Part shown: positions 1 through 64,000 of the stretch, piece by piece | Position numbering within the stretch: position 1 is the stretch's first letter | Layout: the number at the start of each line of letters is the position of its first letter | NCBI RefSeq assembly: GCF_000409775.1 | Contig: NZ_KE332377.1 | Location: forward strand, 1,026,073 to 1,090,072 | Reading direction: 5' to 3' | Source of the DNA: Litchfieldella anticariensis FP35 = DSM 16096 | Lineage (GTDB): Bacteria > Pseudomonadota > Gammaproteobacteria > Pseudomonadales > Halomonadaceae | Length of the DNA: 64,000 nucleotides | Made by a program: the position numbers and the translations under genes | Notes under the pieces: model-generated | Database searches by the model: none | What the model saw: the letters and a program-made list of their open reading frames with translations, nothing else | Told to the model about the DNA's origin: nothing

Positions 1-120
1 CTCGACTTCATCGAACGACCCTGTGCGCACCTGGCCGTTGCGCAAGTAGCGGGTAATCAGCACACCGCCAGGCGTGCTGGTCGAGTGCGCCAGAGTGAAA
101 GCAGACGCTAGTGCGTTAAC
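1..120 (-). other. Open reading frame fragment at left edge
   Basis: On the minus strand a frame stays open from about position 120 through the window edge and reads like protein (it contains GGVLITRYLRNGQVRTG). It has no start codon after its upstream stop, so if real it is the rest of a gene cut off at its 5' end, overlapping the 3' end of the NYN gene. I do not recognise the family. The window ends too soon to judge it. Confidence 0.2.
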
Positions 121-587
121 AAAAGCTCTTTATCTATCGCTACAAACTCACTAGCGGCGTTCATTAACGAAGCTGCTGTTAACTGGGGAACGCCATAGAC
201 TTCCACTTTTTTCCCATACACATTACGAATTTTATTGACTAGAAGATCAAAGTCTCCATCGCCCGATACCAACACGATGACATCCGACTGTTCCGCGTAC
301 TCCATGGCATCGAGAGTGATGCCAACATCCCAATCACCTTTCGCAGAACCATCCGATCTTTGAATAAACGGTTTCAGCTTTACCTCAAAACCAATAGCCC
401 TAAGTATATTTTGAAATTCTCGTTGTTTTCTGTCACCTTTATCTATTGCATAGGCGAACGCTTTCACGACCTCTCTGCCAGCGGTAACCTTTGACCAAAA
501 CTTGTTGTAATCAAAGTTACTCTTATAGGCTTCCCGCACTGTGTAATATACATTTTGCACGTCAACGAATATCGCAACTTTTTCCAT
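108..587 (-). CDS. NYN domain (LabA/DUF88-like PIN) protein
   Basis: A 159-residue protein with the layout of a single-domain NYN/LabA-like putative metal-dependent RNase. Acidic residues sit where the PIN-fold active site expects them: FVDVQN near residue 8, KGDWDVGITLD near residue 85 and VSGDGDFD near residue 108. Many members are thought to cut RNA; the target here is unknown. It is preceded on its strand by a copy of the cassette leader repeat (596-765), suggesting it belongs to the cassette set, but I see no clear attC after it. The family call is firm; the function is inferred. Confidence 0.8.
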   Translation of the reverse strand: MEKVAIFVDVQNVYYTVREAYKSNFDYNKFWSKVTAGREVVKAFAYAIDKGDRKQREFQNILRAIGFEVKLKPFIQRSDGSAKGDWDVGITLDAMEYAEQSDVIVLVSGDGDFDLLVNKIRNVYGKKVEVYGVPQLTAASLMNAASEFVAIDKELLLTH

Positions 588-595
588 GCTAGAAA

Positions 596-765
596 CTCAT
601 TTTTTCATGACAGTGATTTGACTACCTATCTTATGATGGAATGAACGGACTGGCTGAATTTTTCGAAATGCCCACTTTGGTTCGCCAGCTACCTCGGCCA
701 TTCCATCAACCTAGGCGAATGTTCCTCACTCAGCCAGGAGCGGACCTTCAGTGAAGTCTTATGAA
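596..765 (-). repeat. Cassette leader repeat, copy A
   Basis: This copy carries a variant of the leader motif (TGACAGTGATTTGAC at 608) 21 nt before the NYN start codon. It continues through a diverged GAACGGACTGGCTG / CAGCCAGGAGCGGACCTTCA pair, in the same order as the copies near 5.1, 9.1, 10.4 and 13.6 kb. The outer parts form an imperfect inverted repeat. The rest of the gap to 851 holds only the ribosome-binding site of the next gene. Confidence 0.6.
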
Positions 766-850
766 ACCTCAGCGGTCGAAGCGGTCATTGACTTGTAAGA
801 TGAACCAGTCCCACTGCCGTCTGCGGGACGTAATCTGATGAGGTAAAGCG

Positions 851-1237
851 ATGAACAGCGACGAGTTATCTGCGAGCTATCGCGGCTACATCGAGTGCCT
901 GAACCAACAGGACTGGGACAATCTGGGCCGCTATGTCAGCGAGAACGTTCGCTACAATGAGGAAATCATAGGGCTGACCGGTTACCGCTCCATGCTTGAA
1001 GAAGATTTTCTAGCAATTCCAGACCTTTACTTTGAAATCGCACTACTGGTCTCGCAGCCTCCCTATGTAGCCAGTCGCCTGAAGTTCAACTGCACACCGG
1101 TCGGCATGCTGTTCGGACTGCCTGTCAACGGTAAGCCTGTACAATTCGAAGAGAATGTTTTCTATGAATTCGATGATGGAAAGATCAAGACCGTCTGGTC
1201 GATCATCGACAAGAGCGCCATTGCAGCGCAGATATGA
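851..1237 (+). CDS. SnoaL-like / ester cyclase family protein
   Basis: A 128-residue protein with the NTF2-like alpha+beta pattern of the SnoaL/ester-cyclase group: an N-terminal YIECLNQQDWDNLGRYV helix and the pocket segment VSENVRYNEEIIGLTGYRSM. A good ribosome-binding site (GAGG) precedes the ATG. Members are small cyclases or isomerases, but many have no known substrate and catalysis cannot be assigned. The gene reads on the plus strand, against the cassette direction. Its 3' end abuts a LysR fragment, so this point is a recombination junction. Confidence 0.7.
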   Translation: MNSDELSASYRGYIECLNQQDWDNLGRYVSENVRYNEEIIGLTGYRSMLEEDFLAIPDLYFEIALLVSQPPYVASRLKFNCTPVGMLFGLPVNGKPVQFEENVFYEFDDGKIKTVWSIIDKSAIAAQI

Positions 1238-1240
1238 CAC

Positions 1241-1587
1241 CCTCTGGCCGCTTCGGGTCGTGTGCTGCCAGCGTCGATCGTTCCCGCGGTCGCCCACCAT
1301 TTTTGCCAGGTCGGCGTATCGGAGTCTGGTTTGAACCAGTCGAAATGAATGAGTGGATATTGGAGAAGCTCTGCGGCACTCAGGGTACGTCGATTGCCGG
1401 AAAGCAATGCCGGGCTGCACATGTCATGGAATGTATCGCGGAACAGCTCGCGCGACGTGAACTCAGTCGGCGCGGTGCGCGCATAGCGGATCGCGACATC
1501 TGCCTCGCGGGCCAGGCTGGCGGCCTCCAGCATGGTCCGCGCCGCAAGAGCGCGCGAAGGCAAAGCTACATGCTTAATGGTCAACAC
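1241..1587 (-). pseudogene. LysR-type regulator, ligand-binding domain fragment
   Basis: The translation holds a recognisable piece of a GcvA-like LysR substrate-binding domain: SLAREADVAIRYART, a SRELFRDTFHDMCSPALLSG stretch, then YPLIHFDWFKPDSDTPTWQKWW. The DNA-binding N-terminus is missing, and the C-terminus stops at about 1241 where the SnoaL-like gene ends. It is a decayed internal fragment, not a working regulator. Confidence 0.7.
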
Positions 1588-1616
1588 ACCTGATAGCTAC
1601 AACAGGCAGGTTGAAC

Positions 1617-2516
1617 TCAATGACGAGAAGACGGAACAAGGTTCAACATACCGATGGCACGTTGAACATCATCCGGCCAGATCCATAAACGATAGGGTTC
1701 CGGAATCTCGAAATAGTCTTCAGGGCCGAAGAGCTCCCGGCTTCTCATATCCGCACAATACCTCGACCTCCACCTGAGCTGTTCGCGATATGGGATGGAT
1801 TCACCATCGACTAATTTCTTGGTGATTGAATACAGCTTTTCACACATCCGATATTCGTAACCGGGAAGAGACAAGGGATCTTGATACTGCCCTCTTTTTT
1901 CTTTCACCGCGTCGACTGCCATTTCCAGAAAAAGCGGCAAATCAAGCTCACCCGGAATATTGGGAAAGATAATGAAAGGGGCGGCCCAGCCACTTTCAAT
2001 CAAATCCAAATTGAAAGTGGCTCTCTCACGACGGCTCATCTCGTCACGCTCTTTCTTGCTATAAGAAGGCGCGACGTAAGCCAACAATCTCCCGTATCCA
2101 TCGAATGATGACTCAGCTCCTCTAATGAATAGATTTCGCTTTCTGTCGGAACTTGGCCGGGACAGTCGCTTTTCGACAATATCCTTATGGAATTCACTGG
2201 CATGCTTTCCCTGACTGAAGTGCAACGTACCGGCATTGCCACTTTCCAGTTTCGGCACAAGATACTCACCAAACGCCTCTTCGACGGGAGCGACACCGGA
2301 TCGGATCCATTCAGCCAATTCGACGAAGTTGTTATCGATCTCAGCAGCTCGCTCGGTCGATCTCGCAGTCACTTCGGGTGTGTCAATAGACAACATGCGA
2401 ATAGGCATGCGGATATTGGGTGTATCTCCGTCAGACACATCCACAAGGGCCCTTGAGCCTAGGGATGGTAAATTCACACCAGCAGGTGTCCATAGTATTT
2501 GCGTTTGCTCTGACAT
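1617..2516 (-). CDS. Thermonuclease (SNase)-like protein
   Basis: A 299-residue protein with staphylococcal-nuclease-like motifs: VSDGDTPNIRMPIRMLSIDTPE near residues 27-49, FDGYGRLLAYV near 138 and NLDLIESGWA near 170. The usual compact SNase core is about 130 residues; here it is split by inserts and followed by about 120 extra C-terminal residues of no recognised type. There is no signal peptide, so it probably acts in the cytoplasm. An AAGGAG ribosome-binding site supports the start. Nuclease activity is inferred from the motifs. Confidence 0.65.
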   Translation of the reverse strand: MSEQTQILWTPAGVNLPSLGSRALVDVSDGDTPNIRMPIRMLSIDTPEVTARSTERAAEIDNNFVELAEWIRSGVAPVEEAFGEYLVPKLESGNAGTLHFSQGKHASEFHKDIVEKRLSRPSSDRKRNLFIRGAESSFDGYGRLLAYVAPSYSKKERDEMSRRERATFNLDLIESGWAAPFIIFPNIPGELDLPLFLEMAVDAVKEKRGQYQDPLSLPGYEYRMCEKLYSITKKLVDGESIPYREQLRWRSRYCADMRSRELFGPEDYFEIPEPYRLWIWPDDVQRAIGMLNLVPSSRH

Positions 2517-2837
2517 CGAAAACTCCTTTTTCAGCGGGGCGCATGCAAGGCTATTGGCAACATGAGGGTGAAAGGAACACCAGCCATTGATCTCTCAAGC
2601 CAGGCCGACAGCCGTCGTGCTTCGTTCAGCCATTATCGATGGCAAGCATTGTCAGAAACATGACATTCACATGAAGGCCAGCCACCCCGCCTCATTGGCC
2701 CTGGTATGTGACTCCGGGAAGTGCAGGCTAATCCTGACACGCTTCCAATCCGTCAGGAGAGATGATTAACGGTCAGATCAGAGGCGTGTCCACTGAAGTG
2801 GGGGAAGACCAGCGTCGGCTTGAATGAATTGCTGCCC
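2517..2837. other. Gap without a gene
   Basis: I see no credible coding region, attC or tRNA here. The small open frames in it have no ribosome-binding site or recognisable sequence. It probably holds the promoter of the nuclease gene at its low end. Confidence 0.4.
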
Positions 2838-3179
2838 TCAGGACTGCGGGTCGAACCCGAAGACGCGTAGCTCTTGGTCACAACGACAGGCCTTCGCGAT
2901 GCGCGCGGCCCACGCGACGGCCTCCTCGCGTGAGGGTAGTTCGAGCACAGTGAAGCCGCCGTCAAGCGAGGGCGCCCATGGGTAGCCGCCCTCGGCGACT
3001 GTTCCGTCTGCTGCGACGAGAACGGGCGGCACGCCTTCGTCGATGCCGCCGCCGAAGACGTAGACGCCGGCGGCTTTCGCCTCGTCGATCACGGCGTGCG
3101 CGTCGCGACCCACTGCCTCCCACTCGCCTTCGGGCACGACTATCGCAGCGCTGGGAAAGGAGATCAGGTACTTGGCCAT
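2838..3179 (-). CDS. YCII-related domain protein
   Basis: A 113-residue protein beginning MAKYLISFPSAAIVVPEGEW, with a central GGGIDEG..P turn and C-terminal GFTVLELPSREEAVAWAARIA, the pattern of YCII-related (dimeric alpha/beta barrel) proteins, often annotated PhnB/DGPF-like. Their role is unclear; some relatives sit beside ECF sigma factors, which is not the case here. The start at 3179 is chosen because AAAGGA lies upstream and homologues begin with MAKY; an in-frame extension to 3323 looks non-coding. Confidence 0.75.
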   Translation of the reverse strand: MAKYLISFPSAAIVVPEGEWEAVGRDAHAVIDEAKAAGVYVFGGGIDEGVPPVLVAADGTVAEGGYPWAPSLDGGFTVLELPSREEAVAWAARIAKACRCDQELRVFGFDPQS

Positions 3180-3497
3180 GGTGCTATTTCCTTTGGAGAT
3201 TGATGTCGGTCGTGGAGCGAGCGTGCGGCCTAACAGGTTGGAATTCATGGAAATTAAGTATAGCTCGGCAATAAAGATCCTGTACCGGGATTTGCGATTG
3301 CCGCACGCCGCCACGGACATCAAGGAAACCTGTCGGGTGCCATGTTGATAGTTGCCGGGTATGAGCTTCGCTCACGAGTACCCCTTGAATTTCGATATTA
3401 CAATTACCGGAAGTCTTTGTGTCTACGCGCTGCTACATGACCAGCTATCCGCTGGTCTCGACGGGGGCAGAATCTATCCACCTGGGAAGATATACCC
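3180..3497. promoter_or_regulatory. Gap with a promoter-like motif shared with two leaders
   Basis: No gene is visible. At 3254-3270 lies TTAAGTATAGCTCGGCA, also found at 12850 and (one change) at 18423. On the minus strand it contains TATACT, a good -10 hexamer pointing toward the YCII gene 75 nt away; I see no strong -35. Confidence 0.4.
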
Positions 3498-3878
3498 ATG
3501 AACGACCAATCGACGGCCTGGCAACACTGGTTCCCATTGATCGAGAATGCACTAGGGGATTTGTCGCGCTGTATGTTCGATCAGGTAGGTCTCGCCCCCG
3601 GGCACAGTGTTCTGGACCTGGCGACAGGCATCGGCGAACCCGCCTTGGAGGCCGCCAGGCGTGTCGGGCCCACGGGACGGGTCCTTGGCGTGGACATCTC
3701 ACCGGCGATGCTCGGCATAGCCCAAGTGCGGGCCGAGACAGCGGGCCTGACGAATGTCGAGTTCCGGGTGATGGATATCGGGACCCTGTCGCTCCCCGAA
3801 AGCTTCGACATCGTGCTCTGTCGTTGTGGCCTGATGTTCGTCGACAACGCTGACACTCAGCTCGGCGGTGCCTTGTAG
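3498..3878 (+). pseudogene. Class I SAM-dependent methyltransferase, C-terminally truncated
   Basis: The 126 residues give the N-terminal half of a UbiE-like methyltransferase. Motif I is VLDLATGIGEPALEAA (about residue 39), motif II VLGVDISPAM (about 62) and motif IV FDIVLCRCGLMFVDNAD (about 103). The frame then ends within residues that do not match the family, where 130 or more further residues are expected. It is best read as a gene cut at its 3' side by a rearrangement near 3860. The SAM-binding part is complete, but an active enzyme is unlikely. Confidence 0.7.
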
Positions 3879-4111
3879 TACCCCGGAATCTCCGTTAGGC
3901 AACCGTCGCACATGGGCCGGGACCACGCTACCACTCCAACCTAGCCGGCACTTTGATCTCGATCAATCGGTGGCCCTTTCCGCCTCGCACATCCCTGCTT
4001 TCCTCTGGGACTAGACCGAATTACCTACATGTCCAGTAATTTCGTGGGGGGTTTATCCTCTCCAACAGCTCCTGTACTCTGCCTCATTTATCGCGACGTG
4101 CAGGAAGGAAA

Positions 4112-4354
4112 ATGGATAAGCTTTTGTTATCCGCGCTGACACTGAGCTGCCTCTCGCTAGCATTCGTCTATCTCTCCACGCAAGAGCTAGGCGAGCATGA
4201 AGCGGTAGCATTCCAAGCAGCAGAGCGAACACATCAGCTCAGCGCAGAAGATGCCAAGCGTACCTCAACACACCGGCCTGATCCTCAAAACTCAGCGCCG
4301 ACTGAGGTCTACCCATGGCGACTCGAACCAACACCTCAGATATTCCAGATTTGA
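4112..4354 (+). CDS. Small single-pass or exported protein, unknown
   Basis: An 80-residue protein with an N-terminal hydrophobic stretch (LLLSALTLSCLSLAFVYL) and a polar, proline-containing tail. AGGAAGG sits right before the ATG. No family is recognised. The C in LTLSC could be read as a weak lipobox, but a membrane anchor is as likely. A 24-bp perfect palindrome follows the stop by 10 nt. The 233 nt before the gene hold nothing recognisable. Confidence 0.5.
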   Translation: MDKLLLSALTLSCLSLAFVYLSTQELGEHEAVAFQAAERTHQLSAEDAKRTSTHRPDPQNSAPTEVYPWRLEPTPQIFQI

Positions 4355-4364
4355 GGTTGCTTCA

Positions 4365-4388
4365 GGATAACCACGCGCGTGGTTATCC
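4365..4388. terminator. 24-bp perfect palindrome, possible terminator
   Basis: The 24 bases are fully self-complementary, centred on CGCG (half-site GGATAACCACGC). They lie 10 nt after the stop of the small exported protein, and TCTTTTTC follows 8 nt later. With no unpaired loop it would be an unusual terminator; it could instead be a dimeric protein-binding site before the next gene. Confidence 0.45.
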
Positions 4389-4496
4389 ATCGCTGTCTTT
4401 TTCGTGAGCGGTGCTCACGGCTCTCGATTAGTGGCTCATTGGCTGAATACGAGCCTGCGAAAACCCTTATTCATGCCTGTCATTCGAGGAATCGTA

Positions 4497-5060
4497 ATGA
4501 ACAAGCCATTGCGTCACGCGCTGTTTGCCGTTTTCTGCCTCTCCCCGTTGGTCGATACCGCTATCGCCGACGACGAAACCACCTATGGCTGGGTCGAGAA
4601 AGCGACGATCGAACCCTGGGGCACGGAAGTCAAAGTGAAACTGGACAGTGGCGCCCTGACCTCTTCCATGCAGGCCGAGGACATCGAGGAATTCGAGCGC
4701 GACGGCGATGACTGGGTGCGCTTTACCGTTGAGGTCGAAGATGAGGTTAGTGACGACATCGTCTCGAAGACCTTCGAGCGACCGGTATTTCGCAACCTCC
4801 AGGTGAGCGGTGCCGGTGGCGAGGATCACCGCCCTGTCGTGCTGATGACGATCTGCATGGGAGAAACGCTCCGCGAAGAACAGTTCAGTCTGGAAGATCG
4901 TGATGACATGAATTATCCAGTGTTGCTGGGGCGGCGCACGATCCAGAGTCTGGGAACGCTCGACGTCACCGAGACCTTCCTGCACGACGCCGACTGCCAT
5001 GAGGACTCGCCCCTTCGAGCACACGCGGACAAGGACTACGACGAGGATATCGGCATCTAG
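4497..5060 (+). CDS. Retropepsin-like 'ATP-dependent zinc protease' family protein (RimK/LysX-associated)
   Basis: A 187-residue protein of the PF05618 family. The start at 4497 gives a clear signal peptide (MNKPLRHALFAVFCLSPLVD, cleavage after AIA), so the product is periplasmic or secreted. The mature part begins with TYGWVEKATIEPWG and has VKLDSGALTSSM, the family's aspartic-protease-like D-S-G-A. NYPVLLGRRTIQSLGTLDV near the C-terminus is a conserved family block. Protease activity in this family is poorly proven despite its name. An upstream in-frame start at 4404 would hide the signal peptide and is rejected. Confidence 0.75.
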   Translation: MNKPLRHALFAVFCLSPLVDTAIADDETTYGWVEKATIEPWGTEVKVKLDSGALTSSMQAEDIEEFERDGDDWVRFTVEVEDEVSDDIVSKTFERPVFRNLQVSGAGGEDHRPVVLMTICMGETLREEQFSLEDRDDMNYPVLLGRRTIQSLGTLDVTETFLHDADCHEDSPLRAHADKDYDEDIGI

Positions 5061-5068
5061 CCGGAACA

Positions 5069-5089
5069 CCCCGAAGGCTCACTTCGGGG
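5069..5089 (+). terminator. Stem-loop after the retropepsin-like gene
   Basis: CCCCGAAG-GCTCA-CTTCGGGG, an 8-bp GC-rich stem starting 8 nt after the stop codon. No long T run follows, so it is a weak intrinsic terminator or an RNA-stabilising hairpin. Confidence 0.5.
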
Positions 5090-5111
5090 CACATGTCGTC
5101 CTCTCCGCTTT

Positions 5112-5164
5112 ACTCTGTGACTTGCTGAATTCGGCCAGGGGCGGACCTTCAGAATGTGCTCATG
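5112..5164 (-). repeat. Cassette leader repeat, copy B (partial)
   Basis: The segment GGCCAGGGGCGGACCTTCAG followed by AATGTGCTCATG matches the attC-proximal end of the leader copies near 9.1 and 10.4 kb and lies directly against an attC, as they do. The gene-proximal part of the leader is missing; the retropepsin-like gene on the other strand occupies that place. Confidence 0.5.
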
Positions 5165-5243
5165 TAATGCTTGCAGCATGCGCGCCCTTGTAATGGAGCC
5201 GAAGGCGCAATGTAAAGGGCGTCGCTGTGCCTGCACTGGTTAG
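5165..5243 (-). other. attC recombination site 1
   Basis: A 79-bp imperfect palindrome running from TAATGCTTGCAG to CTGCACTGGTTAG. The arms pair with single extra bases, as in integron attC sites. It lies 7 bp beyond the stop of the LysE-family gene and reads in the minus direction. It is about 93% identical to the site at 16466, 11 kb away. Confidence 0.85.
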
Positions 5244-5249
5244 CCGCCT

Positions 5250-5876
5250 TTACGCGGGGCGCTTAGCAAACAGGGCCCACACCCCTGCTGACGACAGCAG
5301 AAACCCACCAACAAAGTTGAAGCGGCGCTGAGCGAGCGGCGAGGTAAGCACTTTGCGCGCTGAAGCGGCGAACACGGCGTACAAGGTTGCATTTAGCGTC
5401 GCCAAACCCACAAACGTGGCCGCAAGAATCCAAAGCTGTTGTCCGGCATCCGCACCAGGGGTGATAAATTGGGGTAAAAAGGCGACGAAGAAAATTATCC
5501 CCTTTGGGTTTAATGCTGTAACAAGGTAGGTGTTAGCGAACAGCTTCCAGCGCGAGCCTGATGCAACAGGTGTAGCAACCTCCGTCGATGATATACCTGC
5601 ACGCAGAAGCCTTATACCCATGTAAAGTAGATACAATCCACCAATCCACTTGATTACCGTGAACCAAAAAGCCGAAGTTGCCAATACGGCGCCGAGGCCG
5701 AGAAGTGAAAAAACAAGAGCTGTTGAATCACCCAAGGCTACAGCAGCGACGAGAGGAATATTTGCACGTCGGCCTTGCGCGATGGAGTAGCTGATCACAG
5801 TCAAGATCGTCGGCCCAGGAATAATGAGTAAGGCTGCGGACGCTACGGCAAAGGTAAGCCAAGCTTCGATGGGCAT
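5250..5876 (-). CDS. LysE family amino-acid exporter
   Basis: About 208 residues with six hydrophobic segments. The family signature IIPGPTILTVISYSIAQGRR lies near residue 17, and ALNPKGIIFFVAFLPQFI is the second conserved block. LysE/RhtB proteins export amino acids or their derivatives across the inner membrane; the substrate cannot be read from sequence. The start at 5876 (MPIEAWLTF) is chosen for its AGGAGATATT ribosome-binding site and because family members begin there. A leader repeat lies 24 nt upstream and attC site 1 directly downstream, so this is probably a cassette gene. Confidence 0.85.
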   Translation of the reverse strand: MPIEAWLTFAVASAALLIIPGPTILTVISYSIAQGRRANIPLVAAVALGDSTALVFSLLGLGAVLATSAFWFTVIKWIGGLYLLYMGIRLLRAGISSTEVATPVASGSRWKLFANTYLVTALNPKGIIFFVAFLPQFITPGADAGQQLWILAATFVGLATLNATLYAVFAASARKVLTSPLAQRRFNFVGGFLLSSAGVWALFAKRPA

Positions 5877-5899
5877 GAGGCAATATCTCCTATGGCGGT

Positions 5900-6100
5900 T
5901 AACAGGTATTAGACTGCGCGCCACCTGCCACCTAACCTACTGAAACTTCATTGAATTGGCAGCATAACACCGATAGTCGTACCGGCTACATAATACGGAT
6001 GATCATGCCAGCTGCATTTTCCTCCAAAGTAAACCGGGACAAGCGTTAGCTGCCAATGGCGGCTTTCCACCGTATGAGCGAGTCTGGCACGCTATAGGCG
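5900..6100 (-). repeat. Cassette leader repeat, copy H (diverged)
   Basis: It begins with TAACAGGTATTAGACTGCG, nearly identical to 18316, 24 nt before the LysE start codon. It then has GGATGATCATGCCAGCTGCATTTTCC-like sequence resembling the 18.5 kb copy (GCGGATGAACGTGCCGTCTG). The match fades toward the LysR gene, so the outer limit is approximate. Confidence 0.5.
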
Positions 6101-6137
6101 ATGCCCGTTGGTATCCGTACTCACCAAGGATCACGCC

Positions 6138-7079
6138 ATGGATCGTATCGATGCCCTTCGCATCTTCCTGCGTGTCGCCGAAATGCGCAGTTTCACCAAG
6201 GCTGCGGTCTGCCTGCAGATGCCACGTTCCACTGTCTCGACGGCTATTCGTGAACTGGAAGCCCGGTTGGGGACGAGGCTGCTGAACCGTACGACGCGCC
6301 ATGTCACCCTGACGCACGATGGTGAAGCGTTCTATGACAGATCCTTGCGATTGCTGGCAGAGTTGGAGGAGCTCGAGGGATTGTTCCAGGATGATGGCTC
6401 CCAGCTCAGTGGCAAGTTACGTGTGGAAGCGCCGGGCCGCATTGCAAGGCTCATCATCGTGCCGGCCCTCCCCGATTTCTTCTCCCGCTATCCCGGCATC
6501 GAACTCGAGATCGGAGCCAGCGACCGCCCAGTCAATCTGGTGGAAGGAGGAGTCGATTGCGCCATCAGGGTGGGCGAACTCAGCGAGTCAAGCCTGATCG
6601 CTCGCCCCCTCGGTCTTCTGCCCGTCGTCAACTGTGCCAGCCCCGGCTATCTGGCCCGTCATGGTGTCCCGGAGAGCATCGCTGACCTGCACCACCACCT
6701 GGCCATCCACTATGCCTCCCCTTTCAGCAGCATCGCTGAAGATTGGGAATATAGGAAAGGAGGCAAGGTGCGAACCCTGCCAATGCAGGGAAGCGTCACC
6801 GTGGACAGTGCGGAGAGTTACATCGCCTGCTGCCTGGCAGGACTCGGCCTGATACAGGTACCAGCCTATGATGTTCAGCATCATCTACGCGAGGGAAGCC
6901 TGATCGAGGTGCTGGCAGACAAGCAGGCTGGCCCCATGCCGCTTACGATCCTCTACCCCCATCGCCATCATCGCTCACGTCTGCTTCACGTCTTCATCTC
7001 CTGGGCCGAGGCATTACTCAGCAAGGAAATTCACGGCCTCACACCGCCCCAGGCTCAGCGCGCCAAGCAGCTACCCTAG
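6138..7079 (+). CDS. LysR-type transcriptional regulator
   Basis: A 313-residue LysR protein. The winged helix-turn-helix occupies residues 1-60 (MDRIDALRIFLRVAEMRSFT, RSTVSTAIRELEARLGTRLL) and the ligand-binding domain follows (DRPVNLVEGGVDCAIRVGEL). The start at 6138 is the conserved one, with AAGGA upstream. It is closest to the short-chain-dehydrogenase-linked LysR type and lies 0.5 kb upstream of an SDR gene on the same strand, which it may control. Its stop codon lies inside the CTAG at the edge of an inserted 140-bp element, so the last residues may not be the original ones. Confidence 0.85.
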   Translation: MDRIDALRIFLRVAEMRSFTKAAVCLQMPRSTVSTAIRELEARLGTRLLNRTTRHVTLTHDGEAFYDRSLRLLAELEELEGLFQDDGSQLSGKLRVEAPGRIARLIIVPALPDFFSRYPGIELEIGASDRPVNLVEGGVDCAIRVGELSESSLIARPLGLLPVVNCASPGYLARHGVPESIADLHHHLAIHYASPFSSIAEDWEYRKGGKVRTLPMQGSVTVDSAESYIACCLAGLGLIQVPAYDVQHHLREGSLIEVLADKQAGPMPLTILYPHRHHRSRLLHVFISWAEALLSKEIHGLTPPQAQRAKQLP

Positions 7080-7223
7080 GGTTTGTACGAAAAGTCGCCG
7101 AGCGATGGCCAGACAAGGCAAAAATCAGCGAAAAAACGGAGTTTACGTGGGTGTAAATGAGTATTTTGAGCTGATTTTTAACGCCGTATGGTCGAGCGCA
7201 GGCAGTTTTCGGACAAAACCTAG
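7076..7223. mobile_element. MITE-like element with CTAG duplication
   Basis: A 140-bp non-coding element with terminal inverted repeats of at least 15 bp (GGGTTTGTACGAAAA at 7079 and TTTTCGGACAAAACC at 7205-7219). Pairing continues inward to AAAATCAGC / GCTGATTTTT. CTAG flanks both ends (7076-7079 and 7220-7223), consistent with a 4-bp target duplication. It encodes nothing and would need a transposase from elsewhere. Confidence 0.7.
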
Positions 7224-7401
7224 ATTTCCGTTTCCAGGCAGATGGTCGATTTTTCTCCCCTCATTGTTCGTGCTTACTGAACAGTGCTGTCAGAGAGCAA
7301 CCGATTATCCTTGAGTTCACACCCTCCATACTCCTTTAGGAAGTGCACTCGGGTGGCTTCATGCACGGTTAACACACCTGAGGCACCGTATCTCCAACTA
7401 A

Positions 7402-7546
7402 GGGAAGCGCTGAAGAAATCGGCGAGCGGCATCAAGCACAAGGCGCCCGGAGCACAGGAACCGGAGCATATGGGGTTATATGTGAGGATTCCGCGCACCG
7501 CGCAACGCAGTGATTGGGCTGCGCAGGCATTTATTCAGTGTTTCCC
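7402..7546 (+). repeat. Interspersed MITE-like repeat II, copy 1
   Basis: About 145 bp bounded by GGAAGCGCTGAA and TTCAGTGTTTCC (imperfect terminal inverted repeats). A second copy in opposite orientation lies at 25696-25853, sharing GGAGCACAGGAACCGGAGCA and TATGTGAGGATTCCG. It occupies most of the gap before the SDR gene. The stretch 7224-7401 between the two elements shows nothing I can name. Confidence 0.7.
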
Positions 7547-7575
7547 CAACCGATCACACAGAAAGGAGGGCGACC

Positions 7576-8331
7576 ATGACTGTACATACTCTTGAGGGCA
7601 AAGTGGTTGTTGTCGGTGCCGGGGCGAAGAACCTCGGCGGTCTCATCAGCCGCAAGATGGGAGAAGCCGGCGCCAAGGTTGTCGTTCACTATCATGGCAA
7701 CGCCACCCAGGACGATGCAGAGGCTACCGTTCAAGCGATCAAGGACGTCGGCAGTGATGCCTTTGCCATTCAAGGTGATCTAACCCAACCAGCCAATGTC
7801 ACGACCCTGTTCGAGGAAGCCAAAAGCCGCTTCGGCGGTGTCGATATCGCCGTCAATACGGTGGGCAAAGTCTTGCGCAAGCCCATCGTGGAGACTTCTG
7901 AGGAAGAGTACGACGCGATGTTCGACATCAATGCCAAGGCAGCGTACTTCTTCATCAAGGAGGCCGGTCGAACGCTCAACGACAACGGCAAGGTCATCAC
8001 CATCGTCACTTCCCTGCTGGCCGCCTTCACCGATGGCTACTCCACCTATGCCGGTGGCAAGTCTCCGGTCGAGCACTTCACCCGCGCTGCCGCGAAGGAG
8101 TTCGGAGCCCGCGGCATCTCCGTGACCGCTATAGGCCCGGGCCCCATGGACACCCCCTTCTTCTATGGCCAGGAGACGCCCGAGCGCGTCGAGTTCCACA
8201 AGTCGCAGGCCATGAATGGCGATCTGACCAAGATCGAGGATATCGAGCCCATCGTGCGCTTCCTCGCCACCGAGGGCTGGTGGATCACCGGCCAGACGAT
8301 CTTCGCTAACGGTGGCTATACCACACGCTGA
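7576..8331 (+). CDS. SDR family oxidoreductase
   Basis: A 251-residue short-chain dehydrogenase. The N-terminal Rossmann segment is VVVVGAGAKNLGGLISRKMG (a loose form of TGxxxGxG). NTVGK near residue 88 stands for the NAG motif, and YAGGK near residue 157 gives the catalytic YxxxK. It uses NAD(P)H; the substrate is unknown. The ATG at 7576 follows AAAGGAGGGCGACC, a very strong ribosome-binding site. An intrinsic terminator follows. It may be controlled by the upstream LysR gene. Confidence 0.85.
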   Translation: MTVHTLEGKVVVVGAGAKNLGGLISRKMGEAGAKVVVHYHGNATQDDAEATVQAIKDVGSDAFAIQGDLTQPANVTTLFEEAKSRFGGVDIAVNTVGKVLRKPIVETSEEEYDAMFDINAKAAYFFIKEAGRTLNDNGKVITIVTSLLAAFTDGYSTYAGGKSPVEHFTRAAAKEFGARGISVTAIGPGPMDTPFFYGQETPERVEFHKSQAMNGDLTKIEDIEPIVRFLATEGWWITGQTIFANGGYTTR

Positions 8332-8348
8332 GGGCTGCTCAGCCTCCG

Positions 8349-8372
8349 GGGCGGATAGCTTCCGCCCTTTTT
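8349..8372 (+). terminator. Intrinsic terminator of the SDR gene
   Basis: GGGCGGA-TAGCT-TCCGCCC followed at once by TTTTT, 17 nt after the stop codon: a textbook Rho-independent terminator. Confidence 0.85.
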
Positions 8373-8390
8373 GAACAGGCAAGAATATAC

Positions 8391-8465
8391 ATGCGTACAC
8401 ACATCTTCATCATTATCGGCCTGGCCATTCTGGGCGCGGCCCTGTTCGGCGTTAACGGACAACCG
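8391..8465 (+). pseudogene. N-terminal fragment of a small membrane protein
   Basis: MRTHIFIIIGLAILGAALFG begins a membrane helix, but after about 24 residues the frame runs into the antisense of the GFA gene and loses any protein-like character. It is probably a gene cut by the junction near 8465. Confidence 0.4.
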
Positions 8466-8470
8466 GCGAC

Positions 8471-8863
8471 CTACTCCTCAAAGCGACCCGTGGCGTCACG
8501 ATCGCGCTCGTATCGTTTTGTGAGCGGAAACGGCGGCAACCAGGACTCGCGCCGGACGATCCAGCTTTCGTAGGTTGGCATCAGTTGGTCAGGGGCATCC
8601 AGGGACCCCAGGTGCACTTCGATTTCGTCTGCGGTGCGTGCGAAAACGGACGAGCCACAGCGGGGACAGAAATACCGCCCCGCGTAGTCGCGTGTTTCGC
8701 CATCGATCGTCACCGCATCCTGAGGGAACACCGCGGAAGCGTAAAAAAGGGCCCCATGATGCTTGCGGCAGTCGAGGCAGTGACAAAGACCAACCCGGTA
8801 TGGGAGTCCCGACGCCACCATTCGGACGTTGCCGCAAAGGCAACCGCCCGTGAATCGGTCCAT
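8471..8863 (-). CDS. GFA family (glutathione-dependent formaldehyde-activating-like) protein
   Basis: A 130-residue zinc protein with the full GFA cysteine set: GGCLCGNVR near residue 7, CHCLDCRKHHGA near 27 and YFCPRCGSSVF near 64. The family name comes from Gfa of Paracoccus; most members are not shown to act on S-hydroxymethylglutathione, so the reaction is open. The ribosome-binding site GAGGAG supports the start. The gene lies between rearranged segments and reads with the cassette direction, but I find no attC next to it. Confidence 0.8.
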   Translation of the reverse strand: MDRFTGGCLCGNVRMVASGLPYRVGLCHCLDCRKHHGALFYASAVFPQDAVTIDGETRDYAGRYFCPRCGSSVFARTADEIEVHLGSLDAPDQLMPTYESWIVRRESWLPPFPLTKRYERDRDATGRFEE

Positions 8864-9057
8864 ACTGCGTCTCCTCTAAAATCAAGCGTTTGGAATGTTG
8901 ATAACAAATGGGCCACGACGAAGCCATTCCGCGACGCTGCGACGCTCGAGCATTTCGTTGATGGCTATCTTCCCGAGTAACGCGCCGGCGTGACCTCGCA
9001 AACGGCCATTATCGGTGGTTGTGAAAATAGCCGCTAAACGACTGCAAAGGGTTGTCA
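8864..9057. other. Short gap with a possible plus-strand C-terminal remnant
   Basis: Between 8905 and 8980 a plus-strand frame reads KWATTKPFRDAATLEHFVDG and stops after YLPE. It looks protein-like but has no start of its own. It may be the tail of a lost gene; no family is recognised. Confidence 0.25.
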
Positions 9058-9133
9058 ATTACCCCAGCCATTCCATCAGTCTCGGCGAATGTTCCTCACT
9101 CGGCCAGAAGCGGAAAACTGCAATGTTCTCATA
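9058..9133 (-). repeat. Cassette leader repeat, copy C (partial)
   Basis: CCAGCCATTCCATCAGTCTC and GGCGAATGTTCCTCACTCGG match copy A (690-735) closely. The segment then runs through GGCCAGAAGCGGAAAACTGC to CTCATATAACGC, abutting attC site 2 exactly as copies B and D abut theirs. Confidence 0.6.
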
Positions 9134-9188
9134 TAACGCCGGAAATCAGCGGCGCCGGTACAGCGTCCGCTGGATTGACTTGTTAGGC
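9134..9188 (-). other. attC recombination site 2
   Basis: A compact attC of about 55 bp: outer TAACGCC and GTTAGGC cores, inner arms AATCAGCGGCGC and GCGTCCGCTGGATT that pair except for two extra bases, the extrahelical-base pattern that sets attC strand choice. The stop codon of the small membrane protein lies inside its GTTAGGC core. Confidence 0.9.
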
Positions 9189-9404
9189 GCGTTCCCTCCT
9201 GCGCCATTTGGCAGTATACGGAAGCGCGAACAGGTACAGACCGGAAAACAACTGAAGAAAGAGTGGTGGCAGCGGCGAGTATGTCAGCCACGATGGAGGC
9301 TCGCTCGATGCCGCCGCTCTGTACACGAAGTTGGCGATGACGGTGAGCGTGAAAAAGATGGATAACCAGCGGTTACTTTGACGGATCCAGACGCTCATGT
9401 TCAT
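9183..9404 (-). CDS. Small two-helix membrane protein
   Basis: About 73 residues: MNMSVWIRQSNRWLSIFFTL begins the first helix (through VIANFV), and LPPLFLQLFSGLYLFALPY forms a second. GAGGTCGAA precedes the ATG at 9404. It lies 14 nt after the VOC gene stop and is presumably cotranscribed with it. The function is unknown. Its TAA stop is part of the attC core, showing it is the last gene of a multi-gene cassette. Confidence 0.65.
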   Translation of the reverse strand: MNMSVWIRQSNRWLSIFFTLTVIANFVYRAAASSEPPSWLTYSPLPPLFLQLFSGLYLFALPYTAKWRRRERA

Positions 9405-9418
9405 TTCGACCTCTGCGA

Positions 9419-9832
9419 TTATGGCCTTGGCCTGGCTTCGATCATTTTCCATCCATTGCCGGACGGATCACGAAAGCCTGCGTCCAGGGCACCGTAACGA
9501 TCAATAGGCTCCTGCGTGAACTCCACGCCATTCCCGCTCAGCCGTTCGTAGGCAGCACGGCAATCATCCACCACGAGCACCAGCGGTGGCATGGCACCCT
9601 TGGCCACGACTTCACACAGAGTCTGCGCCGTCGCCGCGTCATGTACCGGCGGGCCCGGCTTGAACAGTCCGAGCTGGAATGAGGGCTGCTCCGGGTGCTG
9701 CACCGTGAGCCAGCGATAGTCGCCATTGCGAACATCCGTGTGGACGCGAAACCCCAAATGCTCGACGTAGAACGCCAGCGCTTCGTCCTGATCCCGTACA
9801 TACAGGCCGACCACATTTATACCTTGAGTCAT
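9419..9832 (-). CDS. VOC family (glyoxalase/bleomycin-resistance-like) protein
   Basis: A 137-residue VOC protein built from two beta-alpha-beta-beta-beta modules: INVVGLYVRDQDEALAFYVE at the N-terminus, PPLVLVVDDCRAAYERL in the middle and DRYGALDAGFRDPSGNGWKM at the end. Such proteins bind a metal and act as dioxygenases, isomerases or drug binders; the substrate cannot be assigned. Its ATG overlaps the stop of the AraC gene by 4 bp, so the two are translationally coupled and the regulator probably controls the pair. Confidence 0.85.
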   Translation of the reverse strand: MTQGINVVGLYVRDQDEALAFYVEHLGFRVHTDVRNGDYRWLTVQHPEQPSFQLGLFKPGPPVHDAATAQTLCEVVAKGAMPPLVLVVDDCRAAYERLSGNGVEFTQEPIDRYGALDAGFRDPSGNGWKMIEARPRP

Positions 9833-10308
9833 AGTAGAACCTCCGTTGATTGGAGTTCTATTCTCTCAACTGCCTTCTTCCGCCGCTTCTCCGAAACTGC
9901 GATCTTCAGGTCTGGACGCTGAGTGGCGCGCACGATGCACTCGGGCACGTGCTCCCGCCCGTGCGGAGTCGATCGCTCGCGTGCTCGGAGATTTCCCGGG
10001 TTCTCGCCAGTGATGTCACGGAAGATGCGTCCAAAGGTACCGAGGCTCTTCCATCCAGTCTGGAACGCGATCTCTGTAATGGGGAGGTCGGTGTCGCGAA
10101 GCAACGCAACGGCTCGCTCGATGCGGCGTGTGAGCAGGTAACGGTGCGGGGGCACGCCGAAAGCGTCCTTGAACGAGCGTGCGAAGTGTGAAACCGAAAC
10201 GGCGCTCACTTGCGCCAATCGATGAATGGGCCACTCCTCATAGGACGCGCCGTCCATCCGATCTTTCGCACGAAGCAGCCGTCGCAATAGTTCAGGACTC
10301 TGGGTCAT
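9829..10308 (-). CDS. AraC-family regulator (HTH domain only)
   Basis: A 159-residue protein with the two helix-turn-helix motifs of AraC/XylS proteins at residues 25-110 (LAQVSAVSVSHFARSFKDAF, LPITEIAFQTGWKSLGTFGR). There is no ligand-binding domain before them; about 50 basic residues follow. Stand-alone HTH members often respond to stress or autoregulate. A good AAAGGAAGC site precedes the ATG. It opens the AraC-VOC-membrane protein cassette, behind leader copy D. Confidence 0.85.
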   Translation of the reverse strand: MTQSPELLRRLLRAKDRMDGASYEEWPIHRLAQVSAVSVSHFARSFKDAFGVPPHRYLLTRRIERAVALLRDTDLPITEIAFQTGWKSLGTFGRIFRDITGENPGNLRARERSTPHGREHVPECIVRATQRPDLKIAVSEKRRKKAVERIELQSTEVLL

Positions 10309-10321
10309 GCTTCCTTTCGCC

Positions 10322-10477
10322 TAACAGTGATTAGACCGCGCGCTCTGATATTGGATGAACGAGCATTCTACCTTTTCCGGCATGGCCGCTTTGGGTCGTC
10401 AGCTGCTACACCAGCTCCACCAGCGTAGCCTGAAGTTCGGCAGCCGGCCAAGAACGGACGTTCAGCGAAAGCTCATA
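10322..10477 (-). repeat. Cassette leader repeat, copy D (most complete)
   Basis: On the minus strand the segment runs from the end of attC site 3 to CTAATCACTGTTAGGC, 14 nt before the AraC start codon. It shares about 58 bp with 2 mismatches with copy F (10392-10449 versus 13673-13730, containing GCTGCTACACCAGCTCCA). GGCCGCTTTGGG and GGCCAAGAACGGAC form an imperfect inverted repeat. Its gene-side edge, GTTAGGC, has the form of an integron core site. Confidence 0.7.
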
Positions 10478-10578
10478 TAACGCTTTTGTTCAGCGGTTGC
10501 CTTTCAAAGCGATGCAGAGAAGCGGCTGTCCGGTGGATGGTCCTCAGGCCTGGAACGCACTTCAACTAATTGTTATAG
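10478..10578 (-). other. attC recombination site 3
   Basis: About 100 bp with outer cores TAACGCTTTTG and AATTGTTATAG and a partly paired interior. It overlaps the 3' end of the 10566-10994 gene. The inner arms are more diverged than at other sites, so recombination efficiency is doubtful. Confidence 0.7.
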
Positions 10579-10994
10579 CTGACATTAATGCTTAGACACC
10601 TCTCGATATTTTGCATTGCTCTATAAATTATAACCTGTTCATCAGCACGTTGCTCGTTGCCATTCCTAATCCGGTTTCCGATTTGATTCATATTCTTGGC
10701 AGCGTCCAAAACCTTCGCAGAAGACGGTAGACCATAAAGGAAAGACAATCGTGAATACCAGATGATCGACTGCCTCTTTTGGAGTAATTCTGAGGCTAGA
10801 ACGAAAAGCTCGTCTTGTGTCGACTCACTACCTTTGGCAGTGATTATCTCCCCCTGATTACGAAGAAAGAATTGAGTAACTCTCCCAAGAAGACTTCTAA
10901 ATTCAAGGATAGGCTCAATGATGAATTTGATGATTATTTGACCGAGCACATAAACAGAGACACCTGCGACTACTGTTTCAAATACAGTGCTCAT
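10566..10994 (-). CDS. Cassette protein, one N-terminal membrane helix, unknown
   Basis: A 142-residue protein with a hydrophobic N-terminus (VVAGVSVYVLGQIIIKFIIE) and a mostly helical polar remainder. The membrane segment and cytoplasmic tail (residues 20-140) are all I can assign. The ATG lies 13 nt inside the cassette after the GTTATAGGGGG boundary, with AGGGGG as ribosome-binding site. The gene is flanked by attC sites 3 and 4. It is AT-richer than the core genes, as are its array neighbours. Confidence 0.65.
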   Translation of the reverse strand: MSTVFETVVAGVSVYVLGQIIIKFIIEPILEFRSLLGRVTQFFLRNQGEIITAKGSESTQDELFVLASELLQKRQSIIWYSRLSFLYGLPSSAKVLDAAKNMNQIGNRIRNGNEQRADEQVIIYRAMQNIERCLSINVSYNN

Positions 10995-11009
10995 TACTTC
11001 AACCCCCTA

Positions 11010-11079
11010 TAACGCCGCGCTTTTCGGATAATTTGGAGCGACAGCGGAAAAGTAGTCCGACAACAGCGCTTTGTTACAC
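11010..11079 (-). other. attC recombination site 4
   Basis: A 70-bp site with outer TAACGCC and TTGTTACAC cores and inner arms GCGCTTTTCGGA and TCCGACAACAGCGC that pair around two extra bases. Confidence 0.8.
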
Positions 11080-11084
11080 GTTGC

Positions 11085-11696
11085 TTACTCACACAATGCA
11101 TCGAACTTTCGGATAAAGGCTTCTTGAAGTCTTTTATCTTGAGTGAGTTTGTTACCATATGCCTTAATGTATGCCTTTACCGCTAGTTCGAAGTCATCTC
11201 TATACACAGTTTTAGCTTGTTGAGAGATGATATCTTCTCCAGAATCCGATTTTGCCCATATTTTCCACCCATTTTTCGTCGACGCCTCGTGAAGCAACCC
11301 ACATCGAATGGATGAATAGAATTCTAAAGCCTCATCAGCTGTGAATTTGTCAGAAAATGGTTTTCTTGTGGTCAGAAATTCTACAAAACACTGTTTACTC
11401 TTGTTGTACTCGTTTTCCTGAAGATCACGATCTTTGCAATACCTATATTTTTTGCCCTGGTAACTGGACTCTAAGAACTCGATAAGGGAGCACAGCAAGG
11501 TCATAATGCTAAACCCATAACCGTCATAATTATCATGATCCTTTAACTTTTTGATCGGATCGAGATACCTAGATTGAACCCTTCCCCAAAAGAAATCCGT
11601 AAATGCCTGTCTCCAAAGCAGCTCGTCACTTGACGCTGCCAGAGCTTTACGTTCCCTTTTCCAGTCTTCAGCTGTTTTAGAGCTAGTTAGGTACAT
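11085..11696 (-). CDS. HEPN-like protein (possible RNase), cassette-borne
   Basis: A 203-residue all-helical protein. The segment YSSIRCGLLHEASTKNGWKI near residue 130 carries R-x4-H (RCGLLH), the catalytic signature of HEPN RNases, in a context like the pEK499 p136 HEPN group. HEPN proteins often act as toxins or defence nucleases cutting RNA. There is no obvious MNT antitoxin partner. The next cassette upstream encodes a barstar-like immunity protein, whose usual partner is a barnase-type RNase rather than HEPN. Family by motif and helix pattern only; moderate confidence. Confidence 0.5.
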   Translation of the reverse strand: MYLTSSKTAEDWKRERKALAASSDELLWRQAFTDFFWGRVQSRYLDPIKKLKDHDNYDGYGFSIMTLLCSLIEFLESSYQGKKYRYCKDRDLQENEYNKSKQCFVEFLTTRKPFSDKFTADEALEFYSSIRCGLLHEASTKNGWKIWAKSDSGEDIISQQAKTVYRDDFELAVKAYIKAYGNKLTQDKRLQEAFIRKFDALCE

Positions 11697-11711
11697 AGTT
11701 TACGAGACGTG

Positions 11712-11792
11712 TAACGCCCGCAGCATGCGCGGCTTTGTAGTGTAGGCGATGCCGCAATGGAAAAGACGTCGCCGTGCCTGCGATTGTTAGCA
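11712..11792 (-). other. attC recombination site 5
   Basis: About 79 bp from TAACGCCCGCAGCATGCGCG to CGCCGTGCCTGCGATTGTTAG. It belongs to the same sequence type as sites 1 and 8 (shared CGCAGCATGCGCG and GTCGCCGTGCC). It begins 16 bp upstream of the HEPN-like start codon. Confidence 0.85.
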
Positions 11793-11813
11793 CTGGTACA
11801 TGGAGCTTGATGA

Positions 11814-12136
11814 CTATTCATGCTCCAATTCAATGCCTTTGCCTGAGGGATTATCTTGCCGTAACACGACTTCACGGTCAGGGTACTCGTTCGCGCAGTC
11901 TTGCGGGCACTCAACGAAACCATCGTGTAGCTCAGGAAGAAAGTATTTAGAGCGGCCAACCCCTCAACTATGAGCTTTCTTGGCATAGATGATTGAACTT
12001 CATCTGAAGAGAAATGCCAGAATGGGTTTAGGTTGTGGCCGTAGTCCCCAGGGAAGTCGAGCTTCTGGGATACATACTCATGGAACGTTTCTTCATCTAT
12101 GATTCCCGACACATCTAATAGCAATTCGTCGTTCAT
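11814..12136 (-). pseudogene. Barstar-like immunity protein, frameshifted
   Basis: The first 60 or so residues match the barstar (barnase inhibitor) family: DVSGIIDEETFHEYVSQKLD, then FPGDYGHNLNPFWHF and PRKLIVEGLAAL. At about 11960 the frame must change: the original frame runs on as nonsense through the attC, whereas another frame reads SKYFLPELHDGFVECPQDC and stops naturally at 11814, before attC site 5. Either one base was gained or lost, or two fragments are joined. The cassette likely once made a full inhibitor of a secreted or toxin RNase. AGGAAGCT supports the ATG. Confidence 0.6.
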
Positions 12137-12150
12137 AGCTTCCTGAATGC

Positions 12151-12237
12151 TAACGCTTGCAGTTACGGCAGTTACGGCAGTTACGGCAGTTACGGAGCGC
12201 AGCGTAGTAACTGTCCGACAACCTGCACTTGTTAAAA
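12151..12237 (-). other. attC recombination site 6, enlarged by tandem repeats
   Basis: Outer TAACGCTTGCAG and CTGCACTTGTTAAAA arms pair well. The interior contains four head-to-tail copies of CAGTTACGG, unlike any other site here. The TAA stop of the 12232-12729 gene overlaps its GTTAAAA core. Confidence 0.8.
12160..12195. repeat. Four tandem 9-bp repeats within attC
   Basis: CAGTTACGG occurs four times without a gap at 12160, 12169, 12178 and 12187. The complement-like AGTAACTG at 12206-12213 could pair with any of the copies, so the hairpin could slip. Confidence 0.9.
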
Positions 12238-12729
12238 AACAGCCCCGGCCGCAGCTCCGATGACCGACACAACAGCAGGGTGCTCTAACAATTTGCGGAG
12301 CATACCTTTAGCTTCCTCTTTTTGCTCGGGTGGGAGATCAGCAGACTCTATCTTCTTCACTAAAGCCTCAAAGGAATTCACAATGTTTTGGGTGTTGTGG
12401 TCACCTACCTGAACTGATTGGGCTCCATGAATGTTGATGGTGTGGCCAGGTTTCTGCATTTCAGATTGCCCACCTTTGCGATACTTGATTTGATAGTGGG
12501 CCCCCGTGCCAGCGACGCCACGCATATAAAAGGTAGCCTCAGTGACTATGCAACGCTCGTCTTTACCGCTGGGTAGCTCGCGAAGAATTACATCACCCTC
12601 TTCTATATCCGCCTTCTCATCAAGTATGAAAATGGTCTTGCCGGGAAACGAAGCTTTGTATGGACCAATGACAGATCCATCTTGCTTTTCGATTCTAGCG
12701 TCATCCTCGAATTCTTTTAAGAGGCTCAT
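12232..12729 (-). CDS. Cassette protein with RHIM-like amyloid motif
   Basis: A 165-residue protein in three parts: an N-terminal beta-rich domain of unknown type (residues 1-85), a linker containing INIHGAQSVQVGDHNTQNIV (about 99-118), and a helical C-terminus ending HPAVVSVIGAAAGAVF. The core VQVGDHNTQ fits the [IV]Q[IV]GxxNxQ pattern of RHIM-like bacterial amyloid signalling motifs, which nucleate assembly of immune and cell-death proteins. Function is inference from the motif. AAAAGGAGAAGCT precedes the ATG and leader copy E lies 13 nt upstream. Confidence 0.55.
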   Translation of the reverse strand: MSLLKEFEDDARIEKQDGSVIGPYKASFPGKTIFILDEKADIEEGDVILRELPSGKDERCIVTEATFYMRGVAGTGAHYQIKYRKGGQSEMQKPGHTINIHGAQSVQVGDHNTQNIVNSFEALVKKIESADLPPEQKEEAKGMLRKLLEHPAVVSVIGAAAGAVF

Positions 12730-12741
12730 AGCTTCTCCTTT

Positions 12742-12866
12742 TAACAGTGATTAGACTGCCTATCTTATGATTGAATGAGCGTGCCTGCGCGTTCATTCGG
12801 GTTATACCGCACGACATTCACAGCCCAACCCCCCTGAAATTCCTATATATTAAGTATAGCTCGGCA
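12742..12866 (-). repeat. Cassette leader repeat, copy E
   Basis: It opens with TAACAGTGATTAGACTGCC (13 nt before a start codon), followed by the inverted repeat GAATGAGCG / CGCGTTCATTC, then a gene-distal part unlike copy D that ends in the TTAAGTATAGCTCGGCA motif (12850-12866). No attC is evident between here and the next gene upstream. Confidence 0.6.
12801..12828 (-). promoter_or_regulatory. Candidate promoter inside leader E
   Basis: On the minus strand TTGGGC (12823-12828) and TATAAC (12801-12806) are 16 bp apart, about 72 nt before the ATG of the RHIM-like gene. An equivalent pair with the same spacing occurs in leader G at 18375-18402. Confidence 0.45.
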
Positions 12867-12912
12867 GCCAAAAACGACTATTGCCTGTTGATTCCGCGGC
12901 GGCTCATATGTG

Positions 12913-13551
12913 TTATGCATTTACCGAAAAAACTACCTTTATAAATGGAACTATATATGTGTGGTTTTTCGTTATTGCTAGTATTGCAACAAAATACGGA
13001 ATACCAAAATCAAGGATAAGTAGCTTTACAAGTTGGCCGATATGCAATTTTTTATGGTCATTTATATACCCTCTAACTTTTGTGACTAGATTCTCAAGAT
13101 CATGGACGTATAACTTTTCGGACACCGAAGAATAGGATGACAATTCCTTTAGGGCTTCATTCTTTACGTATTCATTTTTATTAATTTTTTCATGATAGTT
13201 TTTAATGGCAAAGCACTTAACGCTTATGTCTGACAAGTTTTTTGCGGCCATTTGTACCTTTGTAAGATTTTTTGAAAGCCGCCACTGCTTTAAATCATGC
13301 CAAGAGTAGAAGGAAAAGCCAAAAAAGAAGTAAGCAACTCCTACACTCAAAGCCCCCAGCATAATGGGTTTTGATGCGTCATAATCACTAACTTGAATCC
13401 ATAAAAGTTTATTTATCGCTAGACCATCAATCGATAACAATATAGACAATGCAGATATTATCATTAAGACTGAACGATACTTCCTTGCATGCACGTCAAG
13501 TGGCTCACGAAATACTATGTCTGAAATTTTTGTATTTTCGTTAAAGTCCAT
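12913..13551 (-). CDS. Multi-pass membrane protein, unknown
   Basis: A 212-residue protein with two helices near the N-terminus (SVLMIISALSILLSIDGLAI; LGALSVGVAYFFFGFSFYSW), a polar helical middle of about 90 residues and a C-terminal hydrophobic segment (LVKLLILDFGIPYFVAILAI). Both ends and middle suggest a cytoplasmic coiled segment between membrane parts. No family is recognised. The DNA is strikingly AT-rich for this genome. It reads with the array and has leader copy F upstream, but lacks an attC of its own. Confidence 0.6.
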   Translation of the reverse strand: MDFNENTKISDIVFREPLDVHARKYRSVLMIISALSILLSIDGLAINKLLWIQVSDYDASKPIMLGALSVGVAYFFFGFSFYSWHDLKQWRLSKNLTKVQMAAKNLSDISVKCFAIKNYHEKINKNEYVKNEALKELSSYSSVSEKLYVHDLENLVTKVRGYINDHKKLHIGQLVKLLILDFGIPYFVAILAITKNHTYIVPFIKVVFSVNA

Positions 13552-13574
13552 AATCTCTCATTAGCACCTATGCA

Positions 13575-13731
13575 TAACAGTGATTAGGTTGTACGTTTAT
13601 TTATCCGAATCATCGTGCCGGTTGTGTAACACCAATGAACGGGCTGGCTGCCTTTGCCGGACCGTCCGCTTAGGGTCGTCAGCTGCTACACCAGCTCCAT
13701 CAGCGTAACCTGAAGTTCGGCAGCCGGCCGA
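13575..13731 (-). repeat. Cassette leader repeat, copy F (split by IS)
   Basis: It starts with TAACAGTGATTAGG 24 nt before the 13551 start codon and matches copy D nearly perfectly from about 13672 to 13730. It is then broken by the IS element; the remaining piece (CAGGAGCTGACGTTCAGAAT to CCTCATG) resumes at 15414 and runs into attC site 7. Confidence 0.7.
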
Positions 13732-15413
13732 GGCTGTGTGAAAACACAAAAGCCCACCGCCTATACCTGTATCTGACGATGAAGCCATTCTCAGCGGCCA
13801 ATGAGACGCTTCTTAGCGCTTCCATCATCGCCACATCCGAGGTTATTCAAAATAATGCTTTTCGAGAAAGCTTCTCTGAAGAGCGTCAGAGGCCGCTACA
13901 GAAGCGATAAGGGCGGCAGGCACATTATGCCTGCATCGCCTGAATCAATCGCTTAGTGCCGAGGATGTTCATGACGCGTTTCATGTTGTAGGCCAGCACG
14001 TGAAGGCTCATTTCCGTGCTGACGTCTTGAGGGTTTTGGTTAGAAAATGCGTTGCTCCCATCCAGGCTTTCAGCGTCCCGAACGGATGCTCGACTGTCTG
14101 GCGCCTGAGACGCATCATTTCCGGCTTCTGATCCAGTCGACCTTGCACCGACTCAAGCACACTCTCATGCTCCCAACGCTTGATTCGTCGATATATCCCC
14201 GTGGTGCATTGTGGCTTCCTTGAACAGCCCGGGCAGGCGGAACTCCAGTAGCAATGTAGCACCTGTCCCTTTTCGACGTTCTTGAAACGCCAGATCAAGC
14301 GCTCTCCCGCCGGACAGCGATATTCGTTCCTTTCAGGCACGTACCGGAGTGCCTCTCTGGGAAACAGCCCTCGTGCCTGACTCGGCGAGGTCTTCGGTTT
14401 AGGGAGATAGGTGGTGATACCGGCCTCGTGGCATGCGAGTACCTCTTCCCCCTTAAAGTAGCCGCGATCAGCCACAACATTGAGATCGCTGGTGCCGGAG
14501 GCATCACGCGCCCGCTTGGCCATCCGGGAGAGTTGGCCACGATCACTGCCGACGTTGGTGACCTCATGGGCGATGATCAAGTGATGCCGGCTATCGACGG
14601 CCGTCTGCACGTTGTATCCCACCACCCCAGTGCCTCGCGTCGTCATGGAGCGAGCATCGGGGTCCGTCAACGACACCTGCTGGTCAGGTGCCTGGGATCT
14701 TCGGATTTCAATCACTTGCAGTTGCTGCACCTCTTCGGTGAGGGCGGCGATCTTTTCCTTCAGATGAGCGGTTTGCGCTTCCGTGACAGCAAGGGCTCCC
14801 TGGTCAGCCGAGTCGAGTTGGCGTAGGTAGTGTTCAATGCTCTTCTCGATCTCTTCTGCGCGCCGCTTCATCTTGGCGAAGGTAAAATTGCGGTCTCGAT
14901 TGTTGACCGCTTTGAACTTGCTACCGTCGATGGTCACGATCGCTTGTGAGAAGAGCCCCAGGCGCCGGCACAGCACGACAAAGTCTCGACAGGTGTCGCG
15001 GATCGCCTTGCCATTGTTCTTACGGAAATCAGCAATTGTCTTGAAGTCTGGTGTCAGGCGCTCCGTCAGCCACATCAGCTCGACATTGCGCTGCGCCTCG
15101 CGCTCCAAGCGGCGGCTGGATTGGATGCGATTGAGATAACCGTAGAGGTAGATTTTCAGGAGAACAGCGGGGTGATACGCGGGGCGACCGGTGGCATGGG
15201 GATCGACACCCTGGAACCCCAGATGTCTGAGGTCGAGGGCCTCAACGAAGGCTTCGATGGCCCGGACGGGGTTGTCTTCTGTGACGAAATCATCAAGGAA
15301 CTCTGGGAACAACGTGGCCTGAGACCGGGACTCACCTGAAACGAAGCGCTTCATCGGCACCTCCACGAGCTGTCACGGGTTGAGTATAGTGGGAGCCACG
15401 TTTTCACACAGCC
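13732..15413 (-). mobile_element. IS1182-family insertion sequence
   Basis: A 1682-bp element with perfect 14-bp terminal inverted repeats, GGCTGTGTGAAAAC at 13732 and GTTTTCACACAGCC ending at 15413. CGA/TCG just outside would extend the repeats by three bases. One transposase gene lies on the minus strand with a 5' promoter-like TATACT (15384-15389). It sits inside leader copy F. No long target duplication is visible; this family often targets small palindromes. Confidence 0.85.
13925..15354 (-). pseudogene. IS1182-family transposase, frameshifted near the C-terminus
   Basis: From MKRFVSGESRSQATLFPEFL (start 15354) the frame codes a full-looking DDE transposase: GRPAYHPAVLLKIYLYGYLN in the N-terminal domain, VTIDGSKFKAVNNRDRN, and VVADRGYFKGEEVL. 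It stops at 14008 after about 448 residues. Another frame right after reads STEMSLHVLAYNMKRVMNIL and ends at 13925, which is the usual C-terminus of the family. One base appears to be missing near 14024. Without these 36-38 residues the enzyme may be inactive. Confidence 0.85.
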
Positions 15414-15448
15414 TCGCCCAGGAGCTGACGTTCAGAATGACCTCATGT

Positions 15449-15510
15449 TACGCTCCGGTCATGTGTAGACGCCGCAAAGCGGTGGCTGTCACATGCACCG
15501 GCTTTTTATG
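15449..15510 (-). other. attC-like site 7 (degenerate)
   Basis: CCGGTCATGTG (15455) pairs with CACATGCACCGG (15490) with one extra base, the attC pattern. The outer cores have decayed: TTACGC replaces TAACGC and TTTTATGTG replaces GTTATGTG. The stop of the next gene overlaps the site, as at the intact ones. Confidence 0.65.
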
Positions 15511-16417
15511 TGGGTTCTTCATTTTCCTGCAGGTTAAGCAATATACCTTTCTCAGATTCAACTACAAGAGGTTGAAAGTTATCATCGAGCTTTAGTTTTA
15601 AATTAGGTGTTGTTGTATGCTCAGCCAAAGCTTTCTCAATAACTGAGTAGTTATCTCTAACACTCGCTTGAAGCTGCTTAACTCTATGAAGCAAAAAGTC
15701 TGATTGAATTACGGCCGAAACAGGATGCTTACTTGACGAAAACCCTCCACCCAAAGGCATGTATTCAGTCCCGTCGCTTACAACAACATTAGTATTTGTG
15801 GTTTTTTTCCGCAAAGTCCTCCTTTGCTCAGCAGTTAACACAGGTGCATCTGAGTCAGTCTTGAAAATAGAAGATTCAATTATATGAGGCCAATTATCAT
15901 GAATAATTTGAATTAAATCTGTGTTCGTCCACGTTACAACAGAACCATCAGGTTTCTCATGTTTCAGGATATCAAGCAGGTAAGCATTGTCTTCATTAAA
16001 GTAGACAAATAAAAGATCTTCACTACGATTTTCTTTGAAGTGCAAGTGATAGATTCCCCACTCTGACCTGAGTAAATCGGCATGCTTTGCTTGATTTAAT
16101 TTCTTAACTTTATTACTCAACAATCCATTGACGTCTTCGCCACTCTCAAGCTTTTGGACAATATTACTAATCTCATTCCGCTCCGCTAATTTACTTGAGA
16201 CATGAACATTCCATTGAATGATCGGAATTCTTCTTGAGTATACTGTGAAATAGTGAACCAGTAGATTGCTTAAGTTGTAGTATTCAATTTGACTTTTTAT
16301 CTGTTCACTGCGCTTATCTTGTGTTCGCAATTGCTCATATGTAGGAACTAATAGTCCAGCTTCTTTAAGTCTTCGTTGCAGTTCATCAGCCAGGTCAGAT
16401 AAAAAGTTAAAATTCAT
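15506..16417 (-). CDS. Cassette protein of 303 residues, unknown
   Basis: A soluble, charged protein. Residues 1-120 are helical and polar; about 120-170 hold a beta-rich block (SEWGIYHLHFKENRSEDLLF, NAYLLDILKHEKPDGSVVTW, then LIQIIHDNWP) that looks like a small independent domain. The C-terminal half is mixed. No catalytic motif is recognised. AAGGA upstream supports the ATG at 16417. It lies between attC sites 7 and 8 as a single-gene cassette. Confidence 0.6.
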   Translation of the reverse strand: MNFNFLSDLADELQRRLKEAGLLVPTYEQLRTQDKRSEQIKSQIEYYNLSNLLVHYFTVYSRRIPIIQWNVHVSSKLAERNEISNIVQKLESGEDVNGLLSNKVKKLNQAKHADLLRSEWGIYHLHFKENRSEDLLFVYFNEDNAYLLDILKHEKPDGSVVTWTNTDLIQIIHDNWPHIIESSIFKTDSDAPVLTAEQRRTLRKKTTNTNVVVSDGTEYMPLGGGFSSSKHPVSAVIQSDFLLHRVKQLQASVRDNYSVIEKALAEHTTTPNLKLKLDDNFQPLVVESEKGILLNLQENEEPT

Positions 16418-16465
16418 TTATGTACATCCTTGATGTAAATGTTGAAAATTGATGGCCATGGCGCA

Positions 16466-16546
16466 TAACGCTTGCAGCATGCGCGCCCTTGGAATGGAGC
16501 CGAAGGCGCAATGTACAGGGCGTCGCCGTGCCAGCACTGGTTATGT
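16466..16546 (-). other. attC recombination site 8
   Basis: An 81-bp site from TAACGCTTGCAGCATGCGCG to GCCAGCACTGGTTATGT. It differs from site 1 at only about five positions. The stop codon of the 16541-17005 gene is in the GTTATGT core. Confidence 0.9.
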
Positions 16547-17005
16547 GCTGCTACGGCGCTGCACTACGGTTTTATTAATGATGCGTCGATTAATCTTCTG
16601 CTTCCAGGCAATTTGCTTGGGCGACAATTTCCGTTTTCTGCGGGTGTCCATCAAGAACTTGTATTCCTGGTCGAAGATGTAGCCAAGCTTGAAAGCTTGA
16701 TAGATCAGGTCTTCGTTTGCATTGGCCGTGTCATCTGCCGCTATGCGGCGAAGCCCAGCGAAAAGATTGCCAGTCTCAATACCGATGAAGCGGTTAATAC
16801 AGACGTTACCGACGTACGTGGTGTTACCATTGATCTGGTTGCGGATGTAGCAATGCTCTTTGATGTCCTGGCCGCAGGGACAGCTATCAAATTCTTCGCT
16901 AACCTCCACCCCAATGAGCGCCCACTCAGTTCTCGCGGTATCAAAATCGTTTGCCACTGAAAGGGGGAGAATATGAGCAGCCAAACGTTCTCTATTGTGA
17001 TCCAC
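16541..17005 (-). CDS. Cysteine-rich cassette protein, probable zinc binder
   Basis: A 154-residue protein whose centre, SCPCGQDIKEHCYIRNQING then TTYVGNVCINRF, has four cysteines and a histidine spaced as in a small zinc ribbon. The C-terminal third is basic (MDTRRKRKLSPKQIAWKQKI), suggesting nucleic-acid contact. The start is GTG at 17005 behind GGGGAGGTAAGT; no ATG in frame fits. I do not recognise a named family. Zinc binding is inferred from cysteine spacing. Confidence 0.6.
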   Translation of the reverse strand: MDHNRERLAAHILPLSVANDFDTARTEWALIGVEVSEEFDSCPCGQDIKEHCYIRNQINGNTTYVGNVCINRFIGIETGNLFAGLRRIAADDTANANEDLIYQAFKLGYIFDQEYKFLMDTRRKRKLSPKQIAWKQKINRRIINKTVVQRRSST

Positions 17006-17026
17006 ACTTACCTCCCCATGAGCACA

Positions 17027-17102
17027 TAACGCTTCTTTAACGGGCCGGAAAAAGCACAGTTTTTGGAGGTCCAGCGAAGCGGCGTTGAACGATTTGTTAA
17101 GG
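17027..17102 (-). other. attC recombination site 9
   Basis: A 76-bp site. Read on the minus strand it begins TTAACAAATCGTTCAACGCC and ends CCCGTTAAAGAAGCGTTATG, very close to the classic short attC of resistance integrons in its outer arms. Confidence 0.85.
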
Positions 17103-17122
17103 GTATGGGGATGATTGGTAAT

Positions 17123-17569
17123 TTATTGGCTTTGTTGTGCATTGCTTTCTACTTCTTCTGGTACAGCTATTGGTTGACCGGATATCGGTTTTATTACCGG
17201 GATGCTAGCACTGTTCGTATTCTTTCCGAATGTGCCTTGCTGAATTTGATGCTCGGTGCTGCTACTGGGTGGCTGCTGCATGGTTGATGAGTCGCGCAAC
17301 CACCAGCCGAGAACAACGCCAGATAGACCGAATAGCCCCGCCATGATGCCGCCAATGATTACATTTTTGAGATTGATCTTTGCTTGGTCTTTTGCGAGAT
17401 GTTTTTTAATTGCTCGCTCAACCACTCTGTATTCGGCGGTGCCTTCTCTATGGCAAGAAAGTAACGACGCAAGCCCAGAGAATGAAAGCCTCTCTATATC
17501 AGAATCTGATGGCAAATGAAGTGAGGCTCTTTCAAATGCGTGCTGTGCGCTTTGTTCGGAATCGTGCAT
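17123..17569 (-). CDS. Cassette protein with one central membrane helix, unknown
   Basis: A 148-residue protein: about 65 cytoplasmic residues, a helix at roughly 70-92 (VIIGGIMAGLFGLSGVVLGW) and a Ser/Pro/Gln-rich tail. AAGGA lies before the ATG. The tail after the helix ends in a low-complexity region (PSSSTEHQIQQGTFGKNTNS). No family is recognised. It lies between attC sites 9 and 10. Confidence 0.6.
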   Translation of the reverse strand: MHDSEQSAQHAFERASLHLPSDSDIERLSFSGLASLLSCHREGTAEYRVVERAIKKHLAKDQAKINLKNVIIGGIMAGLFGLSGVVLGWWLRDSSTMQQPPSSSTEHQIQQGTFGKNTNSASIPVIKPISGQPIAVPEEVESNAQQSQ

Positions 17570-17582
17570 TATCGAACATCCT

Positions 17583-17646
17583 TAACGTTGCAATAAACCG
17601 CGTGGGCCGTCTTGCGGCACACGTCGGTTTGATTGCCTGGTTATCT
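17583..17646 (-). other. attC recombination site 10
   Basis: A 64-bp site: GCAATAAACCG-CGTG and CACACG-TCGGTTTGATTGC pair with two extra bases, bounded by TAACGTT and GTTATCT. The 17641 gene's TAA stop lies in the GTTATCT core. Confidence 0.9.
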
Positions 17647-18288
17647 CTGCTCCCCAACGGACGGAAACTCTAGTTCTTCGTATAAGCTTTGCAGGCATAT
17701 ATCTATATTGGAAATAGCTGATTCGTAAAGCGGTATAGAGCTTTTTGCCATTTCAGAACCACTTTCTTCACTAAATATTGCGATCTCCATGCTGCACATC
17801 ATTGAACAGTTATGGTGCAAGTCGGCTAATATCTTCCTAGATTTCTTTGATAGGAAAATAAAATCTTCCTGCTCTATTTCATGAAGCGCCGTAATATGTT
17901 GCAGAGCTGCTTTATCGACATCCTCTGCTAAGCCTTGGAGGTTTGGATGAAATTCTCCTCTTTCATCATATTCACCAAGAGCCGCCTCACAATATTTCTT
18001 AAAATCTACCAGCCTTTTTTGCAGTCTCTTGAACACCCTTATTTTTTCATCAAGAAGAATAGTGTTCTTTCTTGAGAACAGAGAAAGATCAACCTTTAAT
18101 CGCTCAATCTCAGCGACATACTCAACTTTTACGCCTTCGACTTTCCTCGTAATTTCTTCGACATCTTCCTTTGTTGCCAGATTTTTCCCTTTTTCTGAGG
18201 AGTAAGAAAATAAGTACTTTCGAAATAGGAAGAGACTGCCTATTCCGAGCAAAGCCAATAGTTGTAACCCAACCAAGATCCAATCCAT
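17641..18288 (-). CDS. Membrane-anchored coiled-coil protein, unknown
   Basis: A 215-residue protein with one N-terminal helix (WILVGLQLLALLGIGSLFLF) followed by a coiled coil (LATKEDVEEITRKVEGVKVE to about residue 75) and a helical C-terminal domain. Proteins of this layout are common in cassettes and islands but uncharacterised. It is the last array gene before the decayed region, so it is the first cassette in reading order. The ribosome-binding site is poorly placed (GGAG 14 nt away). Leader copy G lies 28 nt upstream. Confidence 0.65.
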   Translation of the reverse strand: MDWILVGLQLLALLGIGSLFLFRKYLFSYSSEKGKNLATKEDVEEITRKVEGVKVEYVAEIERLKVDLSLFSRKNTILLDEKIRVFKRLQKRLVDFKKYCEAALGEYDERGEFHPNLQGLAEDVDKAALQHITALHEIEQEDFIFLSKKSRKILADLHHNCSMMCSMEIAIFSEESGSEMAKSSIPLYESAISNIDICLQSLYEELEFPSVGEQR

Positions 18289-18315
18289 AAATTTACTCAG
18301 AGCTCCGGAAGGAGA

Positions 18316-18525
18316 TAACAGGTATTAAACTGCGTGCTCAATATTGACTTGAACGCTCACGCGCGTTCAACAATGTTATGCTGCACGCCGTTTTCTCCCT
18401 AACGTACCGAAAAATCTTGAAATTAAGTATAGTTCGGCAGTAAAACACCCATCATCGTGCATGCGCATAATGCGGATGAACGTGCCGTCTGCATTTTCCG
18501 GAAGGGCCGCTTTGGGTCGATTTCA
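18316..18525 (-). repeat. Cassette leader repeat, copy G
   Basis: TAACAGGTATTAAACTGCG at 18316 is followed by the hairpin TTGAACGC-TCACGC-GCGTTCAA (18352-18373), TTAAGTATAGTTCGGCA at 18423 and a GGGCCGCTTTGGGTCG tail like copy D. It is the copy joining features of E and D. Confidence 0.65.
18375..18402 (-). promoter_or_regulatory. Candidate promoter inside leader G
   Basis: On the minus strand TTAGGG (18397-18402) and CATAAC (18375-18380) are separated by 16 bp, matching the position and spacing of the pair in leader E. Confidence 0.35.
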
Positions 18526-18671
18526 GCCCTTCAGTTATAGCTAAGCTCCCTTGCAGGCCTGCTCGACCCTGACTGGCCAATCATGGATACATCCGCTCCA
18601 GCATTAGCTCTTTTGCAAATCGAAAATCTGCGCTTCCGCAAGTCAACGCCAATGAAGGTTGTTGGGATTTG

Positions 18672-18790
18672 ATCACCCCGAAAACACCTCTTCCGCTTCG
18701 TCTTCCAACACCGGCCCTATCACCATCGGCGCTCCTTTTGCCGTTTCCATGATTTTTCGGCCTGAAATCGTCGAGAGACGCGGCAGGGTT
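18672..18790 (-). pseudogene. Remnant of nucleoside deaminase 3' end
   Basis: About 110 bp match the 3' end of the intact deaminase gene (20334-20453) with roughly a tenth of positions changed, including GCTCCTTTTGCCGTTTCCAT. The translation ends VLEDEAEEVFSG then stop. The rest of the gene is absent. The divergence suggests a related allele rather than a recent duplication. Confidence 0.75.
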
Positions 18791-18791
18791 G

Positions 18792-18953
18792 GTCGAGTTT
18801 CTCTACGCGCACGTGGCCTTGGGCTTTATCGCTGTATGGCTGGCCGTCAGTGCTGCCAACCTCGGCGTGGGACTCGCCGCCGGCTACGCATTGGCCGAGG
18901 AGTTATTGGTGCATTTGTTCCTGTTCGGCATTCCGGCGCTGGCAGCCGTGTGA
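18792..18953 (+). pseudogene. C-terminal remnant of a membrane protein
   Basis: A plus-strand frame reads FLYAHVALGFIAVWLAVSAA, then LGVGLAAGYALAEELLVHLF, and stops at 18953. These are two membrane helices with no start codon, joined to the deaminase remnant at about 18795. The family is not identifiable from so short a piece. From 18954 to 19030 I see nothing. Confidence 0.55.
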
Positions 18954-19030
18954 GGGCCCTTATGGCACGCGACGTAATCCGTCACCCGCTCAAGGAGATG
19001 TCATGAAGCGCGACATGAGCTTAGGTAGCA

Positions 19031-20266
19031 TCAAAAACCGTATTCCTTGAGCTGCTGTGCTGTCATTGGCTTGCCAAGGAAATAACCTTGGGCCTTGTTG
19101 ACCCCCAGTTGGCGCAGCATGGCCATTTCAGCCTTGGTTTCCACGCCTTCCGCGATGATTTTGGTATTGGTCGCTTCTGCAAAAGCGATCAACCCAACCG
19201 CAAGCGCTCGACGTCGATGATCCGTATCAATGTTTCGTGTAATGCTCATATCGAGCTTGATGATGTCAGGAGACAAGGACAGGATATGACGAAAGCTTGC
19301 ATATCCCGCACCTGCATCATCCACTGCGAGTCGTACCCCTCGAGCCCGTAACGGCTCTAATGCTTCCGCAATATCTTCATAGCGTTCGATGATGGAGTGT
19401 TCCGTCAACTCGATGACTATCTGCTCTGCCGGCCATTCTTCCAAAACGCTCCTTACCTCAGCGTCAAGAAGTAATTTTGGGGACATATTCACTGAGAGAT
19501 AACAGTCCGCCGGCAAACGCTCGATCAGTGGCAGTGCCAGTTTGATGACCTGGATTTCGAGCGGTACATCCAGACCGACTTGACTGGCTTCTTTGAACCA
19601 AACATCCGGAGTTCGGACAGGTATCATCGAAAATCGGGCTAACGACTCGAACCCAACGAGTGCCTCTTTCGCCACGTTGTAGATGGGTTGATAGACCATG
19701 GAAATAGCGTCGCTGGAAAGAGCAGCGTTGATACGTGCTGTGATCTCATTCCTTTCCTGCCTTTGCTTGGCATCCCTCTCAACCTGATCGGCTGCAATCA
19801 CAGAAAAAGCACGCATCATGCCTAGATCGCGATCATCCAATGCAGTGTTGGGTTGGAAGCTAAAACAGCAAAGCGTCCCATAAAGACTACCATCGCTCAG
19901 CTTGATGGGAACACTTAGATGAGCTCCAACAGGCACTGCTGCCGTGGCAGGTAACTCTTGCGCTTCTTTATTCAGGCTCGCATCAGGAATAAACTCTGGC
20001 AACCGGCCATCGATAACCCGCTGACAATAGGTATCTTCTAGCGGGTTTCCCCCACCCTCTTGAACAGGCTGATCAGGGTATGGTGAATCCACATAGCGGA
20101 AGTTTCTTTGTCCGTTAGTGAACTCGGATATGAATGCCACGTCCATGTCCATGTGCTCGCGAATCACGGCCAGCATCCGCTTCAGAATACGTTCCGGTGA
20201 GTGGGCCTCCGCTGTTATAGTCTCGGCGACAACATCACTCATAGCATTCACAGACTTGAGTTCCAT
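19031..20266 (-). CDS. GAF-EAL domain c-di-GMP phosphodiesterase
   Basis: A 411-residue cytoplasmic protein: GAF-type sensor (about 25-165, AHLSVPIKLSDGSLYGTLCC) and EAL domain (about 180-408). The EAL signature is ESLARF; SVNMSP, VIELTEH, AVDDAGAGYAS, IIKLDMS, AEGVET and QGYFLGKP supply the metal and catalytic residues, so hydrolysis of c-di-GMP to pGpG is expected. AAGGAG lies before the ATG. It lies between a deaminase remnant and the intact deaminase, which suggests it came in with the rearrangement. Confidence 0.9.
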   Translation of the reverse strand: MELKSVNAMSDVVAETITAEAHSPERILKRMLAVIREHMDMDVAFISEFTNGQRNFRYVDSPYPDQPVQEGGGNPLEDTYCQRVIDGRLPEFIPDASLNKEAQELPATAAVPVGAHLSVPIKLSDGSLYGTLCCFSFQPNTALDDRDLGMMRAFSVIAADQVERDAKQRQERNEITARINAALSSDAISMVYQPIYNVAKEALVGFESLARFSMIPVRTPDVWFKEASQVGLDVPLEIQVIKLALPLIERLPADCYLSVNMSPKLLLDAEVRSVLEEWPAEQIVIELTEHSIIERYEDIAEALEPLRARGVRLAVDDAGAGYASFRHILSLSPDIIKLDMSITRNIDTDHRRRALAVGLIAFAEATNTKIIAEGVETKAEMAMLRQLGVNKAQGYFLGKPMTAQQLKEYGF

Positions 20267-20323
20267 CTACACTCCTTTTAAATGTCTTAACTTTCCTGCC
20301 TGTTTTCTATCCTTCATATGATC

Positions 20324-20791
20324 TTAATCTGAGAATACGGCTGCGGCTTCGTCTTCCAGCACTGGCCCTATCACCGTCGGTGCTCCTTTTGCCGTTTCCA
20401 TGATTTTTCGGCCTGAAACCGTCGGGAGGTGCGGCACGGGTTGGTCGAGTTTTTCCACGCGCTCGGAGCCAAGGGCGTAGACGATTCGACCGATGCCGCT
20501 CCAGGCGATGGCGCCGGCGCACATGGCGCAGGGTTCGGCGCTGGAGAAGAGTGTCATTTTTTCGAGTTCTGCGGGTGAGTAGCTTTTGGAGGCAGCGCGA
20601 ACCAGGTCGATTTCGGCGTGTGCGGTCACGTCCTGGTTGGTGACGGTCGTGTTGCTGGATTCGAGCAGTACCGTGCCGTTCTGATCGGCGAGGCAGGCGC
20701 CAAAGGGAGTATCGCCGCATTGCTTGGCGGCACGGGCAAGGTCGAAGCAGGAGCGCAGGAGTTGAAGCTCGGTTGCGGTCAAATTGGTCAT
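20324..20791 (-). CDS. CMP/dCMP-type nucleoside (guanine/cytosine) deaminase
   Basis: A 155-residue zinc deaminase with the two family signatures: HAEIDLVR (His, Glu) near residue 62 and SAEPCAMCAGAIAW (two Cys) near 87. The start is set at 20791 (MTNLTATELQ). The length and PFGACLADQNG segment resemble guanine deaminase/GuaD-like and riboflavin-pathway members rather than TadA. It removes an amino group from a base or nucleoside; which one is open. A diverged copy of its 3' end lies at 18672. Confidence 0.8.
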   Translation of the reverse strand: MTNLTATELQLLRSCFDLARAAKQCGDTPFGACLADQNGTVLLESSNTTVTNQDVTAHAEIDLVRAASKSYSPAELEKMTLFSSAEPCAMCAGAIAWSGIGRIVYALGSERVEKLDQPVPHLPTVSGRKIMETAKGAPTVIGPVLEDEAAAVFSD

Positions 20792-21031
20792 GGCAGTGAA
20801 GCAGCTGTTTGGTGGGTGATGATCTATAGACAATTCTCTCGGCATTTCCTTCGGCCACGCTACCGCCTCAGGATGTCGCATTCACTACGCCATCCTGACC
20901 GTTTGGAATTCCACCTGTCGTGATATCAAGACACCAGCGTACCAAGGTGAAACACCTCATTACCTGAGCTTACTCAAGAATGATTAGGAGCGCTGTGTTC
21001 CAGCGTGGGCAAAAAGTCGTAGAGAGTCGGT

Positions 21032-23161
21032 TCAGCTTCTGCTGCTTCCTCTCATTTCGAAAGGAAATCCGGCCGCATCGGTAGCCCGCCCCAAGGCTTC
21101 GGCAACCGTCTCGACATCCAACGGCCGGGCGAAGAAGAACCCCTGCCCCATGCGGCAGCCGAGCTGCAACAGGCATTGCCCTTGCGCTTCGGTCTCGATG
21201 CCTTCGGCCAGTACGGTGAACCCCATGCTGGTTCCGATATCGACCATTGCGCGGATGATGGCTTGGTCGCGCGGGTCTTGCAGAACCCCCTGAACGAAGG
21301 TGCGATCGATCTTCAATTTGTTGATCGGCAGGTTCTTGAGATAACTCAAGGATGAATAACCGGTCCCGAAGTCATCGATCGCCAGCGATGCCCCCATGCG
21401 CCGGATCTCGTACAGCCTGTCGATGGTTTCCTGATCGGAGTTCATGAGCGATGACTCGGTGATCTCCAATTCCAGGTGGTAGGCGGGAAGCCCGGTTTCC
21501 TCGAGGATGTCTTGCAGCCGCGTCACGAAACCCGGCCGGGCAAGTTGAGGGGCGGCGATGTTGACCGCTATGCACCCAAACGCCAGCCCGGCATCCAGCC
21601 ATGTCCGGCCCTGTTGGCATGCCTGCCGTAAAGCCCACTCACCGAATGGCACTGCCAGCCCCGTACGTTCCGCCAGCGGCACGAAGATGCTGGGGGATAT
21701 CCTCCCTTCTCGGGGGTGCTGCCAGCGTGCCAGCGCCTCGAGTGCAATCCATTCACCGCTATGAAGGTTGACCAGGGGCTGGTAGTGAAGAAAAAGCTGG
21801 TTTCCTTTCACTGCATTGCGCAGGTCGTTTCCGAGCCGTACCCGCAGCATGGCTCGGTCGGTCAGGTTCTTGGCGAAGAAGTAATAGCCAAGGTCGTCGC
21901 GCTTGGCACGATACATGGCGGCGTCGGCCTGCTGGATGAGTTCATCGGCTCGCTCGCTATCGTCTGGATAGATGCTGATACCGATACTGGGTTGAGCATG
22001 TAGCTGCCACCCGTCGAACTCTATCGGTGCCTCCATGACCTTGAGCAGTCTCTCTACGGTCTCGACCGCATCTTCCGCACTGTCCAGGTCGTGAACGAGC
22101 ACAATGAATTCATCGCCGCCGAAACGGGCGACCATGTCTTCTGCACGCAAGGGAATTGCCAGCCTGGCGGCGAACTCCTGCAATACTCGATCTCCCGTTG
22201 TATGGCCGAGGCTGTCATTGATGGCCTTGAAATCGTTCAGATCCATGAACAGCACGGCCAGGCGAGTGCCGTGCCGGCGACTGTGGGAAAGGGCCAGCCC
22301 AAGGCGCTGCTGGAAATGGATTCGGTTCGGCAGGCCAGTCAAGGCGTCGGTATTGGCAAGATGCTCCAGCATCCGCTGAAGCGCTTTCTGACGATCTATC
22401 CAGGTAGCCAGTATGCTCAAGCCCAATATCACACCGGCAAAGCCACCAATGGTCGCTGCCATGGCACCACTGGAAATCAGCGGGCCATGCGCAACCGGGA
22501 TGGAAACTTCATAAAAACGTGACGCCTCCATGGCCGTATAGTGCATGCCGGCGACCGCAAAGCCCATGAATATCCCTGCCACCAGCGTCAGGCCATTCTC
22601 CGAGAACACCGGCAAGCGGCGCACGTAGAAGTGCAGGTAAAGCGCCGCCAGTGCCAACAGGTAAGCGACCACGATGGAAAGGCAAAAGAACAGCAAGTCA
22701 TAACGCAACCCTTCCATGCGCATGGCTTCCATGCCGGTATAGTGCATGCTACCGATTCCCACTGCCATCGGCAGAGCCCCCAGAAAGAGCTGGTGTACCT
22801 TGAGGTTCGGGTGCGCCATGAAATACAGGGCGGCACCACTGCCGAGCATCGCCGGAACCAGCGACAATAGCGTCAACCCCAGGCTGTACTTCATGTGGTC
22901 GTGCCCTTCCACGGCAAAGGCCAGCATGGCGCTGAAGTGCATCGCCCATATGCCGCAGCCCATCGCCACCGCCCCGCCGATATTCCACCATGCCTTATGT
23001 GTGGCCGAAGATGACGCGATCATGCGGTCGGCAAGCATCAATGCCGTGAGCCCGGCAAAGCAGGCAATGGCAATGGAAAGTGTGACTAGCAGTGGATCGT
23101 AGCTGCCTTCCAGCAACGGGCCCAAAGCGGGATCGGATGTATCGAAACGCCAGAATTCCAT
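21032..23161 (-). CDS. MHYT-GGDEF-EAL bifunctional c-di-GMP protein (paralogue 1)
   Basis: A 709-residue protein. Seven-helix MHYT sensor at residues 1-255 with MHFSAM (74), MHYTGM (139) and MHYTAM (206), thought to bind copper and sense O2, CO or NO. The GGDEF domain has an intact GGDEF (348-352) and an RAED inhibitory site nine residues before it. The EAL domain has EALARW, AVNIAAPQ, LEITESS, IDDFGTGYS and KIDRTF, all present. It could both make and break c-di-GMP. GAGGAG precedes the ATG. A close paralogue lies 318 bp upstream on the same strand. Confidence 0.92.
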   Translation of the reverse strand: MEFWRFDTSDPALGPLLEGSYDPLLVTLSIAIACFAGLTALMLADRMIASSSATHKAWWNIGGAVAMGCGIWAMHFSAMLAFAVEGHDHMKYSLGLTLLSLVPAMLGSGAALYFMAHPNLKVHQLFLGALPMAVGIGSMHYTGMEAMRMEGLRYDLLFFCLSIVVAYLLALAALYLHFYVRRLPVFSENGLTLVAGIFMGFAVAGMHYTAMEASRFYEVSIPVAHGPLISSGAMAATIGGFAGVILGLSILATWIDRQKALQRMLEHLANTDALTGLPNRIHFQQRLGLALSHSRRHGTRLAVLFMDLNDFKAINDSLGHTTGDRVLQEFAARLAIPLRAEDMVARFGGDEFIVLVHDLDSAEDAVETVERLLKVMEAPIEFDGWQLHAQPSIGISIYPDDSERADELIQQADAAMYRAKRDDLGYYFFAKNLTDRAMLRVRLGNDLRNAVKGNQLFLHYQPLVNLHSGEWIALEALARWQHPREGRISPSIFVPLAERTGLAVPFGEWALRQACQQGRTWLDAGLAFGCIAVNIAAPQLARPGFVTRLQDILEETGLPAYHLELEITESSLMNSDQETIDRLYEIRRMGASLAIDDFGTGYSSLSYLKNLPINKLKIDRTFVQGVLQDPRDQAIIRAMVDIGTSMGFTVLAEGIETEAQGQCLLQLGCRMGQGFFFARPLDVETVAEALGRATDAAGFPFEMRGSSRS

Positions 23162-23479
23162 CGTGACTCCTCGATCGTCTTGAGCCCTTCAATCGTGCAG
23201 AAAACCAGCTTCACTCTTCGATGCATCCACACCACTGCCAGGCATCACCTCGAAAGAGGCCACCATCTTGGCCGACAGCACCATGCACTCCCCTGGTTAC
23301 AAGCATTAACATTGAGCTTACTAAAGAATTCTTCGGCCTGCATAATGGGAGATGACGGAAAAAAGTCGCAGCAGAATAATGTGAAATGGTCTACGGGGTA
23401 TGAGAAAGCCCGGTGCCAAACACCGAGCAGGAAAGGCGATCCTTGTGCAGATATCAGCCAGACGTGCGAGCTGTTCCGT
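23162..23479. other. Gap between the MHYT paralogues
   Basis: No gene. It contains TTGAGCTTACTAAAGAAT (about 23312), echoed after the first paralogue at about 20968 (CTGAGCTTACTCAAGAAT), with AAAAAAGTCG following in both. So part of the 3' flank was duplicated with the gene. A weak hairpin CGGTGCCAAACACCG (23411-23425) could be a terminator. Confidence 0.5.
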
Positions 23480-25594
23480 TTATTGCGTGGACGGTTCCGT
23501 TGGCCGGGCAGCCTTGCCCAAGGCACTGGCAACCGTCTCGACATCCAACGGCCGGGCGAAGAAGAACCCCTGGCCCATACGGCAACCGAGTGATAGTACG
23601 GCCTGCTCTTGTTCTTCGGTTTCGATGCCTTCAGTAACGACATCGAACCCCAGGCTGGTTCCCATATCGAAAATCGCCCGGATGACAGCTTGGTCCCGAT
23701 GATCCGTCAGAGCCCCTTCAACGAAGGATTGATCGATCTTCAGCTTATCGATCGGCAGGTTCTTCAGGTAGCTCAGGGATGAGTAACCGGTTCCGAAATC
23801 GTCGATTGCCAGCGACACGCCCATGTCGCGAATCTCGTGCAGCCTATCGATGGATTCCTGATCGGTGTTCATGAGCGACGACTCGGTGATCTCCAACTCG
23901 AGATAACGGGCGGGGAACCCCGTCTCTTTCAGGATTTGCCGCAACTGTGCCACGAACCCCGTGCGAGAAAGCTGCGGGGCCGCGATGTTGACGGCGATGA
24001 AGCCGACGTCCAGGCCAGCCTCCAACCACAACCGGCCTTGGGTACAAACCTGGCGCAGCACCCATTCACCCAGTTGCACCACTAGGCCGGTGCGTTCCGC
24101 CAGCGGTGCGAACACGCCAGGAGGGATATTGCCTTCGAGGGGGTGCTGCCAACGTGCCAAGGCTTCGAGCCCTATCCATTCACCCGTATGGAGATCGACC
24201 AGCGGCTGGTACTGCAGAAAAAGCTGGTTCTGCTTCAGGGCATCCCGCAGGTCGTTCCCCAGTCGCACACGCAACAGCGAGTGGTCGGTCAGGTCCTTGT
24301 CGAAAAAACAGTAATCCAGTTGTTCGGTCTTGGCTCGATACATGGCCGCATCGGCTTGCTGGATGAGTTCATCGGCCTGCTCGCTGTCATCCGGAAAGAT
24401 ACTGATGCCGATGCTGGCACGAAGGTGCAGTTTCCAGTCTTCGAACTCGACGGGTGCTTCCATCGCCTTGAGCAGCCGCTCTACCGCCTTGAGCACGTCT
24501 TCCGACATGTTCAGGTCTCTAACCAGAACGACGAATTCATCACCACCGAAACGGGCGACCGTATCTTGTGCACGAATGCAACTACGCAGGCGCCCGGCGA
24601 ACTCCTGGAGCAGCCGGTCTCCCGTCGCATGGCCAAGGCTGTCGTTGACGATCTTGAAATCGTTCAGGTCCATGAACAGTACGGCCAGGCGAGTATGACT
24701 GCGGCGGCTGTGCCTCAACGCAACGCTAAGGCGCTGCAGGAAATGAGGGCGGTTCGGCAGGCCGGTCAACGCATCGGTGTTAGCAACCTGCTCCAGCATC
24801 CGTTGCACCGCCTTCTGCCGGTCCATCCAGGCTACCAGGATACTCAAGCCCAATATCAGAGCGGCAAAACAGACAATGATCGCCGTCATGGTGCCATTGG
24901 CAATCGGCATGCCATGCTCGACTGGGCCGGCAGCCGTGGTGGCATAGAAGAGAGATGCTTCCCTGGCTGTGTAATGCATGCCGGCGACTGCAAGCCCCAT
25001 GAAGACCCCCGCCAGCAGCGTTAGGGTCTTCTCGGAAACCGCAGGCAGTTTGCGCACGCGAAAGTGGAGATAAAGCGCCGCCAGCGCCAGCAGGAAAGCG
25101 ACCACGATGGAAAGGACGAATATCGGGAAGTCATAGCGCAGGCCTTCCATGTGCATGGCTTCCATGCCGATGTAATGCATGCTGCCGATGCCAACCGCCA
25201 GCAACAGCGCACCCAGCAGGAGTTGAGATGTCGTGAGCTTCGGGCGCGACATGCAATACAGGGCGGCACCGCTTCCCACTATCCCCGGAACCATCGACAC
25301 TAGCGTCGGCCCCAGGGAGTACTCCATGTGCTCATGGCCTTCCACCGAGAAAGCCAGCATGGCAGTGAAGTGCATCGCCCAAATGCCACAGCCCATGGCA
25401 ACCGCCCCGCCAATATTCCACCAGGCCCGGTTCCTGGCCGAATCCGATGCCACCATACGATCGGCCAGCATCAAGGCGGTCACCCCGGCGAAGCAGGCAA
25501 TGGCAATGGAAAGGGTGACAAGCAGCGGATCGTGGCTACCTTCCAACAATGGGCCGAGAGTCGGACTGGATGTATCGAAGCGCCAAATATGCAT
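23480..25594 (-). CDS. MHYT-GGDEF-EAL bifunctional c-di-GMP protein (paralogue 2)
   Basis: A 704-residue protein with the same order of domains as its neighbour and most residues alike. MHYT motifs read MHFTAM, MHYIGM and MHYTAR, so two of three differ from the other copy. GGDEF is intact with an RAQD inhibitory site, and the EAL residues (EALARW, AVNIAAPQ, LEITESS, IDDFGTGYS, KIDQSF) are complete. The changed second and third MHYT motifs suggest a different sensing range. AGGAA precedes the ATG at 25594. Confidence 0.92.
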   Translation of the reverse strand: MHIWRFDTSSPTLGPLLEGSHDPLLVTLSIAIACFAGVTALMLADRMVASDSARNRAWWNIGGAVAMGCGIWAMHFTAMLAFSVEGHEHMEYSLGPTLVSMVPGIVGSGAALYCMSRPKLTTSQLLLGALLLAVGIGSMHYIGMEAMHMEGLRYDFPIFVLSIVVAFLLALAALYLHFRVRKLPAVSEKTLTLLAGVFMGLAVAGMHYTAREASLFYATTAAGPVEHGMPIANGTMTAIIVCFAALILGLSILVAWMDRQKAVQRMLEQVANTDALTGLPNRPHFLQRLSVALRHSRRSHTRLAVLFMDLNDFKIVNDSLGHATGDRLLQEFAGRLRSCIRAQDTVARFGGDEFVVLVRDLNMSEDVLKAVERLLKAMEAPVEFEDWKLHLRASIGISIFPDDSEQADELIQQADAAMYRAKTEQLDYCFFDKDLTDHSLLRVRLGNDLRDALKQNQLFLQYQPLVDLHTGEWIGLEALARWQHPLEGNIPPGVFAPLAERTGLVVQLGEWVLRQVCTQGRLWLEAGLDVGFIAVNIAAPQLSRTGFVAQLRQILKETGFPARYLELEITESSLMNTDQESIDRLHEIRDMGVSLAIDDFGTGYSSLSYLKNLPIDKLKIDQSFVEGALTDHRDQAVIRAIFDMGTSLGFDVVTEGIETEEQEQAVLSLGCRMGQGFFFARPLDVETVASALGKAARPTEPSTQ

Positions 25595-25695
25595 CTTGAT
25601 TCCTGATCGGTCGTCCTGAGTACGTCAATCGAATGCCCCCTAATCATTCGAAGCTCGAAGCAGGCCGTGCCACTGCAAGGGAAACACTGCATGAA

Positions 25696-25853
25696 GGAAA
25701 CACTGCATAAATGTCTGCGCTACTCAATCGCTGCGTTGCGCGGTGCTGGTGCGCCAGCCCGGTCGGAATCCTCACATATACCCCATATGCTCCGGTTCCT
25801 GTGCTCCGCGCGCCTTGCGCTTGAGCATGCTCGCCGATTCATTCAGCGCTTCC
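25696..25853 (-). repeat. Interspersed MITE-like repeat II, copy 2
   Basis: 158 bp bounded by GGAAACACTGCA and TTCAGCGCTTCC, inverted relative to the copy at 7402. It is 13 bp longer, mostly from an extra GC-rich segment (TGGTGCGCCAGCCCGG) that could form its own hairpin. Confidence 0.7.
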
Positions 25854-26031
25854 TGAATGTCTGTGCTTCCCAAGGTATCGGTTCGAAGGGGATCGCCATC
25901 CAGGCTGTTTCAGGGTGCCGATCGCCATCTCGCTGTAACGCTACACTTACACACTAGATACATCGACTAACATTTCAGCCTGCTAAGAAAACTATCGACT
26001 TAATACAGTGATGGCTTTAGTAAAGAGTCGC

Positions 26032-26052
26032 TATTTGGACAATATCCAAATA
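26032..26052. promoter_or_regulatory. Inverted repeat, possible operator
   Basis: TATTTGGA-CAATA-TCCAAATA, perfect 8-bp arms with a 5-nt centre, 147 nt before the transferase start codon. The symmetry and size suit a dimeric repressor; nothing identifies which. Confidence 0.4.
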
Positions 26053-26198
26053 ACGTATTTGCCTTAAAAGCTCGATGTCAGGAACACCAGATCGAATAAG
26101 CAATCCATGTGCGGTAGTAGGCCAGTTTTACGGCTGGATCGCGGCCATGGTCGCTTCTACCTATGATTAGGGCCAACCTTTCCCGATAAGGAGCCGAT

Positions 26199-26834
26199 AT
26201 GATCGATCTCTGGACCTGGACCACTCCCAACGGCCGCAAGGTCTCCATCATGCTCGAGGAACTGGGGCTGCCCTATCGAGCTCATGCCATCGATATCACC
26301 AACAAGGAGCAGTTCGACCCGGAATTTCTCAAGCTCAGCCCCAACAACAAGATTCCGGCCATGGTGGATAACGAAACCGGCATGACGCTGATGGAATCCG
26401 GTGCCATCATGATCTACTTGGCAGAGAAAACCGGCCGCTTCCTGCCCAAGGATTCGGAAGGCCACTACCGCACCTTGGAATGGCTGATGTGGCAGATGGG
26501 TGGCATTGGCCCGTTTCTCGGTCAGGCCCACCATTTTCTGAAATTCAATCCCGGCAAGGCCCCCTATGCCGAAGAGCGCTTCTTCGCCGAGGCCCAGCGC
26601 CTGTACGGCGTGCTCGACAAGCGGCTGGAAGGACGGGAGTACATCGTCGACGATTATTCGATTGCCGATATGGCGACTTGGCCATGGATCTCGCGCTATG
26701 AGTGGCAGCAGATCGATCTCGATGACTATCCGAACGTGAAGCGCTGGTACGTGGAGATCGCTAACCGGCCCGCCGTTCAGCGTGGCTATCACGTGCCGAA
26801 AAAGGTCAATGAGATTCCTGTGCCCGGCTCATAG
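26199..26834 (+). CDS. Glutathione S-transferase (YfcG/Nu-class-like)
   Basis: A 211-residue protein with an N-terminal thioredoxin-like domain (LWTWTTPNGRKVSIMLEELG; NNKIPAMVDNETG with the cis-Pro; ESGAIMIYLAEKTGRFLP) and an all-helical C-terminal domain (YSIADMATWPWISRY). The TPNG start of the active-site helix is typical of YfcG/YghU enzymes, which act as disulfide-bond reductases with bound glutathione. AAGGAG lies before the ATG. It is a single gene upstream of metG, with 91 bp between. Confidence 0.88.
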   Translation: MIDLWTWTTPNGRKVSIMLEELGLPYRAHAIDITNKEQFDPEFLKLSPNNKIPAMVDNETGMTLMESGAIMIYLAEKTGRFLPKDSEGHYRTLEWLMWQMGGIGPFLGQAHHFLKFNPGKAPYAEERFFAEAQRLYGVLDKRLEGREYIVDDYSIADMATWPWISRYEWQQIDLDDYPNVKRWYVEIANRPAVQRGYHVPKKVNEIPVPGS

Positions 26835-26925
26835 CCAAAGGATCAGCAACAAGCCAGCGGATGCAGTCATGCCTTAACAGGGCTACAATCGGTGGCTGAT
26901 TTTGATGGGGAATTCCAGAGCCGAT

Positions 26926-28971
26926 ATGTCGAATACTGAAAGCGCCACGCGCAAGATCCTGGTCACCAGCGCCCTGCCCTATGCCAACGGCTCGATCCAC
27001 CTGGGCCATTTGCTGGAATACATCCAGACCGATATCTGGGTGCGCTTCCAGAAAAGCCGCGGCAACGAGTGCCATTACGTATGTGCCGATGATGCCCACG
27101 GCACCGCCATCATGCTGCGCGCCGAGATGGAAGGCATCACCTCGGAAGAGTTGATCGAGCGAGTCAGCAAGGAACACCAGAGCGACTTCGCACGCTTCGG
27201 CGTGGCCTTCGACAACTATCACTCCACACATTCCGAGGAGAACCGCCTGCATAGCGAGCGGATCTACACCGCATTGCGCGATGCCGGCCATATCGCCACC
27301 CGTGATATCGAGCAGATGTACGACCCGGTCAAGGGGTTGTTCCTGGCCGACCGTTTCATCAAGGGCACCTGCCCCAAATGCAAGACTGATGATCAGTACG
27401 GCGACAACTGCGAGGCCTGTGGGGCCACCTACACCCCGGCTGAGCTGATCGATCCAGTATCGGCGATCTCCGGCGCCACACCGGAAGTGCGCAGCTCGAC
27501 CCACTACTTCTTCAAGCTGCCCGACTTCGAACATTTCCTGAAGCACTGGACCCGCGCCGGCCACGTGCAGTCGCAGATCTCCAACAAGCTGCAGGAGTGG
27601 TTCGAATCGGGTCTGAACGAGTGGGACATCTCCCGCGATGCACCTTATTTCGGTTTCGAGATTCCCGATGCCCCGGGCAAGTACTTCTATGTGTGGCTGG
27701 ATGCGCCGATCGGTTACCTGGCCAGCTTCCAGAATCTATGCGACCGCGAGGGCATCGACTTCGACAGTTTCTGGAAAAAGGATTCGAAGGCTGAGGTCTA
27801 CCACTTCATCGGCAAGGATATCGTCTACTTCCATGCCCTGTTCTGGCCGGCCATGTTGGAAGGGGCGGGCCTGCGCACGCCCACCGGCGTCAATTGCCAC
27901 GGCTTCGTGACGGTCAACGGCGCCAAGATGTCCAAGTCACGCGGCACCTTCATCAAGGCCGAGACCTACGCCGAGTACTTGAATCCGGAGTACCTGCGTT
28001 ATTATTTCGCCGCCAAGCTGACCTCTGGAGTCGATGACCTGGACCTCAACCTGGAGGACTTCGCCAGCCGCGTGAACTCGGACCTGGTGGGCAAGGTGGT
28101 CAATATCGCCAGCCGCTGTGCCGGTTTCGTCAAGAAATTGGGTGATGGGCGGCTGTCCGCCCATTGCGCGGAACCGGAACTGGTCGCACGCTTCATCGCC
28201 GCTGGCGACGAGATCGCCAAAGACTACGAAGCCCGCGAATTCGGCCGCGCGATGCGCAAGATCATGGAACTGGCCGACGAGGCCAATACCTATATCGCCG
28301 AGAAGGAACCGTGGGTACTGGCCAAGCAGGACGGCCGCGAGCAGGAGGTGTTGGATATCTGCTCGGTAGGCATCAACCTGTTCCGCCAGTTGATGGTCTA
28401 TCTGGCGCCGGTGGTACCCAAGATGGCAGGCGACGCCAAGGCCTTCCTGCAACTCGATTCTCTGGACTGGCACAGCCGCCACGAGGTGCTGTTGGGCCAC
28501 GGGATCGCCAAATTCAAGCCGCTGATGACCCGTGTCGAGCGTGACAAGATCGACGCCATGATCGAGGCTTCCAAGGAAGACTTGGCCGAGGAGCAGAAGA
28601 TGAAAGAGGCAGCCAAAGGCCCACTGGCCGAGGAGCCCATCGCCGAAGAGATCTCATTCGACGACTTCACCAAAGTCGACCTGCGGATTGCCCGCATCGC
28701 CAAGGCGGAATACGTCGAAGGCGCGGACAAGCTGCTCAAGCTGACCCTGGATCTGGGCGGCGAGACGCGCACGGTGTTCTCCGGTATCCGCTCAGCTTAC
28801 GCCCCGGAAGCCCTGGAGGGTCACTTGACGGTAATGGTCGCCAACCTGGCGCCGCGCAAGATGCGTTTCGGCGTTTCGGAAGGCATGGTGCTGGCCTCGG
28901 GCGACAAGTCGGGCGGCATCTACCTGCTGGAACCCCACTCCGGCGCCGAGCCGGGTCAACGGGTGACTTGA
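26926..28971 (+). CDS. metG: Methionyl-tRNA synthetase
   Basis: 681 residues, the usual length of the class with a C-terminal tRNA-binding domain. The HIGH-type motif is HLGHL ([20 protein letters not shown]). The zinc knot is CPKC...CEAC near residue 145, and [10 protein letters not shown] is the KMSKS loop near 335. The last 110 residues ([20 protein letters not shown]) form the Trbp111-like dimerisation/tRNA-binding domain. The start at 26926 (MSNTES) is preferred over 26902 by homologue length. It charges tRNA-Met in the cytoplasm. Confidence 0.97.
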
Positions 28972-28985
28972 CCCTGACGATACGA

Positions 28986-29014
28986 CGGGCACGCGGCCAG
29001 TCGCTGCGTGCCCG
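28986..29014 (+). terminator. Hairpin after metG
   Basis: CGGGCACGC and GCGTGCCCG form a 9-bp stem with an 11-nt loop, 14 nt after the metG stop. There is no U tract, so termination strength is uncertain. Confidence 0.5.
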
Positions 29015-29138
29015 AATCACTCGGGTAATTGACCGAATTGGCTAAAGCCCTGGCTGTCATGGCCGATAGCATTTGTAGGAAATATCTTACAAATTCGCCG
29101 ATGAGCCATATCAAGGCGCACCTGATGGCAATTACCTG

Positions 29139-30728
29139 ATGAAGTCAGCCTTTTCCTCCCTGCGTAACCGATTCCTACTGGCATTAGCCGGCGTACTATG
29201 TCTTGCGCTACTGGCTTTGGTACTCGTCGCTCGCTACCAGATCGCACCTATTCTGCTCGAAGACGAGAACCGATATGCCAGTGCGGAGCTCGACCGTGCC
29301 GTGCGCGCATTGGATAGCGAAACCGGCCACCTGAAACGCCTGGTCGAAGACTGGGCATGGTGGGACGACTCCTATGAGTTCGTGCGTGGCGAACGCCCGG
29401 AATATATCGATTCCAATCTGTATGGCGACACGCTCGAGACGCTCGATCTAAACCTGATGGTGTACTTCTCGTCCGATAACCAGCCGTACTGGATCGCGGG
29501 ATTCAACGACGACGACGAGTTTACGTCCTGCTCGGGCAAGCAGCCTCCCTGCAACTGGGCCATCAATATCGTCAGCCTGCTCAAGAGCAAGATTGAAGGA
29601 GGGCTCGAAGAGGACACCCATACCTGGTGGTTGACGACTCCGGAACTTTCCATGATCGGCATGTCACCGATTTACCTGCATGACGATGACGTGCCTCCCT
29701 CGGGCTGGTTGGCCATGGTGCGGCCACTCTCGGCGGAATGGATCGAACAGATACTCAACACTACCGGCATCGATATGACGTTCAGTGGCAAGGACGTTGG
29801 TGGCGAACTGATGTCTGACAGCCTGGAACGGTTGTCGCCGACAAAAATGCAGGCAAGTCGATATCTCGATGCCTTGCCTGCCGGTAATAAGTTGCTACTC
29901 GAAGCGACCCTGCCCCGCCAACGTTACCAGGCCAGCCTGGAAACGTTTCGCTTCGCCCTCTACTGGACCAGCGGTGTTCTGGTCGTGACCCTGATCGTAG
30001 TGCTGGTATTGCTCGAACGGATGATACTTCGCCCGCTGCGCCAGTTTGCCCGCTTCACTCAACAGCTTCAGAACCAAAGTAACACCAGTGTTACCCCCGT
30101 GGGCCTGCTCACTCGCCACGATGAGATCGGTATCCTGGCACGCGAATTCCAACACCTGCGGGAACACCAACAACGTCAGCAGTCCCTGCTACTGGAGCTT
30201 TCCCAGCACGATCACCTGACCGGCCTGGCCAACCGGCGTCTTTTCGATGAACGCCTCAGCCAAGCCCTCGACGAAGCGCAATGGGAACGCGGCAGCGTGG
30301 CCACGTTGATGGTCGATGTCGACTACTTCAAGGCCTATAACGATCACTATGGCCACCAGGCGGGTGACGAATGCCTGGTAGCACTGGCCAAATGCATGGA
30401 CCGTTGCTTTTCTGGTCCCGACCAACTGGTCGCACGAACTGGCGGCGAGGAATTCAGTGTCCTGCTGCCGCGCATGTCGCTGTCGACTGCCACCGAACAT
30501 GCCGAAACGCTACGCATGGCCGTCGAGCGACTGGCACTGCCCCACGTGGCCTCTTCCGTTGCCTCTTCCGTGACCGTCAGTATCGGGGTGGCAGCCGTCA
30601 CGCCTGGTCTATCGCGAGACCCCGTGGAGCCATCATTTCTCATGCGCCATGCAGACAAGGCGTTGTATGCCGCCAAACGAGCAGGTCGCAACTGCGTACA
30701 ACACAGTGAGGTCGAACTCCAACGCTAA
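29139..30728 (+). CDS. CHASE4-HAMP-GGDEF diguanylate cyclase
   Basis: A 529-residue membrane protein: helix at about 10-32, periplasmic CHASE4 domain (about 55-235, VEDWAWWDDSYEFVRGERPE), second helix near 272-292 (TSGVLVVTLIVVLVLLERMI), HAMP, and a GGDEF domain with GGEEF near residue 435. The usual RxxD inhibitory site before GGEEF is absent (SGPDQLVART), so product inhibition may be weak. Two cysteines in the sensor (CSGKQPPC) could form a disulfide. It makes c-di-GMP in response to an external signal. Confidence 0.9.
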   Translation: MKSAFSSLRNRFLLALAGVLCLALLALVLVARYQIAPILLEDENRYASAELDRAVRALDSETGHLKRLVEDWAWWDDSYEFVRGERPEYIDSNLYGDTLETLDLNLMVYFSSDNQPYWIAGFNDDDEFTSCSGKQPPCNWAINIVSLLKSKIEGGLEEDTHTWWLTTPELSMIGMSPIYLHDDDVPPSGWLAMVRPLSAEWIEQILNTTGIDMTFSGKDVGGELMSDSLERLSPTKMQASRYLDALPAGNKLLLEATLPRQRYQASLETFRFALYWTSGVLVVTLIVVLVLLERMILRPLRQFARFTQQLQNQSNTSVTPVGLLTRHDEIGILAREFQHLREHQQRQQSLLLELSQHDHLTGLANRRLFDERLSQALDEAQWERGSVATLMVDVDYFKAYNDHYGHQAGDECLVALAKCMDRCFSGPDQLVARTGGEEFSVLLPRMSLSTATEHAETLRMAVERLALPHVASSVASSVTVSIGVAAVTPGLSRDPVEPSFLMRHADKALYAAKRAGRNCVQHSEVELQR

Positions 30729-30761
30729 GCCTCCCGGTATCCGCCAGCCCGTCTGGCAGCG

Positions 30762-30767
30762 TATAAT
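30762..30767 (+). promoter_or_regulatory. -10 box of the rsx operon promoter
   Basis: A perfect TATAAT 31 nt before the rsxA start codon. No good -35 lies 16-18 bp upstream, so activation or an extended -10 contact may help. The rsx genes that follow are closely packed and probably share this start. Confidence 0.5.
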
Positions 30768-30798
30768 GGCGGGCTGATTCATCCGACGATGGCGCGCG

Positions 30799-31380
30799 AT
30801 GACCGAATATTTCCTGATTCTCGTCAGCACGGCGCTGGTCAACAATTTCGTGCTGGTGCAATTCCTGGGGCTGTGCCCTTTCATGGGGGTCTCCAATAAG
30901 CTGGAATCGGCCATGGGCATGTCCATGGCCACCACCTTCGTGCTGACGCTATCGTCAGTGGCCAGCTACCTGGTTTTTCACTACCTATTGGCTCCATTGG
31001 GGCTGGAGTACTTGCGCATCATCGCCTTTATCATGGTGATTGCCGCCGTGGTCCAGTTCACCGAATTGATGGTCAGGAAGACCAGCCCCCTACTCCATCA
31101 GGTGCTAGGTATCTTCCTGCCGCTGATCACCACCAACTGTGCCGTGCTGGGTGTGGCACTGTTATCGCTGAACCGTCAGTCAAGCTTCATGGAGGCCACA
31201 CTGTATGGCTTTGGTGCGGCGGTAGGCTTTTCGCTGGTGCTGGTGCTATTCGCAGCCATGCGCGAACGGTTGGCGGTGGCCGACGTGCCACGTCCCTTCC
31301 GTGGCGCTGCCATCGCCATGATCACTGCCAGCCTGATGTCGCTGGCCTTCATGGGCTTCTCCGGCCTGGTGCAAATATGA
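30799..31380 (+). CDS. rsxA: Electron transport complex subunit RsxA/RnfA
   Basis: A 193-residue protein of six membrane helices, with the conserved [20 protein letters not shown] and [20 protein letters not shown] blocks. RsxA and RsxE are homologous and contain cysteines (C in GLCPFM and TTNCAV) that help bind an Fe-S cluster inside the membrane. First gene of rsxABCDGE, which encodes an ion-linked ferredoxin/NADH oxidoreductase, also used to keep SoxR reduced. Confidence 0.96.
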
Positions 31381-31410
31381 AAGGCCCGAACATGAAACGG
31401 GCAGGTTGAG

Positions 31411-32046
31411 ATGCTGGAACTGATCACCAACAACGAGATACTTGCCGCTATCGTGGCATTGCTGGGCCTGGCAGCCGCCTTTGGCGCACTGCTGGGTTTC
31501 GCTGCCGAGCGTTTCAAGGTCGAAGGCGATCCGGTAGTGGAGAAGATCGACGCTCTGCTTCCTCAAACCCAGTGCGGCCAGTGCGGCTACCCTGGTTGCC
31601 GCCCCTATGCCGAGGCGATCAGCCAGGGTGATGAAATCAATAAATGCCCGCCAGGGGGCGACACCACCATCGCGGCACTGGCCGACCTGCTAGGTCGTGA
31701 GCCCAAGCCGTTGGATGGCGAGGCACAGGACATACCCAAAGTCGCTTATATCCACGAAGACGAGTGTATCGGCTGTACCAAGTGCATTCAGGCCTGCCCG
31801 GTGGATGCCATTCTCGGTGCTGCGCGACACATGCATACGGTGATCGAATCCGAATGCACCGGTTGCGACCTGTGCGTGGACCCCTGTCCGGTGGACTGCA
31901 TCGACATGCTGCCCCGCCAGCGCACCCCGGATGAATGGTATTGGCCACTGCCCGACGGCCCCGGTCACCGTCCAACCAGCGTCACGCCGACGCTGATCGC
32001 CACCGATCGCGTATCGGCTATCGGCCAGGGAGCGGGCCATGGCTAA
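31411..32046 (+). CDS. rsxB: Electron transport complex subunit RsxB/RnfB (ferredoxin-like)
   Basis: 211 residues: an N-terminal membrane helix ([20 protein letters not shown]), a four-Cys cluster motif ([18 protein letters not shown]) and two 4Fe-4S ferredoxin motifs ([24 protein letters not shown]). It carries electrons into the complex on the cytoplasmic side. A 30-nt gap follows rsxA, and its 3' end overlaps rsxC by 8 nt. Confidence 0.96.
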
Positions 32047-33772
32047 GGCGTTCGACTTTCCCGGCGGCATTCACCCGCCACAGCGCAAGGCGCTTTCGAC
32101 CCGTACTCCCTTGATTCAAGCGGCACTGCCAACCCATGTGGTGCTGCCCATGGACCAACACATCGGCAACCCCGCCGAGCCTTGCGTCGAAATCGGCCAG
32201 CGCGTGCGCACCGGCGAACGGGTGGCCCTGGCCCAGGGCATGATCTCGGCGGATGTCCATGCCAGCATCACTGGCACCGTCACCGCCATCGAAGAGCACC
32301 CGATACCGCACCCCTCACAGGGTAAGCGGCTGTGTGTAGTGATCGAACGCGACCCTAATGGCGACGATGATTGGTGCCGAATGCCTCCTCTCGACTGGCG
32401 CCATGCCGATGAGGACACCCTGCTCGAACGCCTTCGCCACTCCGGTGTGGTCGGCCTTGGCGGCGCCGGTTTTCCCACTCAGATCAAAGCGCGCGTGCGC
32501 GAGTTGCACGCGATCGATACGCTGCTGGTCAATGCCGCCGAGTGCGAGCCCTATATCACCGCCGACGACTTGACCCTGCGTACCTACCCCGACGACGTTA
32601 TCGAAGGGGCTCAGCTATTCGCTCGTTTATGCGGCGCCGAGCGTATCCTGATCGGCATCGAGGACAACAAGCCCGAAGCGGTCGAGGCTCTGAATGAGTC
32701 CCTACGTCGTCATGCCGAAGACAGTGTTCCCATCGAACTGAAAATCATCGCGACACGCTACCCAAGTGGCGGCGAGAAGCAGTTGATCAAGCGACTGCTG
32801 AATCGCGAAGTGCCCAGCCATGGCCTGCCGGCCGATGTCGGTGTGCTATGCCACAATCCGGGTACCTTGCGTGCGGCTGTGCGTGCGGTACGCGACGGCG
32901 AACCGCTGATCTCGCGTGTTGTGACCTTGACCGGCGAGGCCTTGGCCCGCCCCGGCAACGTCGAGGCACGCCTGGGTACCTCCATGCACGAACTGCTGAA
33001 CGCCGCGGGCCTGAAAGAAGACGAACTGGCACGGTTGGTAATGGGGGGCCCGATGATGGGATTCGCTCTCGACACTACGGCCCTGCCCTTGGCCAAGACC
33101 ACTAACTGCCTGATCGCCGCTACTGAGCACGAATTGCCCGCGCCGCCCAAGGAACAGCCCTGTATTCGTTGCGCCGCCTGCGAACAGGTCTGCCCGGCCT
33201 CACTGCTGCCCCAGCAGCTTTACTGGTTTGCCAAGGCTCGCGAGCACGACAAGGCAGAGCTATTCAACCTGTTCGACTGCATCGAATGCGGTGCCTGCAG
33301 CTATGTATGCCCTAGTCACATCCCGCTAGTGCAGTACTACCAGGCCGCCAAGGGCGAAATTCGTGAACGGCGCCGCGAAGCCCATAAGGCCGAACACGCT
33401 CGACATCGCTTCGAATTTCGTCAGGCTCGCCTCGCCCATGAAGCGGCCGAGAAAGAGGCCAAGCGCCAAGCCCGTGCCCAAGCGGCTTCACGCGTGGCGG
33501 CACGTACCGCCCAGCCGTCGCGTCAGGAACCCCGAGGAGAGGATGCCGCGACGGCCAAGGAACAGGTCAAGCAATTGCGCATCGCCCAGGCTGCCGCCAA
33601 GGCGGCACTGCGCAAGGCCGAGAAAGCACTGGCCAGGGCCAGCGAAGCCGGTGAAGGTGAACTCGACGATCTCGAGGTTCAAGTCGCCACCGCCAGGGAG
33701 AACCTACAGGCCACCGAGGCTCGGCTGGCTGCTGCCCAGAAGGACGAACAGCAGGGAGAGCCACGCCAATGA
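32039..33772 (+). CDS. rsxC: Electron transport complex subunit RsxC/RnfC
   Basis: 577 residues. The N-terminal and middle parts give the NADH/FMN-binding domain ([31 protein letters not shown]), followed by two 4Fe-4S motifs ([24 protein letters not shown]). After residue 440 comes a long Ala/Arg/Lys/Glu-rich helical tail, as in many proteobacterial RsxC proteins. It is the NADH-facing peripheral subunit. Its stop overlaps the rsxD start by 4 nt. Confidence 0.96.
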
Positions 33773-34848
33773 GCCTGATGCATGCCAGTGTCGAACCGGC
33801 ACGCCTACCCCCCTCCTCTGGCCAGGTGATGGCCTGGCTGTTGCTAGCCACGCTTCCCGGTATCGCCACACTCGCTTGGCATTTCGGCTGGGGAGTGCTG
33901 ACCAACGTGCTGACTGCCGCTGCCTTCGGCGTAGCGTTGGAGGCACTGATACTCAAGCTGCGTGGACGTTCGCCCAGTGCCACGCTGCGTGACAACAGCG
34001 CCCTGGTCACCGCGGTGCTGCTGGGCGTTTCATTGCCACCCGGTTCGAGTTGGTGGTTGATTCTGGTGGGCATGGTGGCAGCCATCGTGATTGCCAAGCA
34101 GCTCTTTGGCGGGCTGGGCCACAATCCCTTCAATCCTGCCATGGTCGGTTACGCTCTGTTGTTGGTCGCGTTTCCGCTGCCTATGACCCAATGGGCGGCT
34201 CCGCATGGGTTGTTTGGCCCCGACGCCATGTCACTTCCCGATGCACTGCAGTTGCTGGCCGGGCTCGACGGGAACCAAGGGCTGGATGGCATGAGTGGTG
34301 CCACCCCACTGGATGCCTTCAAGCACAAGCCCGAGACCCTGATGGCTAGTGAATTCTGGGCATCGTCACCGCTCCCGGAAGGCGCTATGGGCGCTTGGCG
34401 CGCCGTGGCACTAGCCTGGCTCGCCGGAGGCGCCCTGCTGCTCTACAAGCGCCTGATCAGCTGGCATATCCCGGTTGCCATGTTGGGCGCCATGGCGGCG
34501 ATTGCCACGCTGCTCTACGGTGTGGACCCCAGCCACTACGGCTCTCCTCTGTTCCACCTTCTGGGTGGCGCCGCCATCTTCGGCGCTTTCTTCATTGCCA
34601 CCGACCCGGTCAGTGCCGCCACCAGTCGCAAGGGCAAGCTCTATTATGGTGCCGGCGTCGGTATCCTGGTGATGATCATCCGCACTACCGGCGCATATCC
34701 CGATGCCGTGGCCTTTGCCGTATTGCTGATGAACTTCGCCGTGCCCTTCATCGACTACTACACCCAGCCGCGCACCTATGGGCACCGTGCCCCCACTCGT
34801 GGCATCAAGGTCAAGCAACTCGACGACGACCTGGAGGAGCCACGATGA
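33769..34848 (+). CDS. rsxD: Electron transport complex subunit RsxD/RnfD
   Basis: 359 residues with eight to nine membrane helices. The covalent FMN site lies in GLDGMSGATPLDAFKH (Thr of SGAT), the analogue of NqrB. It also has HNPFNPAMVGYALLLVAFPL and ATDPVSAATSRKGKLYYGAG. It handles electron transfer through the membrane and probably ion movement. The ATGA overlap with rsxG indicates coupled translation. Confidence 0.96.
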   Translation: MSLMHASVEPARLPPSSGQVMAWLLLATLPGIATLAWHFGWGVLTNVLTAAAFGVALEALILKLRGRSPSATLRDNSALVTAVLLGVSLPPGSSWWLILVGMVAAIVIAKQLFGGLGHNPFNPAMVGYALLLVAFPLPMTQWAAPHGLFGPDAMSLPDALQLLAGLDGNQGLDGMSGATPLDAFKHKPETLMASEFWASSPLPEGAMGAWRAVALAWLAGGALLLYKRLISWHIPVAMLGAMAAIATLLYGVDPSHYGSPLFHLLGGAAIFGAFFIATDPVSAATSRKGKLYYGAGVGILVMIIRTTGAYPDAVAFAVLLMNFAVPFIDYYTQPRTYGHRAPTRGIKVKQLDDDLEEPR

Positions 34849-35513
34849 CAGCGCCAGCGCAACCCCCCAAGCGTTCCATTGGCCGCGCCATTCTGCGTTC
34901 TGCCCTGGGGCTAGGGTTGTTCGCCGTCGTCACCGCCGGGATAGTCGCCGGTACTCGGGCACTGACCGCGGAGCGCATCGCCGACAACCGCCAGGCCAGC
35001 GAGTACCGCATGCTCCGGGAGGTACTTCCCGAGGAGTTGCGTGATGTACCGATCGAGACGCTGCTGGACAATGTCGTGACACTGCCGGCCAGCGAAGCCG
35101 TGGGCCAACGCCAGCTCTTCCGTGGCTGGCGAATAGAAAGCAGCGAGAAGACAGTATTGATCATGCCGGTGGTGGCCACAGGAGGCTACAGCGGTGATAT
35201 TCATTTGCTGGTCGGTATTGATCAGCAAGGTCGTGTCACCGGTGTGCGCGTGACCCGTCATCAGGAAACCCCGGGGCTTGGCGACAAGATCGAGCGGCGC
35301 AAGAGCGATTGGATCACTCGCTTCAATGGCCGCTCGCTGGAAGATCCTGCCTCCGGTAATTGGGCTGTGACCAAGGACGGCGGTGAATTCGATGCGTTCA
35401 CCGGCGCCACCATTACTCCCCGGGCAGTGGTCAGGGCGGTAAAACGTAGTCTGGAATATGTCGAGGCGGAGAGAAGCGCTCTATTTCAGGCCGATCAGGA
35501 GAACCAGCCATGA
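34845..35513 (+). CDS. rsxG: Electron transport complex subunit RsxG/RnfG
   Basis: 222 residues. One N-terminal membrane helix ([20 protein letters not shown]) and a periplasmic FMN-binding domain. The flavin is attached by phosphoester bond to the Thr in [13 protein letters not shown], the family's [ST]GATxT site. [17 protein letters not shown] is another conserved block. The correct start is the ATG at 34845 overlapping the rsxD stop. Confidence 0.96.
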
Positions 35514-36214
35514 GCCAGTTCAACGAGCTCGTCAAGAATGGCTTGTGGGCCAACAATCCCGCCCTGGTGCAGTTACTGGGCCTGTGCCCCCTTCTGGCCG
35601 TTACCAACAGCGTGGTCAATGCCTTGGGCCTGGGGCTTGCGACCCTGCTGGTGTTGATGGGCTCGAATATCTCGGTGTCGTTGATTCGCCGCCGCGTAGC
35701 CAGCAATGTGCGTCTGCCGGCCTTCGTGATGATCATCGCCGCCTTCGTCACCTGCGCCGACCTGCTGATGCAGGCCTATACGTTCGAACTGCATCAGATT
35801 CTTGGCATCTTCATTCCCCTTATCGTCACCAACTGTGCGATTCTCGGCCGTGCCGATGCCTTCGCCTCGAAGAATCCACTACTGCCCGCCGCCACCGACG
35901 GCCTGATGATGGGGCTTGGTTTCGGTGCCGTACTGGTGCTGTTGGGTAGTCTGCGAGAACTGTTCGGCCAAGGTACCCTGTTCGCCGACATGGACCTGCT
36001 GCTGGGCCCGGCAGCAGCCAACTGGCAAGTCACGGTGTTCCCGAATTACGATTTCCTGTTCCTGGTGCTACCGCCCGGCGCCTTCTTCGCTACCGGATTG
36101 CTGATCGCGCTGAAGAATATTATCGACGATCGTCTGGAGCGCCGTCGCCGGCTGCGCCAGGCCGACCAGCCCAAGGAAAGTCGCCGGGTACGCGTCACCG
36201 GCACCATTCGTTAA
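35510..36214 (+). CDS. rsxE: Electron transport complex subunit RsxE/RnfE
   Basis: 234 residues, six membrane helices, homologous to RsxA ([40 protein letters not shown]). It pairs with RsxA around a membrane Fe-S centre. A basic C-terminus ([11 protein letters not shown]) faces the cytoplasm. The ATGA overlap with rsxG continues the coupled series, and nth begins 10 nt after its stop. Confidence 0.96.
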
Positions 36215-36224
36215 CGGACGAGAC

Positions 36225-36863
36225 ATGAACGCCCAGAAACGCTACGAGATCTTCGCGCGACTGCGCGAGCACATGCCCGAACCGACCACTGAGCTGAACT
36301 GGAGTACACCCTTCGAGCTGCTGACGGCTGTGCTGCTTTCCGCTCAGGCTACCGATGTCGGTGTCAACAAGGCCACCGCGCGACTGTACCCAGTGGCCAA
36401 TACCCCGCAAGGCATCCTCGATCTCGGCCTCGACGGCCTCAAGGAGCACATCAAGACCATCGGCTTGTACAACACCAAGGCCGAGAACCTGATGAAGACC
36501 TGCCAGATCCTGGTCGATCAGTTCGACGGCGAAGTGCCGCAGACCCGGTCCGCCCTGGAGGCCTTGCCCGGCGTGGGCCGCAAGACCGCCAACGTGATTC
36601 TCAATACCGCCTTCGGCCAGCCGACCATTGCCGTCGACACACATATCTTCCGCGTCTCCAACCGTACGCGCATCGCACCGGGCAAGAACGTGATCGAGGT
36701 CGAGCAAAAGCTGATGCGCCACGTGCCCAAGGAATTCCGCCAGGACGCTCACCATTGGCTGATCCTGCATGGTCGCTATACCTGCGTGGCACGCAGACCT
36801 CGCTGCGGTAGCTGCGTGATCGAGGACCTGTGCGAGTACCCTGACAAAGTGGACATCGCCTGA
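36225..36863 (+). CDS. nth: Endonuclease III
   Basis: 212 residues, full length. The helix-hairpin-helix is ALPGVGRKTANVIL with catalytic Lys near 120; the catalytic Asp is in VDTHIFRVSNR near 138. The 4Fe-4S loop is CVARRPRCGSCVIEDLC at the C-terminus. It removes oxidised pyrimidines and nicks abasic sites. Its position at the end of the rsx operon is shared with many gammaproteobacteria, and the genes are probably cotranscribed. Confidence 0.97.
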   Translation: MNAQKRYEIFARLREHMPEPTTELNWSTPFELLTAVLLSAQATDVGVNKATARLYPVANTPQGILDLGLDGLKEHIKTIGLYNTKAENLMKTCQILVDQFDGEVPQTRSALEALPGVGRKTANVILNTAFGQPTIAVDTHIFRVSNRTRIAPGKNVIEVEQKLMRHVPKEFRQDAHHWLILHGRYTCVARRPRCGSCVIEDLCEYPDKVDIA

Positions 36864-36865
36864 CC

Positions 36866-37615
36866 ATGAACTGGCTCAAGTACCTGCTGCTGCCGCCAGT
36901 GGTCAACGTACTGCTGGCATTGCTCGGCGCCCTGCTGTGGCGTCGCATGCCCTGGTTCGGTGGGCCACTGATGGCGCTTGGGGTCATCGGTCTGCTGTTT
37001 TTGGCCACGCCGGTGGCCAGTCACTGGCTGCGACAAGGACTGGAACCCAGCCACCCGATCGATACTGCCGAGTTGCAGCAGGCTGGTGCAATCGTGATCC
37101 TGGGTGGTGGACGCGACTTCGAAGCGCCGGAATTCGGCTGGGGTGATGCCCCTAGCAATGCCACTTGGCGGCGTTTGGCCTATGGTGCCAAGCTGCATCG
37201 CGACAGCGGTTTGCCAATTCTGGTCAGCGGGGGCCGGCTGGATGACGACAACGTCCCGGAAGCCGAATTGATGGCCGTTGCCCTGCGTGAGGTGTTTGGT
37301 GTTCCGACCGCATGGCAAGAGGGACGAAGCCAAACCACGGCGGAAAATGCCCGCTATAGCGCCGAACTCCTGCAAGCCGCTGGGATCCAGCGAGTGGCAC
37401 TGGTTTCGCAGGCATGGCACCTACCTCGCGCTGTACCGGAATTCACCCGTGCCGGGCTAGAGGTGATCCCCGCCCCCACCGAGTTCGCCAGCCCACCACC
37501 AGACGGCCTACGCGCCTGGCTACCCCGCGCCTACCATCTGCGCCAAAGCAGTCAGGCGTTGCACGAGTGGTTGGGACGTGGTGTATATGAACTGCGCAAA
37601 ACCCTCTTCCGTTAA
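36866..37615 (+). CDS. YdcF/ElyC family (DUF218) protein
   Basis: 249 residues: two N-terminal membrane helices (VVNVLLALLGALLWRRMPWF; LMALGVIGLLFLATPVASHW), then the DUF218 domain (AIVILGGGRDFEAPEFGWGD; LPILVSGGRLDDDNVPEAEL; TTAENARYSAELLQAAGIQR). ElyC-type members act in envelope biogenesis under stress. It begins 2 nt after the nth stop, so it is the last gene of the operon, and its end overlaps the convergent gene by 4 nt. Confidence 0.85.
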   Translation: MNWLKYLLLPPVVNVLLALLGALLWRRMPWFGGPLMALGVIGLLFLATPVASHWLRQGLEPSHPIDTAELQQAGAIVILGGGRDFEAPEFGWGDAPSNATWRRLAYGAKLHRDSGLPILVSGGRLDDDNVPEAELMAVALREVFGVPTAWQEGRSQTTAENARYSAELLQAAGIQRVALVSQAWHLPRAVPEFTRAGLEVIPAPTEFASPPPDGLRAWLPRAYHLRQSSQALHEWLGRGVYELRKTLFR

Positions 37616-38676
37616 ATGTTGTCTGAGCCCATTAGCAACCGGCAATAGACATCACGCAGATGCGGCCATTCCCAAGCCCTGGTATCAAGCGGCGCGGGGC
37701 GAGCATCGGGATATGTCAGCCAACGCTCGAGGTGGACCTCGAGGTCGTGCCGGGTTCCGTCATAGCGATACTCGCGTGGATAGAGTTCAGGGAAGCACAA
37801 GCGATCGGGTACCAACGGCAAGCAGCCACGTTGCGCAGCTTCCATGATCGATAGCCCCTGGAACTCGTGAAAAGTGGTGGAGACCACGATATCGGCACCT
37901 TCGAGTATCTCTCGGTAGGTGGCCCCGGGCTGCGGCCCCCAGCACAACAGATGCCCTTTCAGCCAGGCATGGGCGGCTTCGAATATCTCAGGCTGCTGGC
38001 GGAAGCGTTGGCCCATCACCGCTACCTCGAAATCGATCCCGCGGGTTTTCAGCCCATGCAGTGCCTGAAAGAAATCATCGGGATTCTTGTCGTATTCCCA
38101 GCGATGATTCCAAACGATGCGCCGCCCCCGTTTGGGAGGCATCGCCTCGTTGAGCGGCTCGATAGGCACGGGTACCACGCAGGCGTCGCGCGCCAACCGA
38201 TCCAATGTGGCCCCGATGCGCACCTTCTCCGGCATGCGTTTGAGAAATCGGCGAACGCCGCCGAGAAAACTGTCGCGATTATAGGTGGTGTTGAAGACCA
38301 CCTGATCCGCCGCGAGTGCCGAATAGAGGTTGACCATTTGCGCCTCGACTTCGGATTTCCGCTCGGCAGAAAGCGGGTAGGCGAACTGGTTCTCATGGAA
38401 ATAGACGATCTTGCGTGCACGCCCCAAATGCGGATGGAGTCCCACTAGCGTCGCCAGATCGACCATCGACGTGGCCAGAATCACGTCGTAGTGCCGTTCC
38501 AGTACATCGGATGCGTCGAGCGTCCAAGTCAGCGGGTTGCCGCGAATCCGCCAACTGAAGTGGCGAGGGGGCAGCTCCAGCAGTTGCCAGTCAATGGCAT
38601 CGACATGACGGCAAATCCCTTGTGCCCAATGCTGGTGGCTAACGGCTGCATAGGCCGATAACAATAACCCTTTCAT
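37612..38676 (-). CDS. tRNA-queuosine alpha-mannosyltransferase-like glycosyltransferase (DUF3524)
   Basis: 354 residues. The N-terminal DUF3524 domain is recognisable by LLLSAYAAVSHQHWAQGICR, RGNPLTW and YFHENQFAYPLSAERKSEVE; the C-terminal GT4-like half has VWNHRWEYDKNPDDFFQALH and ADIVVSTTFHEFQGLSIMEA (E-x7-E type). The family is that of the vertebrate QTMAN enzyme that mannosylates queuosine in tRNA-Asp; bacterial members are presumed to act on tRNA also, but this is inference. Its start touches the arsA remnant. Confidence 0.75.
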   Translation of the reverse strand: MKGLLLSAYAAVSHQHWAQGICRHVDAIDWQLLELPPRHFSWRIRGNPLTWTLDASDVLERHYDVILATSMVDLATLVGLHPHLGRARKIVYFHENQFAYPLSAERKSEVEAQMVNLYSALAADQVVFNTTYNRDSFLGGVRRFLKRMPEKVRIGATLDRLARDACVVPVPIEPLNEAMPPKRGRRIVWNHRWEYDKNPDDFFQALHGLKTRGIDFEVAVMGQRFRQQPEIFEAAHAWLKGHLLCWGPQPGATYREILEGADIVVSTTFHEFQGLSIMEAAQRGCLPLVPDRLCFPELYPREYRYDGTRHDLEVHLERWLTYPDARPAPLDTRAWEWPHLRDVYCRLLMGSDNI

Positions 38677-39080
38677 TAGAATCCCGCCGCCTCCAGTCGA
38701 CTGGCCAGGTCGTCGAGGATCTCCAAGCCATGTACATCGGTGGGCAGCAACGGTAACCGAGGGCGAGGCAGGCGCGCAAATTCATTATCGATGCGCGCCA
38801 GATAGCTGGCTTCCTGCTCGCGGCGGCGACGCAGGAACTCGCCGTCGGCCTCTTCGGGAATCACCCGATTGACCAGTGTCGCGGCAACCGGAATCCTGGC
38901 CGCTTCCAATGCTTCCACGGCACGCGCGGTCTCGAGAATCGGCAGGCGCTCCGGGGTCAATACGAACAGGAAGCTGCTCTCCTCGGTATTCTCGAGGCAA
39001 CGGCACGCTCGATGAGGTACATCCCCAAGCTCACGCTCGAAGACATCACCCTCGAGACTTTTCCAACCAAAATACGTCAA
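38676..39080 (-). pseudogene. ArsA-type ATPase, C-terminal remnant
   Basis: About 120 residues match the C-terminal part of an ArsA/GET3-like ATPase (SSFLFVLTPERLPILETARA; IPVAATLVNRVIPEEADGEF; ASYLARIDNEFARLPRPRLP). The P-loop, switch regions and most of the domain are missing, and the first 20 residues (MTYFGWKSLEGDVFEREL) do not fit the family. It is the 3' end of a gene truncated near 39020. It shares its stop with the start region of the mannosyltransferase-like gene, so an intact operon probably existed. Confidence 0.7.
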
Positions 39081-39160
39081 AAGTCGAAAGGCATACGAAC
39101 AGCGGCACGGATACGCTGCGAAAAAGGAACCTTGTCGAGTCGTCGCACATCCGAGGAAAT

Positions 39161-39442
39161 ATGGAAGACTTCTGGTTACCGCTAGGTATGGCCGCCACCT
39201 TTGGCGCCTTTACCGGCGCCTTATTCCGTTTGACCCGCAAGCCGGGCTACGAGCGCCCTTTCGTATTCCCTCTGCTGGGCCTGGTAGCAGGCTTTACAGC
39301 CTTCTTCATTCATCTGGTACTGGTATGGATTGCCAATGCCCCGGATTGGCTGCTACCCGTGCTGGTGGTATTGCAGGTATGGCTATGGCTGGGACCTTTT
39401 GGCCCCAAGTTCAAGACGCGTAACGAAGAAAACGGCCATTGA
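39161..39442 (+). CDS. Small membrane protein, unknown
   Basis: 93 residues with three hydrophobic helices (LPLGMAATFGAFTGALFRL; PFVFPLLGLVAGFTAFFIHL; LLPVLVVLQVWLWLGPFG) and a charged C-terminus. The ATG at 39161 follows GAGGAAAT. No family is recognised. It stands alone between the arsA remnant and the receiver-kinase operon; the codon use is like that of the core genes. Confidence 0.6.
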   Translation: MEDFWLPLGMAATFGAFTGALFRLTRKPGYERPFVFPLLGLVAGFTAFFIHLVLVWIANAPDWLLPVLVVLQVWLWLGPFGPKFKTRNEENGH

Positions 39443-39571
39443 AGGCGCTATCGACCATGACCTGACAACGGTGCTCTCTGGCCGCGTCCCGCTGTGTTCT
39501 GCCAAGGTCGTCTTTCCCGCACTCGGCAAGCCCCACTAGACTGCCAGTAACGGCAGGTAAAGGAGAGGCGA

Positions 39572-39943
39572 ATGCCCAGGGTATTGGTGGTGGATGACGA
39601 ACCCAACATCGTGCTGTCACTGGAATTCCTGATGCAGCAGGCGGGTTTCGACGTGGTAACCGCTGGCGACGGTGAACAGGCGTTGGCCCGCGTCGCCGAA
39701 CAGGCACCTGACCTGATCCTGCTGGATATCAGCTTACCTGGTATCAGTGGCTTCGATGTCCTGGAGCAGTTACGTGCCGACCCTGTCCACGCACGGCTAC
39801 CGATCATCATGCTGACCGCTCATGGGCGTGAAGTGGAACGCGAGAAAGGTATGGCGCTGGGGGCCGATGACTATGTCACCAAACCGTTTTCCACCCAAGC
39901 GCTGGTCGACAAGGTCCAGGCGTTGCTAGACGAGGCACGCTAG
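39572..39943 (+). CDS. Single-domain response regulator (CheY-like)
   Basis: 123 residues, receiver domain only: acidic pair VVDDEPN near residue 8, phosphate acceptor Asp in LILLDISLPG near 52, Thr in MLTAHG and Lys in VTKPFS near 104. There is no output domain. AAAGGAGAGGCGA precedes the ATG. Its stop is immediately followed by the ATG of the next gene, so it is the first of a four-gene coupled operon and may be phosphorylated by the symporter-kinase. Confidence 0.9.
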   Translation: MPRVLVVDDEPNIVLSLEFLMQQAGFDVVTAGDGEQALARVAEQAPDLILLDISLPGISGFDVLEQLRADPVHARLPIIMLTAHGREVEREKGMALGADDYVTKPFSTQALVDKVQALLDEAR

Positions 39944-42007
39944 ATGGCACGAGGTACCCTGCCCAAGCGACAACGCCTGGTCGGGCTATGGTTGGCGATC
40001 AGCGGCGTGACGCTGTTCGGAGGGGCTTTTCTGGCATTGTGGCTGGATGCGGAACTGGCTCCAGATGGAGCCGCGCGACTGGCCATATGGCTCGCCTGCC
40101 TCTCCGCCGGGACTCTGACATTCACACTTGGTGCTGTGCTCGCTCGGCATTTGTTCGCGCCGCTGCGCCATCTGCATGTCTTGCTTGCCCGCCTCGCTGC
40201 CAGCCCCGATGCACGCGCTGACTATCCACCGGAAGGTTGGCTACGCGATCTGGGATCGGATCTCGACCGCATTCGTGACGGTTGGCGCTCCGATCGCGAA
40301 CGACTCGCCACGGCCCATACCGAGGGCGCACGTAGTGCCGCACGCATTCGCCAAGAGCTGGAAGCCCTGCTGCAGGTCCTTGATACACCATTACTGCTGT
40401 GCGATCGCCATCACCGGTTGATGCTGTTCAATCATGCCGCTGAGTCGCTATTCGAAGGGCATCCATGCCTGGGATTGGGCAAGCGCCTGGAGGCCCTGCT
40501 CGACACTAGCAGCCTGCAGGATGCACTACGTCGCCTCCCGGACGATGGCTCACCCCGCGAACTGCTGCTGCCCTACGGTAACCGTTGGCTGCGCTGTGTG
40601 CTGCGTCGCGTGCCGCAAAGCCATGGCGAAACCCTACTGACCCTGTCCGACACCACCGAGGCATGGGCCTGCGACATGGGTACCCGCACCAGCCTGACCG
40701 AAATAGTGCCAGCTCTGCGCCGCCATGGTGCCAGTTTGACCAGCGCTGCCGATGCATTGGGTAGCGTTACCGAGATTACGCCTGAAAGCCACACCCTGCG
40801 CGAGCGGCTCGAAGCTGTCATCACAGAGGAAGGCCAAGCCCTGGGCGATGAGATCGCCCATCTGGGAGCACTGCTCGATGATATGCAGCGCCAAGGCGAG
40901 CGATTGGTACCAATGTGGTCCAATGACCTCTTCCAGGCCCTCAATGAACGCCTGGCCATCAGCTCCCTGCATCTGGTCCCGATCGGCATGCCAGCGTGGC
41001 TGAAGGCTGATGCCCCAGCGCTCCTGTCCATGTTGGTGGCCTTGATTCAACGCCTGGCCGAATACAGCGGCAGCCACTCTTTCGAGGCCGAAATCCTACT
41101 CGGCAATAAACGGGTTTACCTCGATCTGATCTGGTCCGGCACACCAATACGCCAATACCAGTTGACCCAGTGGTGTGAACAACGCTTGGAAACCTTGCCG
41201 CTGTCTCCCTGTATCGGCGATCTGCTGCGCCAGCATGCAAGCGATATCTGGAGCTTGAGCGATGCCGATGGCCAGCATGCTCGGTTGCGACTGCCACTGC
41301 CAGCGGAGGAACGCGTTGGCGCACCACCCTCACGACCGGCACCACGTCCGGAATTTCATGACTTCGGCATCGCCGACCTACCACCACCGGATGCCGAACT
41401 GGCTGCCTGTCCTCTTCGCCAGCTCGAGATCGTTGCCCTCGACACGGAAACCACAGGGCTCGAATTGCGCCGTGGCGATTGCGTGATCAGTATCGGTGCC
41501 TGTCGTATCGTCAATGCTCGGCTGTTGGCCAACGATACCTTCGAGCAAAGAGTCGACCCAGGGCGTCCCATACCCCCTTCCAGCACTGCCATACATGGCC
41601 TGACCGACAGTGATGTCGCCGGCGCTCCACCACTGCCGGTGGTACTGCCCCGCTTTCGTGACTATATCGGCGACGCAGTGCTACTGGCCCATAACGCCGC
41701 CTTTGACATGCTGGCCCTGCAGCCGCCAGGCGCCGGCGTTGAATTCTGCATGCCAGTGCTCGATACCTTGTTACTGTCTCGTGCCCTGGATGCCGGGCTC
41801 GATGGCCACGATCTCGATACCCTGGCCGAGCGCTACGACCTCTCGATTCCCGATGGTGCGCGGCATACGGCGTTGGGCGACGCACGGCTCACCGCTGAGC
41901 TATGGCTGACCTTGCTGCCACGCCTTGAAGCCCGGGGTATCGATACCTTGGAAGCGCTTCTGACACTTCAGGCTGGAGCCTTCGACAAAGAGGACGCCAG
42001 CGCATGA
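39944..42007 (+). CDS. Membrane sensor fused to DEDDh 3'-5' exonuclease (DnaQ-like)
   Basis: 687 residues. Two N-terminal helices (GVTLFGGAFLALWL; LSAGTLTFTLGAVLARHLF), a HAMP-like segment, a PAS-like region (LQVLDTPLLLCDRHHRLMLF), then a helical region like a degenerate kinase core without a clear H-box. After a Pro-rich linker, residues 500-680 form an exonuclease: IVALDTETTGLELRRGDCVI, IHGLTDSDV, LLAHNAAFDMLALQ and HTALGDARLTAELW carry the D, E, D, H and D residues. Exonuclease-type genes are found near crbS in several genera. Substrate and reason for the fusion are unknown. Confidence 0.85.
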   Translation: MARGTLPKRQRLVGLWLAISGVTLFGGAFLALWLDAELAPDGAARLAIWLACLSAGTLTFTLGAVLARHLFAPLRHLHVLLARLAASPDARADYPPEGWLRDLGSDLDRIRDGWRSDRERLATAHTEGARSAARIRQELEALLQVLDTPLLLCDRHHRLMLFNHAAESLFEGHPCLGLGKRLEALLDTSSLQDALRRLPDDGSPRELLLPYGNRWLRCVLRRVPQSHGETLLTLSDTTEAWACDMGTRTSLTEIVPALRRHGASLTSAADALGSVTEITPESHTLRERLEAVITEEGQALGDEIAHLGALLDDMQRQGERLVPMWSNDLFQALNERLAISSLHLVPIGMPAWLKADAPALLSMLVALIQRLAEYSGSHSFEAEILLGNKRVYLDLIWSGTPIRQYQLTQWCEQRLETLPLSPCIGDLLRQHASDIWSLSDADGQHARLRLPLPAEERVGAPPSRPAPRPEFHDFGIADLPPPDAELAACPLRQLEIVALDTETTGLELRRGDCVISIGACRIVNARLLANDTFEQRVDPGRPIPPSSTAIHGLTDSDVAGAPPLPVVLPRFRDYIGDAVLLAHNAAFDMLALQPPGAGVEFCMPVLDTLLLSRALDAGLDGHDLDTLAERYDLSIPDGARHTALGDARLTAELWLTLLPRLEARGIDTLEALLTLQAGAFDKEDASA

Positions 42008-42213
42008 AAACGCCTCGCTTTGGCGAACGGCTGGTCGCCTTGATCGTACTCGCCGCGTTGCTGTTTTCACCGCCGTTGATTCTACCTTTCGATCGCACGG
42101 CAAACGGCGGACTGTCGTGGCTGCCACTCTATCTGTTCCTTGCCTGGGGCATCGTGATCGCACTGGCTGCCTGGCTGATGGAACACGGATATGACGATCA
42201 GGGGGGAGCATGA
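42004..42213 (+). CDS. Small two-helix membrane protein of the symporter-kinase operon
   Basis: 69 residues with two helices (VALIVLAALLFSPPLILPF; LPLYLFLAWGIVIALAAWLM). ATGA overlaps on both sides join it to the exonuclease fusion and the symporter-kinase. It resembles the small partner subunits found beside solute:sodium symporters, so a role as an accessory subunit is likely, by context only. Confidence 0.75.
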   Translation: MKTPRFGERLVALIVLAALLFSPPLILPFDRTANGGLSWLPLYLFLAWGIVIALAAWLMEHGYDDQGGA

Positions 42214-44993
42214 GGACTGACCCGTTGGTCCTCGGCGTCGCCTTCGGCTACTTGGCACTGCTGTTCGTGATTGCTGCCTGGGGTGACCGGCGTGCCGAGC
42301 AAGGGCGCTCGGTGATCGGCTCTCCCACCGTCTACACCTTATCGATCGCCGTCTACTGTACCGCCTGGACATTCTACGGCAGCGTCGGTCGTGCTGCCGA
42401 ATACGGCCCCAGCTTCCTAATGATCTATCTCGGGCCGACGCTGGCGATGCTGGCCAGCCCTTTCGTGATCCGCAAGATGGTGCGCATCGCCCGTGCCCAG
42501 CGCATCACCTCGATCGCCGACTTCATCAGCGCTCGCTACGGCAAGAGCGGCAGTCTCGGTGCTCTGGTGGCACTGATCGCCCTGATCGGCATCACGCCTT
42601 ATATCGCCTTGCAGCTCAAGGCCATCACGCTGAGTCACGCCGTGCTGATGAATTACCCCGAGCCGCCCGGGCTACGCCTGGTCGAAGAAGGCTTCTGGGC
42701 CGACAAGTCATTCTGGGTCGCCCTGGTGCTGGCGGTGTTCATCATTCTGTTCGGCACCCGCTATTTGGATGCTAGCGAACGCCACGAAGGCATGGTTGCC
42801 GCCATCGCCTTCGAGTCACTGGTCAAGCTCTTCGCTTTCCTGGCGGTAGGGATATTCACGGTTTTCGTCATGTTCAACGGCCCTGGCGATCTGTTTGCCC
42901 GCGCTGCCTCACACCCCGAGTTGAACGACGCCCTGAGTCTCGAAGCCGTGCCCGGTGGTGGGATAGGCTGGGTCGGCACACTGGTGCTGGCCTTCCTGGC
43001 TTTTCTCACCCTGCCACGGCAGTTCCAGGTGCTGGTGGTCGAGAACGTCGACGAGCGTCATATCAAGAGAGCCAGTTGGCTATTTCCCCTCTACCTGCTG
43101 GTCATCAATCTATTCGTGATTCCGATTGCCCTGGCCGGCGTGCTGCTCGGCGACCCCGGCGGCGACCCGGACAGCTTCGTACTGACGCTACCGCTCTCCG
43201 CAGGGCTCGATGACTTGCCGCTGCTGGTGTTCATCGGTGGATTGTCAGCCGCCACTGGCATGGTCATTGTCGAGACCATCGCGTTGTCGACCATGGTCAG
43301 CAACCACTTGGTAATGCCGCTGTTACTGCGCTCGCCACACCTGCACCTGGGCTCGCGTGGCAATCTATCGGGTTGGCTACTGGGCATCCGGCGCGTGGCG
43401 ATCGTGATGATCCTGTTGCTGGGCTATCTCTACCACGCCCTGATCGGCGATTCCTACAGCCTGGTGACCATCGGCCTGGTATCGTTCGCTGCCGCCACCC
43501 AATTCGCCCCTGCCCTGCTGCTTGGCCTGTACTGGCGTGGTGCCACCCGACTCGGCGCCACGCTGGGGTTGCTTGCGGGATTCGCGGTGTGGATCTATAC
43601 CCTGCTGCTGCCTGGCTTCGCCCAGTCCGGCTGGCTGGACGATACCTTCCTCCAGCACGGCCCATTCGGGCTGGCATGGCTGCGCCCCTATGCCCTGTTC
43701 GGCCTCGAGGGCTGGGACATCTACAGCCACTCGCTGCTGTGGAGCCAATTGGCCAATGCCGGTACCTTGATCGGTGTCTCGTTGTTTACCCAACAGAACC
43801 GGCTCGAGCAGACTCAGGCGGCGCTGTTCACAGGAGCCTTGCACACCTCGTTGGTTTACACCCCTCTGTGGCAGGGGCAAACCACCCGCGGCGAGTTGGA
43901 AGCTTTGCTCAACCGCTATCTGGGAGCCCCCGCCACTGAACGGATTCTCACTGGTCTCGCGCAACAGACGAGCGATGATCAAGCGGTTCCCCCTGAGGTC
44001 ATCGCGCGAGCCGAGCGGGCTTTGGCGGGTGCCTTGGGCAGTGCCTCGGCGCGCGTGTTGATCAATTCGGTGGTACGTGGCGAAGCCCTCGACCTGGAAG
44101 CGGTTCTCAGCATTCTCGACACTACCTCCCAGACACTCGAGTACAACCGCCAACTGGAACAGAAATCACGCGAACTGGCCAAGGTCGGCGAAGAGCTGCG
44201 CAGTGCCAATGAGCGCCTGCGCGAGTTGGACCGTTTGAAAGACGAGTTCGTGGCCATGGTCAGCCACGAGTTGAGAACCCCATTGACCTCGATTCGCGCC
44301 TTCGCTGAAATCCTGCGCGACAACCACGATCTGCCCGACGATAAGCGTCGTCATTTTCTCGATGTGGTGGTGTTGGAGAGCCAGCGCTTGTCGCGCCTGA
44401 TCGAGGAGATTCTCGACCTGGCACGGCTGGAAAGTGGCCGTCTGACGCTCCACCCCCAACGCCTGGATCTCGCGGCGTTGGTGCGCCAAAGCGTAGACGC
44501 CGTACATCGCGTGCAAGAAGAGCGCGGCGTGATGCTGGAGGTCGCCATCGACACCGACGAGGCGCCAGTCATCGGCGACCCGGACCGGCTCGAGCAGGTC
44601 ATCATCAACCTGCTCGACAACGCCGGCAAATTCGCTGCCGACGAAAATCCCCACGTATTGCTACGTCTGGAACGCCACAAGCAGCATTATCGTCTCAGCG
44701 TCGAGGACAATGGCCACGGCATCGGTGAAGACGAGCGGGAGCGGGTGTTCGAGAAGTTCCACCAGATCCAGCAGTATGGTGCTGGTAGTGGCCAGGTTCG
44801 CGGTCGTCCCCGCGGCAGCGGCTTGGGACTACCGATAAGCCGGGGCATCGTCGCCCACTTGGGTGGGCGGCTGTGGGTCGAGAATGCGTCCACTCTGGGC
44901 GGTGCCTGCCTGGTAATGGAACTGCCGATGGCGCCCGCTGGCATCGAAGTGCAGGAAGCAGTCAAGAAGAACAAGGCGCCGCCGGAGCGGTAA
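42210..44993 (+). CDS. Solute:sodium symporter-sensor histidine kinase (CrbS/MxtR/CbrA-like)
   Basis: 927 residues. About 13 membrane helices form an SSS transporter domain (residues 1-560; ADFISARYGKSGSLGALVAL). A linker coiled coil (ELAKVGEELRSANERLRELD) leads to a kinase: H-box FVAMVSHELRTPLTSIRAFA (His phosphorylated), N-box INLLDNAGKFAA, G-boxes VEDNGHGIGEDE and GSGLGLPISRG. There is no C-terminal receiver. The architecture and neighbours (exonuclease, DUF294 protein) match the acetate-switch kinase CrbS/MxtR, which senses or imports a small carbon source and acts through a LuxR-type regulator. Confidence 0.88.
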   Translation: MRTDPLVLGVAFGYLALLFVIAAWGDRRAEQGRSVIGSPTVYTLSIAVYCTAWTFYGSVGRAAEYGPSFLMIYLGPTLAMLASPFVIRKMVRIARAQRITSIADFISARYGKSGSLGALVALIALIGITPYIALQLKAITLSHAVLMNYPEPPGLRLVEEGFWADKSFWVALVLAVFIILFGTRYLDASERHEGMVAAIAFESLVKLFAFLAVGIFTVFVMFNGPGDLFARAASHPELNDALSLEAVPGGGIGWVGTLVLAFLAFLTLPRQFQVLVVENVDERHIKRASWLFPLYLLVINLFVIPIALAGVLLGDPGGDPDSFVLTLPLSAGLDDLPLLVFIGGLSAATGMVIVETIALSTMVSNHLVMPLLLRSPHLHLGSRGNLSGWLLGIRRVAIVMILLLGYLYHALIGDSYSLVTIGLVSFAAATQFAPALLLGLYWRGATRLGATLGLLAGFAVWIYTLLLPGFAQSGWLDDTFLQHGPFGLAWLRPYALFGLEGWDIYSHSLLWSQLANAGTLIGVSLFTQQNRLEQTQAALFTGALHTSLVYTPLWQGQTTRGELEALLNRYLGAPATERILTGLAQQTSDDQAVPPEVIARAERALAGALGSASARVLINSVVRGEALDLEAVLSILDTTSQTLEYNRQLEQKSRELAKVGEELRSANERLRELDRLKDEFVAMVSHELRTPLTSIRAFAEILRDNHDLPDDKRRHFLDVVVLESQRLSRLIEEILDLARLESGRLTLHPQRLDLAALVRQSVDAVHRVQEERGVMLEVAIDTDEAPVIGDPDRLEQVIINLLDNAGKFAADENPHVLLRLERHKQHYRLSVEDNGHGIGEDERERVFEKFHQIQQYGAGSGQVRGRPRGSGLGLPISRGIVAHLGGRLWVENASTLGGACLVMELPMAPAGIEVQEAVKKNKAPPER

Positions 44994-45009
44994 ATGGAAG
45001 AAGGACGAA

Positions 45010-45070
45010 GGAAGATGGAAGATGGAAGATGGAAGATGGAAGATGGAAGATGGAAGATGGAAGATGGAAG
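45010..45070. repeat. Eight tandem copies of GGAAGAT
   Basis: The 7-bp unit GGAAGAT is repeated eight times without interruption from 45010 to 45065 plus a partial unit, starting 17 nt after the kinase stop. Such arrays change copy number by slippage. On the RNA this gives a purine-only stretch with GGA motifs, which CsrA/RsmA-type proteins favour. Confidence 0.95.
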
Positions 45071-45116
45071 CCAAGGCTTGGCCCTTACCGAAATCTCGTC
45101 AAGGTTTTTCTTCTAG

Positions 45117-45235
45117 CTTCCAGGCGCGGAGCGCCGATCTTCAACCTTCTGACTTATAACTTCAAGGCACGAAGTGCCGTCTTCCTACTTCAAGCTGCGC
45201 AGCAGCGTTCTTTCAGCCTACCGCCTCGAAGAGGC
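45117..45235 (+). repeat. Three or four hairpin repeats with matched stem changes
   Basis: Units at 45117, 45160 and 45188 share CTTCNAG...TTC flanks. Their stems differ yet still pair: GGCGC-GGA-GCGCC, GGCAC-GAA-GTGCC, GCTGC-GCA-GCAGC. A fourth hairpin, GCCTC-GAA-GAGGC (45223-45235), overlaps the end of the DUF294 gene. Compensating changes point to selection for RNA or DNA structure. They lie between two convergent genes and may end both transcripts. Confidence 0.75.
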
Positions 45236-46357
45236 TGATTTTGCCAGACTGATCAAGGACTGGATCTGCTGCAGGTCGTGACGCAGCAGCAAGTGTTTAT
45301 CCTTGTCGAGCACCGCCATGTCGACCCAGCCATCGGCAAGCCGTCCCGCAGCCAGGCTATTGAGTTGGGACTCGAGAACGATGGCTTGCAGCCGCTCCAA
45401 GGCAGCGTTCAAGGCGCGGGCGCGTGAGACGTCCATGACGCCATGGCTGACCAGTTCGGCAAGCCGGGACTGAGTATCGACACTCCGGCCACCATGCGCC
45501 AGCGACAGCAGGCGGACAGCGCTGATCAATGGCATGAGCCCCTGGCGTTTCAAGTTGATCGCCCTTTCGTGTGGGGCACCTTCGTCGTCGCCGTTCAGCC
45601 GCCCTCGCCGGTCCAGAGCCACCGGCACCTCGTCGAGCAGCACCGCCATTTCATCGAGAAACAGCCCTGCACGCGGCATCAACCTGACCACTTCATCACG
45701 TAACGCGTCAGCAAGCCTGACATCACCGTAGACCGAAGCGAAGTCGAACAGGATATTCGACTGTTGGACACGCTTGACGCGCCGGTCGGCTGTCCATAGT
45801 TGCAACTGCTCACACCATTCGGAAAGACGCTTGCGCCACATTGGCCAGCTAGCCATCACGTGACCATTGCAAAAGGGAATGCCGGCAGTGTCGAGACGTG
45901 CTGTAAAGCGTTCCCCCAGTGCCTGGAAGTAACCATCGATCTCTCGGTGCCGGGCATCCGGATACTCGTCGATGATCATGGCATTGTCCTGATCGGGTCC
46001 CAGCAAGCTTTCGTGGCGTGCCCCGGATCCGAGTATCAATACACAGAACCCCACTGGTGGTTCACCCCACCCCGAGCCTTTCAGATCATTGAGCGAGTCG
46101 ATGATGGCGTGGCGATAGATCCAGTCATTGTGGTCGCTGAGCAACTGGCTGATGCGCCAAGCGGGAAGGTCGAGACGTTGCAACGCGTCGACCAGCGTGA
46201 ACTGCCATGTCTTGGCCTTGGCCAGGCTCGGTGTCGGCCCCAGCCGTTCGAAGGCATCCGCCAGAGGGGCAAGAAGCGGCGGCCACTGCCGCCAGTCGGG
46301 AAGCGAGTCATGAGTGAAAAGCTCACGCCAGGGCGAGGCACGGTGCAGCAGTCGCAT
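45218..46357 (-). CDS. DUF294-type nucleotidyltransferase-like protein
   Basis: 379 residues. Central nucleotidyltransferase core VLILGSGARHESLLGPDQDN carries the G-S...D-x-D pattern of GlnD-like enzymes. The C-terminal DUF294_C region begins about residue 240 (AGLFLDEMAVLLDEVPVALD). The usual N-terminal cyclic-nucleotide and CBS domains are absent, so this is the short form. Homologues next to crbS-like kinases occur in Vibrio and Pseudomonas. The transferred group and target are unknown. It converges on the symporter-kinase operon. Confidence 0.8.
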   Translation of the reverse strand: MRLLHRASPWRELFTHDSLPDWRQWPPLLAPLADAFERLGPTPSLAKAKTWQFTLVDALQRLDLPAWRISQLLSDHNDWIYRHAIIDSLNDLKGSGWGEPPVGFCVLILGSGARHESLLGPDQDNAMIIDEYPDARHREIDGYFQALGERFTARLDTAGIPFCNGHVMASWPMWRKRLSEWCEQLQLWTADRRVKRVQQSNILFDFASVYGDVRLADALRDEVVRLMPRAGLFLDEMAVLLDEVPVALDRRGRLNGDDEGAPHERAINLKRQGLMPLISAVRLLSLAHGGRSVDTQSRLAELVSHGVMDVSRARALNAALERLQAIVLESQLNSLAAGRLADGWVDMAVLDKDKHLLLRHDLQQIQSLISLAKSASSRR

Positions 46358-46434
46358 TGAGACTCCTTACAATTCGCCCCTTCAGTGTAGCGCCAGTCTC
46401 ACCTCAAGCCGCTTGGCAAAAGGTGGATAGACAA

Positions 46435-46456
46435 ACGGCGCCTTGGAGGGCGCCGT
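46435..46456 (-). terminator. Hairpin between the DUF294 and HlyU-like genes
   Basis: ACGGCGCC and GGCGCCGT pair across a 6-nt loop. On the minus strand TTTGTC follows, so it probably terminates the argG-HlyU transcript. Confidence 0.55.
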
Positions 46457-46479
46457 CCATCATCCGGTTGTCGATCAGC

Positions 46480-46770
46480 TCATTTGTTGAAGATATCGTC
46501 GCCCAGGTCGTCGATGAAGCGCTTGGCCTTGTTGACGGTGAGATCCTCGCATGCCTCACGGCCGGGCACGATATCCGAGCGCTCGAAGCGATGCTCGAGC
46601 ATCTCATCGCTTCCCTCCACGGGCTTGCGAATCCAGCCGCTGACGCGAAACTGGCCACCTGCTTCCTGAGGATCGGGAACGATCAGGAAGCCGTGGTACT
46701 CCACCGGTTCGGCTTCAGGAGCCCTTTTATCGCCACCACCGAACAAACCGGAAAACAGTTTCTTGAGCAT
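46480..46770 (-). CDS. HlyU family protein
   Basis: 96 residues: MLKKLFSGLFGGGDKRAPEA, then the family core (VEYHGFLIVPDPQEAGGQFR; SGWIRKP; HRFERSDIVPGREACEDLTV). This is the PF10115 HlyU family, named for a putative regulator but structurally small and unproven in most species; it is distinct from the ArsR-type HlyU of V. cholerae. The ATG at 46770 lies 8 nt after the argG stop, so the two are likely cotranscribed. A TTG 12 nt upstream is not preferred. Confidence 0.8.
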   Translation of the reverse strand: MLKKLFSGLFGGGDKRAPEAEPVEYHGFLIVPDPQEAGGQFRVSGWIRKPVEGSDEMLEHRFERSDIVPGREACEDLTVNKAKRFIDDLGDDIFNK

Positions 46771-46778
46771 GGTCACGA

Positions 46779-47999
46779 TCAACCCTGGTTGCGGCCCTTG
46801 CTGGCGGCAATCCGCAGGCGTAGTGCATTGAGCTTGATGAAGCCTTCGGCATCCTTCTGGTCGTAAGCGCCGGCATCGTCCTCGAAGGTAGCGATGGACT
46901 CGTCGAACAGCGACTGCTCGGACTTGCGGCCAACTACGGTGGCACTGCCCTTATAGAGCTTCATGCGCACCACACCGGAAACGTCCTTCTGCGTCTCATC
47001 GATGGCGGCCTGCAGCATCTTGCGTTCCGGGCTCCACCAGTAACCGTTGTAGATCACTTCGGCATACTTGGGCATCAGCGAATCCTTGAGGTGAGCGGAT
47101 TCGCGGTCGAGGGTGATCGATTCGATGGCACGGTGAGCACGCAGCATGATGGTGCCACCTGGAGTCTCATAACAGCCGCGAGACTTCATGCCCACGTAAC
47201 GATTCTCGACGATGTCGAGACGGCCGATGCCATTGTCGCCACCCAACTTGTTGAGTTTGGCCAGCACCTCGTGAGGCTTGAGGGTTTCACCATCGATGGC
47301 GACGATGTCACCTTTCTCGAAGGTGAGTTCGACATAGGTCGGCTGATCCGGTGCGGCTTCGGGAGAGACACTCCACCGCCACATGTCCTCTTCGGCTTCG
47401 GCCCAGGGGTCCTCGAGAATTCCACCCTCATACGAGATGTGCAGCAGGTTGGCGTCCATGGAGTACGGCGACTTCTTCTTGCTCTTGGAGAAGTCGACGG
47501 GAATTTCGTGCTGTTCACAGTAGGCCATCAGCTTCTCACGCGAGGTGAGGTCCCACTCGCGCCAGGGCGCGATGACTTTGACGCCAGGCTTCAATGCATA
47601 GGCACCCAGTTCGAAACGCACTTGGTCGTTACCCTTGCCGGTGGCACCGTGAGAGATGGCATCAGCACCGGTTTCGTTGGCAATCTCGATCAAGCGCTTG
47701 GCGATCAGCGGACGGGCGATGGAAGTGCCCAGCAGGTATTCGCCCTCGTAGATCGTGTTGGCGCGGAACATCGGATAGACGTAATCGCGAACGAACTCTT
47801 CGCGCAGGTCTTCGATATAGATTTCCTTGACCCCCAGCGCCTGCGCCTTGGCTCGCGCCGGCTCGACTTCCTCACCCTGACCGATGTCGGCCGTGAAGGT
47901 CACCACCTCGCAGTTGTAGGTTTCCTGCAACCACTTGACGATAACGGACGTGTCCAGGCCGCCGGAATAGGCGAGAACGACCTTCTTGACATCGGACAT
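46779..47999 (-). CDS. argG: Argininosuccinate synthase
   Basis: 406 residues. The ATP pyrophosphatase loop is [20 protein letters not shown] at the N-terminus; [17 protein letters not shown] and [20 protein letters not shown] are conserved citrulline/aspartate-binding blocks. It joins citrulline and aspartate in arginine synthesis, the step after ArgF, encoded 2.4 kb away. The start at 47999 ([14 protein letters not shown]) is the family start; an in-frame extension to 48080 lacks support. Confidence 0.97.
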
Positions 48000-48270
48000 T
48001 CTGGGCTCCTTCGCTAGATGACGCATGGCAGGTGCAGCAATCTTCGCCACACCGGGATAGTCGATTGGATAGCCCGTCATTATAGCGTCGTTGCCGCCTG
48101 GAGAATACCGCTGCGTCAGGACGTGGCGGTGGCAAAGATGCTAAACTCACGTGCATTCGGCGCGGGCAGCAACCGCCGGGGAAACGCTGAATGAGTCGGT
48201 GCGCGGCAAGACGTGCCCGACGCTTCCGTGTTACCCGAGGATATTCAACATATAGACAAGGGAGAGGTAC

Positions 48271-48936
48271 ATGAGCGAGGCGAGCGCCCGCGACTTGATG
48301 GCACAACGCTTTCGCAGTTACCTGCCAGTGGTAATGGACATGGAAACCGGGGGGTTCAACGCCCAGCAGGATGCGATCCTGGAAATTGCTGCAGTGACAC
48401 TGAGCATGGACCCGGAAGGCAACCTATTGCCGGATGCCACTTACGCCTATCACATCGAGCCATTCGACGGTGCCAATATCGAGCAGTCGGCGCTCGACTT
48501 CACGGGAATAAAACTCGACGACCCGCTACGCAAGAAGGTAGCTCTTTCCGAAGCCGAGGCACTTGGTGAGATCTTTCGCCCGGTACGCAAGGCAATCAAG
48601 GCCAACAACTGCACCCGCGCCATCCTGGTCGGCCACAATGCCGCCTTCGATCATGGTTTCCTGAACGCGGCGGTGAATCGAAGCGGCATCAAGCGTAACC
48701 CCTTTCATCCCTTTTCCAGTTTCGATACCGCCACACTCTCTGGCCTGGTCTACGGCCAAACGGTATTGGCCCGTGCTTGTCGCGCGGCAGGCATCGAGTT
48801 CGACAACTCCTCGGCTCATTCGGCACGTTACGATACCGAACGCACCGCCGAGCTATTCTGCTCCATCGTCAATCGCTTCAAGGACCTGGGGGGCTGGAAC
48901 CTGGCTCAGCGCGAGCAAGGCCTGGAAGAGAGTTGA
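48271..48936 (+). CDS. rnt: Ribonuclease T
   Basis: 221 residues, DEDDh exonuclease: VVMDMETGGFNAQQDAILEI (D, E), LVGHNAAFDHGFLN (D) and NSSAHSARYDTERTAELFC (H, D). RNase T trims the 3' ends of tRNA and other stable RNAs as a dimer. The ATG follows GGGAGAGGTAC. The gap before it (48082-48270) probably holds the divergent argG and rnt promoters. A strong terminator shared with grxD follows. Confidence 0.95.
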   Translation: MSEASARDLMAQRFRSYLPVVMDMETGGFNAQQDAILEIAAVTLSMDPEGNLLPDATYAYHIEPFDGANIEQSALDFTGIKLDDPLRKKVALSEAEALGEIFRPVRKAIKANNCTRAILVGHNAAFDHGFLNAAVNRSGIKRNPFHPFSSFDTATLSGLVYGQTVLARACRAAGIEFDNSSAHSARYDTERTAELFCSIVNRFKDLGGWNLAQREQGLEES

Positions 48937-48969
48937 CGAAGCCCGCGAATCAGCGACTCGCGGGCTTCG
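48937..48969. terminator. Bidirectional terminator between rnt and grxD
   Basis: CGAAGCCCGCGA and TCGCGGGCTTCG form a perfect 12-bp stem with a 9-nt loop between convergent genes. It starts right after the rnt stop. There is no clear U run on either side. Confidence 0.7.
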
Positions 48970-48993
48970 GTATGCATTCTGGCAACGCTAGAA

Positions 48994-49347
48994 TCAGGCG
49001 TCGTCGCCCTGCTCGTCATTTGCCTTGGCACGAGCGGCGGCGTCCTTGATCAGAGGCTCTAGTTCGCCATTCTGGTACATCTCGACGACGATATCGCAAC
49101 CACCGACCAACTCCCCTTCAACCCACAGTTGCGGGAACGTCGGCCAGTTGGCGACCTTGGGTAGCTCGGCACGGATATCCGGGTTGTCGAGCACGTTGAC
49201 GAAAGCGAAACGCTCTCCACAGGCCATCAGGGCCTGGACCGTCTGGGCGGAGAAGCCGCACTGCGGCAGTTGCGGCGTGCCCTTCATGTAGATCAGGATC
49301 GGGTTTTCCTGAATCTGCTTCTGGATGTTCTCGACAGTGGTACTCAT
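48994..49347 (-). CDS. grxD: Monothiol glutaredoxin
   Basis: 117 residues with the CGFS active site (PQCGFSAQTVQALMACGE near residue 31), the cis-Pro region WPTFPQLWVEGELVGGCDIV and the C-terminal helix. CGFS glutaredoxins bind a shared 2Fe-2S cluster as dimers or with BolA, and hand it on. The unusual acidic tail (ARAKANDEQGDDA) is short. Single gene, convergent with rnt. Confidence 0.95.
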   Translation of the reverse strand: MSTTVENIQKQIQENPILIYMKGTPQLPQCGFSAQTVQALMACGERFAFVNVLDNPDIRAELPKVANWPTFPQLWVEGELVGGCDIVVEMYQNGELEPLIKDAAARAKANDEQGDDA

Positions 49348-49502
49348 GATCGAATCCTTATGGCGTGAGGCTTGAGTTTGTCACCATTCTACTGATGCCA
49401 GCGCACCGAAAACAGCCCCCGAAGAAGGGAAGCAATACCATGTTCATTGCGCAAGCGGATGCGGCTGGCTACGATGGGGTTTTTTGCGCGCGGAGTAACA
49501 TC

Positions 49503-50423
49503 ATGGCGACTCGCCATTTCCTGACCCTGCTGGACCTTTCCCCGGACGAGCTGACCTATCTGATTCGTCGGGCCATCACCATCAAGAATGGCCTCAAGAC
49601 CCATGGCCCGACCTATACGCCATTCTCCAACCGCACCCTGGCGATGATCTTCGAAAAATCATCGACCCGCACCCGCGTCTCGTTCGAAACCGCCATGGCG
49701 CAATTTGGCGGCCATGCGCTGTTCCTGTCTCCCCGCGACACCCAACTCGGTCGTGGCGAACCGATCGGCGACACCGCGCGCGTGCTGTCGGAAATGGTCG
49801 ACGCCGTCATGATTCGTACTTTCTCTCACGCTGGCCTCGAGGAATTCGCCGCTGCCAGTTCGGTTCCGGTGATCAATGCGCTCACCGACGACTATCACCC
49901 CTGCCAACTGCTGGCCGATGTCATGACTTGGACCGAGTGCCGGGGCAGCGTACGTGGCAAGACAGCGGTATGGATCGGCGACGGCAACAACATGTGCCAC
50001 TCGTGGATCAACGCCGCCTACCAGTTCGACTTCAAGCTACGAATCTGCTGTCCGGAAGGTTACGACCCCGATCCTGCCATCGTCGCTGCTGCCGGCGATC
50101 GCATCAGTATCCTGCGCGACCCGCAGCAGGCAGCCCTCGATGCCGACCTGATAACCACTGACGTATGGGCCTCGATGGGGCAAGAGGAAGAGCAGGCCAA
50201 GCGGGAAGCCGACTTCGCCGGCTTCCAGGTCACCGAGGCGATGCTCGACAAGGCAGCCAAGGATGTGGTCTTCCTGCACTGCTTGCCGGCTCACCGTGGC
50301 GAAGAGATCAGCGAAACCCTGCTTGACGACCCTCGCGCCGTCGTCTGGCAGGAGGCCGGCAACCGTCTGCATGCTCAGAAGGCGCTGTTGGAGTTCCTGC
50401 TATTGGGACGTGTCGACAGCTGA
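49503..50423 (+). CDS. argF: Ornithine carbamoyltransferase
   Basis: 306 residues. The carbamoyl-phosphate motif is [25 protein letters not shown] and [14 protein letters not shown] (HCLP) are the ornithine-binding blocks. It makes citrulline for ArgG. The start at 49503 ([20 protein letters not shown]) matches anabolic enzymes and has GGAG before it. An upstream in-frame start at 49365 would add 46 residues unlike the family and is rejected. Confidence 0.96.
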
Positions 50424-50436
50424 GCTTGTCGCCTCA

Positions 50437-52026
50437 TCAATATCCTGCGGCACCACCATCGCTGCGGGGATCGTGCGCCCCCTCGACAAGACCGTCGGGG
50501 TGATGCACGATCCCACCGGCGTGCCCCATGGTGTCGCTGAATGCCTCGTCCAGCACTTCCACGTCATGCCCAGCCTTGCGCAGTGCCTCGACCAGCGAAC
50601 CGGGGAAGCGCGACTCGAGCTTGAGGTTGGTGCTGGAGTCGCCCCAGGTGCGCCCCAGCAACCAGCGCGGTGCAGTGACCGCCTCCTGCAGTGGCATCCC
50701 GAAACGTGCATAGCGAGAAAATACCGCCGCCTGGGTTTGCGGCTGCCCTTCTCCCCCCATGGTGCCGTAAACCAACGTGCGTCCGTCACGGAACCGGGCC
50801 AGCGCGGGGTTGAGCGTATGGAAGGGCTTTCTTCCGGGGCCGAGCGCGCGCAAGGCTGCAGGATCGAGCGAAAAGCTGATCCCTCGGTTCTGCCACAACA
50901 CCCCGCTTTCCGGCAAAACCACCCCACTGCCGAATTCCCAGTAGATGCTCTGGATGAAACTGACCGCCCGCCCCTTGCTGTCGACGGCCCCCATCCAAAT
51001 GGTGTCTCCGGACGCGGACTCATGAGGCCAAGGACGTGCCTCTTGCATACTGATCGTTGCCGCTTGCTCGTCTAACACGGCATCCTCGAGCAGCATCTGC
51101 AGTTCGACCGACAGACGCTGCGGATCAGTGACATAACGATCGCGCAGCAGGAATGCACGCTTGGTGGATTCGATCAGCCCGTGCAGGTGCGCGAATCCAT
51201 TGGCCTCGCATACCCCGAGGCGCTCGAACAACCCGAGGATCAATAGCGACGCCAGCCCCTGGGTGGGAGCCGGCAGGTTGTAGAGCGTGGCATCCTTCAG
51301 CGCCAGCTTAAGCGGCGTCACGCGCTGGGCATGATAGTTCGTGAAGTCTTCGCAGCGTAGTGGGCTACCCAATGCTTCGAGATCAGTGGCCATGCTCTGC
51401 GCCAGATCGCCCCGATAGAAGTCTTCCAATCCAGCATGTGCCAATCGCTCCAAGGTATTGGCCAATCGCGGTTGACGCAGTCGCGCCCCCTCCTCTGGCA
51501 CCTCGCCACCTGACAAAAACGCCTCGGCAAACCCTGGGCTCTCGGCTAGCACAGCTTCATGCTTGGCGGTGAGCGCCTGTTGGCTACGTGATACCGCCAC
51601 CCCCTGGCGAGCATGGGCGACAGCATCGCTCAATAGACGTGACAAAGGCAGTTTGCCGCCCCAACTCTCCGATACCACTAACGCCTCACGCCAGCCATCG
51701 ACCGTACCGGCCATCGTCAAGGCGGCAAGGGGACCACGTTCGGGGATGCCATCGTATCCGGTGTAGTAGCCCGGATCGGCCAGACCGGCAGCCGCGCCAC
51801 AGGCGTCGATGGCTACCGGTGGTTTGCCGGGCTCGTGGATCAGCCAGAAGCCATCGCCACCAATGGCGTTCATGTGCGGATAAGCGACGGCGATCGTGGC
51901 AGCGGCTGCCACCATGGCCTCCACGGCATTACCGCCTTCCTTGAGCACATCACGGCCTGCCTCGGCAGCCAAGTGATGGGGGGCGACACACATGCCGCCA
52001 TAACTACGTCGTGTGTGGATCATCAC
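50437..52026 (-). CDS. Gamma-glutamyltransferase-family (Ntn) hydrolase
   Basis: 529 residues. N-terminal part: VAPHHLAAEAGRDVLKEGGN and NAIGGDGFWLIHEPG. The autocatalytic site is probably GDTIWMGAVDSKGRAVSFIQ, where Thr becomes the N-terminal nucleophile of the small subunit. No signal peptide, unlike periplasmic Ggt, so it probably works in the cytoplasm on an imported amide. Oxamate amidohydrolase-like (HpxW) members have this layout. Placement next to a TRAP transporter suggests a linked substrate. It converges on argF with a 13-nt gap. Confidence 0.8.
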   Translation of the reverse strand: MMIHTRRSYGGMCVAPHHLAAEAGRDVLKEGGNAVEAMVAAAATIAVAYPHMNAIGGDGFWLIHEPGKPPVAIDACGAAAGLADPGYYTGYDGIPERGPLAALTMAGTVDGWREALVVSESWGGKLPLSRLLSDAVAHARQGVAVSRSQQALTAKHEAVLAESPGFAEAFLSGGEVPEEGARLRQPRLANTLERLAHAGLEDFYRGDLAQSMATDLEALGSPLRCEDFTNYHAQRVTPLKLALKDATLYNLPAPTQGLASLLILGLFERLGVCEANGFAHLHGLIESTKRAFLLRDRYVTDPQRLSVELQMLLEDAVLDEQAATISMQEARPWPHESASGDTIWMGAVDSKGRAVSFIQSIYWEFGSGVVLPESGVLWQNRGISFSLDPAALRALGPGRKPFHTLNPALARFRDGRTLVYGTMGGEGQPQTQAAVFSRYARFGMPLQEAVTAPRWLLGRTWGDSSTNLKLESRFPGSLVEALRKAGHDVEVLDEAFSDTMGHAGGIVHHPDGLVEGAHDPRSDGGAAGY

Positions 52027-52055
52027 GCTCCCTTAGCGTTTCGTTCATGAGCAGC

Positions 52056-53381
52056 TCACCAGCCTATCGCCGAAGGTAACCAAGTGGCGATAGACGGAAA
52101 GGCGAATACCAAAGCGATCGATATCATGAGCAGCCCCACGAACGGCAAGGAGCCCAGATAGATGTGGGCAGTGGTCACTCCAGGCGGAGACACTCCCTTG
52201 AGAAAGAACAGTGCCCAACCGAACGGTGGGGTCAGGAACGACATCTGCAGGTTCATCGCCACCAGGATTGCCAGCCAGGCCATATCTGTGCCATAGCCAG
52301 TAAAGACCGGCAGGAACATCGGTAAGGCGATGTAGGAAATCTCGATCCACTCGAGAAAGAAGCCCAACACAAACAGCAGCAACATCAGGAACAGTAGAGC
52401 CCCCAGTTCGCCACCGGGCAATAATGCAAACATATCGTGCACCAAGGCCTCGCCACCCAGTCCACGAAACGCCAGGGCGAATGGCTGGGCACACAGAAGA
52501 ATGAAATAAACCATAGCGGTGATGGTCAGGGTGCCATGTAATGTCGCCTTGAGCATCGACCAATCAAGACGTCGGCTGAGCAACGCGATCAGCAGACTAC
52601 CAACAGCTCCCATAGAGGCCGCCTCGGTTGGTGCGGCCACTCCTCCGATGATTGAGCCCAAAACAGCGAACACCAACAGCAGCGGCGGCAGCACGGAGCG
52701 CTGAATGTCCCTGAGCAGTTCACGACGCGTGAACCGATCCCGTTCCTCTCGTGGGATTGCCGGCACCCAGTCGGGACGCCTCCACCCCAACAGCAAGATG
52801 AACAGCATATACACGCAGGCGATGGCCAGCCCTGGCATCACGGCACCTGCGAACAAGGTTCCTACCGATTCGCCAGTGATGTCCGAAAGCAGGATCAGTA
52901 CCAGGCTCGGCGGAATGATCTGCCCCAGCGTGCCCGATGAGCAGATCGTGCCGCTGGCAACTGTAGGGTGATAGCCACGACGCAGCAAGGTGGGCAAGGT
53001 CAGCATTCCGAGGGTGACCACGGTGGCCCCAACGATACCCGTCGATGCCCCCATGAGCACACCGACCAACAGAATAGCGATCCCCATGCCACCATTCAGG
53101 TTGCCCATGGCACGGCCGATGGTCTCGAGCATGTCTTCAGCCACTCGCGACTTCTCGAGCATCACACCCATGAACACGAACAGCGGGATCGCCATCATGG
53201 TGTAGTTAGTCACCACGCCATAGAGGCGTCCGGGTAACACGTTGAACAGCATCGGGCCGAAACCAAGAAGTCCTGCCGTGAAGCCCGACACCGCGAGAGA
53301 AATCGCCACTGGAATACCACCCAGCATCATTGCGAAGAACAACACGATCATGCCGATCGCCAACCACTCGTTCACGCTCAT
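52056..53381 (-). CDS. TRAP transporter large membrane subunit (DctM)
   Basis: 441 residues, about 12 helices of the DctM type (MIVLFFAMMLGGIPVAISLA; GASTGIVGATVVTLGMLTLP; SFLTPPFGWALFFLKGVSPP). It imports an organic acid with Na+. Its start overlaps the end of the DctQ gene by 4 nt. It is the third gene of dctP-dctQ-dctM, with the Ggt-like gene 29 nt beyond. Confidence 0.93.
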   Translation of the reverse strand: MSVNEWLAIGMIVLFFAMMLGGIPVAISLAVSGFTAGLLGFGPMLFNVLPGRLYGVVTNYTMMAIPLFVFMGVMLEKSRVAEDMLETIGRAMGNLNGGMGIAILLVGVLMGASTGIVGATVVTLGMLTLPTLLRRGYHPTVASGTICSSGTLGQIIPPSLVLILLSDITGESVGTLFAGAVMPGLAIACVYMLFILLLGWRRPDWVPAIPREERDRFTRRELLRDIQRSVLPPLLLVFAVLGSIIGGVAAPTEAASMGAVGSLLIALLSRRLDWSMLKATLHGTLTITAMVYFILLCAQPFALAFRGLGGEALVHDMFALLPGGELGALLFLMLLLFVLGFFLEWIEISYIALPMFLPVFTGYGTDMAWLAILVAMNLQMSFLTPPFGWALFFLKGVSPPGVTTAHIYLGSLPFVGLLMISIALVFAFPSIATWLPSAIGW

Positions 53382-53893
53382 GCCAGTTCCTCTTTACCAC
53401 CTTTCAGTAGCCAGGCCTTCAGTCCTCGTAAGGTATCGGCCACTCCTTGCAGGGCCAGTAGCGCAAAGCCCAGTGGCAGGAATGCCTTGAGTAGATATCG
53501 ATGTGAAAGACCGCCCGGATCGGGCGACCCTTCGCCGAAGGCATACGACTGAATCACATAGGCCCAGGCCAGCCAGGCAATGTACAAGCCGATGGCCACT
53601 GTCAGCATGCCGCTGAGCACATCAATAAATGCCTTGGTCTGCAGCGAGAAACGTTCGTACAGCACGTCGACTCGTACGTCGGCGCGATGCTTCAAGGCGT
53701 AGGAGATACCGATGAGAGCAATCGGCGAGATCAGGTGCCACTCCAGTTCCTGGAGTGACACGGGACTCACGGAAAAGAAGTAACGAAGCAAGACATTGGC
53801 AGCGACAAGCAACACCACAGCGAACAGACTTGCCTTGGCCAGCCAACCGAGCCATTCGATACACCGCTCCATCCGTTCGATCAGGATCAGCAT
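53378..53893 (-). CDS. TRAP transporter small membrane subunit (DctQ)
   Basis: 171 residues with four helices (LFAVVLLVAANVLLRYFFSV; QELEWHLISPIALIGISYAL; DVLSGMLTVAIGLYIAWLAW). The block SVSPVSLQELEWHLI is typical of DctQ. The start at 53893 (MLILIERMERC) lies 2 nt after the binding-protein stop; an in-frame start at 53941 lies within the upstream gene. Confidence 0.9.
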   Translation of the reverse strand: MLILIERMERCIEWLGWLAKASLFAVVLLVAANVLLRYFFSVSPVSLQELEWHLISPIALIGISYALKHRADVRVDVLYERFSLQTKAFIDVLSGMLTVAIGLYIAWLAWAYVIQSYAFGEGSPDPGGLSHRYLLKAFLPLGFALLALQGVADTLRGLKAWLLKGGKEELA

Positions 53894-53895
53894 GG

Positions 53896-54993
53896 CTAGG
53901 CTCGCAGGTTGAGGAAGGTCTTTTCGCTGACACCCGCCCAAGACGCGTGCTTGTCGCGGAAGGCCATGAAAGCATCATGCACCTTGCGCGTCTCGGCATC
54001 TTCACTGGCCATAGCCTCGAGCACTTCCGCGGTTACCATCTCGAGCCGTTCAACCACCTCAGTTGGCAACGGCTGAGCGATGACGCCTTCATTCTCGACC
54101 AGATCCGCAAGTGCCTCGGCATTGACCGATTCGCACCACGCCTGGCTTTCCAGATTGCAGGCCATAGCGGCCGTACGAACGATGGACTGCAAATCGGCCG
54201 GCAGACTCTCCCACACCGCCTTGTTGATCAGCAATTCGGTGACATTCGTCGGCTCGTGCCAGCCAGTGGTGTAATAGTGCTTGGCCGCCTTGTGCAGCCC
54301 CATACGGCGATCCTGGTAGGGGCCAACGAATTCTGCTGCGTCGATTACGCCACGTTCCAGTGCCGGGAAGATCTCGCCGCCGGGCAACAGGCGAACGGCT
54401 ACTCCTAATTCGTTGTAGACTTTGCCGGCCAGCCCAGGGATACGCATCTTCAGCCCGTTCAAATCACCTATGCCCTCGATGGGCTGACGGAACCAGCCGG
54501 TCATCTGCACGCCAGTGTTGCCCATGGGCATCGCCACCAGCCCACGCGAGGCATAGAGTTCGTCCCACAGTTGCTGGCCGCCGCCGTGATAGATCCAGGC
54601 ATTCATACCTTGAGTATTCATGCCAAACGGAACAGTGGTGAAATACTGAGCGGCGGGAATTTGGCCAGCCCAGAAATAGGCATTTCCTGCATTCATCTCG
54701 ATCATGCCGCTGGACACAGCGTTGAACCCCTCGAGAGCAGGGATCAATTCGCCTGCAGCGAAATGGTGGATCTTCAGGCGACCATCCGAGAGGGCCTCGA
54801 CCTTGCGGCAAAAATCGGTCGGACTACCAGGACCTTCCACATAGAAAGGCGCCCCGGGTCCATAGGCGTTGGTCATGCGCCATTCGAAGGTCTGGGTGGA
54901 TTGGGCACGCGCGACATGAGGTGCTCCCATGATCAGGCCGGCGGTGGAGGAAACGGCGGCAGTGCTAAGGAACTTGCGACGGGACAGCGACAT
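53896..54993 (-). CDS. TRAP transporter solute-binding protein (DctP)
   Basis: 365 residues. Twin-arginine signal SLSRRKFLSTAAVSSTAGLI, cleavage near ARAQS, for folded export. The binding domain has the DctP signature region GLKMRIPGLAGKVYNELGV, whose Arg usually binds a carboxylate, and PGGEIFPALERGVIDAAEFV. The ligand is probably a mono- or dicarboxylate or keto acid, not deducible further. A GGGG-type site precedes the ATG. The promoter region (54994-55190) is AT-rich. Confidence 0.92.
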   Translation of the reverse strand: MSLSRRKFLSTAAVSSTAGLIMGAPHVARAQSTQTFEWRMTNAYGPGAPFYVEGPGSPTDFCRKVEALSDGRLKIHHFAAGELIPALEGFNAVSSGMIEMNAGNAYFWAGQIPAAQYFTTVPFGMNTQGMNAWIYHGGGQQLWDELYASRGLVAMPMGNTGVQMTGWFRQPIEGIGDLNGLKMRIPGLAGKVYNELGVAVRLLPGGEIFPALERGVIDAAEFVGPYQDRRMGLHKAAKHYYTTGWHEPTNVTELLINKAVWESLPADLQSIVRTAAMACNLESQAWCESVNAEALADLVENEGVIAQPLPTEVVERLEMVTAEVLEAMASEDAETRKVHDAFMAFRDKHASWAGVSEKTFLNLRA

Positions 54994-55190
54994 GATTCAG
55001 TACCCCTTGCATGGTCATGGAGAAACGAACTGTTACCTGACAATGCAATGGACATGCCACAAAAATCGATTTTTTATATATTAGTATGATTTAGCAGTTT
55101 ATATCGTCAGTTTCCACTCACATCGATCCTTCATTACGCACCACAGTGACGCCACCAAGTCTTGCCATGCCATACGAGAGTGCAGAGCTT

Positions 55191-55850
55191 TCAGGAACGG
55201 CAACTGCCAAGTGCCACTTGGTGGGAAAGCATGATGTGATTCTCCAGCAGCAAGCTGGCTGCCTTGATGTCGCGCTTCAATGCAAGCTCGACAAGTTCGT
55301 CATGCTGGGCGTCGAGAACTTCACGGATAGAGGAATTCTCTGGCGCCAGGCGCCGGTAGCGGTCGAACTGATCATGTAACTGTTCGATGAATCGGAGCAA
55401 CCATGCAGATCCACAGGACGCCACCAAGGTTTGATGAAAGCGGCCATGGGTATGCTCCCAATGTTCGACATCTTCACCGTTGGCTCGCCTGAGGCGATGC
55501 GCAGCTGCCAAGAGTTCGGATTCCCATTCGGCATCGCCATAGCGAATCGCCTGCTCGAGTGCCATGCATTCCAACTTGCGACGCATCTGGGCAATATCAT
55601 CCAGTTCGCTTCGATCAAGGCGGGGAATACGAAAGCCGCGCTGGTTCTCTTGGGTCAGAAGTCCATAGGCCGCCAGCTTGTTGAGTGCTTCACGCAGCGG
55701 GCTGAGTCCTACGCAATAACGTTCTTTCAGCGCATTGATGGCGATCTTCTCACCCGCCTGGAAGCACCCATTGACGATATCGCGACGCAAGATCTCATAG
55801 ATTCGGCTGGCATGAGTTGCATTACCGACCCGCAGTGCTGTCTTGTTCAT
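55191..55850 (-). CDS. GntR family regulator, FCD subfamily
   Basis: 219 residues: N-terminal winged helix (RIYEILRRDIVNGCFQAGEK; GLSPLREALNKLAAYGLLTQ) and C-terminal FCD ligand domain (LDDIAQMRRKLECMALEQAI; HGRFHQTLVASCGS; HDELVELALKRDIKAASLLL, with metal-site His residues). The ATG at 55850 follows AAGGAGTTGTTC. It sits upstream of the TRAP/Ggt operon and probably represses it until its ligand is present. Confidence 0.9.
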   Translation of the reverse strand: MNKTALRVGNATHASRIYEILRRDIVNGCFQAGEKIAINALKERYCVGLSPLREALNKLAAYGLLTQENQRGFRIPRLDRSELDDIAQMRRKLECMALEQAIRYGDAEWESELLAAAHRLRRANGEDVEHWEHTHGRFHQTLVASCGSAWLLRFIEQLHDQFDRYRRLAPENSSIREVLDAQHDELVELALKRDIKAASLLLENHIMLSHQVALGSCRS

Positions 55851-56002
55851 GAACAACTCCTTATGAGCTCAGCTTTCATCCCTGCGATGAGCCGAGCTTG
55901 ACCTGATACTTCAAGCAACCTTATTTTATGATAATCGATTTTCTTTCCAGATTGCGATATTGGTAGCAATGATCGCAGATTGCTTCAGACAGGGAGTCCA
56001 CC

Positions 56003-56581
56003 ATGCCAAGCCCCCTCACCCGCCCCATGCGCCTGCCACTGTTCTGGGCCTTCCTGCGCATCGGGCTATTGGGTTTCGGAGGTGGCCCATCGATGATTCC
56101 GCTCATTCAGCAAGAAGTCGTCAAGCGCCATGCCTGGATGGATGAGGAAACGTTCGGTGATGTCCTGGCCATCGCCAATACCCTACCCGGTCCCATTGCC
56201 ACCAAGATGCCGGGATACATTGGTTACCGGGTTGCCGGGATAAGTGGATGCCTCATCGCCGTGGCCGCTGTGATCATACCGATGATCCTGGCCATGATTG
56301 CGCTTCTCGGCGTGTTCAGCCGTTACCGTGAAATGGCCTGGATCCAAGGCATGAGCCATGGCGTGATACCGGTTGTGATCGTCATGATGGTGCAGTTGAC
56401 GCTGGATTTCTGGAACAAGTCGCGGGTAGCACTGGGCTGGTGGATCAGCCTCACCATGGCGGCAGTCTCGGGAGGCTTGATCTATTGGCTCGGTGTACAC
56501 CCAGGTTGGGTCGTCGGCAGCCTGTTGCTTGGCGCAATGCTTCTACCACTGGGAGCTCGCCGCAAGGAGGCACCCCGGTGA
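56003..56581 (+). CDS. chrA: Short ChrA-type transporter, first half (CHR domain)
   Basis: 192 residues with one CHR domain: GLLGFGGGPSMIPLIQQEVV, DVLAIANTLPGPIATKMPGY and helices following. Split, short-chain CHR proteins work as pairs of opposite topology, exporting chromate or related oxyanions. The start is set at 56003. Its stop overlaps the next gene's GTG by 3 nt. It is divergent from the GntR gene. Confidence 0.85.
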   Translation: MPSPLTRPMRLPLFWAFLRIGLLGFGGGPSMIPLIQQEVVKRHAWMDEETFGDVLAIANTLPGPIATKMPGYIGYRVAGISGCLIAVAAVIIPMILAMIALLGVFSRYREMAWIQGMSHGVIPVVIVMMVQLTLDFWNKSRVALGWWISLTMAAVSGGLIYWLGVHPGWVVGSLLLGAMLLPLGARRKEAPR

Positions 56582-57114
56582 TCTACTGGCAGCTGTTCCT
56601 GGCCTTCCTCATCCCCAACATCATCGGCTATGGCGGGGGGCCGGCCATCATCCCCTTAATCGAAGCGGAAGTGGTCGGGCGCCATGGCTGGATGACGGCA
56701 CAGAGCTTTGCGGAAACCCTGGCACTCGGCAATGCCTTGCCAAGCCCCATCGCCACCAAGATGGCAGGTTATATCGGTTTCGAGGTGGCGGGTTGGGGTG
56801 GTGCCGTCGTCGCGGTACTCGCCACAGTCGTTCCTTCCCTGCTACTTATGCTTGGCGCCCTGGGTGTCTTGTATCGTCATCGTGAATCGCCCCGTGTCAA
56901 ACGCATGAGTCAGTGGGTACGCCCGGTGATCGCGATGATGATGGCTTGGCTTGCCTTGAGCTTTCTGGAGACTGGTGTCGAGAGTGCCGGACTATGGCAC
57001 ACCTTGGGAATCGCGTCCGTAGCCGCCGTGGCCTTGTTGCGATTTCGCGTGCATCCCGCACTGGTGGTTGCTGGAGGACTGCTATATGGCGCCCTCTTCC
57101 TCGGCGGAAGTTGA
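56578..57114 (+). CDS. chrA: Short ChrA-type transporter, second half (CHR domain)
   Basis: 178 residues. CHR domain with NIIGYGGGPAIIPLIEAEVV and ETLALGNALPSPIATKMAGY, parallel to its partner. The start is GTG at 56578 preceded by AAGGAGGCACCCC, overlapping the first gene's stop (GTGA), so synthesis is coupled. Probable chromate efflux partner; substrate not proven. Confidence 0.85.
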   Translation: MIYWQLFLAFLIPNIIGYGGGPAIIPLIEAEVVGRHGWMTAQSFAETLALGNALPSPIATKMAGYIGFEVAGWGGAVVAVLATVVPSLLLMLGALGVLYRHRESPRVKRMSQWVRPVIAMMMAWLALSFLETGVESAGLWHTLGIASVAAVALLRFRVHPALVVAGGLLYGALFLGGS

Positions 57115-57157
57115 AACCATTAGTCGCGCAAGGTTTGACTTTTTGTTACCAATGCAA

Positions 57158-57191
57158 GAAAAAGCCGCTTGGCGGGTTACGCCAAGCGGCT
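57158..57191 (-). terminator. Terminator of tRNA-Ala (and chrA pair)
   Basis: AGCCGCTTGGC and GCCAAGCGGCT form a perfect 11-bp stem with a 7-nt loop. On the minus strand TTTTTC follows directly, fitting the tRNA gene; read on the plus strand, it lies 49 nt after the chrA stop. Confidence 0.85.
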
Positions 57192-57208
57192 AATTCATCT
57201 AAACTTTT

Positions 57209-57284
57209 TGGTGGAGCCTAGCGGGATCGAACCGCTGACCTCAACACTGCCAGTGTTGCGCTCTCCCAGCTGAGCTAAGGCCCC
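57209..57284 (-). tRNA. tRNA-Ala (GGC)
   Basis: A 76-nt minus-strand cloverleaf: acceptor GGGGCCT pairs with AGGCTCC, followed by encoded ACCA; the anticodon loop CTGGCAG gives GGC; T arm GGTTCGATC. It lies alone and opposes the chrA genes. Confidence 0.97.
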
Positions 57285-57533
57285 ACGAGCGTGCTGCACC
57301 ATTTTATATACAGTACGCAACACGCTACTAAATGACTCCTAGGTTTGGGCTGCCCAGAAGCCGATGCGCACTGTACGCAACGACTTCCTGCTAGTCAAGT
57401 ATTTGCATTACAACGCCAACATAGGAAAATGCAGCTGACAACCAACGCTGGATTAGAGAGACTAATCAAAGCTAAGCTTATCGCATTAGATTAACCATAC
57501 CTAATGTGAGTATAACTCTAATCGGGAGCACCC

Positions 57534-58187
57534 TTGATCAAGGTCCTTGTCGCAGATGACCATCACTTGGTACGCACCAGTATCGCCCGTATGCTGGATG
57601 CCGAAGAAGGCTTCGCAGTAGTCGGCGAGGCTGCCGATGGAGAAGAAGCCATTGCCTTGGCTCGCAGGCATCGCCCGGATATCGTGCTGATGGACATTCG
57701 CATGCCTGGTGTCAGCGGACTCGAGGCGACCCGTAAGATCACCAAGGGTATGTCCGATATCAAGGTCGTGGTGTTAACGGCATTCCTCGAGGAAAACTTT
57801 GCCGAACGCTTACTCAATGCCGGTGCCAGCGGCTTCATCAGCAAGGGCACCGAACTTGGTGATATGGTGGCCGCTCTGCGAGCCGTTTTCTCCGGACAGC
57901 GTTATATCAGTCCGGAAATCGCCCAACGGGTGGTTCTGGCCAAGGTGGATGCCCAGGACAACCCCTTCGACACTCTTTCGCATCGGGAGCTGCAAGTGGC
58001 GATGATGATCGTCAACTGCCAAACGGTTAGCGACATCTCTGACCGCCTGTTTCTGAGCCCAAAGACCGTCAATACTTATCGCTACCGTATTTTTGAAAAG
58101 CTCGGCGTACATTCTGACGTCGAATTGACCCATTTGGGACTGCGCCATGGATTGGTAGACGGCTATCGACGCGAGGAAGAAGCCTGA
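57534..58187 (+). CDS. uvrY: Response regulator UvrY/GacA
   Basis: 217 residues: receiver (VLVADDHHLVRTSIARMLDA, phosphorylated Asp in VLMDIRMPG near 54) and LuxR-type HTH (LSHRELQVAMMIVNCQTVSD; LSPKTVNTYRYRIFEKLGVH). The initiation codon is TTG at 57534 behind GGGAGCACCC; no ATG fits. It is the partner of BarA/GacS and drives small RNAs that antagonise CsrA. uvrC starts 6 nt later, the classic uvrY-uvrC pair. The gap 57285-57533 has a TATAACTC -10-like element at about 57511. Confidence 0.95.
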   Translation: MIKVLVADDHHLVRTSIARMLDAEEGFAVVGEAADGEEAIALARRHRPDIVLMDIRMPGVSGLEATRKITKGMSDIKVVVLTAFLEENFAERLLNAGASGFISKGTELGDMVAALRAVFSGQRYISPEIAQRVVLAKVDAQDNPFDTLSHRELQVAMMIVNCQTVSDISDRLFLSPKTVNTYRYRIFEKLGVHSDVELTHLGLRHGLVDGYRREEEA

Positions 58188-58193
58188 TCAACC

Positions 58194-60008
58194 ATGAGTT
58201 TTGACGCCAAGCAATTTCTCAAGACCGTAAGTGCAGCACCCGGCGTCTATCGCATGCTCGACGACCGAGGCGACACGCTTTATATCGGCAAGGCCAAGCG
58301 CCTCAAATCCCGCTTGGCTAGCTATTTCCGTGGCGCTCTCAATACCAAGACCCAGGCCTTGGTGGCACGTATCGCCGATATCGAAGTCACGCTAACCCGC
58401 AGCGAGACAGAAGCCCTGTTGATGGAACAGGCGCTGATCAAGGAGCTCCGGCCGCCTTACAACATTCTGCTGCGTGATGACAAATCCTACCCGTTCGTAT
58501 TCGTCAGCGATCGTCATCCTTATCCAGCACTAGAGCATAAGCGAGCGCGCAATCGGCGCAGCGACGGTCGCTACCTGGGCCCCTACCCCAGCAGCGGTGC
58601 CGTGCGCGAAACCCTGTCACTGATGCAAAAGATCTTTCGCATCCGCAACTGCGAGGACAGTGTCTTCGCCAATCGCACCCGGCCATGCCTGCAGTACCAA
58701 ATCGAGCGTTGCAGCGCACCCTGCGTCGACTATATCAGCCAGGAAGACTACCGCCGCGACGTAGAACACGCCGTGATGTGCCTGGAAGGTAAGAGTGAAC
58801 AAGTGACCGAGCAACTCACCGAACACATGGAAGCCGCCAGTCAAGCACTCGAGTTCGAAGAAGCTGCCAGGTTGCGTGATCAGATCCAGCAGTTGCGCCG
58901 CCTGCAGGAACGCCAGATCGTCGATACCGACGCAGGGGATGCCGATCTTTTTGCTTTGGCCGAGCGTCCGGGAGGGCTATGCATTTCTGTGGTTACCGTG
59001 CGCCAGGGGCGCATGCTCGGCGCGCGCCATCACAGTCCCGACAACGGCCTAGACTTGAGTGCTGAAGAACTGCTGGGCGAGTTCGTCAGCCAGTTCTATC
59101 TCGGCCAAGGACGCGAACCACCCCAGGAAGTGCTGACGTCTCACCCATTACCCGATGCCCCGCTGCTGCAGACGGCGCTATCCGAGCAGGCCGGCAAGCG
59201 TATCCGCGTAGCACACCAGGTACGCGGTCATCGTGCTCAATGGTTGCAACTGGCACGCACCAATGCCGAACAGTATCTGGCTTCCCAACTCGCCAATCAA
59301 AGTCAGCTGACACGGCGTTTCGAGGCGCTACGGGAAGCCCTGGCACTTGATACCACACCCGAGCGACTGGAGTGCTTCGATATCAGCCATAGTCATGGTG
59401 AAGCCACCGTGGCCTCCTGCGTAGTCTTCGACCAGCAGGGGCCAGTCAAGTCGGACTATCGTCGCTACAATATCGAAGGCGTTGCCGCTGGCGACGACTA
59501 CGGTGCCATGCGCCAGGCATTGACGCGTCGATTCAAGCGACTGGCGAGCGGTGAAGGCAAGCGCCCCGACATCCTGTTGGTGGATGGTGGCAAGGGCCAG
59601 CTCAACATGGCCCGAGAGGTGTTCTCCGAACTCGGGGTCAGTGACGTGCAGTTGGTTGGGGTCGCCAAGGGCACCACTCGCAAGCCTGGACTGGAGACCC
59701 TGTTCGTCGAAACAGCCGATCATAGCCTGAACCTGGATAGCGGCTCACCGGCACTGCACCTGGTTCAACATATCCGAGATGAAGCCCACCGCTTCGCCAT
59801 TACCGGTCATCGGACACGACGCGACAAGCAACGCCGCACTTCGACTCTGCAGGGAATCCCCGGCGTTGGCCCCAAACGTCGTCGCGAGTTGCTGCGTTTC
59901 TTTGGCGGCCTGCAAGGTGTACGCCAGGCCTCCCGCGAGGAGCTTGCCCGAGTCCCCGGCATCAGCGACAACCTGGCCACAACGATCCATCAAGCCCTGC
60001 ATGGATGA
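58194..60008 (+). CDS. uvrC: Excinuclease ABC subunit C
   Basis: 604 residues, usual length. N-terminal GIY-YIG-type nuclease (PGVYRMLDDRGDTLYIGKAK), Cys-rich/UvrB-binding UVR region (EAASQALEFEEAARLRDQIQ), RNase H-like 5'-incision domain (ECFDISHSHGEATVASCVVF; LLVDGGKGQLN) and tandem HhH at the C-terminus (IPGVGPKRRRELLRFFGGLQ). It makes both cuts in nucleotide excision repair. Confidence 0.97.
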   Translation: MSFDAKQFLKTVSAAPGVYRMLDDRGDTLYIGKAKRLKSRLASYFRGALNTKTQALVARIADIEVTLTRSETEALLMEQALIKELRPPYNILLRDDKSYPFVFVSDRHPYPALEHKRARNRRSDGRYLGPYPSSGAVRETLSLMQKIFRIRNCEDSVFANRTRPCLQYQIERCSAPCVDYISQEDYRRDVEHAVMCLEGKSEQVTEQLTEHMEAASQALEFEEAARLRDQIQQLRRLQERQIVDTDAGDADLFALAERPGGLCISVVTVRQGRMLGARHHSPDNGLDLSAEELLGEFVSQFYLGQGREPPQEVLTSHPLPDAPLLQTALSEQAGKRIRVAHQVRGHRAQWLQLARTNAEQYLASQLANQSQLTRRFEALREALALDTTPERLECFDISHSHGEATVASCVVFDQQGPVKSDYRRYNIEGVAAGDDYGAMRQALTRRFKRLASGEGKRPDILLVDGGKGQLNMAREVFSELGVSDVQLVGVAKGTTRKPGLETLFVETADHSLNLDSGSPALHLVQHIRDEAHRFAITGHRTRRDKQRRTSTLQGIPGVGPKRRRELLRFFGGLQGVRQASREELARVPGISDNLATTIHQALHG

Positions 60009-60069
60009 TCGCGACGAAGGCAGATAGAATGTGCTCTCTCGACCACCGGCAAGGACACGCGGCACACCC

Positions 60070-60618
60070 ATGAACATCCCCAACCTCCTGACCCTGGCGC
60101 GCATCGCCTTCATACCGCTGCTGGTGATTGTCTTTTATTTACCATTTTCCTGGAGCATGCTGCTGGCAGCACTGCTGTTCGCCCTGGCAGCAATCACCGA
60201 TTGGCTCGACGGTTATCTGGCTCGGCGCTGGGATCAGAGTACACCGTTCGGCGCCTTCCTCGACCCAGTGGCCGACAAGTTGATGGTCGCCGTGGCCCTT
60301 GCCCTGTTGATCGAACTTTATGAGGCGGTCTGGCTAACCCTACCAGCGTTGGTGATCATTGGTCGCGAGATCGTGATCTCCGCCCTACGCGAATGGATGG
60401 CCGAGATGGGCAAGCGCAGTAGTATCGCCGTGTCGTGGATCGGCAAGATCAAGACGACGTTACAGATGGTGTCGATCTTTCTGTTGCTTGGATTCCCACC
60501 AAACACACCCATCGCCAATCTCGGCGTAGTCACGCTTTTCGTAGCTGCCGTGCTGACCCTATGGTCGATGTTGCAATACCTTCGCACCGCCTGGCCACAT
60601 CTTAGTCGCTCGATGTGA
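60070..60618 (+). CDS. pgsA: CDP-diacylglycerol-glycerol-3-phosphate 3-phosphatidyltransferase
   Basis: 182 residues, four to six helices. The CDP-alcohol phosphotransferase motif reads [20 protein letters not shown] then LDPVADK, with all Asp/Gly/Arg positions present. It makes phosphatidylglycerophosphate in the inner membrane. The start at 60070 ([12 protein letters not shown]) is the family start. It is likely cotranscribed with uvrC, 61 nt upstream. Confidence 0.96.
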
Positions 60619-60644
60619 GCCACTCTGGAAAGGCCAATAAGCAA

Positions 60645-60672
60645 TTGACAGATACGCACTTATCCGTATAAT
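60645..60672 (+). promoter_or_regulatory. Promoter of the tRNA-Gly-Cys-Leu cluster
   Basis: TTGACA (60645-60650), 16 bp, TATAAT (60667-60672): both hexamers perfect. A GC-rich GCGCTC follows the -10, as in stringently controlled stable-RNA promoters. Confidence 0.9.
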
Positions 60673-60687
60673 GCGCTCTCGAGTCGA

Positions 60688-60762
60688 GCGGGAATAGCTC
60701 AGTGGTAGAGCATCGCCTTGCCAAGGCGAGGGTCGCGAGTTCGAATCTCGTTTCCCGCTCCA
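60688..60762 (+). tRNA. tRNA-Gly (GCC)
   Basis: 75 nt: acceptor GCGGGAA/TTCCCGC, encoded CCA, anticodon loop TTGCCAA giving GCC, T arm GTTCGAATC. First of three tandem tRNAs. Confidence 0.97.
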
Positions 60763-60785
60763 TTTATTGGAAAACGACTCAATGA

Positions 60786-60859
60786 GGCTGGATGGCAGAG
60801 TGGTTATGCAGCGGACTGCAACTCCGTGTACGCCGGTTCGATTCCGACTCCAGCCTCCA
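60786..60859 (+). tRNA. tRNA-Cys (GCA)
   Basis: 74 nt: acceptor GGCTGGA/TCCAGCC, encoded CCA, anticodon loop CTGCAAC giving GCA. Confidence 0.97.
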
Positions 60860-60892
60860 TTTGCAATCCCTCTTTTTGCCTGCTCGAACTCC

Positions 60893-60979
60893 GCCCGGAT
60901 GGCGAAATTGGTAGACGCAAGAGACTTAAAATCTCTCGGTGGCAACACCGTGCCGGTTCGAGCCCGGCTCCGGGCACCA
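60893..60979 (+). tRNA. tRNA-Leu (TAA)
   Basis: 87 nt with the long variable arm of class II tRNAs (CGGTGGCAACACCG), acceptor GCCCGGA/TCCGGGC, loop CTTAAAA giving TAA and encoded CCA. Confidence 0.97.
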
Positions 60980-61023
60980 ATCTCTTCGGCGGTTCTCCTG
61001 GCTTTCACCCAGGGTTTCTTTTC

Positions 61024-62169
61024 ATGAAAATGCCGCGCCTGCGCGACCCCTACTTCAACTATCGATACCAACATGCGCTGCATGTATTTCGTGTCTCGCT
61101 GGCGCTAACAACCACTTTCAGCATCATCCATCTGTTTTCGATTCCCCATAGCGGCTGGGCACTGGTCAGCACTATCATGGTGATGGGCAACCTTCCGCAT
61201 ATTGGAGGCGTCCTCGATAAGGCTGGCCAACGTTTGTTGGGTACCTTACTTGGCGCGAGCTGGGGGATTCTGCTGATTCTGTTACCCGTGCCACTGCCCA
61301 GCTTCATACCACTAGGCGCCCTTGCCGGTATCGCTGTCGCCACCTATGCGACATTTGCCAACCGATATGGCTACAGTGGCTTGATGTTCGGTATCAGCCT
61401 ATTGTTGGTACTGGGCGAAGGACACCAGGACCTAACCATCGCGCTGTGGCGCTCCTTCGATGTGATTCTCGGCACCGTGGTGGGCATCCTGGTGACGATC
61501 GCCGTACTGCCACAGAAAGCCACTGACATGCTTCGCTTCCAGCTTGCCGAGAACCTCGACAAAATGGCTCGGCTCTATCACGCACATACCACTGCCAGTG
61601 CGGGAATCGACGTTGACTCACGAGAACTGTTGAAGGCCACCAGCTCACTGTTGACCAAGCAACGTGGACTGGTCGATGCCATTCATAGTGAACGACGCCT
61701 GCGACGTAATGAGCTCGACGACATCATTGCCCTCGAACGACGCATGCTCTCCACCATCGAGCTGCTGCTGGAAACCCACTGGACGACCCGCGCCGGACAT
61801 GATCGTATCGAGGCTTTAGAGGGGCTTCGCGAGCAGCAGCATCGACTAGCGCGTGCACTTGGCACCTTAGCCTTTCAGATACGTACCGGTCAGAACATCG
61901 ATGTCGAGGTCACGCCATTCGACTTGCAACGTTATGCCGGCAAGGTCGAGGGCGCACGCGGCGAGGATGGGCGCACTCTGTTCAGCCCTGGCGGTTACCT
62001 GTGGCTCAATCGCGAACTGGCGAGACTGACCGAGGAGCTGCTCGAGCGCCTTGGCGGGCTACGCCGCTTGCCCAGCAAACGCCTGCGGCGTCGCGCCTCA
62101 CATCACACCTTGATCAGCAAGGCTCAAGATCGTTTCGATGAAGACCGGGATGCGCAGAGGAGAGGATAG
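61024..62169 (+). CDS. FUSC family membrane protein (YccS/aromatic acid exporter-like)
   Basis: 381 residues: six helices in the first 170 residues (HVFRVSLALTTTFSIIHLFS; VLDKAGQRLLGTLLGASWGI; GTVVGILVTIAVLPQKATDM) and a long cytoplasmic helical part. GQRLLGTLLGA is the FUSC signature found in AaeB/YccS proteins. It may export aromatic acids or help envelope integrity. The ATG at 61024 with AGGG upstream is chosen; the frame runs back through the tRNAs but that part is not coding. It ends 2 nt before nadB. Confidence 0.82.
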   Translation: MKMPRLRDPYFNYRYQHALHVFRVSLALTTTFSIIHLFSIPHSGWALVSTIMVMGNLPHIGGVLDKAGQRLLGTLLGASWGILLILLPVPLPSFIPLGALAGIAVATYATFANRYGYSGLMFGISLLLVLGEGHQDLTIALWRSFDVILGTVVGILVTIAVLPQKATDMLRFQLAENLDKMARLYHAHTTASAGIDVDSRELLKATSSLLTKQRGLVDAIHSERRLRRNELDDIIALERRMLSTIELLLETHWTTRAGHDRIEALEGLREQQHRLARALGTLAFQIRTGQNIDVEVTPFDLQRYAGKVEGARGEDGRTLFSPGGYLWLNRELARLTEELLERLGGLRRLPSKRLRRRASHHTLISKAQDRFDEDRDAQRRG

Positions 62170-62171
62170 CC

Positions 62172-63761
62172 GTGACATCCAGCGAACATGATGTGCTGGT
62201 CATTGGGGGCGGTGTTGCTGGCCTAAGCCTGGCTTTGGAGCTGGCCGATGAGCGGCGTGTCACTCTGTTGCGTCCGGTCAGCGACGACCACGGCGCGAGT
62301 CGCTGGGCCCAAGGCGGCATCGCGGCAGTGCTCTCGCCCCAAGACGATATCCAAGCCCATGTGCAAGATACCCTCAATGCTGGTGATGGCTTGTGCGACG
62401 AAGCGACCGTACGCTTTACGGTCACCCAAGGGCCTGCCGCCATCGAGTGGCTGGTAACGTTAGGCGTCCCCTTCACCCCGGATACCAGCCCCCAGGCCCC
62501 CTACCCCTTCCATCTGACTCGCGAAGGTGGCCATGGGGCTCGGCGTGTGATTCATGCCGCTGATGCAACGGGGCGCGCGCTGATCGATACACTACTCGAG
62601 CATGTCGCACGACACCCGGGAATCACCGTGCGCCAAGACGTCAATGTCATCGAGTTGATCGGTGACGCCACTGGTCACTGTCGTGGCGCCTACGGCCTTA
62701 CCACTCATGGCAAACTCGAAACGCTACAGGCTAACGACACCGTTCTCGCTACCGGCGGTGCCAGTGGGCTGTTTCAACATACGACCAGCCCGGTTCCCGC
62801 GTGCGGTGAAGGCATGATCATGGCAGCTGAACTCGGCGCCACCCTGATGAACCTGGAATTCCAGCAATTTCATCCGACATGCCTCTACGACCCTACAGGC
62901 AGCCCCTTCCTGATCAGTGAAGCATTGCGTGGCGAAGGGGGAATTCTCAGGAACCTCGACGGCCATCGTTTCATGCCGGCAATCGACCCTCGAGCGGAGC
63001 TGGCACCACGCGATATCGTCGCCCGAGCCATCGATGCCGAGATGCAACGCCGCCACAGCCAACATGTGTTGCTCGACATGACACATCTCCCCGCCGAGAC
63101 GCTGCGCAAGCTGTTCCCCACCATTCATGCGCACTGCCTGGCACGAGGGCTGGACATCACCCGCGAACCCATCCCCGTGGTACCCGCCGCCCACTACAGC
63201 TGTGGCGGGGTGGCAACCGACCACCATGGCGCCACACGGGTTCCTCACCTGTACGCCATCGGCGAAGTCGCCTGCACTGGCCTGCATGGCGCCAACCGCA
63301 TGGCTAGCAACTCGCTGTTGGAGTGCCTGGTCTTCGCTCGCGCCGCCGCGCAAGCTCTACGCAAACCCAAGCCAGGCTCCCTAGCTCCCGTGAAAACGCC
63401 GTCCTTCAGCCGATGCCATGCACAAGTTGAACCGGCAGCCCTTGGCGAACTGCTAGCGGATACGCGCCGCACGATGAGCCGAAACGCTGGCATCGTACGC
63501 CATGATACTGGTCTCAGCGAAGCTGCTGCCACACTGCACGACCTGGTCGCACGATGCCGATATCTATGGCAACGACATATACCCAGTAATGAACTGGCCA
63601 AGGTATGTCGGGCGGTACGACTGGCCGAACTCACCGTCGATGCCGCTCGTCGACGCCGCGAGTCGCGAGGCCTGCATTACAATCGGGATTGCCCGGAACA
63701 CGCCAACGGGTCGGCAAAGCCGTCGTTTTCCTATTTAGACGCTTTCGCCGACCACGCCTAA
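62172..63761 (+). CDS. nadB: L-aspartate oxidase
   Basis: 529 residues. FAD-binding VLVIGGGVAGLSLALELADE at the N-terminus; substrate/FAD blocks SRWAQGGIAAVLSPQDD, HPTCLYDPTGSPFLISEALR and GEVACTGLHGANRMASNSLL. It oxidises aspartate to iminoaspartate for NAD synthesis. The start is GTG at 62172 behind AGGAGAGGATAGCC. The stop overlaps that of the convergent ygfX-like gene. Confidence 0.96.
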   Translation: MTSSEHDVLVIGGGVAGLSLALELADERRVTLLRPVSDDHGASRWAQGGIAAVLSPQDDIQAHVQDTLNAGDGLCDEATVRFTVTQGPAAIEWLVTLGVPFTPDTSPQAPYPFHLTREGGHGARRVIHAADATGRALIDTLLEHVARHPGITVRQDVNVIELIGDATGHCRGAYGLTTHGKLETLQANDTVLATGGASGLFQHTTSPVPACGEGMIMAAELGATLMNLEFQQFHPTCLYDPTGSPFLISEALRGEGGILRNLDGHRFMPAIDPRAELAPRDIVARAIDAEMQRRHSQHVLLDMTHLPAETLRKLFPTIHAHCLARGLDITREPIPVVPAAHYSCGGVATDHHGATRVPHLYAIGEVACTGLHGANRMASNSLLECLVFARAAAQALRKPKPGSLAPVKTPSFSRCHAQVEPAALGELLADTRRTMSRNAGIVRHDTGLSEAAATLHDLVARCRYLWQRHIPSNELAKVCRAVRLAELTVDAARRRRESRGLHYNRDCPEHANGSAKPSFSYLDAFADHA

Positions 63762-64000
63762 CCGTACACTGGGTGAGCAACCAGGTTACGCCGCAAATCA
63801 CGGAGAACCTGAGGCGGGGCACTATCTGGCCATAGCCAGTAATGTCTCCCATCCATCGCCAGAGCAATCAGCCAGGGCCCTAGATAGGTCACCTTGACGC
63901 TTACATCCTGCCAAGGGCTATCCATCGCATCCCGGTATTGCCAGCATCCCCCATGGCCATCTCCCGGTATCCAGCGACACTGCCATGGGCGCTCCCGGCA
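63758..64000 (-). CDS. YgfX-like (CptA) protein, 3' part
   Basis: The minus frame is open from the window edge to a TAG at 63758 and gives 80 residues. The end, WLIALAMDGRHYWLWPDSAP then QVLRDLRRNLV, has the pattern of YgfX C-termini (a polar strand, LxPDS, then an R-rich helix). In related bacteria ygfX-sdhE lies beside and convergent with nadB, which supports the call. The N-terminal membrane helices would lie beyond the window. Confidence 0.55.
   Translation of the reverse strand, partial: CRERPWQCRWIPGDGHGGCWQYRDAMDSPWQDVSVKVTYLGPWLIALAMDGRHYWLWPDSAPPQVLRDLRRNLVAHPVYG

Follow-up and report, generated by a model that had tools for sequence, protein, structure and literature searches.

Why is a membrane-bound exonuclease encoded between a lone receiver and a nutrient-sensing kinase, and might these proteins control one another? 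In the window (the whole 64,000-nucleotide stretch of Litchfieldella anticariensis DNA analysed here), four plus-strand genes lie end to end: a lone receiver gene (39572-39943, 123 aa), a fusion gene (39944-42007, 687 aa) with a predicted order of membrane segment, PAS domain, dead histidine kinase and DEDDh exonuclease, a small-peptide gene (42004-42213, 69 aa), and an SLC5-STAC-histidine kinase gene (42210-44993, 927 aa). The sequence-only reading had these four genes joined by 0-4 nt, and this is borne out: at the receiver/fusion junction TAG is followed directly by ATG (0 nt apart), and both the fusion/peptide and the peptide/kinase junctions are ATGA overlaps of 4 nt each. The four-gene set is thus confirmed as genuine. 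It is syntenic across the Halomonadaceae family loci and, judged by this synteny together with its recurrence in named proteobacterial genomes compared with random control regions, it is above chance.

The fusion begins with two membrane helices that are separated by a short loop and run into a HAMP-like helix (39965..40201, +; residues 8-86), as indicated by hydropathy and by model helices 8-38 and 42-86. A Pfam HAMP match is absent from the protein, and the HAMP-like label rests on the model helices. A PAS domain (40379..40660, +; residues 146-239) is placed by the model and by a weak PAS_4 match (2.3e-4, below the Pfam cut-off); a PAS model scores above its own cut-off in five of the 10 fusion relatives scanned. 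Of the membrane helices with HAMP/PAS-like parts described earlier, the helices and the PAS domain therefore stand, and the HAMP part has no Pfam match. The structure model of the fusion has a pTM of 0.41, so the relative placement of its domains is not readable from it.

Between the PAS domain and the exonuclease lies a region that the earlier reading overlooked (residues ~238-455). It consists of a helical hairpin (residues 238-320) and an ATPase-like domain (322-455), encoded at 40655..41308 (+), and both the profile match and the predicted model give it the histidine-kinase fold. Against the SLC5 kinase of the same operon the core aligns with an hhalign probability of 98.3 over 209 columns, compared with at most 1.24% for seven controls. 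All 50 listed matches of a fold search, HK853-RR468 complexes, DivL and RetS included, are histidine kinases or kinase-core proteins, and a second search gave the same kind of match; NifL too is among the fold matches. The phospho-accepting histidine, however, is found in none of the 50 rows of one fusion alignment and none of the 17 rows of another, and no row of the 50 has the full set of N, G1 and G2 boxes, there being two isolated single-box matches. (The 50-row alignment holds the operon fusion plus 49 of the 80 relatives described below, with L103, L159 and L170 among those omitted; the 17-row alignment omits L042.) On these residues the core is dead, and the fusion was rejected as an active kinase. 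That it might still be a working histidine kinase, one whose acceptor site is unusual, as its overall kinase fold in the model and the fold matches would allow, is close to refuted by the same missing histidine and boxes. In the pseudo-histidine kinases DivL, RetS and NifL a kinase-shaped core serves binding, not phosphotransfer. The fusion shares this core shape and has lost both the acceptor histidine and the ATP boxes; we know of no exonuclease in any of the three.

The exonuclease domain (41426..41932, +; residues 495-663) had been called a complete DEDDh exonuclease, and in fold and residues it looks like one: Pfam RNase_T matches residues 497-653 at 8.8e-24, and D500, E502, D588, H641 and D646 are present. 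Fold comparison gives Z scores of 20.5-24.2 to the exonuclease domains of 9qpc (DNA polymerase), DinG, Pol III epsilon and ExoX, at 25-33% identity in its top nine rows. The DEDDh fold and residues are common to the fusion and to Pol III epsilon, DinG, ExoX and PolC-type domains, none of which, to our knowledge, has membrane, PAS or kinase-like parts. We compared named relatives, the best 80 of 466 as ranked by similarity to a relative outside the family and thus not a random sample. All five catalytic residues are kept in 80 of these 80, as they are in the 50 of 50 aligned rows (49 from the best 80 of 466, plus the operon fusion). The fusion therefore looks like the carrier of an intact exonuclease. 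An exonuclease-domain tree, with long branches and weak deep forks, did not resolve the subfamily of the fusion or the grouping of fused and separate forms, and no description of the fusion appears among the papers listed by a literature search.

An active enzyme need not be the point of such a protein. The fusion could be a kinase modulator of the RetS/DivL type, with a dead core that binds the SLC5 kinase or the receiver and thereby inhibits or directs it, and an exonuclease that acts mainly as nucleotide sensor or anchor. Fold matches of the core include RetS and DivL, its own conserved positions are W397 (50/50 rows), W410 (48/50), H431 (49/50) and W436 (47/50), and in three genomes of one genus the exonuclease is catalytically dead while the whole fusion protein persists. 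Conservation of all five catalytic residues throughout the best 80 of 466 is hard to account for without catalysis, however, and no kinase and no receiver turned up in the stretches fetched from the dead-exonuclease genus. We regard this explanation as unlikely, though as the most serious of the competitors.

The presumed partners of the fusion are intact in their key residues. A lone receiver had been claimed, and the first gene product matches Pfam Response_reg at 3.7e-32 and has no output domain; its acceptor D52 is present in 66 of 68 aligned receivers and K104 in all 68 (loci from the best 80 of 466). The fourth product, earlier named an SSS-histidine kinase, has strong HisKA and HATPase_c matches; its SSF match, at 21.0 bits, falls short of the cut-off of 22.8, and its SLC5 part is supported by 47% identity to a CrbS-like protein of the same genome (38% in the linker part). 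By these comparisons it is an SLC5/STAC histidine kinase, a single chain that joins an SLC5 domain, a STAC linker (so labelled from homology and position alone) and a kinase core. Of 42 SLC5 kinases from the named loci (best 80 of 466), 41 keep their H, N, G1 and G2 boxes intact.

The operon had also been taken for a crbS locus, and this assignment is not supported. The CrbS-like protein is a 1,339-aa hybrid encoded on another contig, with both a PAS domain and a C-terminal receiver, and its locus has a separate exonuclease (208 aa), a DUF294 gene and a flanking LuxR-type regulator gene. The operon kinase has neither PAS nor receiver domain, and its partner is a 123-aa lone receiver, not a LuxR-type CrbR; we rejected its identity with CrbS, and by sequence it is a separate SLC5 paralogue. 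The operon thus resembles the CrbS/CrbR (MxtR/ErdR) acetate system in having an SLC5-STAC kinase with DUF294 and a DEDDh exonuclease nearby, and differs from it in having a lone receiver and an exonuclease that is fused to a dead kinase.

A second resemblance is to CbrX-CbrA/CbrB and RpuS/RpuR, which have SLC5-STAC kinases as well. CbrX is a peptide of about 58 aa with two helices, whose gene overlaps and lies upstream of CbrA, according to the available parts of PMC6591292 and PMC13022988. The 69-aa peptide of the operon, which recurs in 15 of the 17 family loci fetched, is hydrophobic, with helices, as judged by eye; by its size, its position and its 4-nt overlap onto the kinase gene it is a candidate CbrX-like peptide. 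CbrB and RpuR are transcription regulators, unlike the lone receiver here, and the portions of PMC13022988 and PMC9100948 that were available mention no exonuclease fusion.

Gene neighbourhoods tie the fusion to its receiver and to SLC5 proteins. Among 56 relatives flanked by 5 kb on each side (from the best 80 of 466), a receiver gene adjoins the fusion in 46, an SLC5 protein lies near it in 52 and DUF294 in 41, compared with 2, 0 and 0 of 20 random regions, which were drawn only from gammaproteobacterial genomes other than those of the 80 loci. The receiver count depends on the rule (48/56 without a bit threshold, 46/56 with one), and the lower figure is used. The receiver match ends at most 70 bases before the fusion start in 59 of 66 measured loci (best 80 of 466), under a start-choice rule that favours short gaps. 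The fusion and the kinase had been expected to co-occur elsewhere, and they do: of 369 sampled gammaproteobacterial genomes, 15 have both, five the kinase alone, three the fusion alone and 346 neither (Fisher 6.6e-20, with kinship ignored and two candidates scored per genome). These counts include 18 fusion genomes, three of the initial 21 having been set aside because their exonuclease is dead. A receiver match still stands beside the kinase at all five kinase-only loci. On this evidence the receiver, fusion and SLC5 kinase genes are found together widely, in many proteobacteria, and the claim of a membrane exonuclease beside a nutrient-sensing kinase holds as to its intact catalytic residues and its neighbourhood.

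The association has exceptions. No receiver was recognised next door in 10 of the 56 relatives, and no SLC5 kinase nearby in 23 (best 80 of 466). The G014 locus keeps the receiver and an intact fusion and is missing the kinase, the peptide and DUF294; an operon-type kinase was not found elsewhere in that genome. The SLC5 kinase therefore cannot be the only input of the fusion. G014 and the three of 18 gammaproteobacterial fusion genomes that have no operon-type kinase fit a membrane-bound RNA/DNA turnover enzyme with its own sensor, whose SLC5 neighbours reflect only co-expression during growth on acids, as would the promoter box that it probably shares with acs in the Halomonadaceae family (see below). 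The directly adjacent receiver in 46/56 relatives and the short gaps in 59/66 loci argue against such independence, again with the start rule in mind, and we hold it to be quite improbable.

Part of the operon neighbourhood is a minus-strand DUF294 nucleotidyltransferase gene (45218..46357; 379 aa; PF03445 1.5e-30, PF10335 7.8e-24). Its product is without the CBS and cNMP domains that the copy at the CrbS locus has, and G110, S111, D122, Q123 and D124 are invariant in 10 rows, so that the GS...DQD site is kept. This gene raises a further explanation, in which DUF294 puts a nucleotide on some partner, which may be the SLC5 protein or the receiver, the DEDDh domain removes it, and uptake is set by the cycle. 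In its favour are the kept GS...DQD site and the presence of DUF294 at 41 of the 56 loci (best 80 of 466) and, at the CrbS-type locus, next to the separate exonuclease. Against it, the known substrates of DEDDh enzymes are nucleic acids, and 15 of the 56 loci have no DUF294 in the stretch examined. In the available part of PMC9927547, pp_0353 and pp_0354 form one operon, but deletion of pp_0354 has no growth phenotype and deletion of pp_0353 has one. We consider the cycle a long shot.

Upstream of the receiver gene lies an activator-site-like element, TTCTGCCAAGGTCGTCT (39497..39513, +), that resembles the ACTU box of CrbR, followed by a -10-like TAGACT (39537..39542, +). The box of the operon promoter reads CCAAGGTC. 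Boxes of the ACTU (CrbR) regulon are conserved inverted repeats placed immediately upstream of the -35 region. In 16 of 17 Halomonadaceae promoters there is a footprint of a CCWWGGTC core and then TAGACT at a near-fixed spacing of 22-24, in the geometry expected of such a box. The operon box has a matrix p of 0.0053 against random pieces, the background also for the acs and receiver promoters below, that are mostly coding and of higher G+C than promoters, which flatters p; dinucleotide shuffles were added for this reason, and none of 200 scored as high. With an inferred start at ~39549, the box would lie at -52 to -36, like that of P. fluorescens acs (PMC5715377). By its own rule a sigma-70 scan called no promoter at 39497-39542, and it is the footprint that carries the promoter claim. 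The known box is detected upstream of acs in 17/17 of the same genomes at p <=0.02 (16/17 at <=4/200 shuffles), whereas the receiver promoters reach p <0.02 at the footprint in only 6/17 and <=4/200 shuffles in 6/17, one of them (L041) at a different place. In the 15 loci whose top matrix match is the footprint, p is 0.003-0.14. Most receiver promoters carry G at position 5, and the 12 ACTU sites compared carry A. Beyond the family, ACTU matches are not enriched upstream of the module (2/63 at p <0.01, or 4/65 with two named family members). The matrix gave nothing convincing on four 300-bp CrbS-type pieces upstream of DUF294 and the symporter, and the true promoter may lie outside these. Within the Halomonadaceae family the candidate site is probably the same promoter box as that of the CrbS/CrbR system.

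Two-component systems act mostly through transcription factors, cyclic-di-nucleotide enzymes or chemotaxis proteins. We propose that this operon is instead a two-component branch with an enzyme as output, with a signal path that would run from the SLC5 kinase through the receiver and the dead core to the exonuclease. A CrbR-type regulator would turn the operon on during acetate growth (in the Halomonadaceae family only); a small carboxylate would be sensed by the SLC5 kinase, which would phosphorylate the lone receiver; the phosphorylated receiver would dock on the dead core, as receivers dock on kinase hairpins; the docking movement, with membrane and PAS input, would raise or lower the activity of the membrane-held exonuclease; and the exonuclease, together with DUF294, would act on some nucleic acid or nucleotide with an effect on how C2-C3 acids are taken up or used. 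The dead-core matches, the intact exonuclease, receiver and kinase residues, gene linkage and co-occurrence support this scheme, as do the receivers kept at 5/5 kinase-only loci, the dead-exonuclease genus with neither kinase nor receiver in the fetched stretches, the footprint in 16/17 promoters, and the part in pyruvate growth of an unfused exonuclease of the CrbS regulon (PMC9927547, available part). G014, the 23/56 loci without SLC5 kinase, the 10/56 without receiver, and the mismatch of the receiver promoters with ACTU sites speak against it. Taken as a whole, we give the scheme an even chance. A bolder form, in which a widespread undescribed class of SLC5 'transceptor' kinases and lone receivers controls a membrane exonuclease via a dead core, with DUF294 and the exonuclease adding and removing a nucleotide by turns on the protein or small RNA by which acetate/pyruvate uptake is gated, is speculative and improbable.

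The operon nevertheless suggests that nutrient signals may reach a nuclease, and not a transcription factor alone; a dead core coupling a receiver to a nuclease would, if true, be a new way for a nutrient sensor to reach the turnover of RNA, DNA or nucleotides. Because the genes for the enzyme and for its presumed regulator and sensor are neighbours, the operon would make a directly testable setting for the exonuclease of the CrbS/MxtR regulon, whose pyruvate phenotype comes without a mechanism in the available part of PMC9927547. The same source bears on the earlier remark that DnaQ-like proteins at crbS loci have no solved role. They are present at both CrbS-type loci inspected (L099, L100), and they are not wholly unstudied: in P. 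putida, deletion of pp_0353, which encodes the separate CrbS-regulon exonuclease, the Pseudomonas analogue of the fusion's exonuclease, impairs growth on pyruvate and not on acetate, as given in the part of PMC9927547 that was available.

The 5.07-Mb source genome carries the window on contig 1, where four plus-strand genes, whose coordinates in the sequence-only reading we confirmed, abut at one junction (0 nt) and overlap by 4 nt at the other two: a lone receiver (39572–39943), a 687-aa fusion (39944–42007), a 69-aa peptide (42004–42213) and an SLC5 kinase (42210–44993). The receiver gene encodes nothing but the 123-aa domain; the kinase is built of an SLC5 part, a STAC-like linker, HisKA and HATPase_c and has no PAS or receiver domain. 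A DUF294 gene (45218–46357) follows the kinase gene on the opposite (−) strand. Loci of Vreelandella sedimenti and Billgrantia saliphila have the identical gene order, with receivers 81–83% identical. The peptide, which by eye has two hydrophobic stretches, is like CbrX in the features compared: size, position and overlap. CbrX is described as translationally coupled to CbrA in an excerpt of PMC6591292 and as bound to CbrA in cryo-EM in an excerpt of PMC13022988.

The part of the fusion between the PAS and exonuclease domains, overlooked by the sequence-only reading, is, as judged from alignments and predicted structures, a dead kinase core. Residues ~240–490 had no Pfam match at E 1, and four of ten fusion relatives scored weakly as HisKA (best 0.00089). 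Compared profile against profile, residues 238–460 (50-row alignment) matched the core of the SLC5 kinase next door at 98.3% probability (209 columns); none of the controls, two unrelated profiles and five column-shuffled ones, exceeded 1.24%. Predicted structures of the whole fusion (mean pLDDT 85.6, pTM 0.41) and of the kinase-like part alone (pLDDT 91.1, pTM 0.74) both contain a two-helix hairpin and an ATPase-like fold. All 50 matches listed by Foldseek for the latter are titled or known as histidine kinases or kinase-core proteins, and a second aligner agreed (e.g. the PrrB ATPase domain, Z 13.8, rmsd 2.9 over 131 residues). The phospho-acceptor position is E in 31 of 50 sequences and His in none, and none of the 17 family sequences aligned has the acceptor His either. 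Of the N, G1 and G2 boxes, only two isolated matches are left among the 50 sequences. The core has conserved residues of its own: W397 (50/50), W410 (48/50), H431 (49/50) and W436 (47/50).

The C-terminal domain carries D500, E502, D588, H641 and D646, all kept in 50/50 aligned sequences and in 80/80 named relatives (the best 80 of 466), which bears out the earlier claim of a complete DEDDh exonuclease, alive at least on paper. Its fold matches exonuclease domains from 9qpc (a DNA polymerase, presumably PolC, going by size and name), DinG, Pol III epsilon and ExoX (Z 20.5–24.2). Catalytic residues are lost in three sampled genomes of one genus, in which the protein and its dead core persist and the tail is still recognisable as a fusion-type exonuclease (profile probability 96.9%); the 12–18 kb examined around each showed neither an SLC5 kinase nor a receiver. 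These three doubly dead relatives of the fusion, 682–691 aa long, occupy loci L206, L207 and L208 (genomes G350, G108 and G246).

In an order-level sample of 58 genomes (37 of Halomonadaceae and 21 others of the order), the fusion occurs in 18, every one in Halomonadaceae, and the window-type kinase in 16, each also with the fusion. Genomes G014 and G024 have the fusion without this kinase; the G014 locus is also without peptide and DUF294, and the G024 copy is divergent and in two pieces. Across 369 gammaproteobacterial genomes, 15 have both, five the kinase only, three the fusion only and 346 neither. Among the best 80 of 466 relatives, named genomes are labelled alpha-, beta- and gammaproteobacteria, Magnetococcales and Desulfuromonadales, and a few metagenome bins bear the labels, as given, Nitrospirota, Acidobacteriota and Caldilineaceae. 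Five loci (L201–L205) have a window-type SLC5 kinase with a receiver match beside it but no fusion; at L202, DUF294 and a symporter lie close by, as does a weak match (25%, 48 bits) to an exonuclease. Genomes G125 and G255 each have a second fusion copy (L095, L096), which adjoins a distant (27%) SLC5 symporter-like gene; the stretch covered shows neither a receiver nor an SLC5 kinase.

Of the loci of these best 80 of 466 relatives, 56 are flanked by 5 kb or more on either side. A receiver gene is adjacent in 46 of the 56, DUF294 is present in 41 and some SLC5 protein in 52, of which 33 are SLC5 kinases; 16 of the other 19 carry a symporter with 60% identity or more to the one at the CrbS-type locus or at L116, another locus. 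Receiver, SLC5 and DUF294 occur together in 33 of the 56, and none of the three in two (L161, L175). Over all 80 loci, the counts are 65 receivers, 71 SLC5 proteins (42 kinases) and 57 DUF294; 20 random 18-kb regions gave no SLC5, no DUF294 and two receivers. D52 is kept in 66 of 68 receivers and all kinase boxes in 41 of 42 SLC5 kinases at these loci.

The pathway that we favour, which we rate as evenly poised between right and wrong, would have the SLC5 kinase signal to the lone receiver, the receiver act on the dead core, and the core pass the signal to the exonuclease. The middle step is suggested by the binding of receivers to kinase hairpins (HK853–RR468 complexes are among the fold matches) and by the receiver gene lying directly beside those 46 fusions. 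The chain is weakest at its substrate and at the input kinase: G014 and the loci with an SLC5 transporter but no SLC5 kinase would need another one. No paper describing the fusion was among those listed in searches of the open PMC library, which does not prove absence.

The sequence-only reading had placed the operon among crbS loci, which is not supported: its kinase is not CrbS, having neither PAS nor receiver, and a separate CrbS-like hybrid of 1,339 aa (SLC5-PAS-PAS-kinase-receiver) lies at L099, on another contig of the same genome. L099 also encodes a LuxR-type regulator, adjoined by acs, an SSF symporter, presumably of the acetate type (judging by its place), a DUF294 protein that bears cNMP and CBS domains, and a 208-aa exonuclease. 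Thus, exonuclease, DUF294 and SLC5 recur in two forms in one genome, the exonuclease being separate at L099, whereas in the window operon it is fused to the putative dead core. An open frame of 1,315–1,372 aa whose SLC5 part is CrbS-like is present in all 37 Halomonadaceae genomes; two of these frames were inspected (L099, L100). In Pseudomonas putida, according to an excerpt of PMC9927547, normal growth on pyruvate, though not on acetate, depends on the separate exonuclease pp_0353; pp_0354, of the same operon, is dispensable on pyruvate, and the authors speculate on mRNA decay.

Upstream of the receiver gene, CCWWGGTC is followed by TAGACT at a near-fixed spacing of 22–24, measured from the end of the 17-mer, in 16 of 17 Halomonadaceae loci; among random 150-bp pieces, 0.74% contain the core by itself. 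The footprint looks like the ACTU box used by CrbR, and a start placed from TAGACT would put the box-like element at −52 to −36, as reported for P. fluorescens acs (both from an excerpt of PMC5715377). An ACTU matrix found a box upstream of acs in 17/17 of the same genomes (p ≤0.02), with at most 4 of 200 shuffles as high in 16 of them. For the receiver promoters, p at the footprint was 0.003–0.14 in the 15 loci whose best match it was, and six of 17 passed the shuffle test, L041 via another site. For this reason the window operon, with its candidate site, is only likely, not proven, to be linked to CrbR. No enrichment of the footprint was seen outside Halomonadaceae. Nine of the 17 acs promoters (L212–L228) show a second similar site 60–70 bases further up.

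Directly after the kinase stop codon lie ~11 copies of the 7-base unit ATGGAAG (44994–45070), followed by imperfect palindromes, noted by eye, to ~45220. An ORF at 38676–39080 (−) has a match to ArsA/GET3-type ATPases that covers just their final third (profile 197–303 of 305), and looks like the remnant of a longer gene. The G+C content is 55–63% in the steps between 2001 and 10000 and in those after 20000, and drops to 44–53% in the five 2-kb steps of 10001–20000, as in an acquired island.
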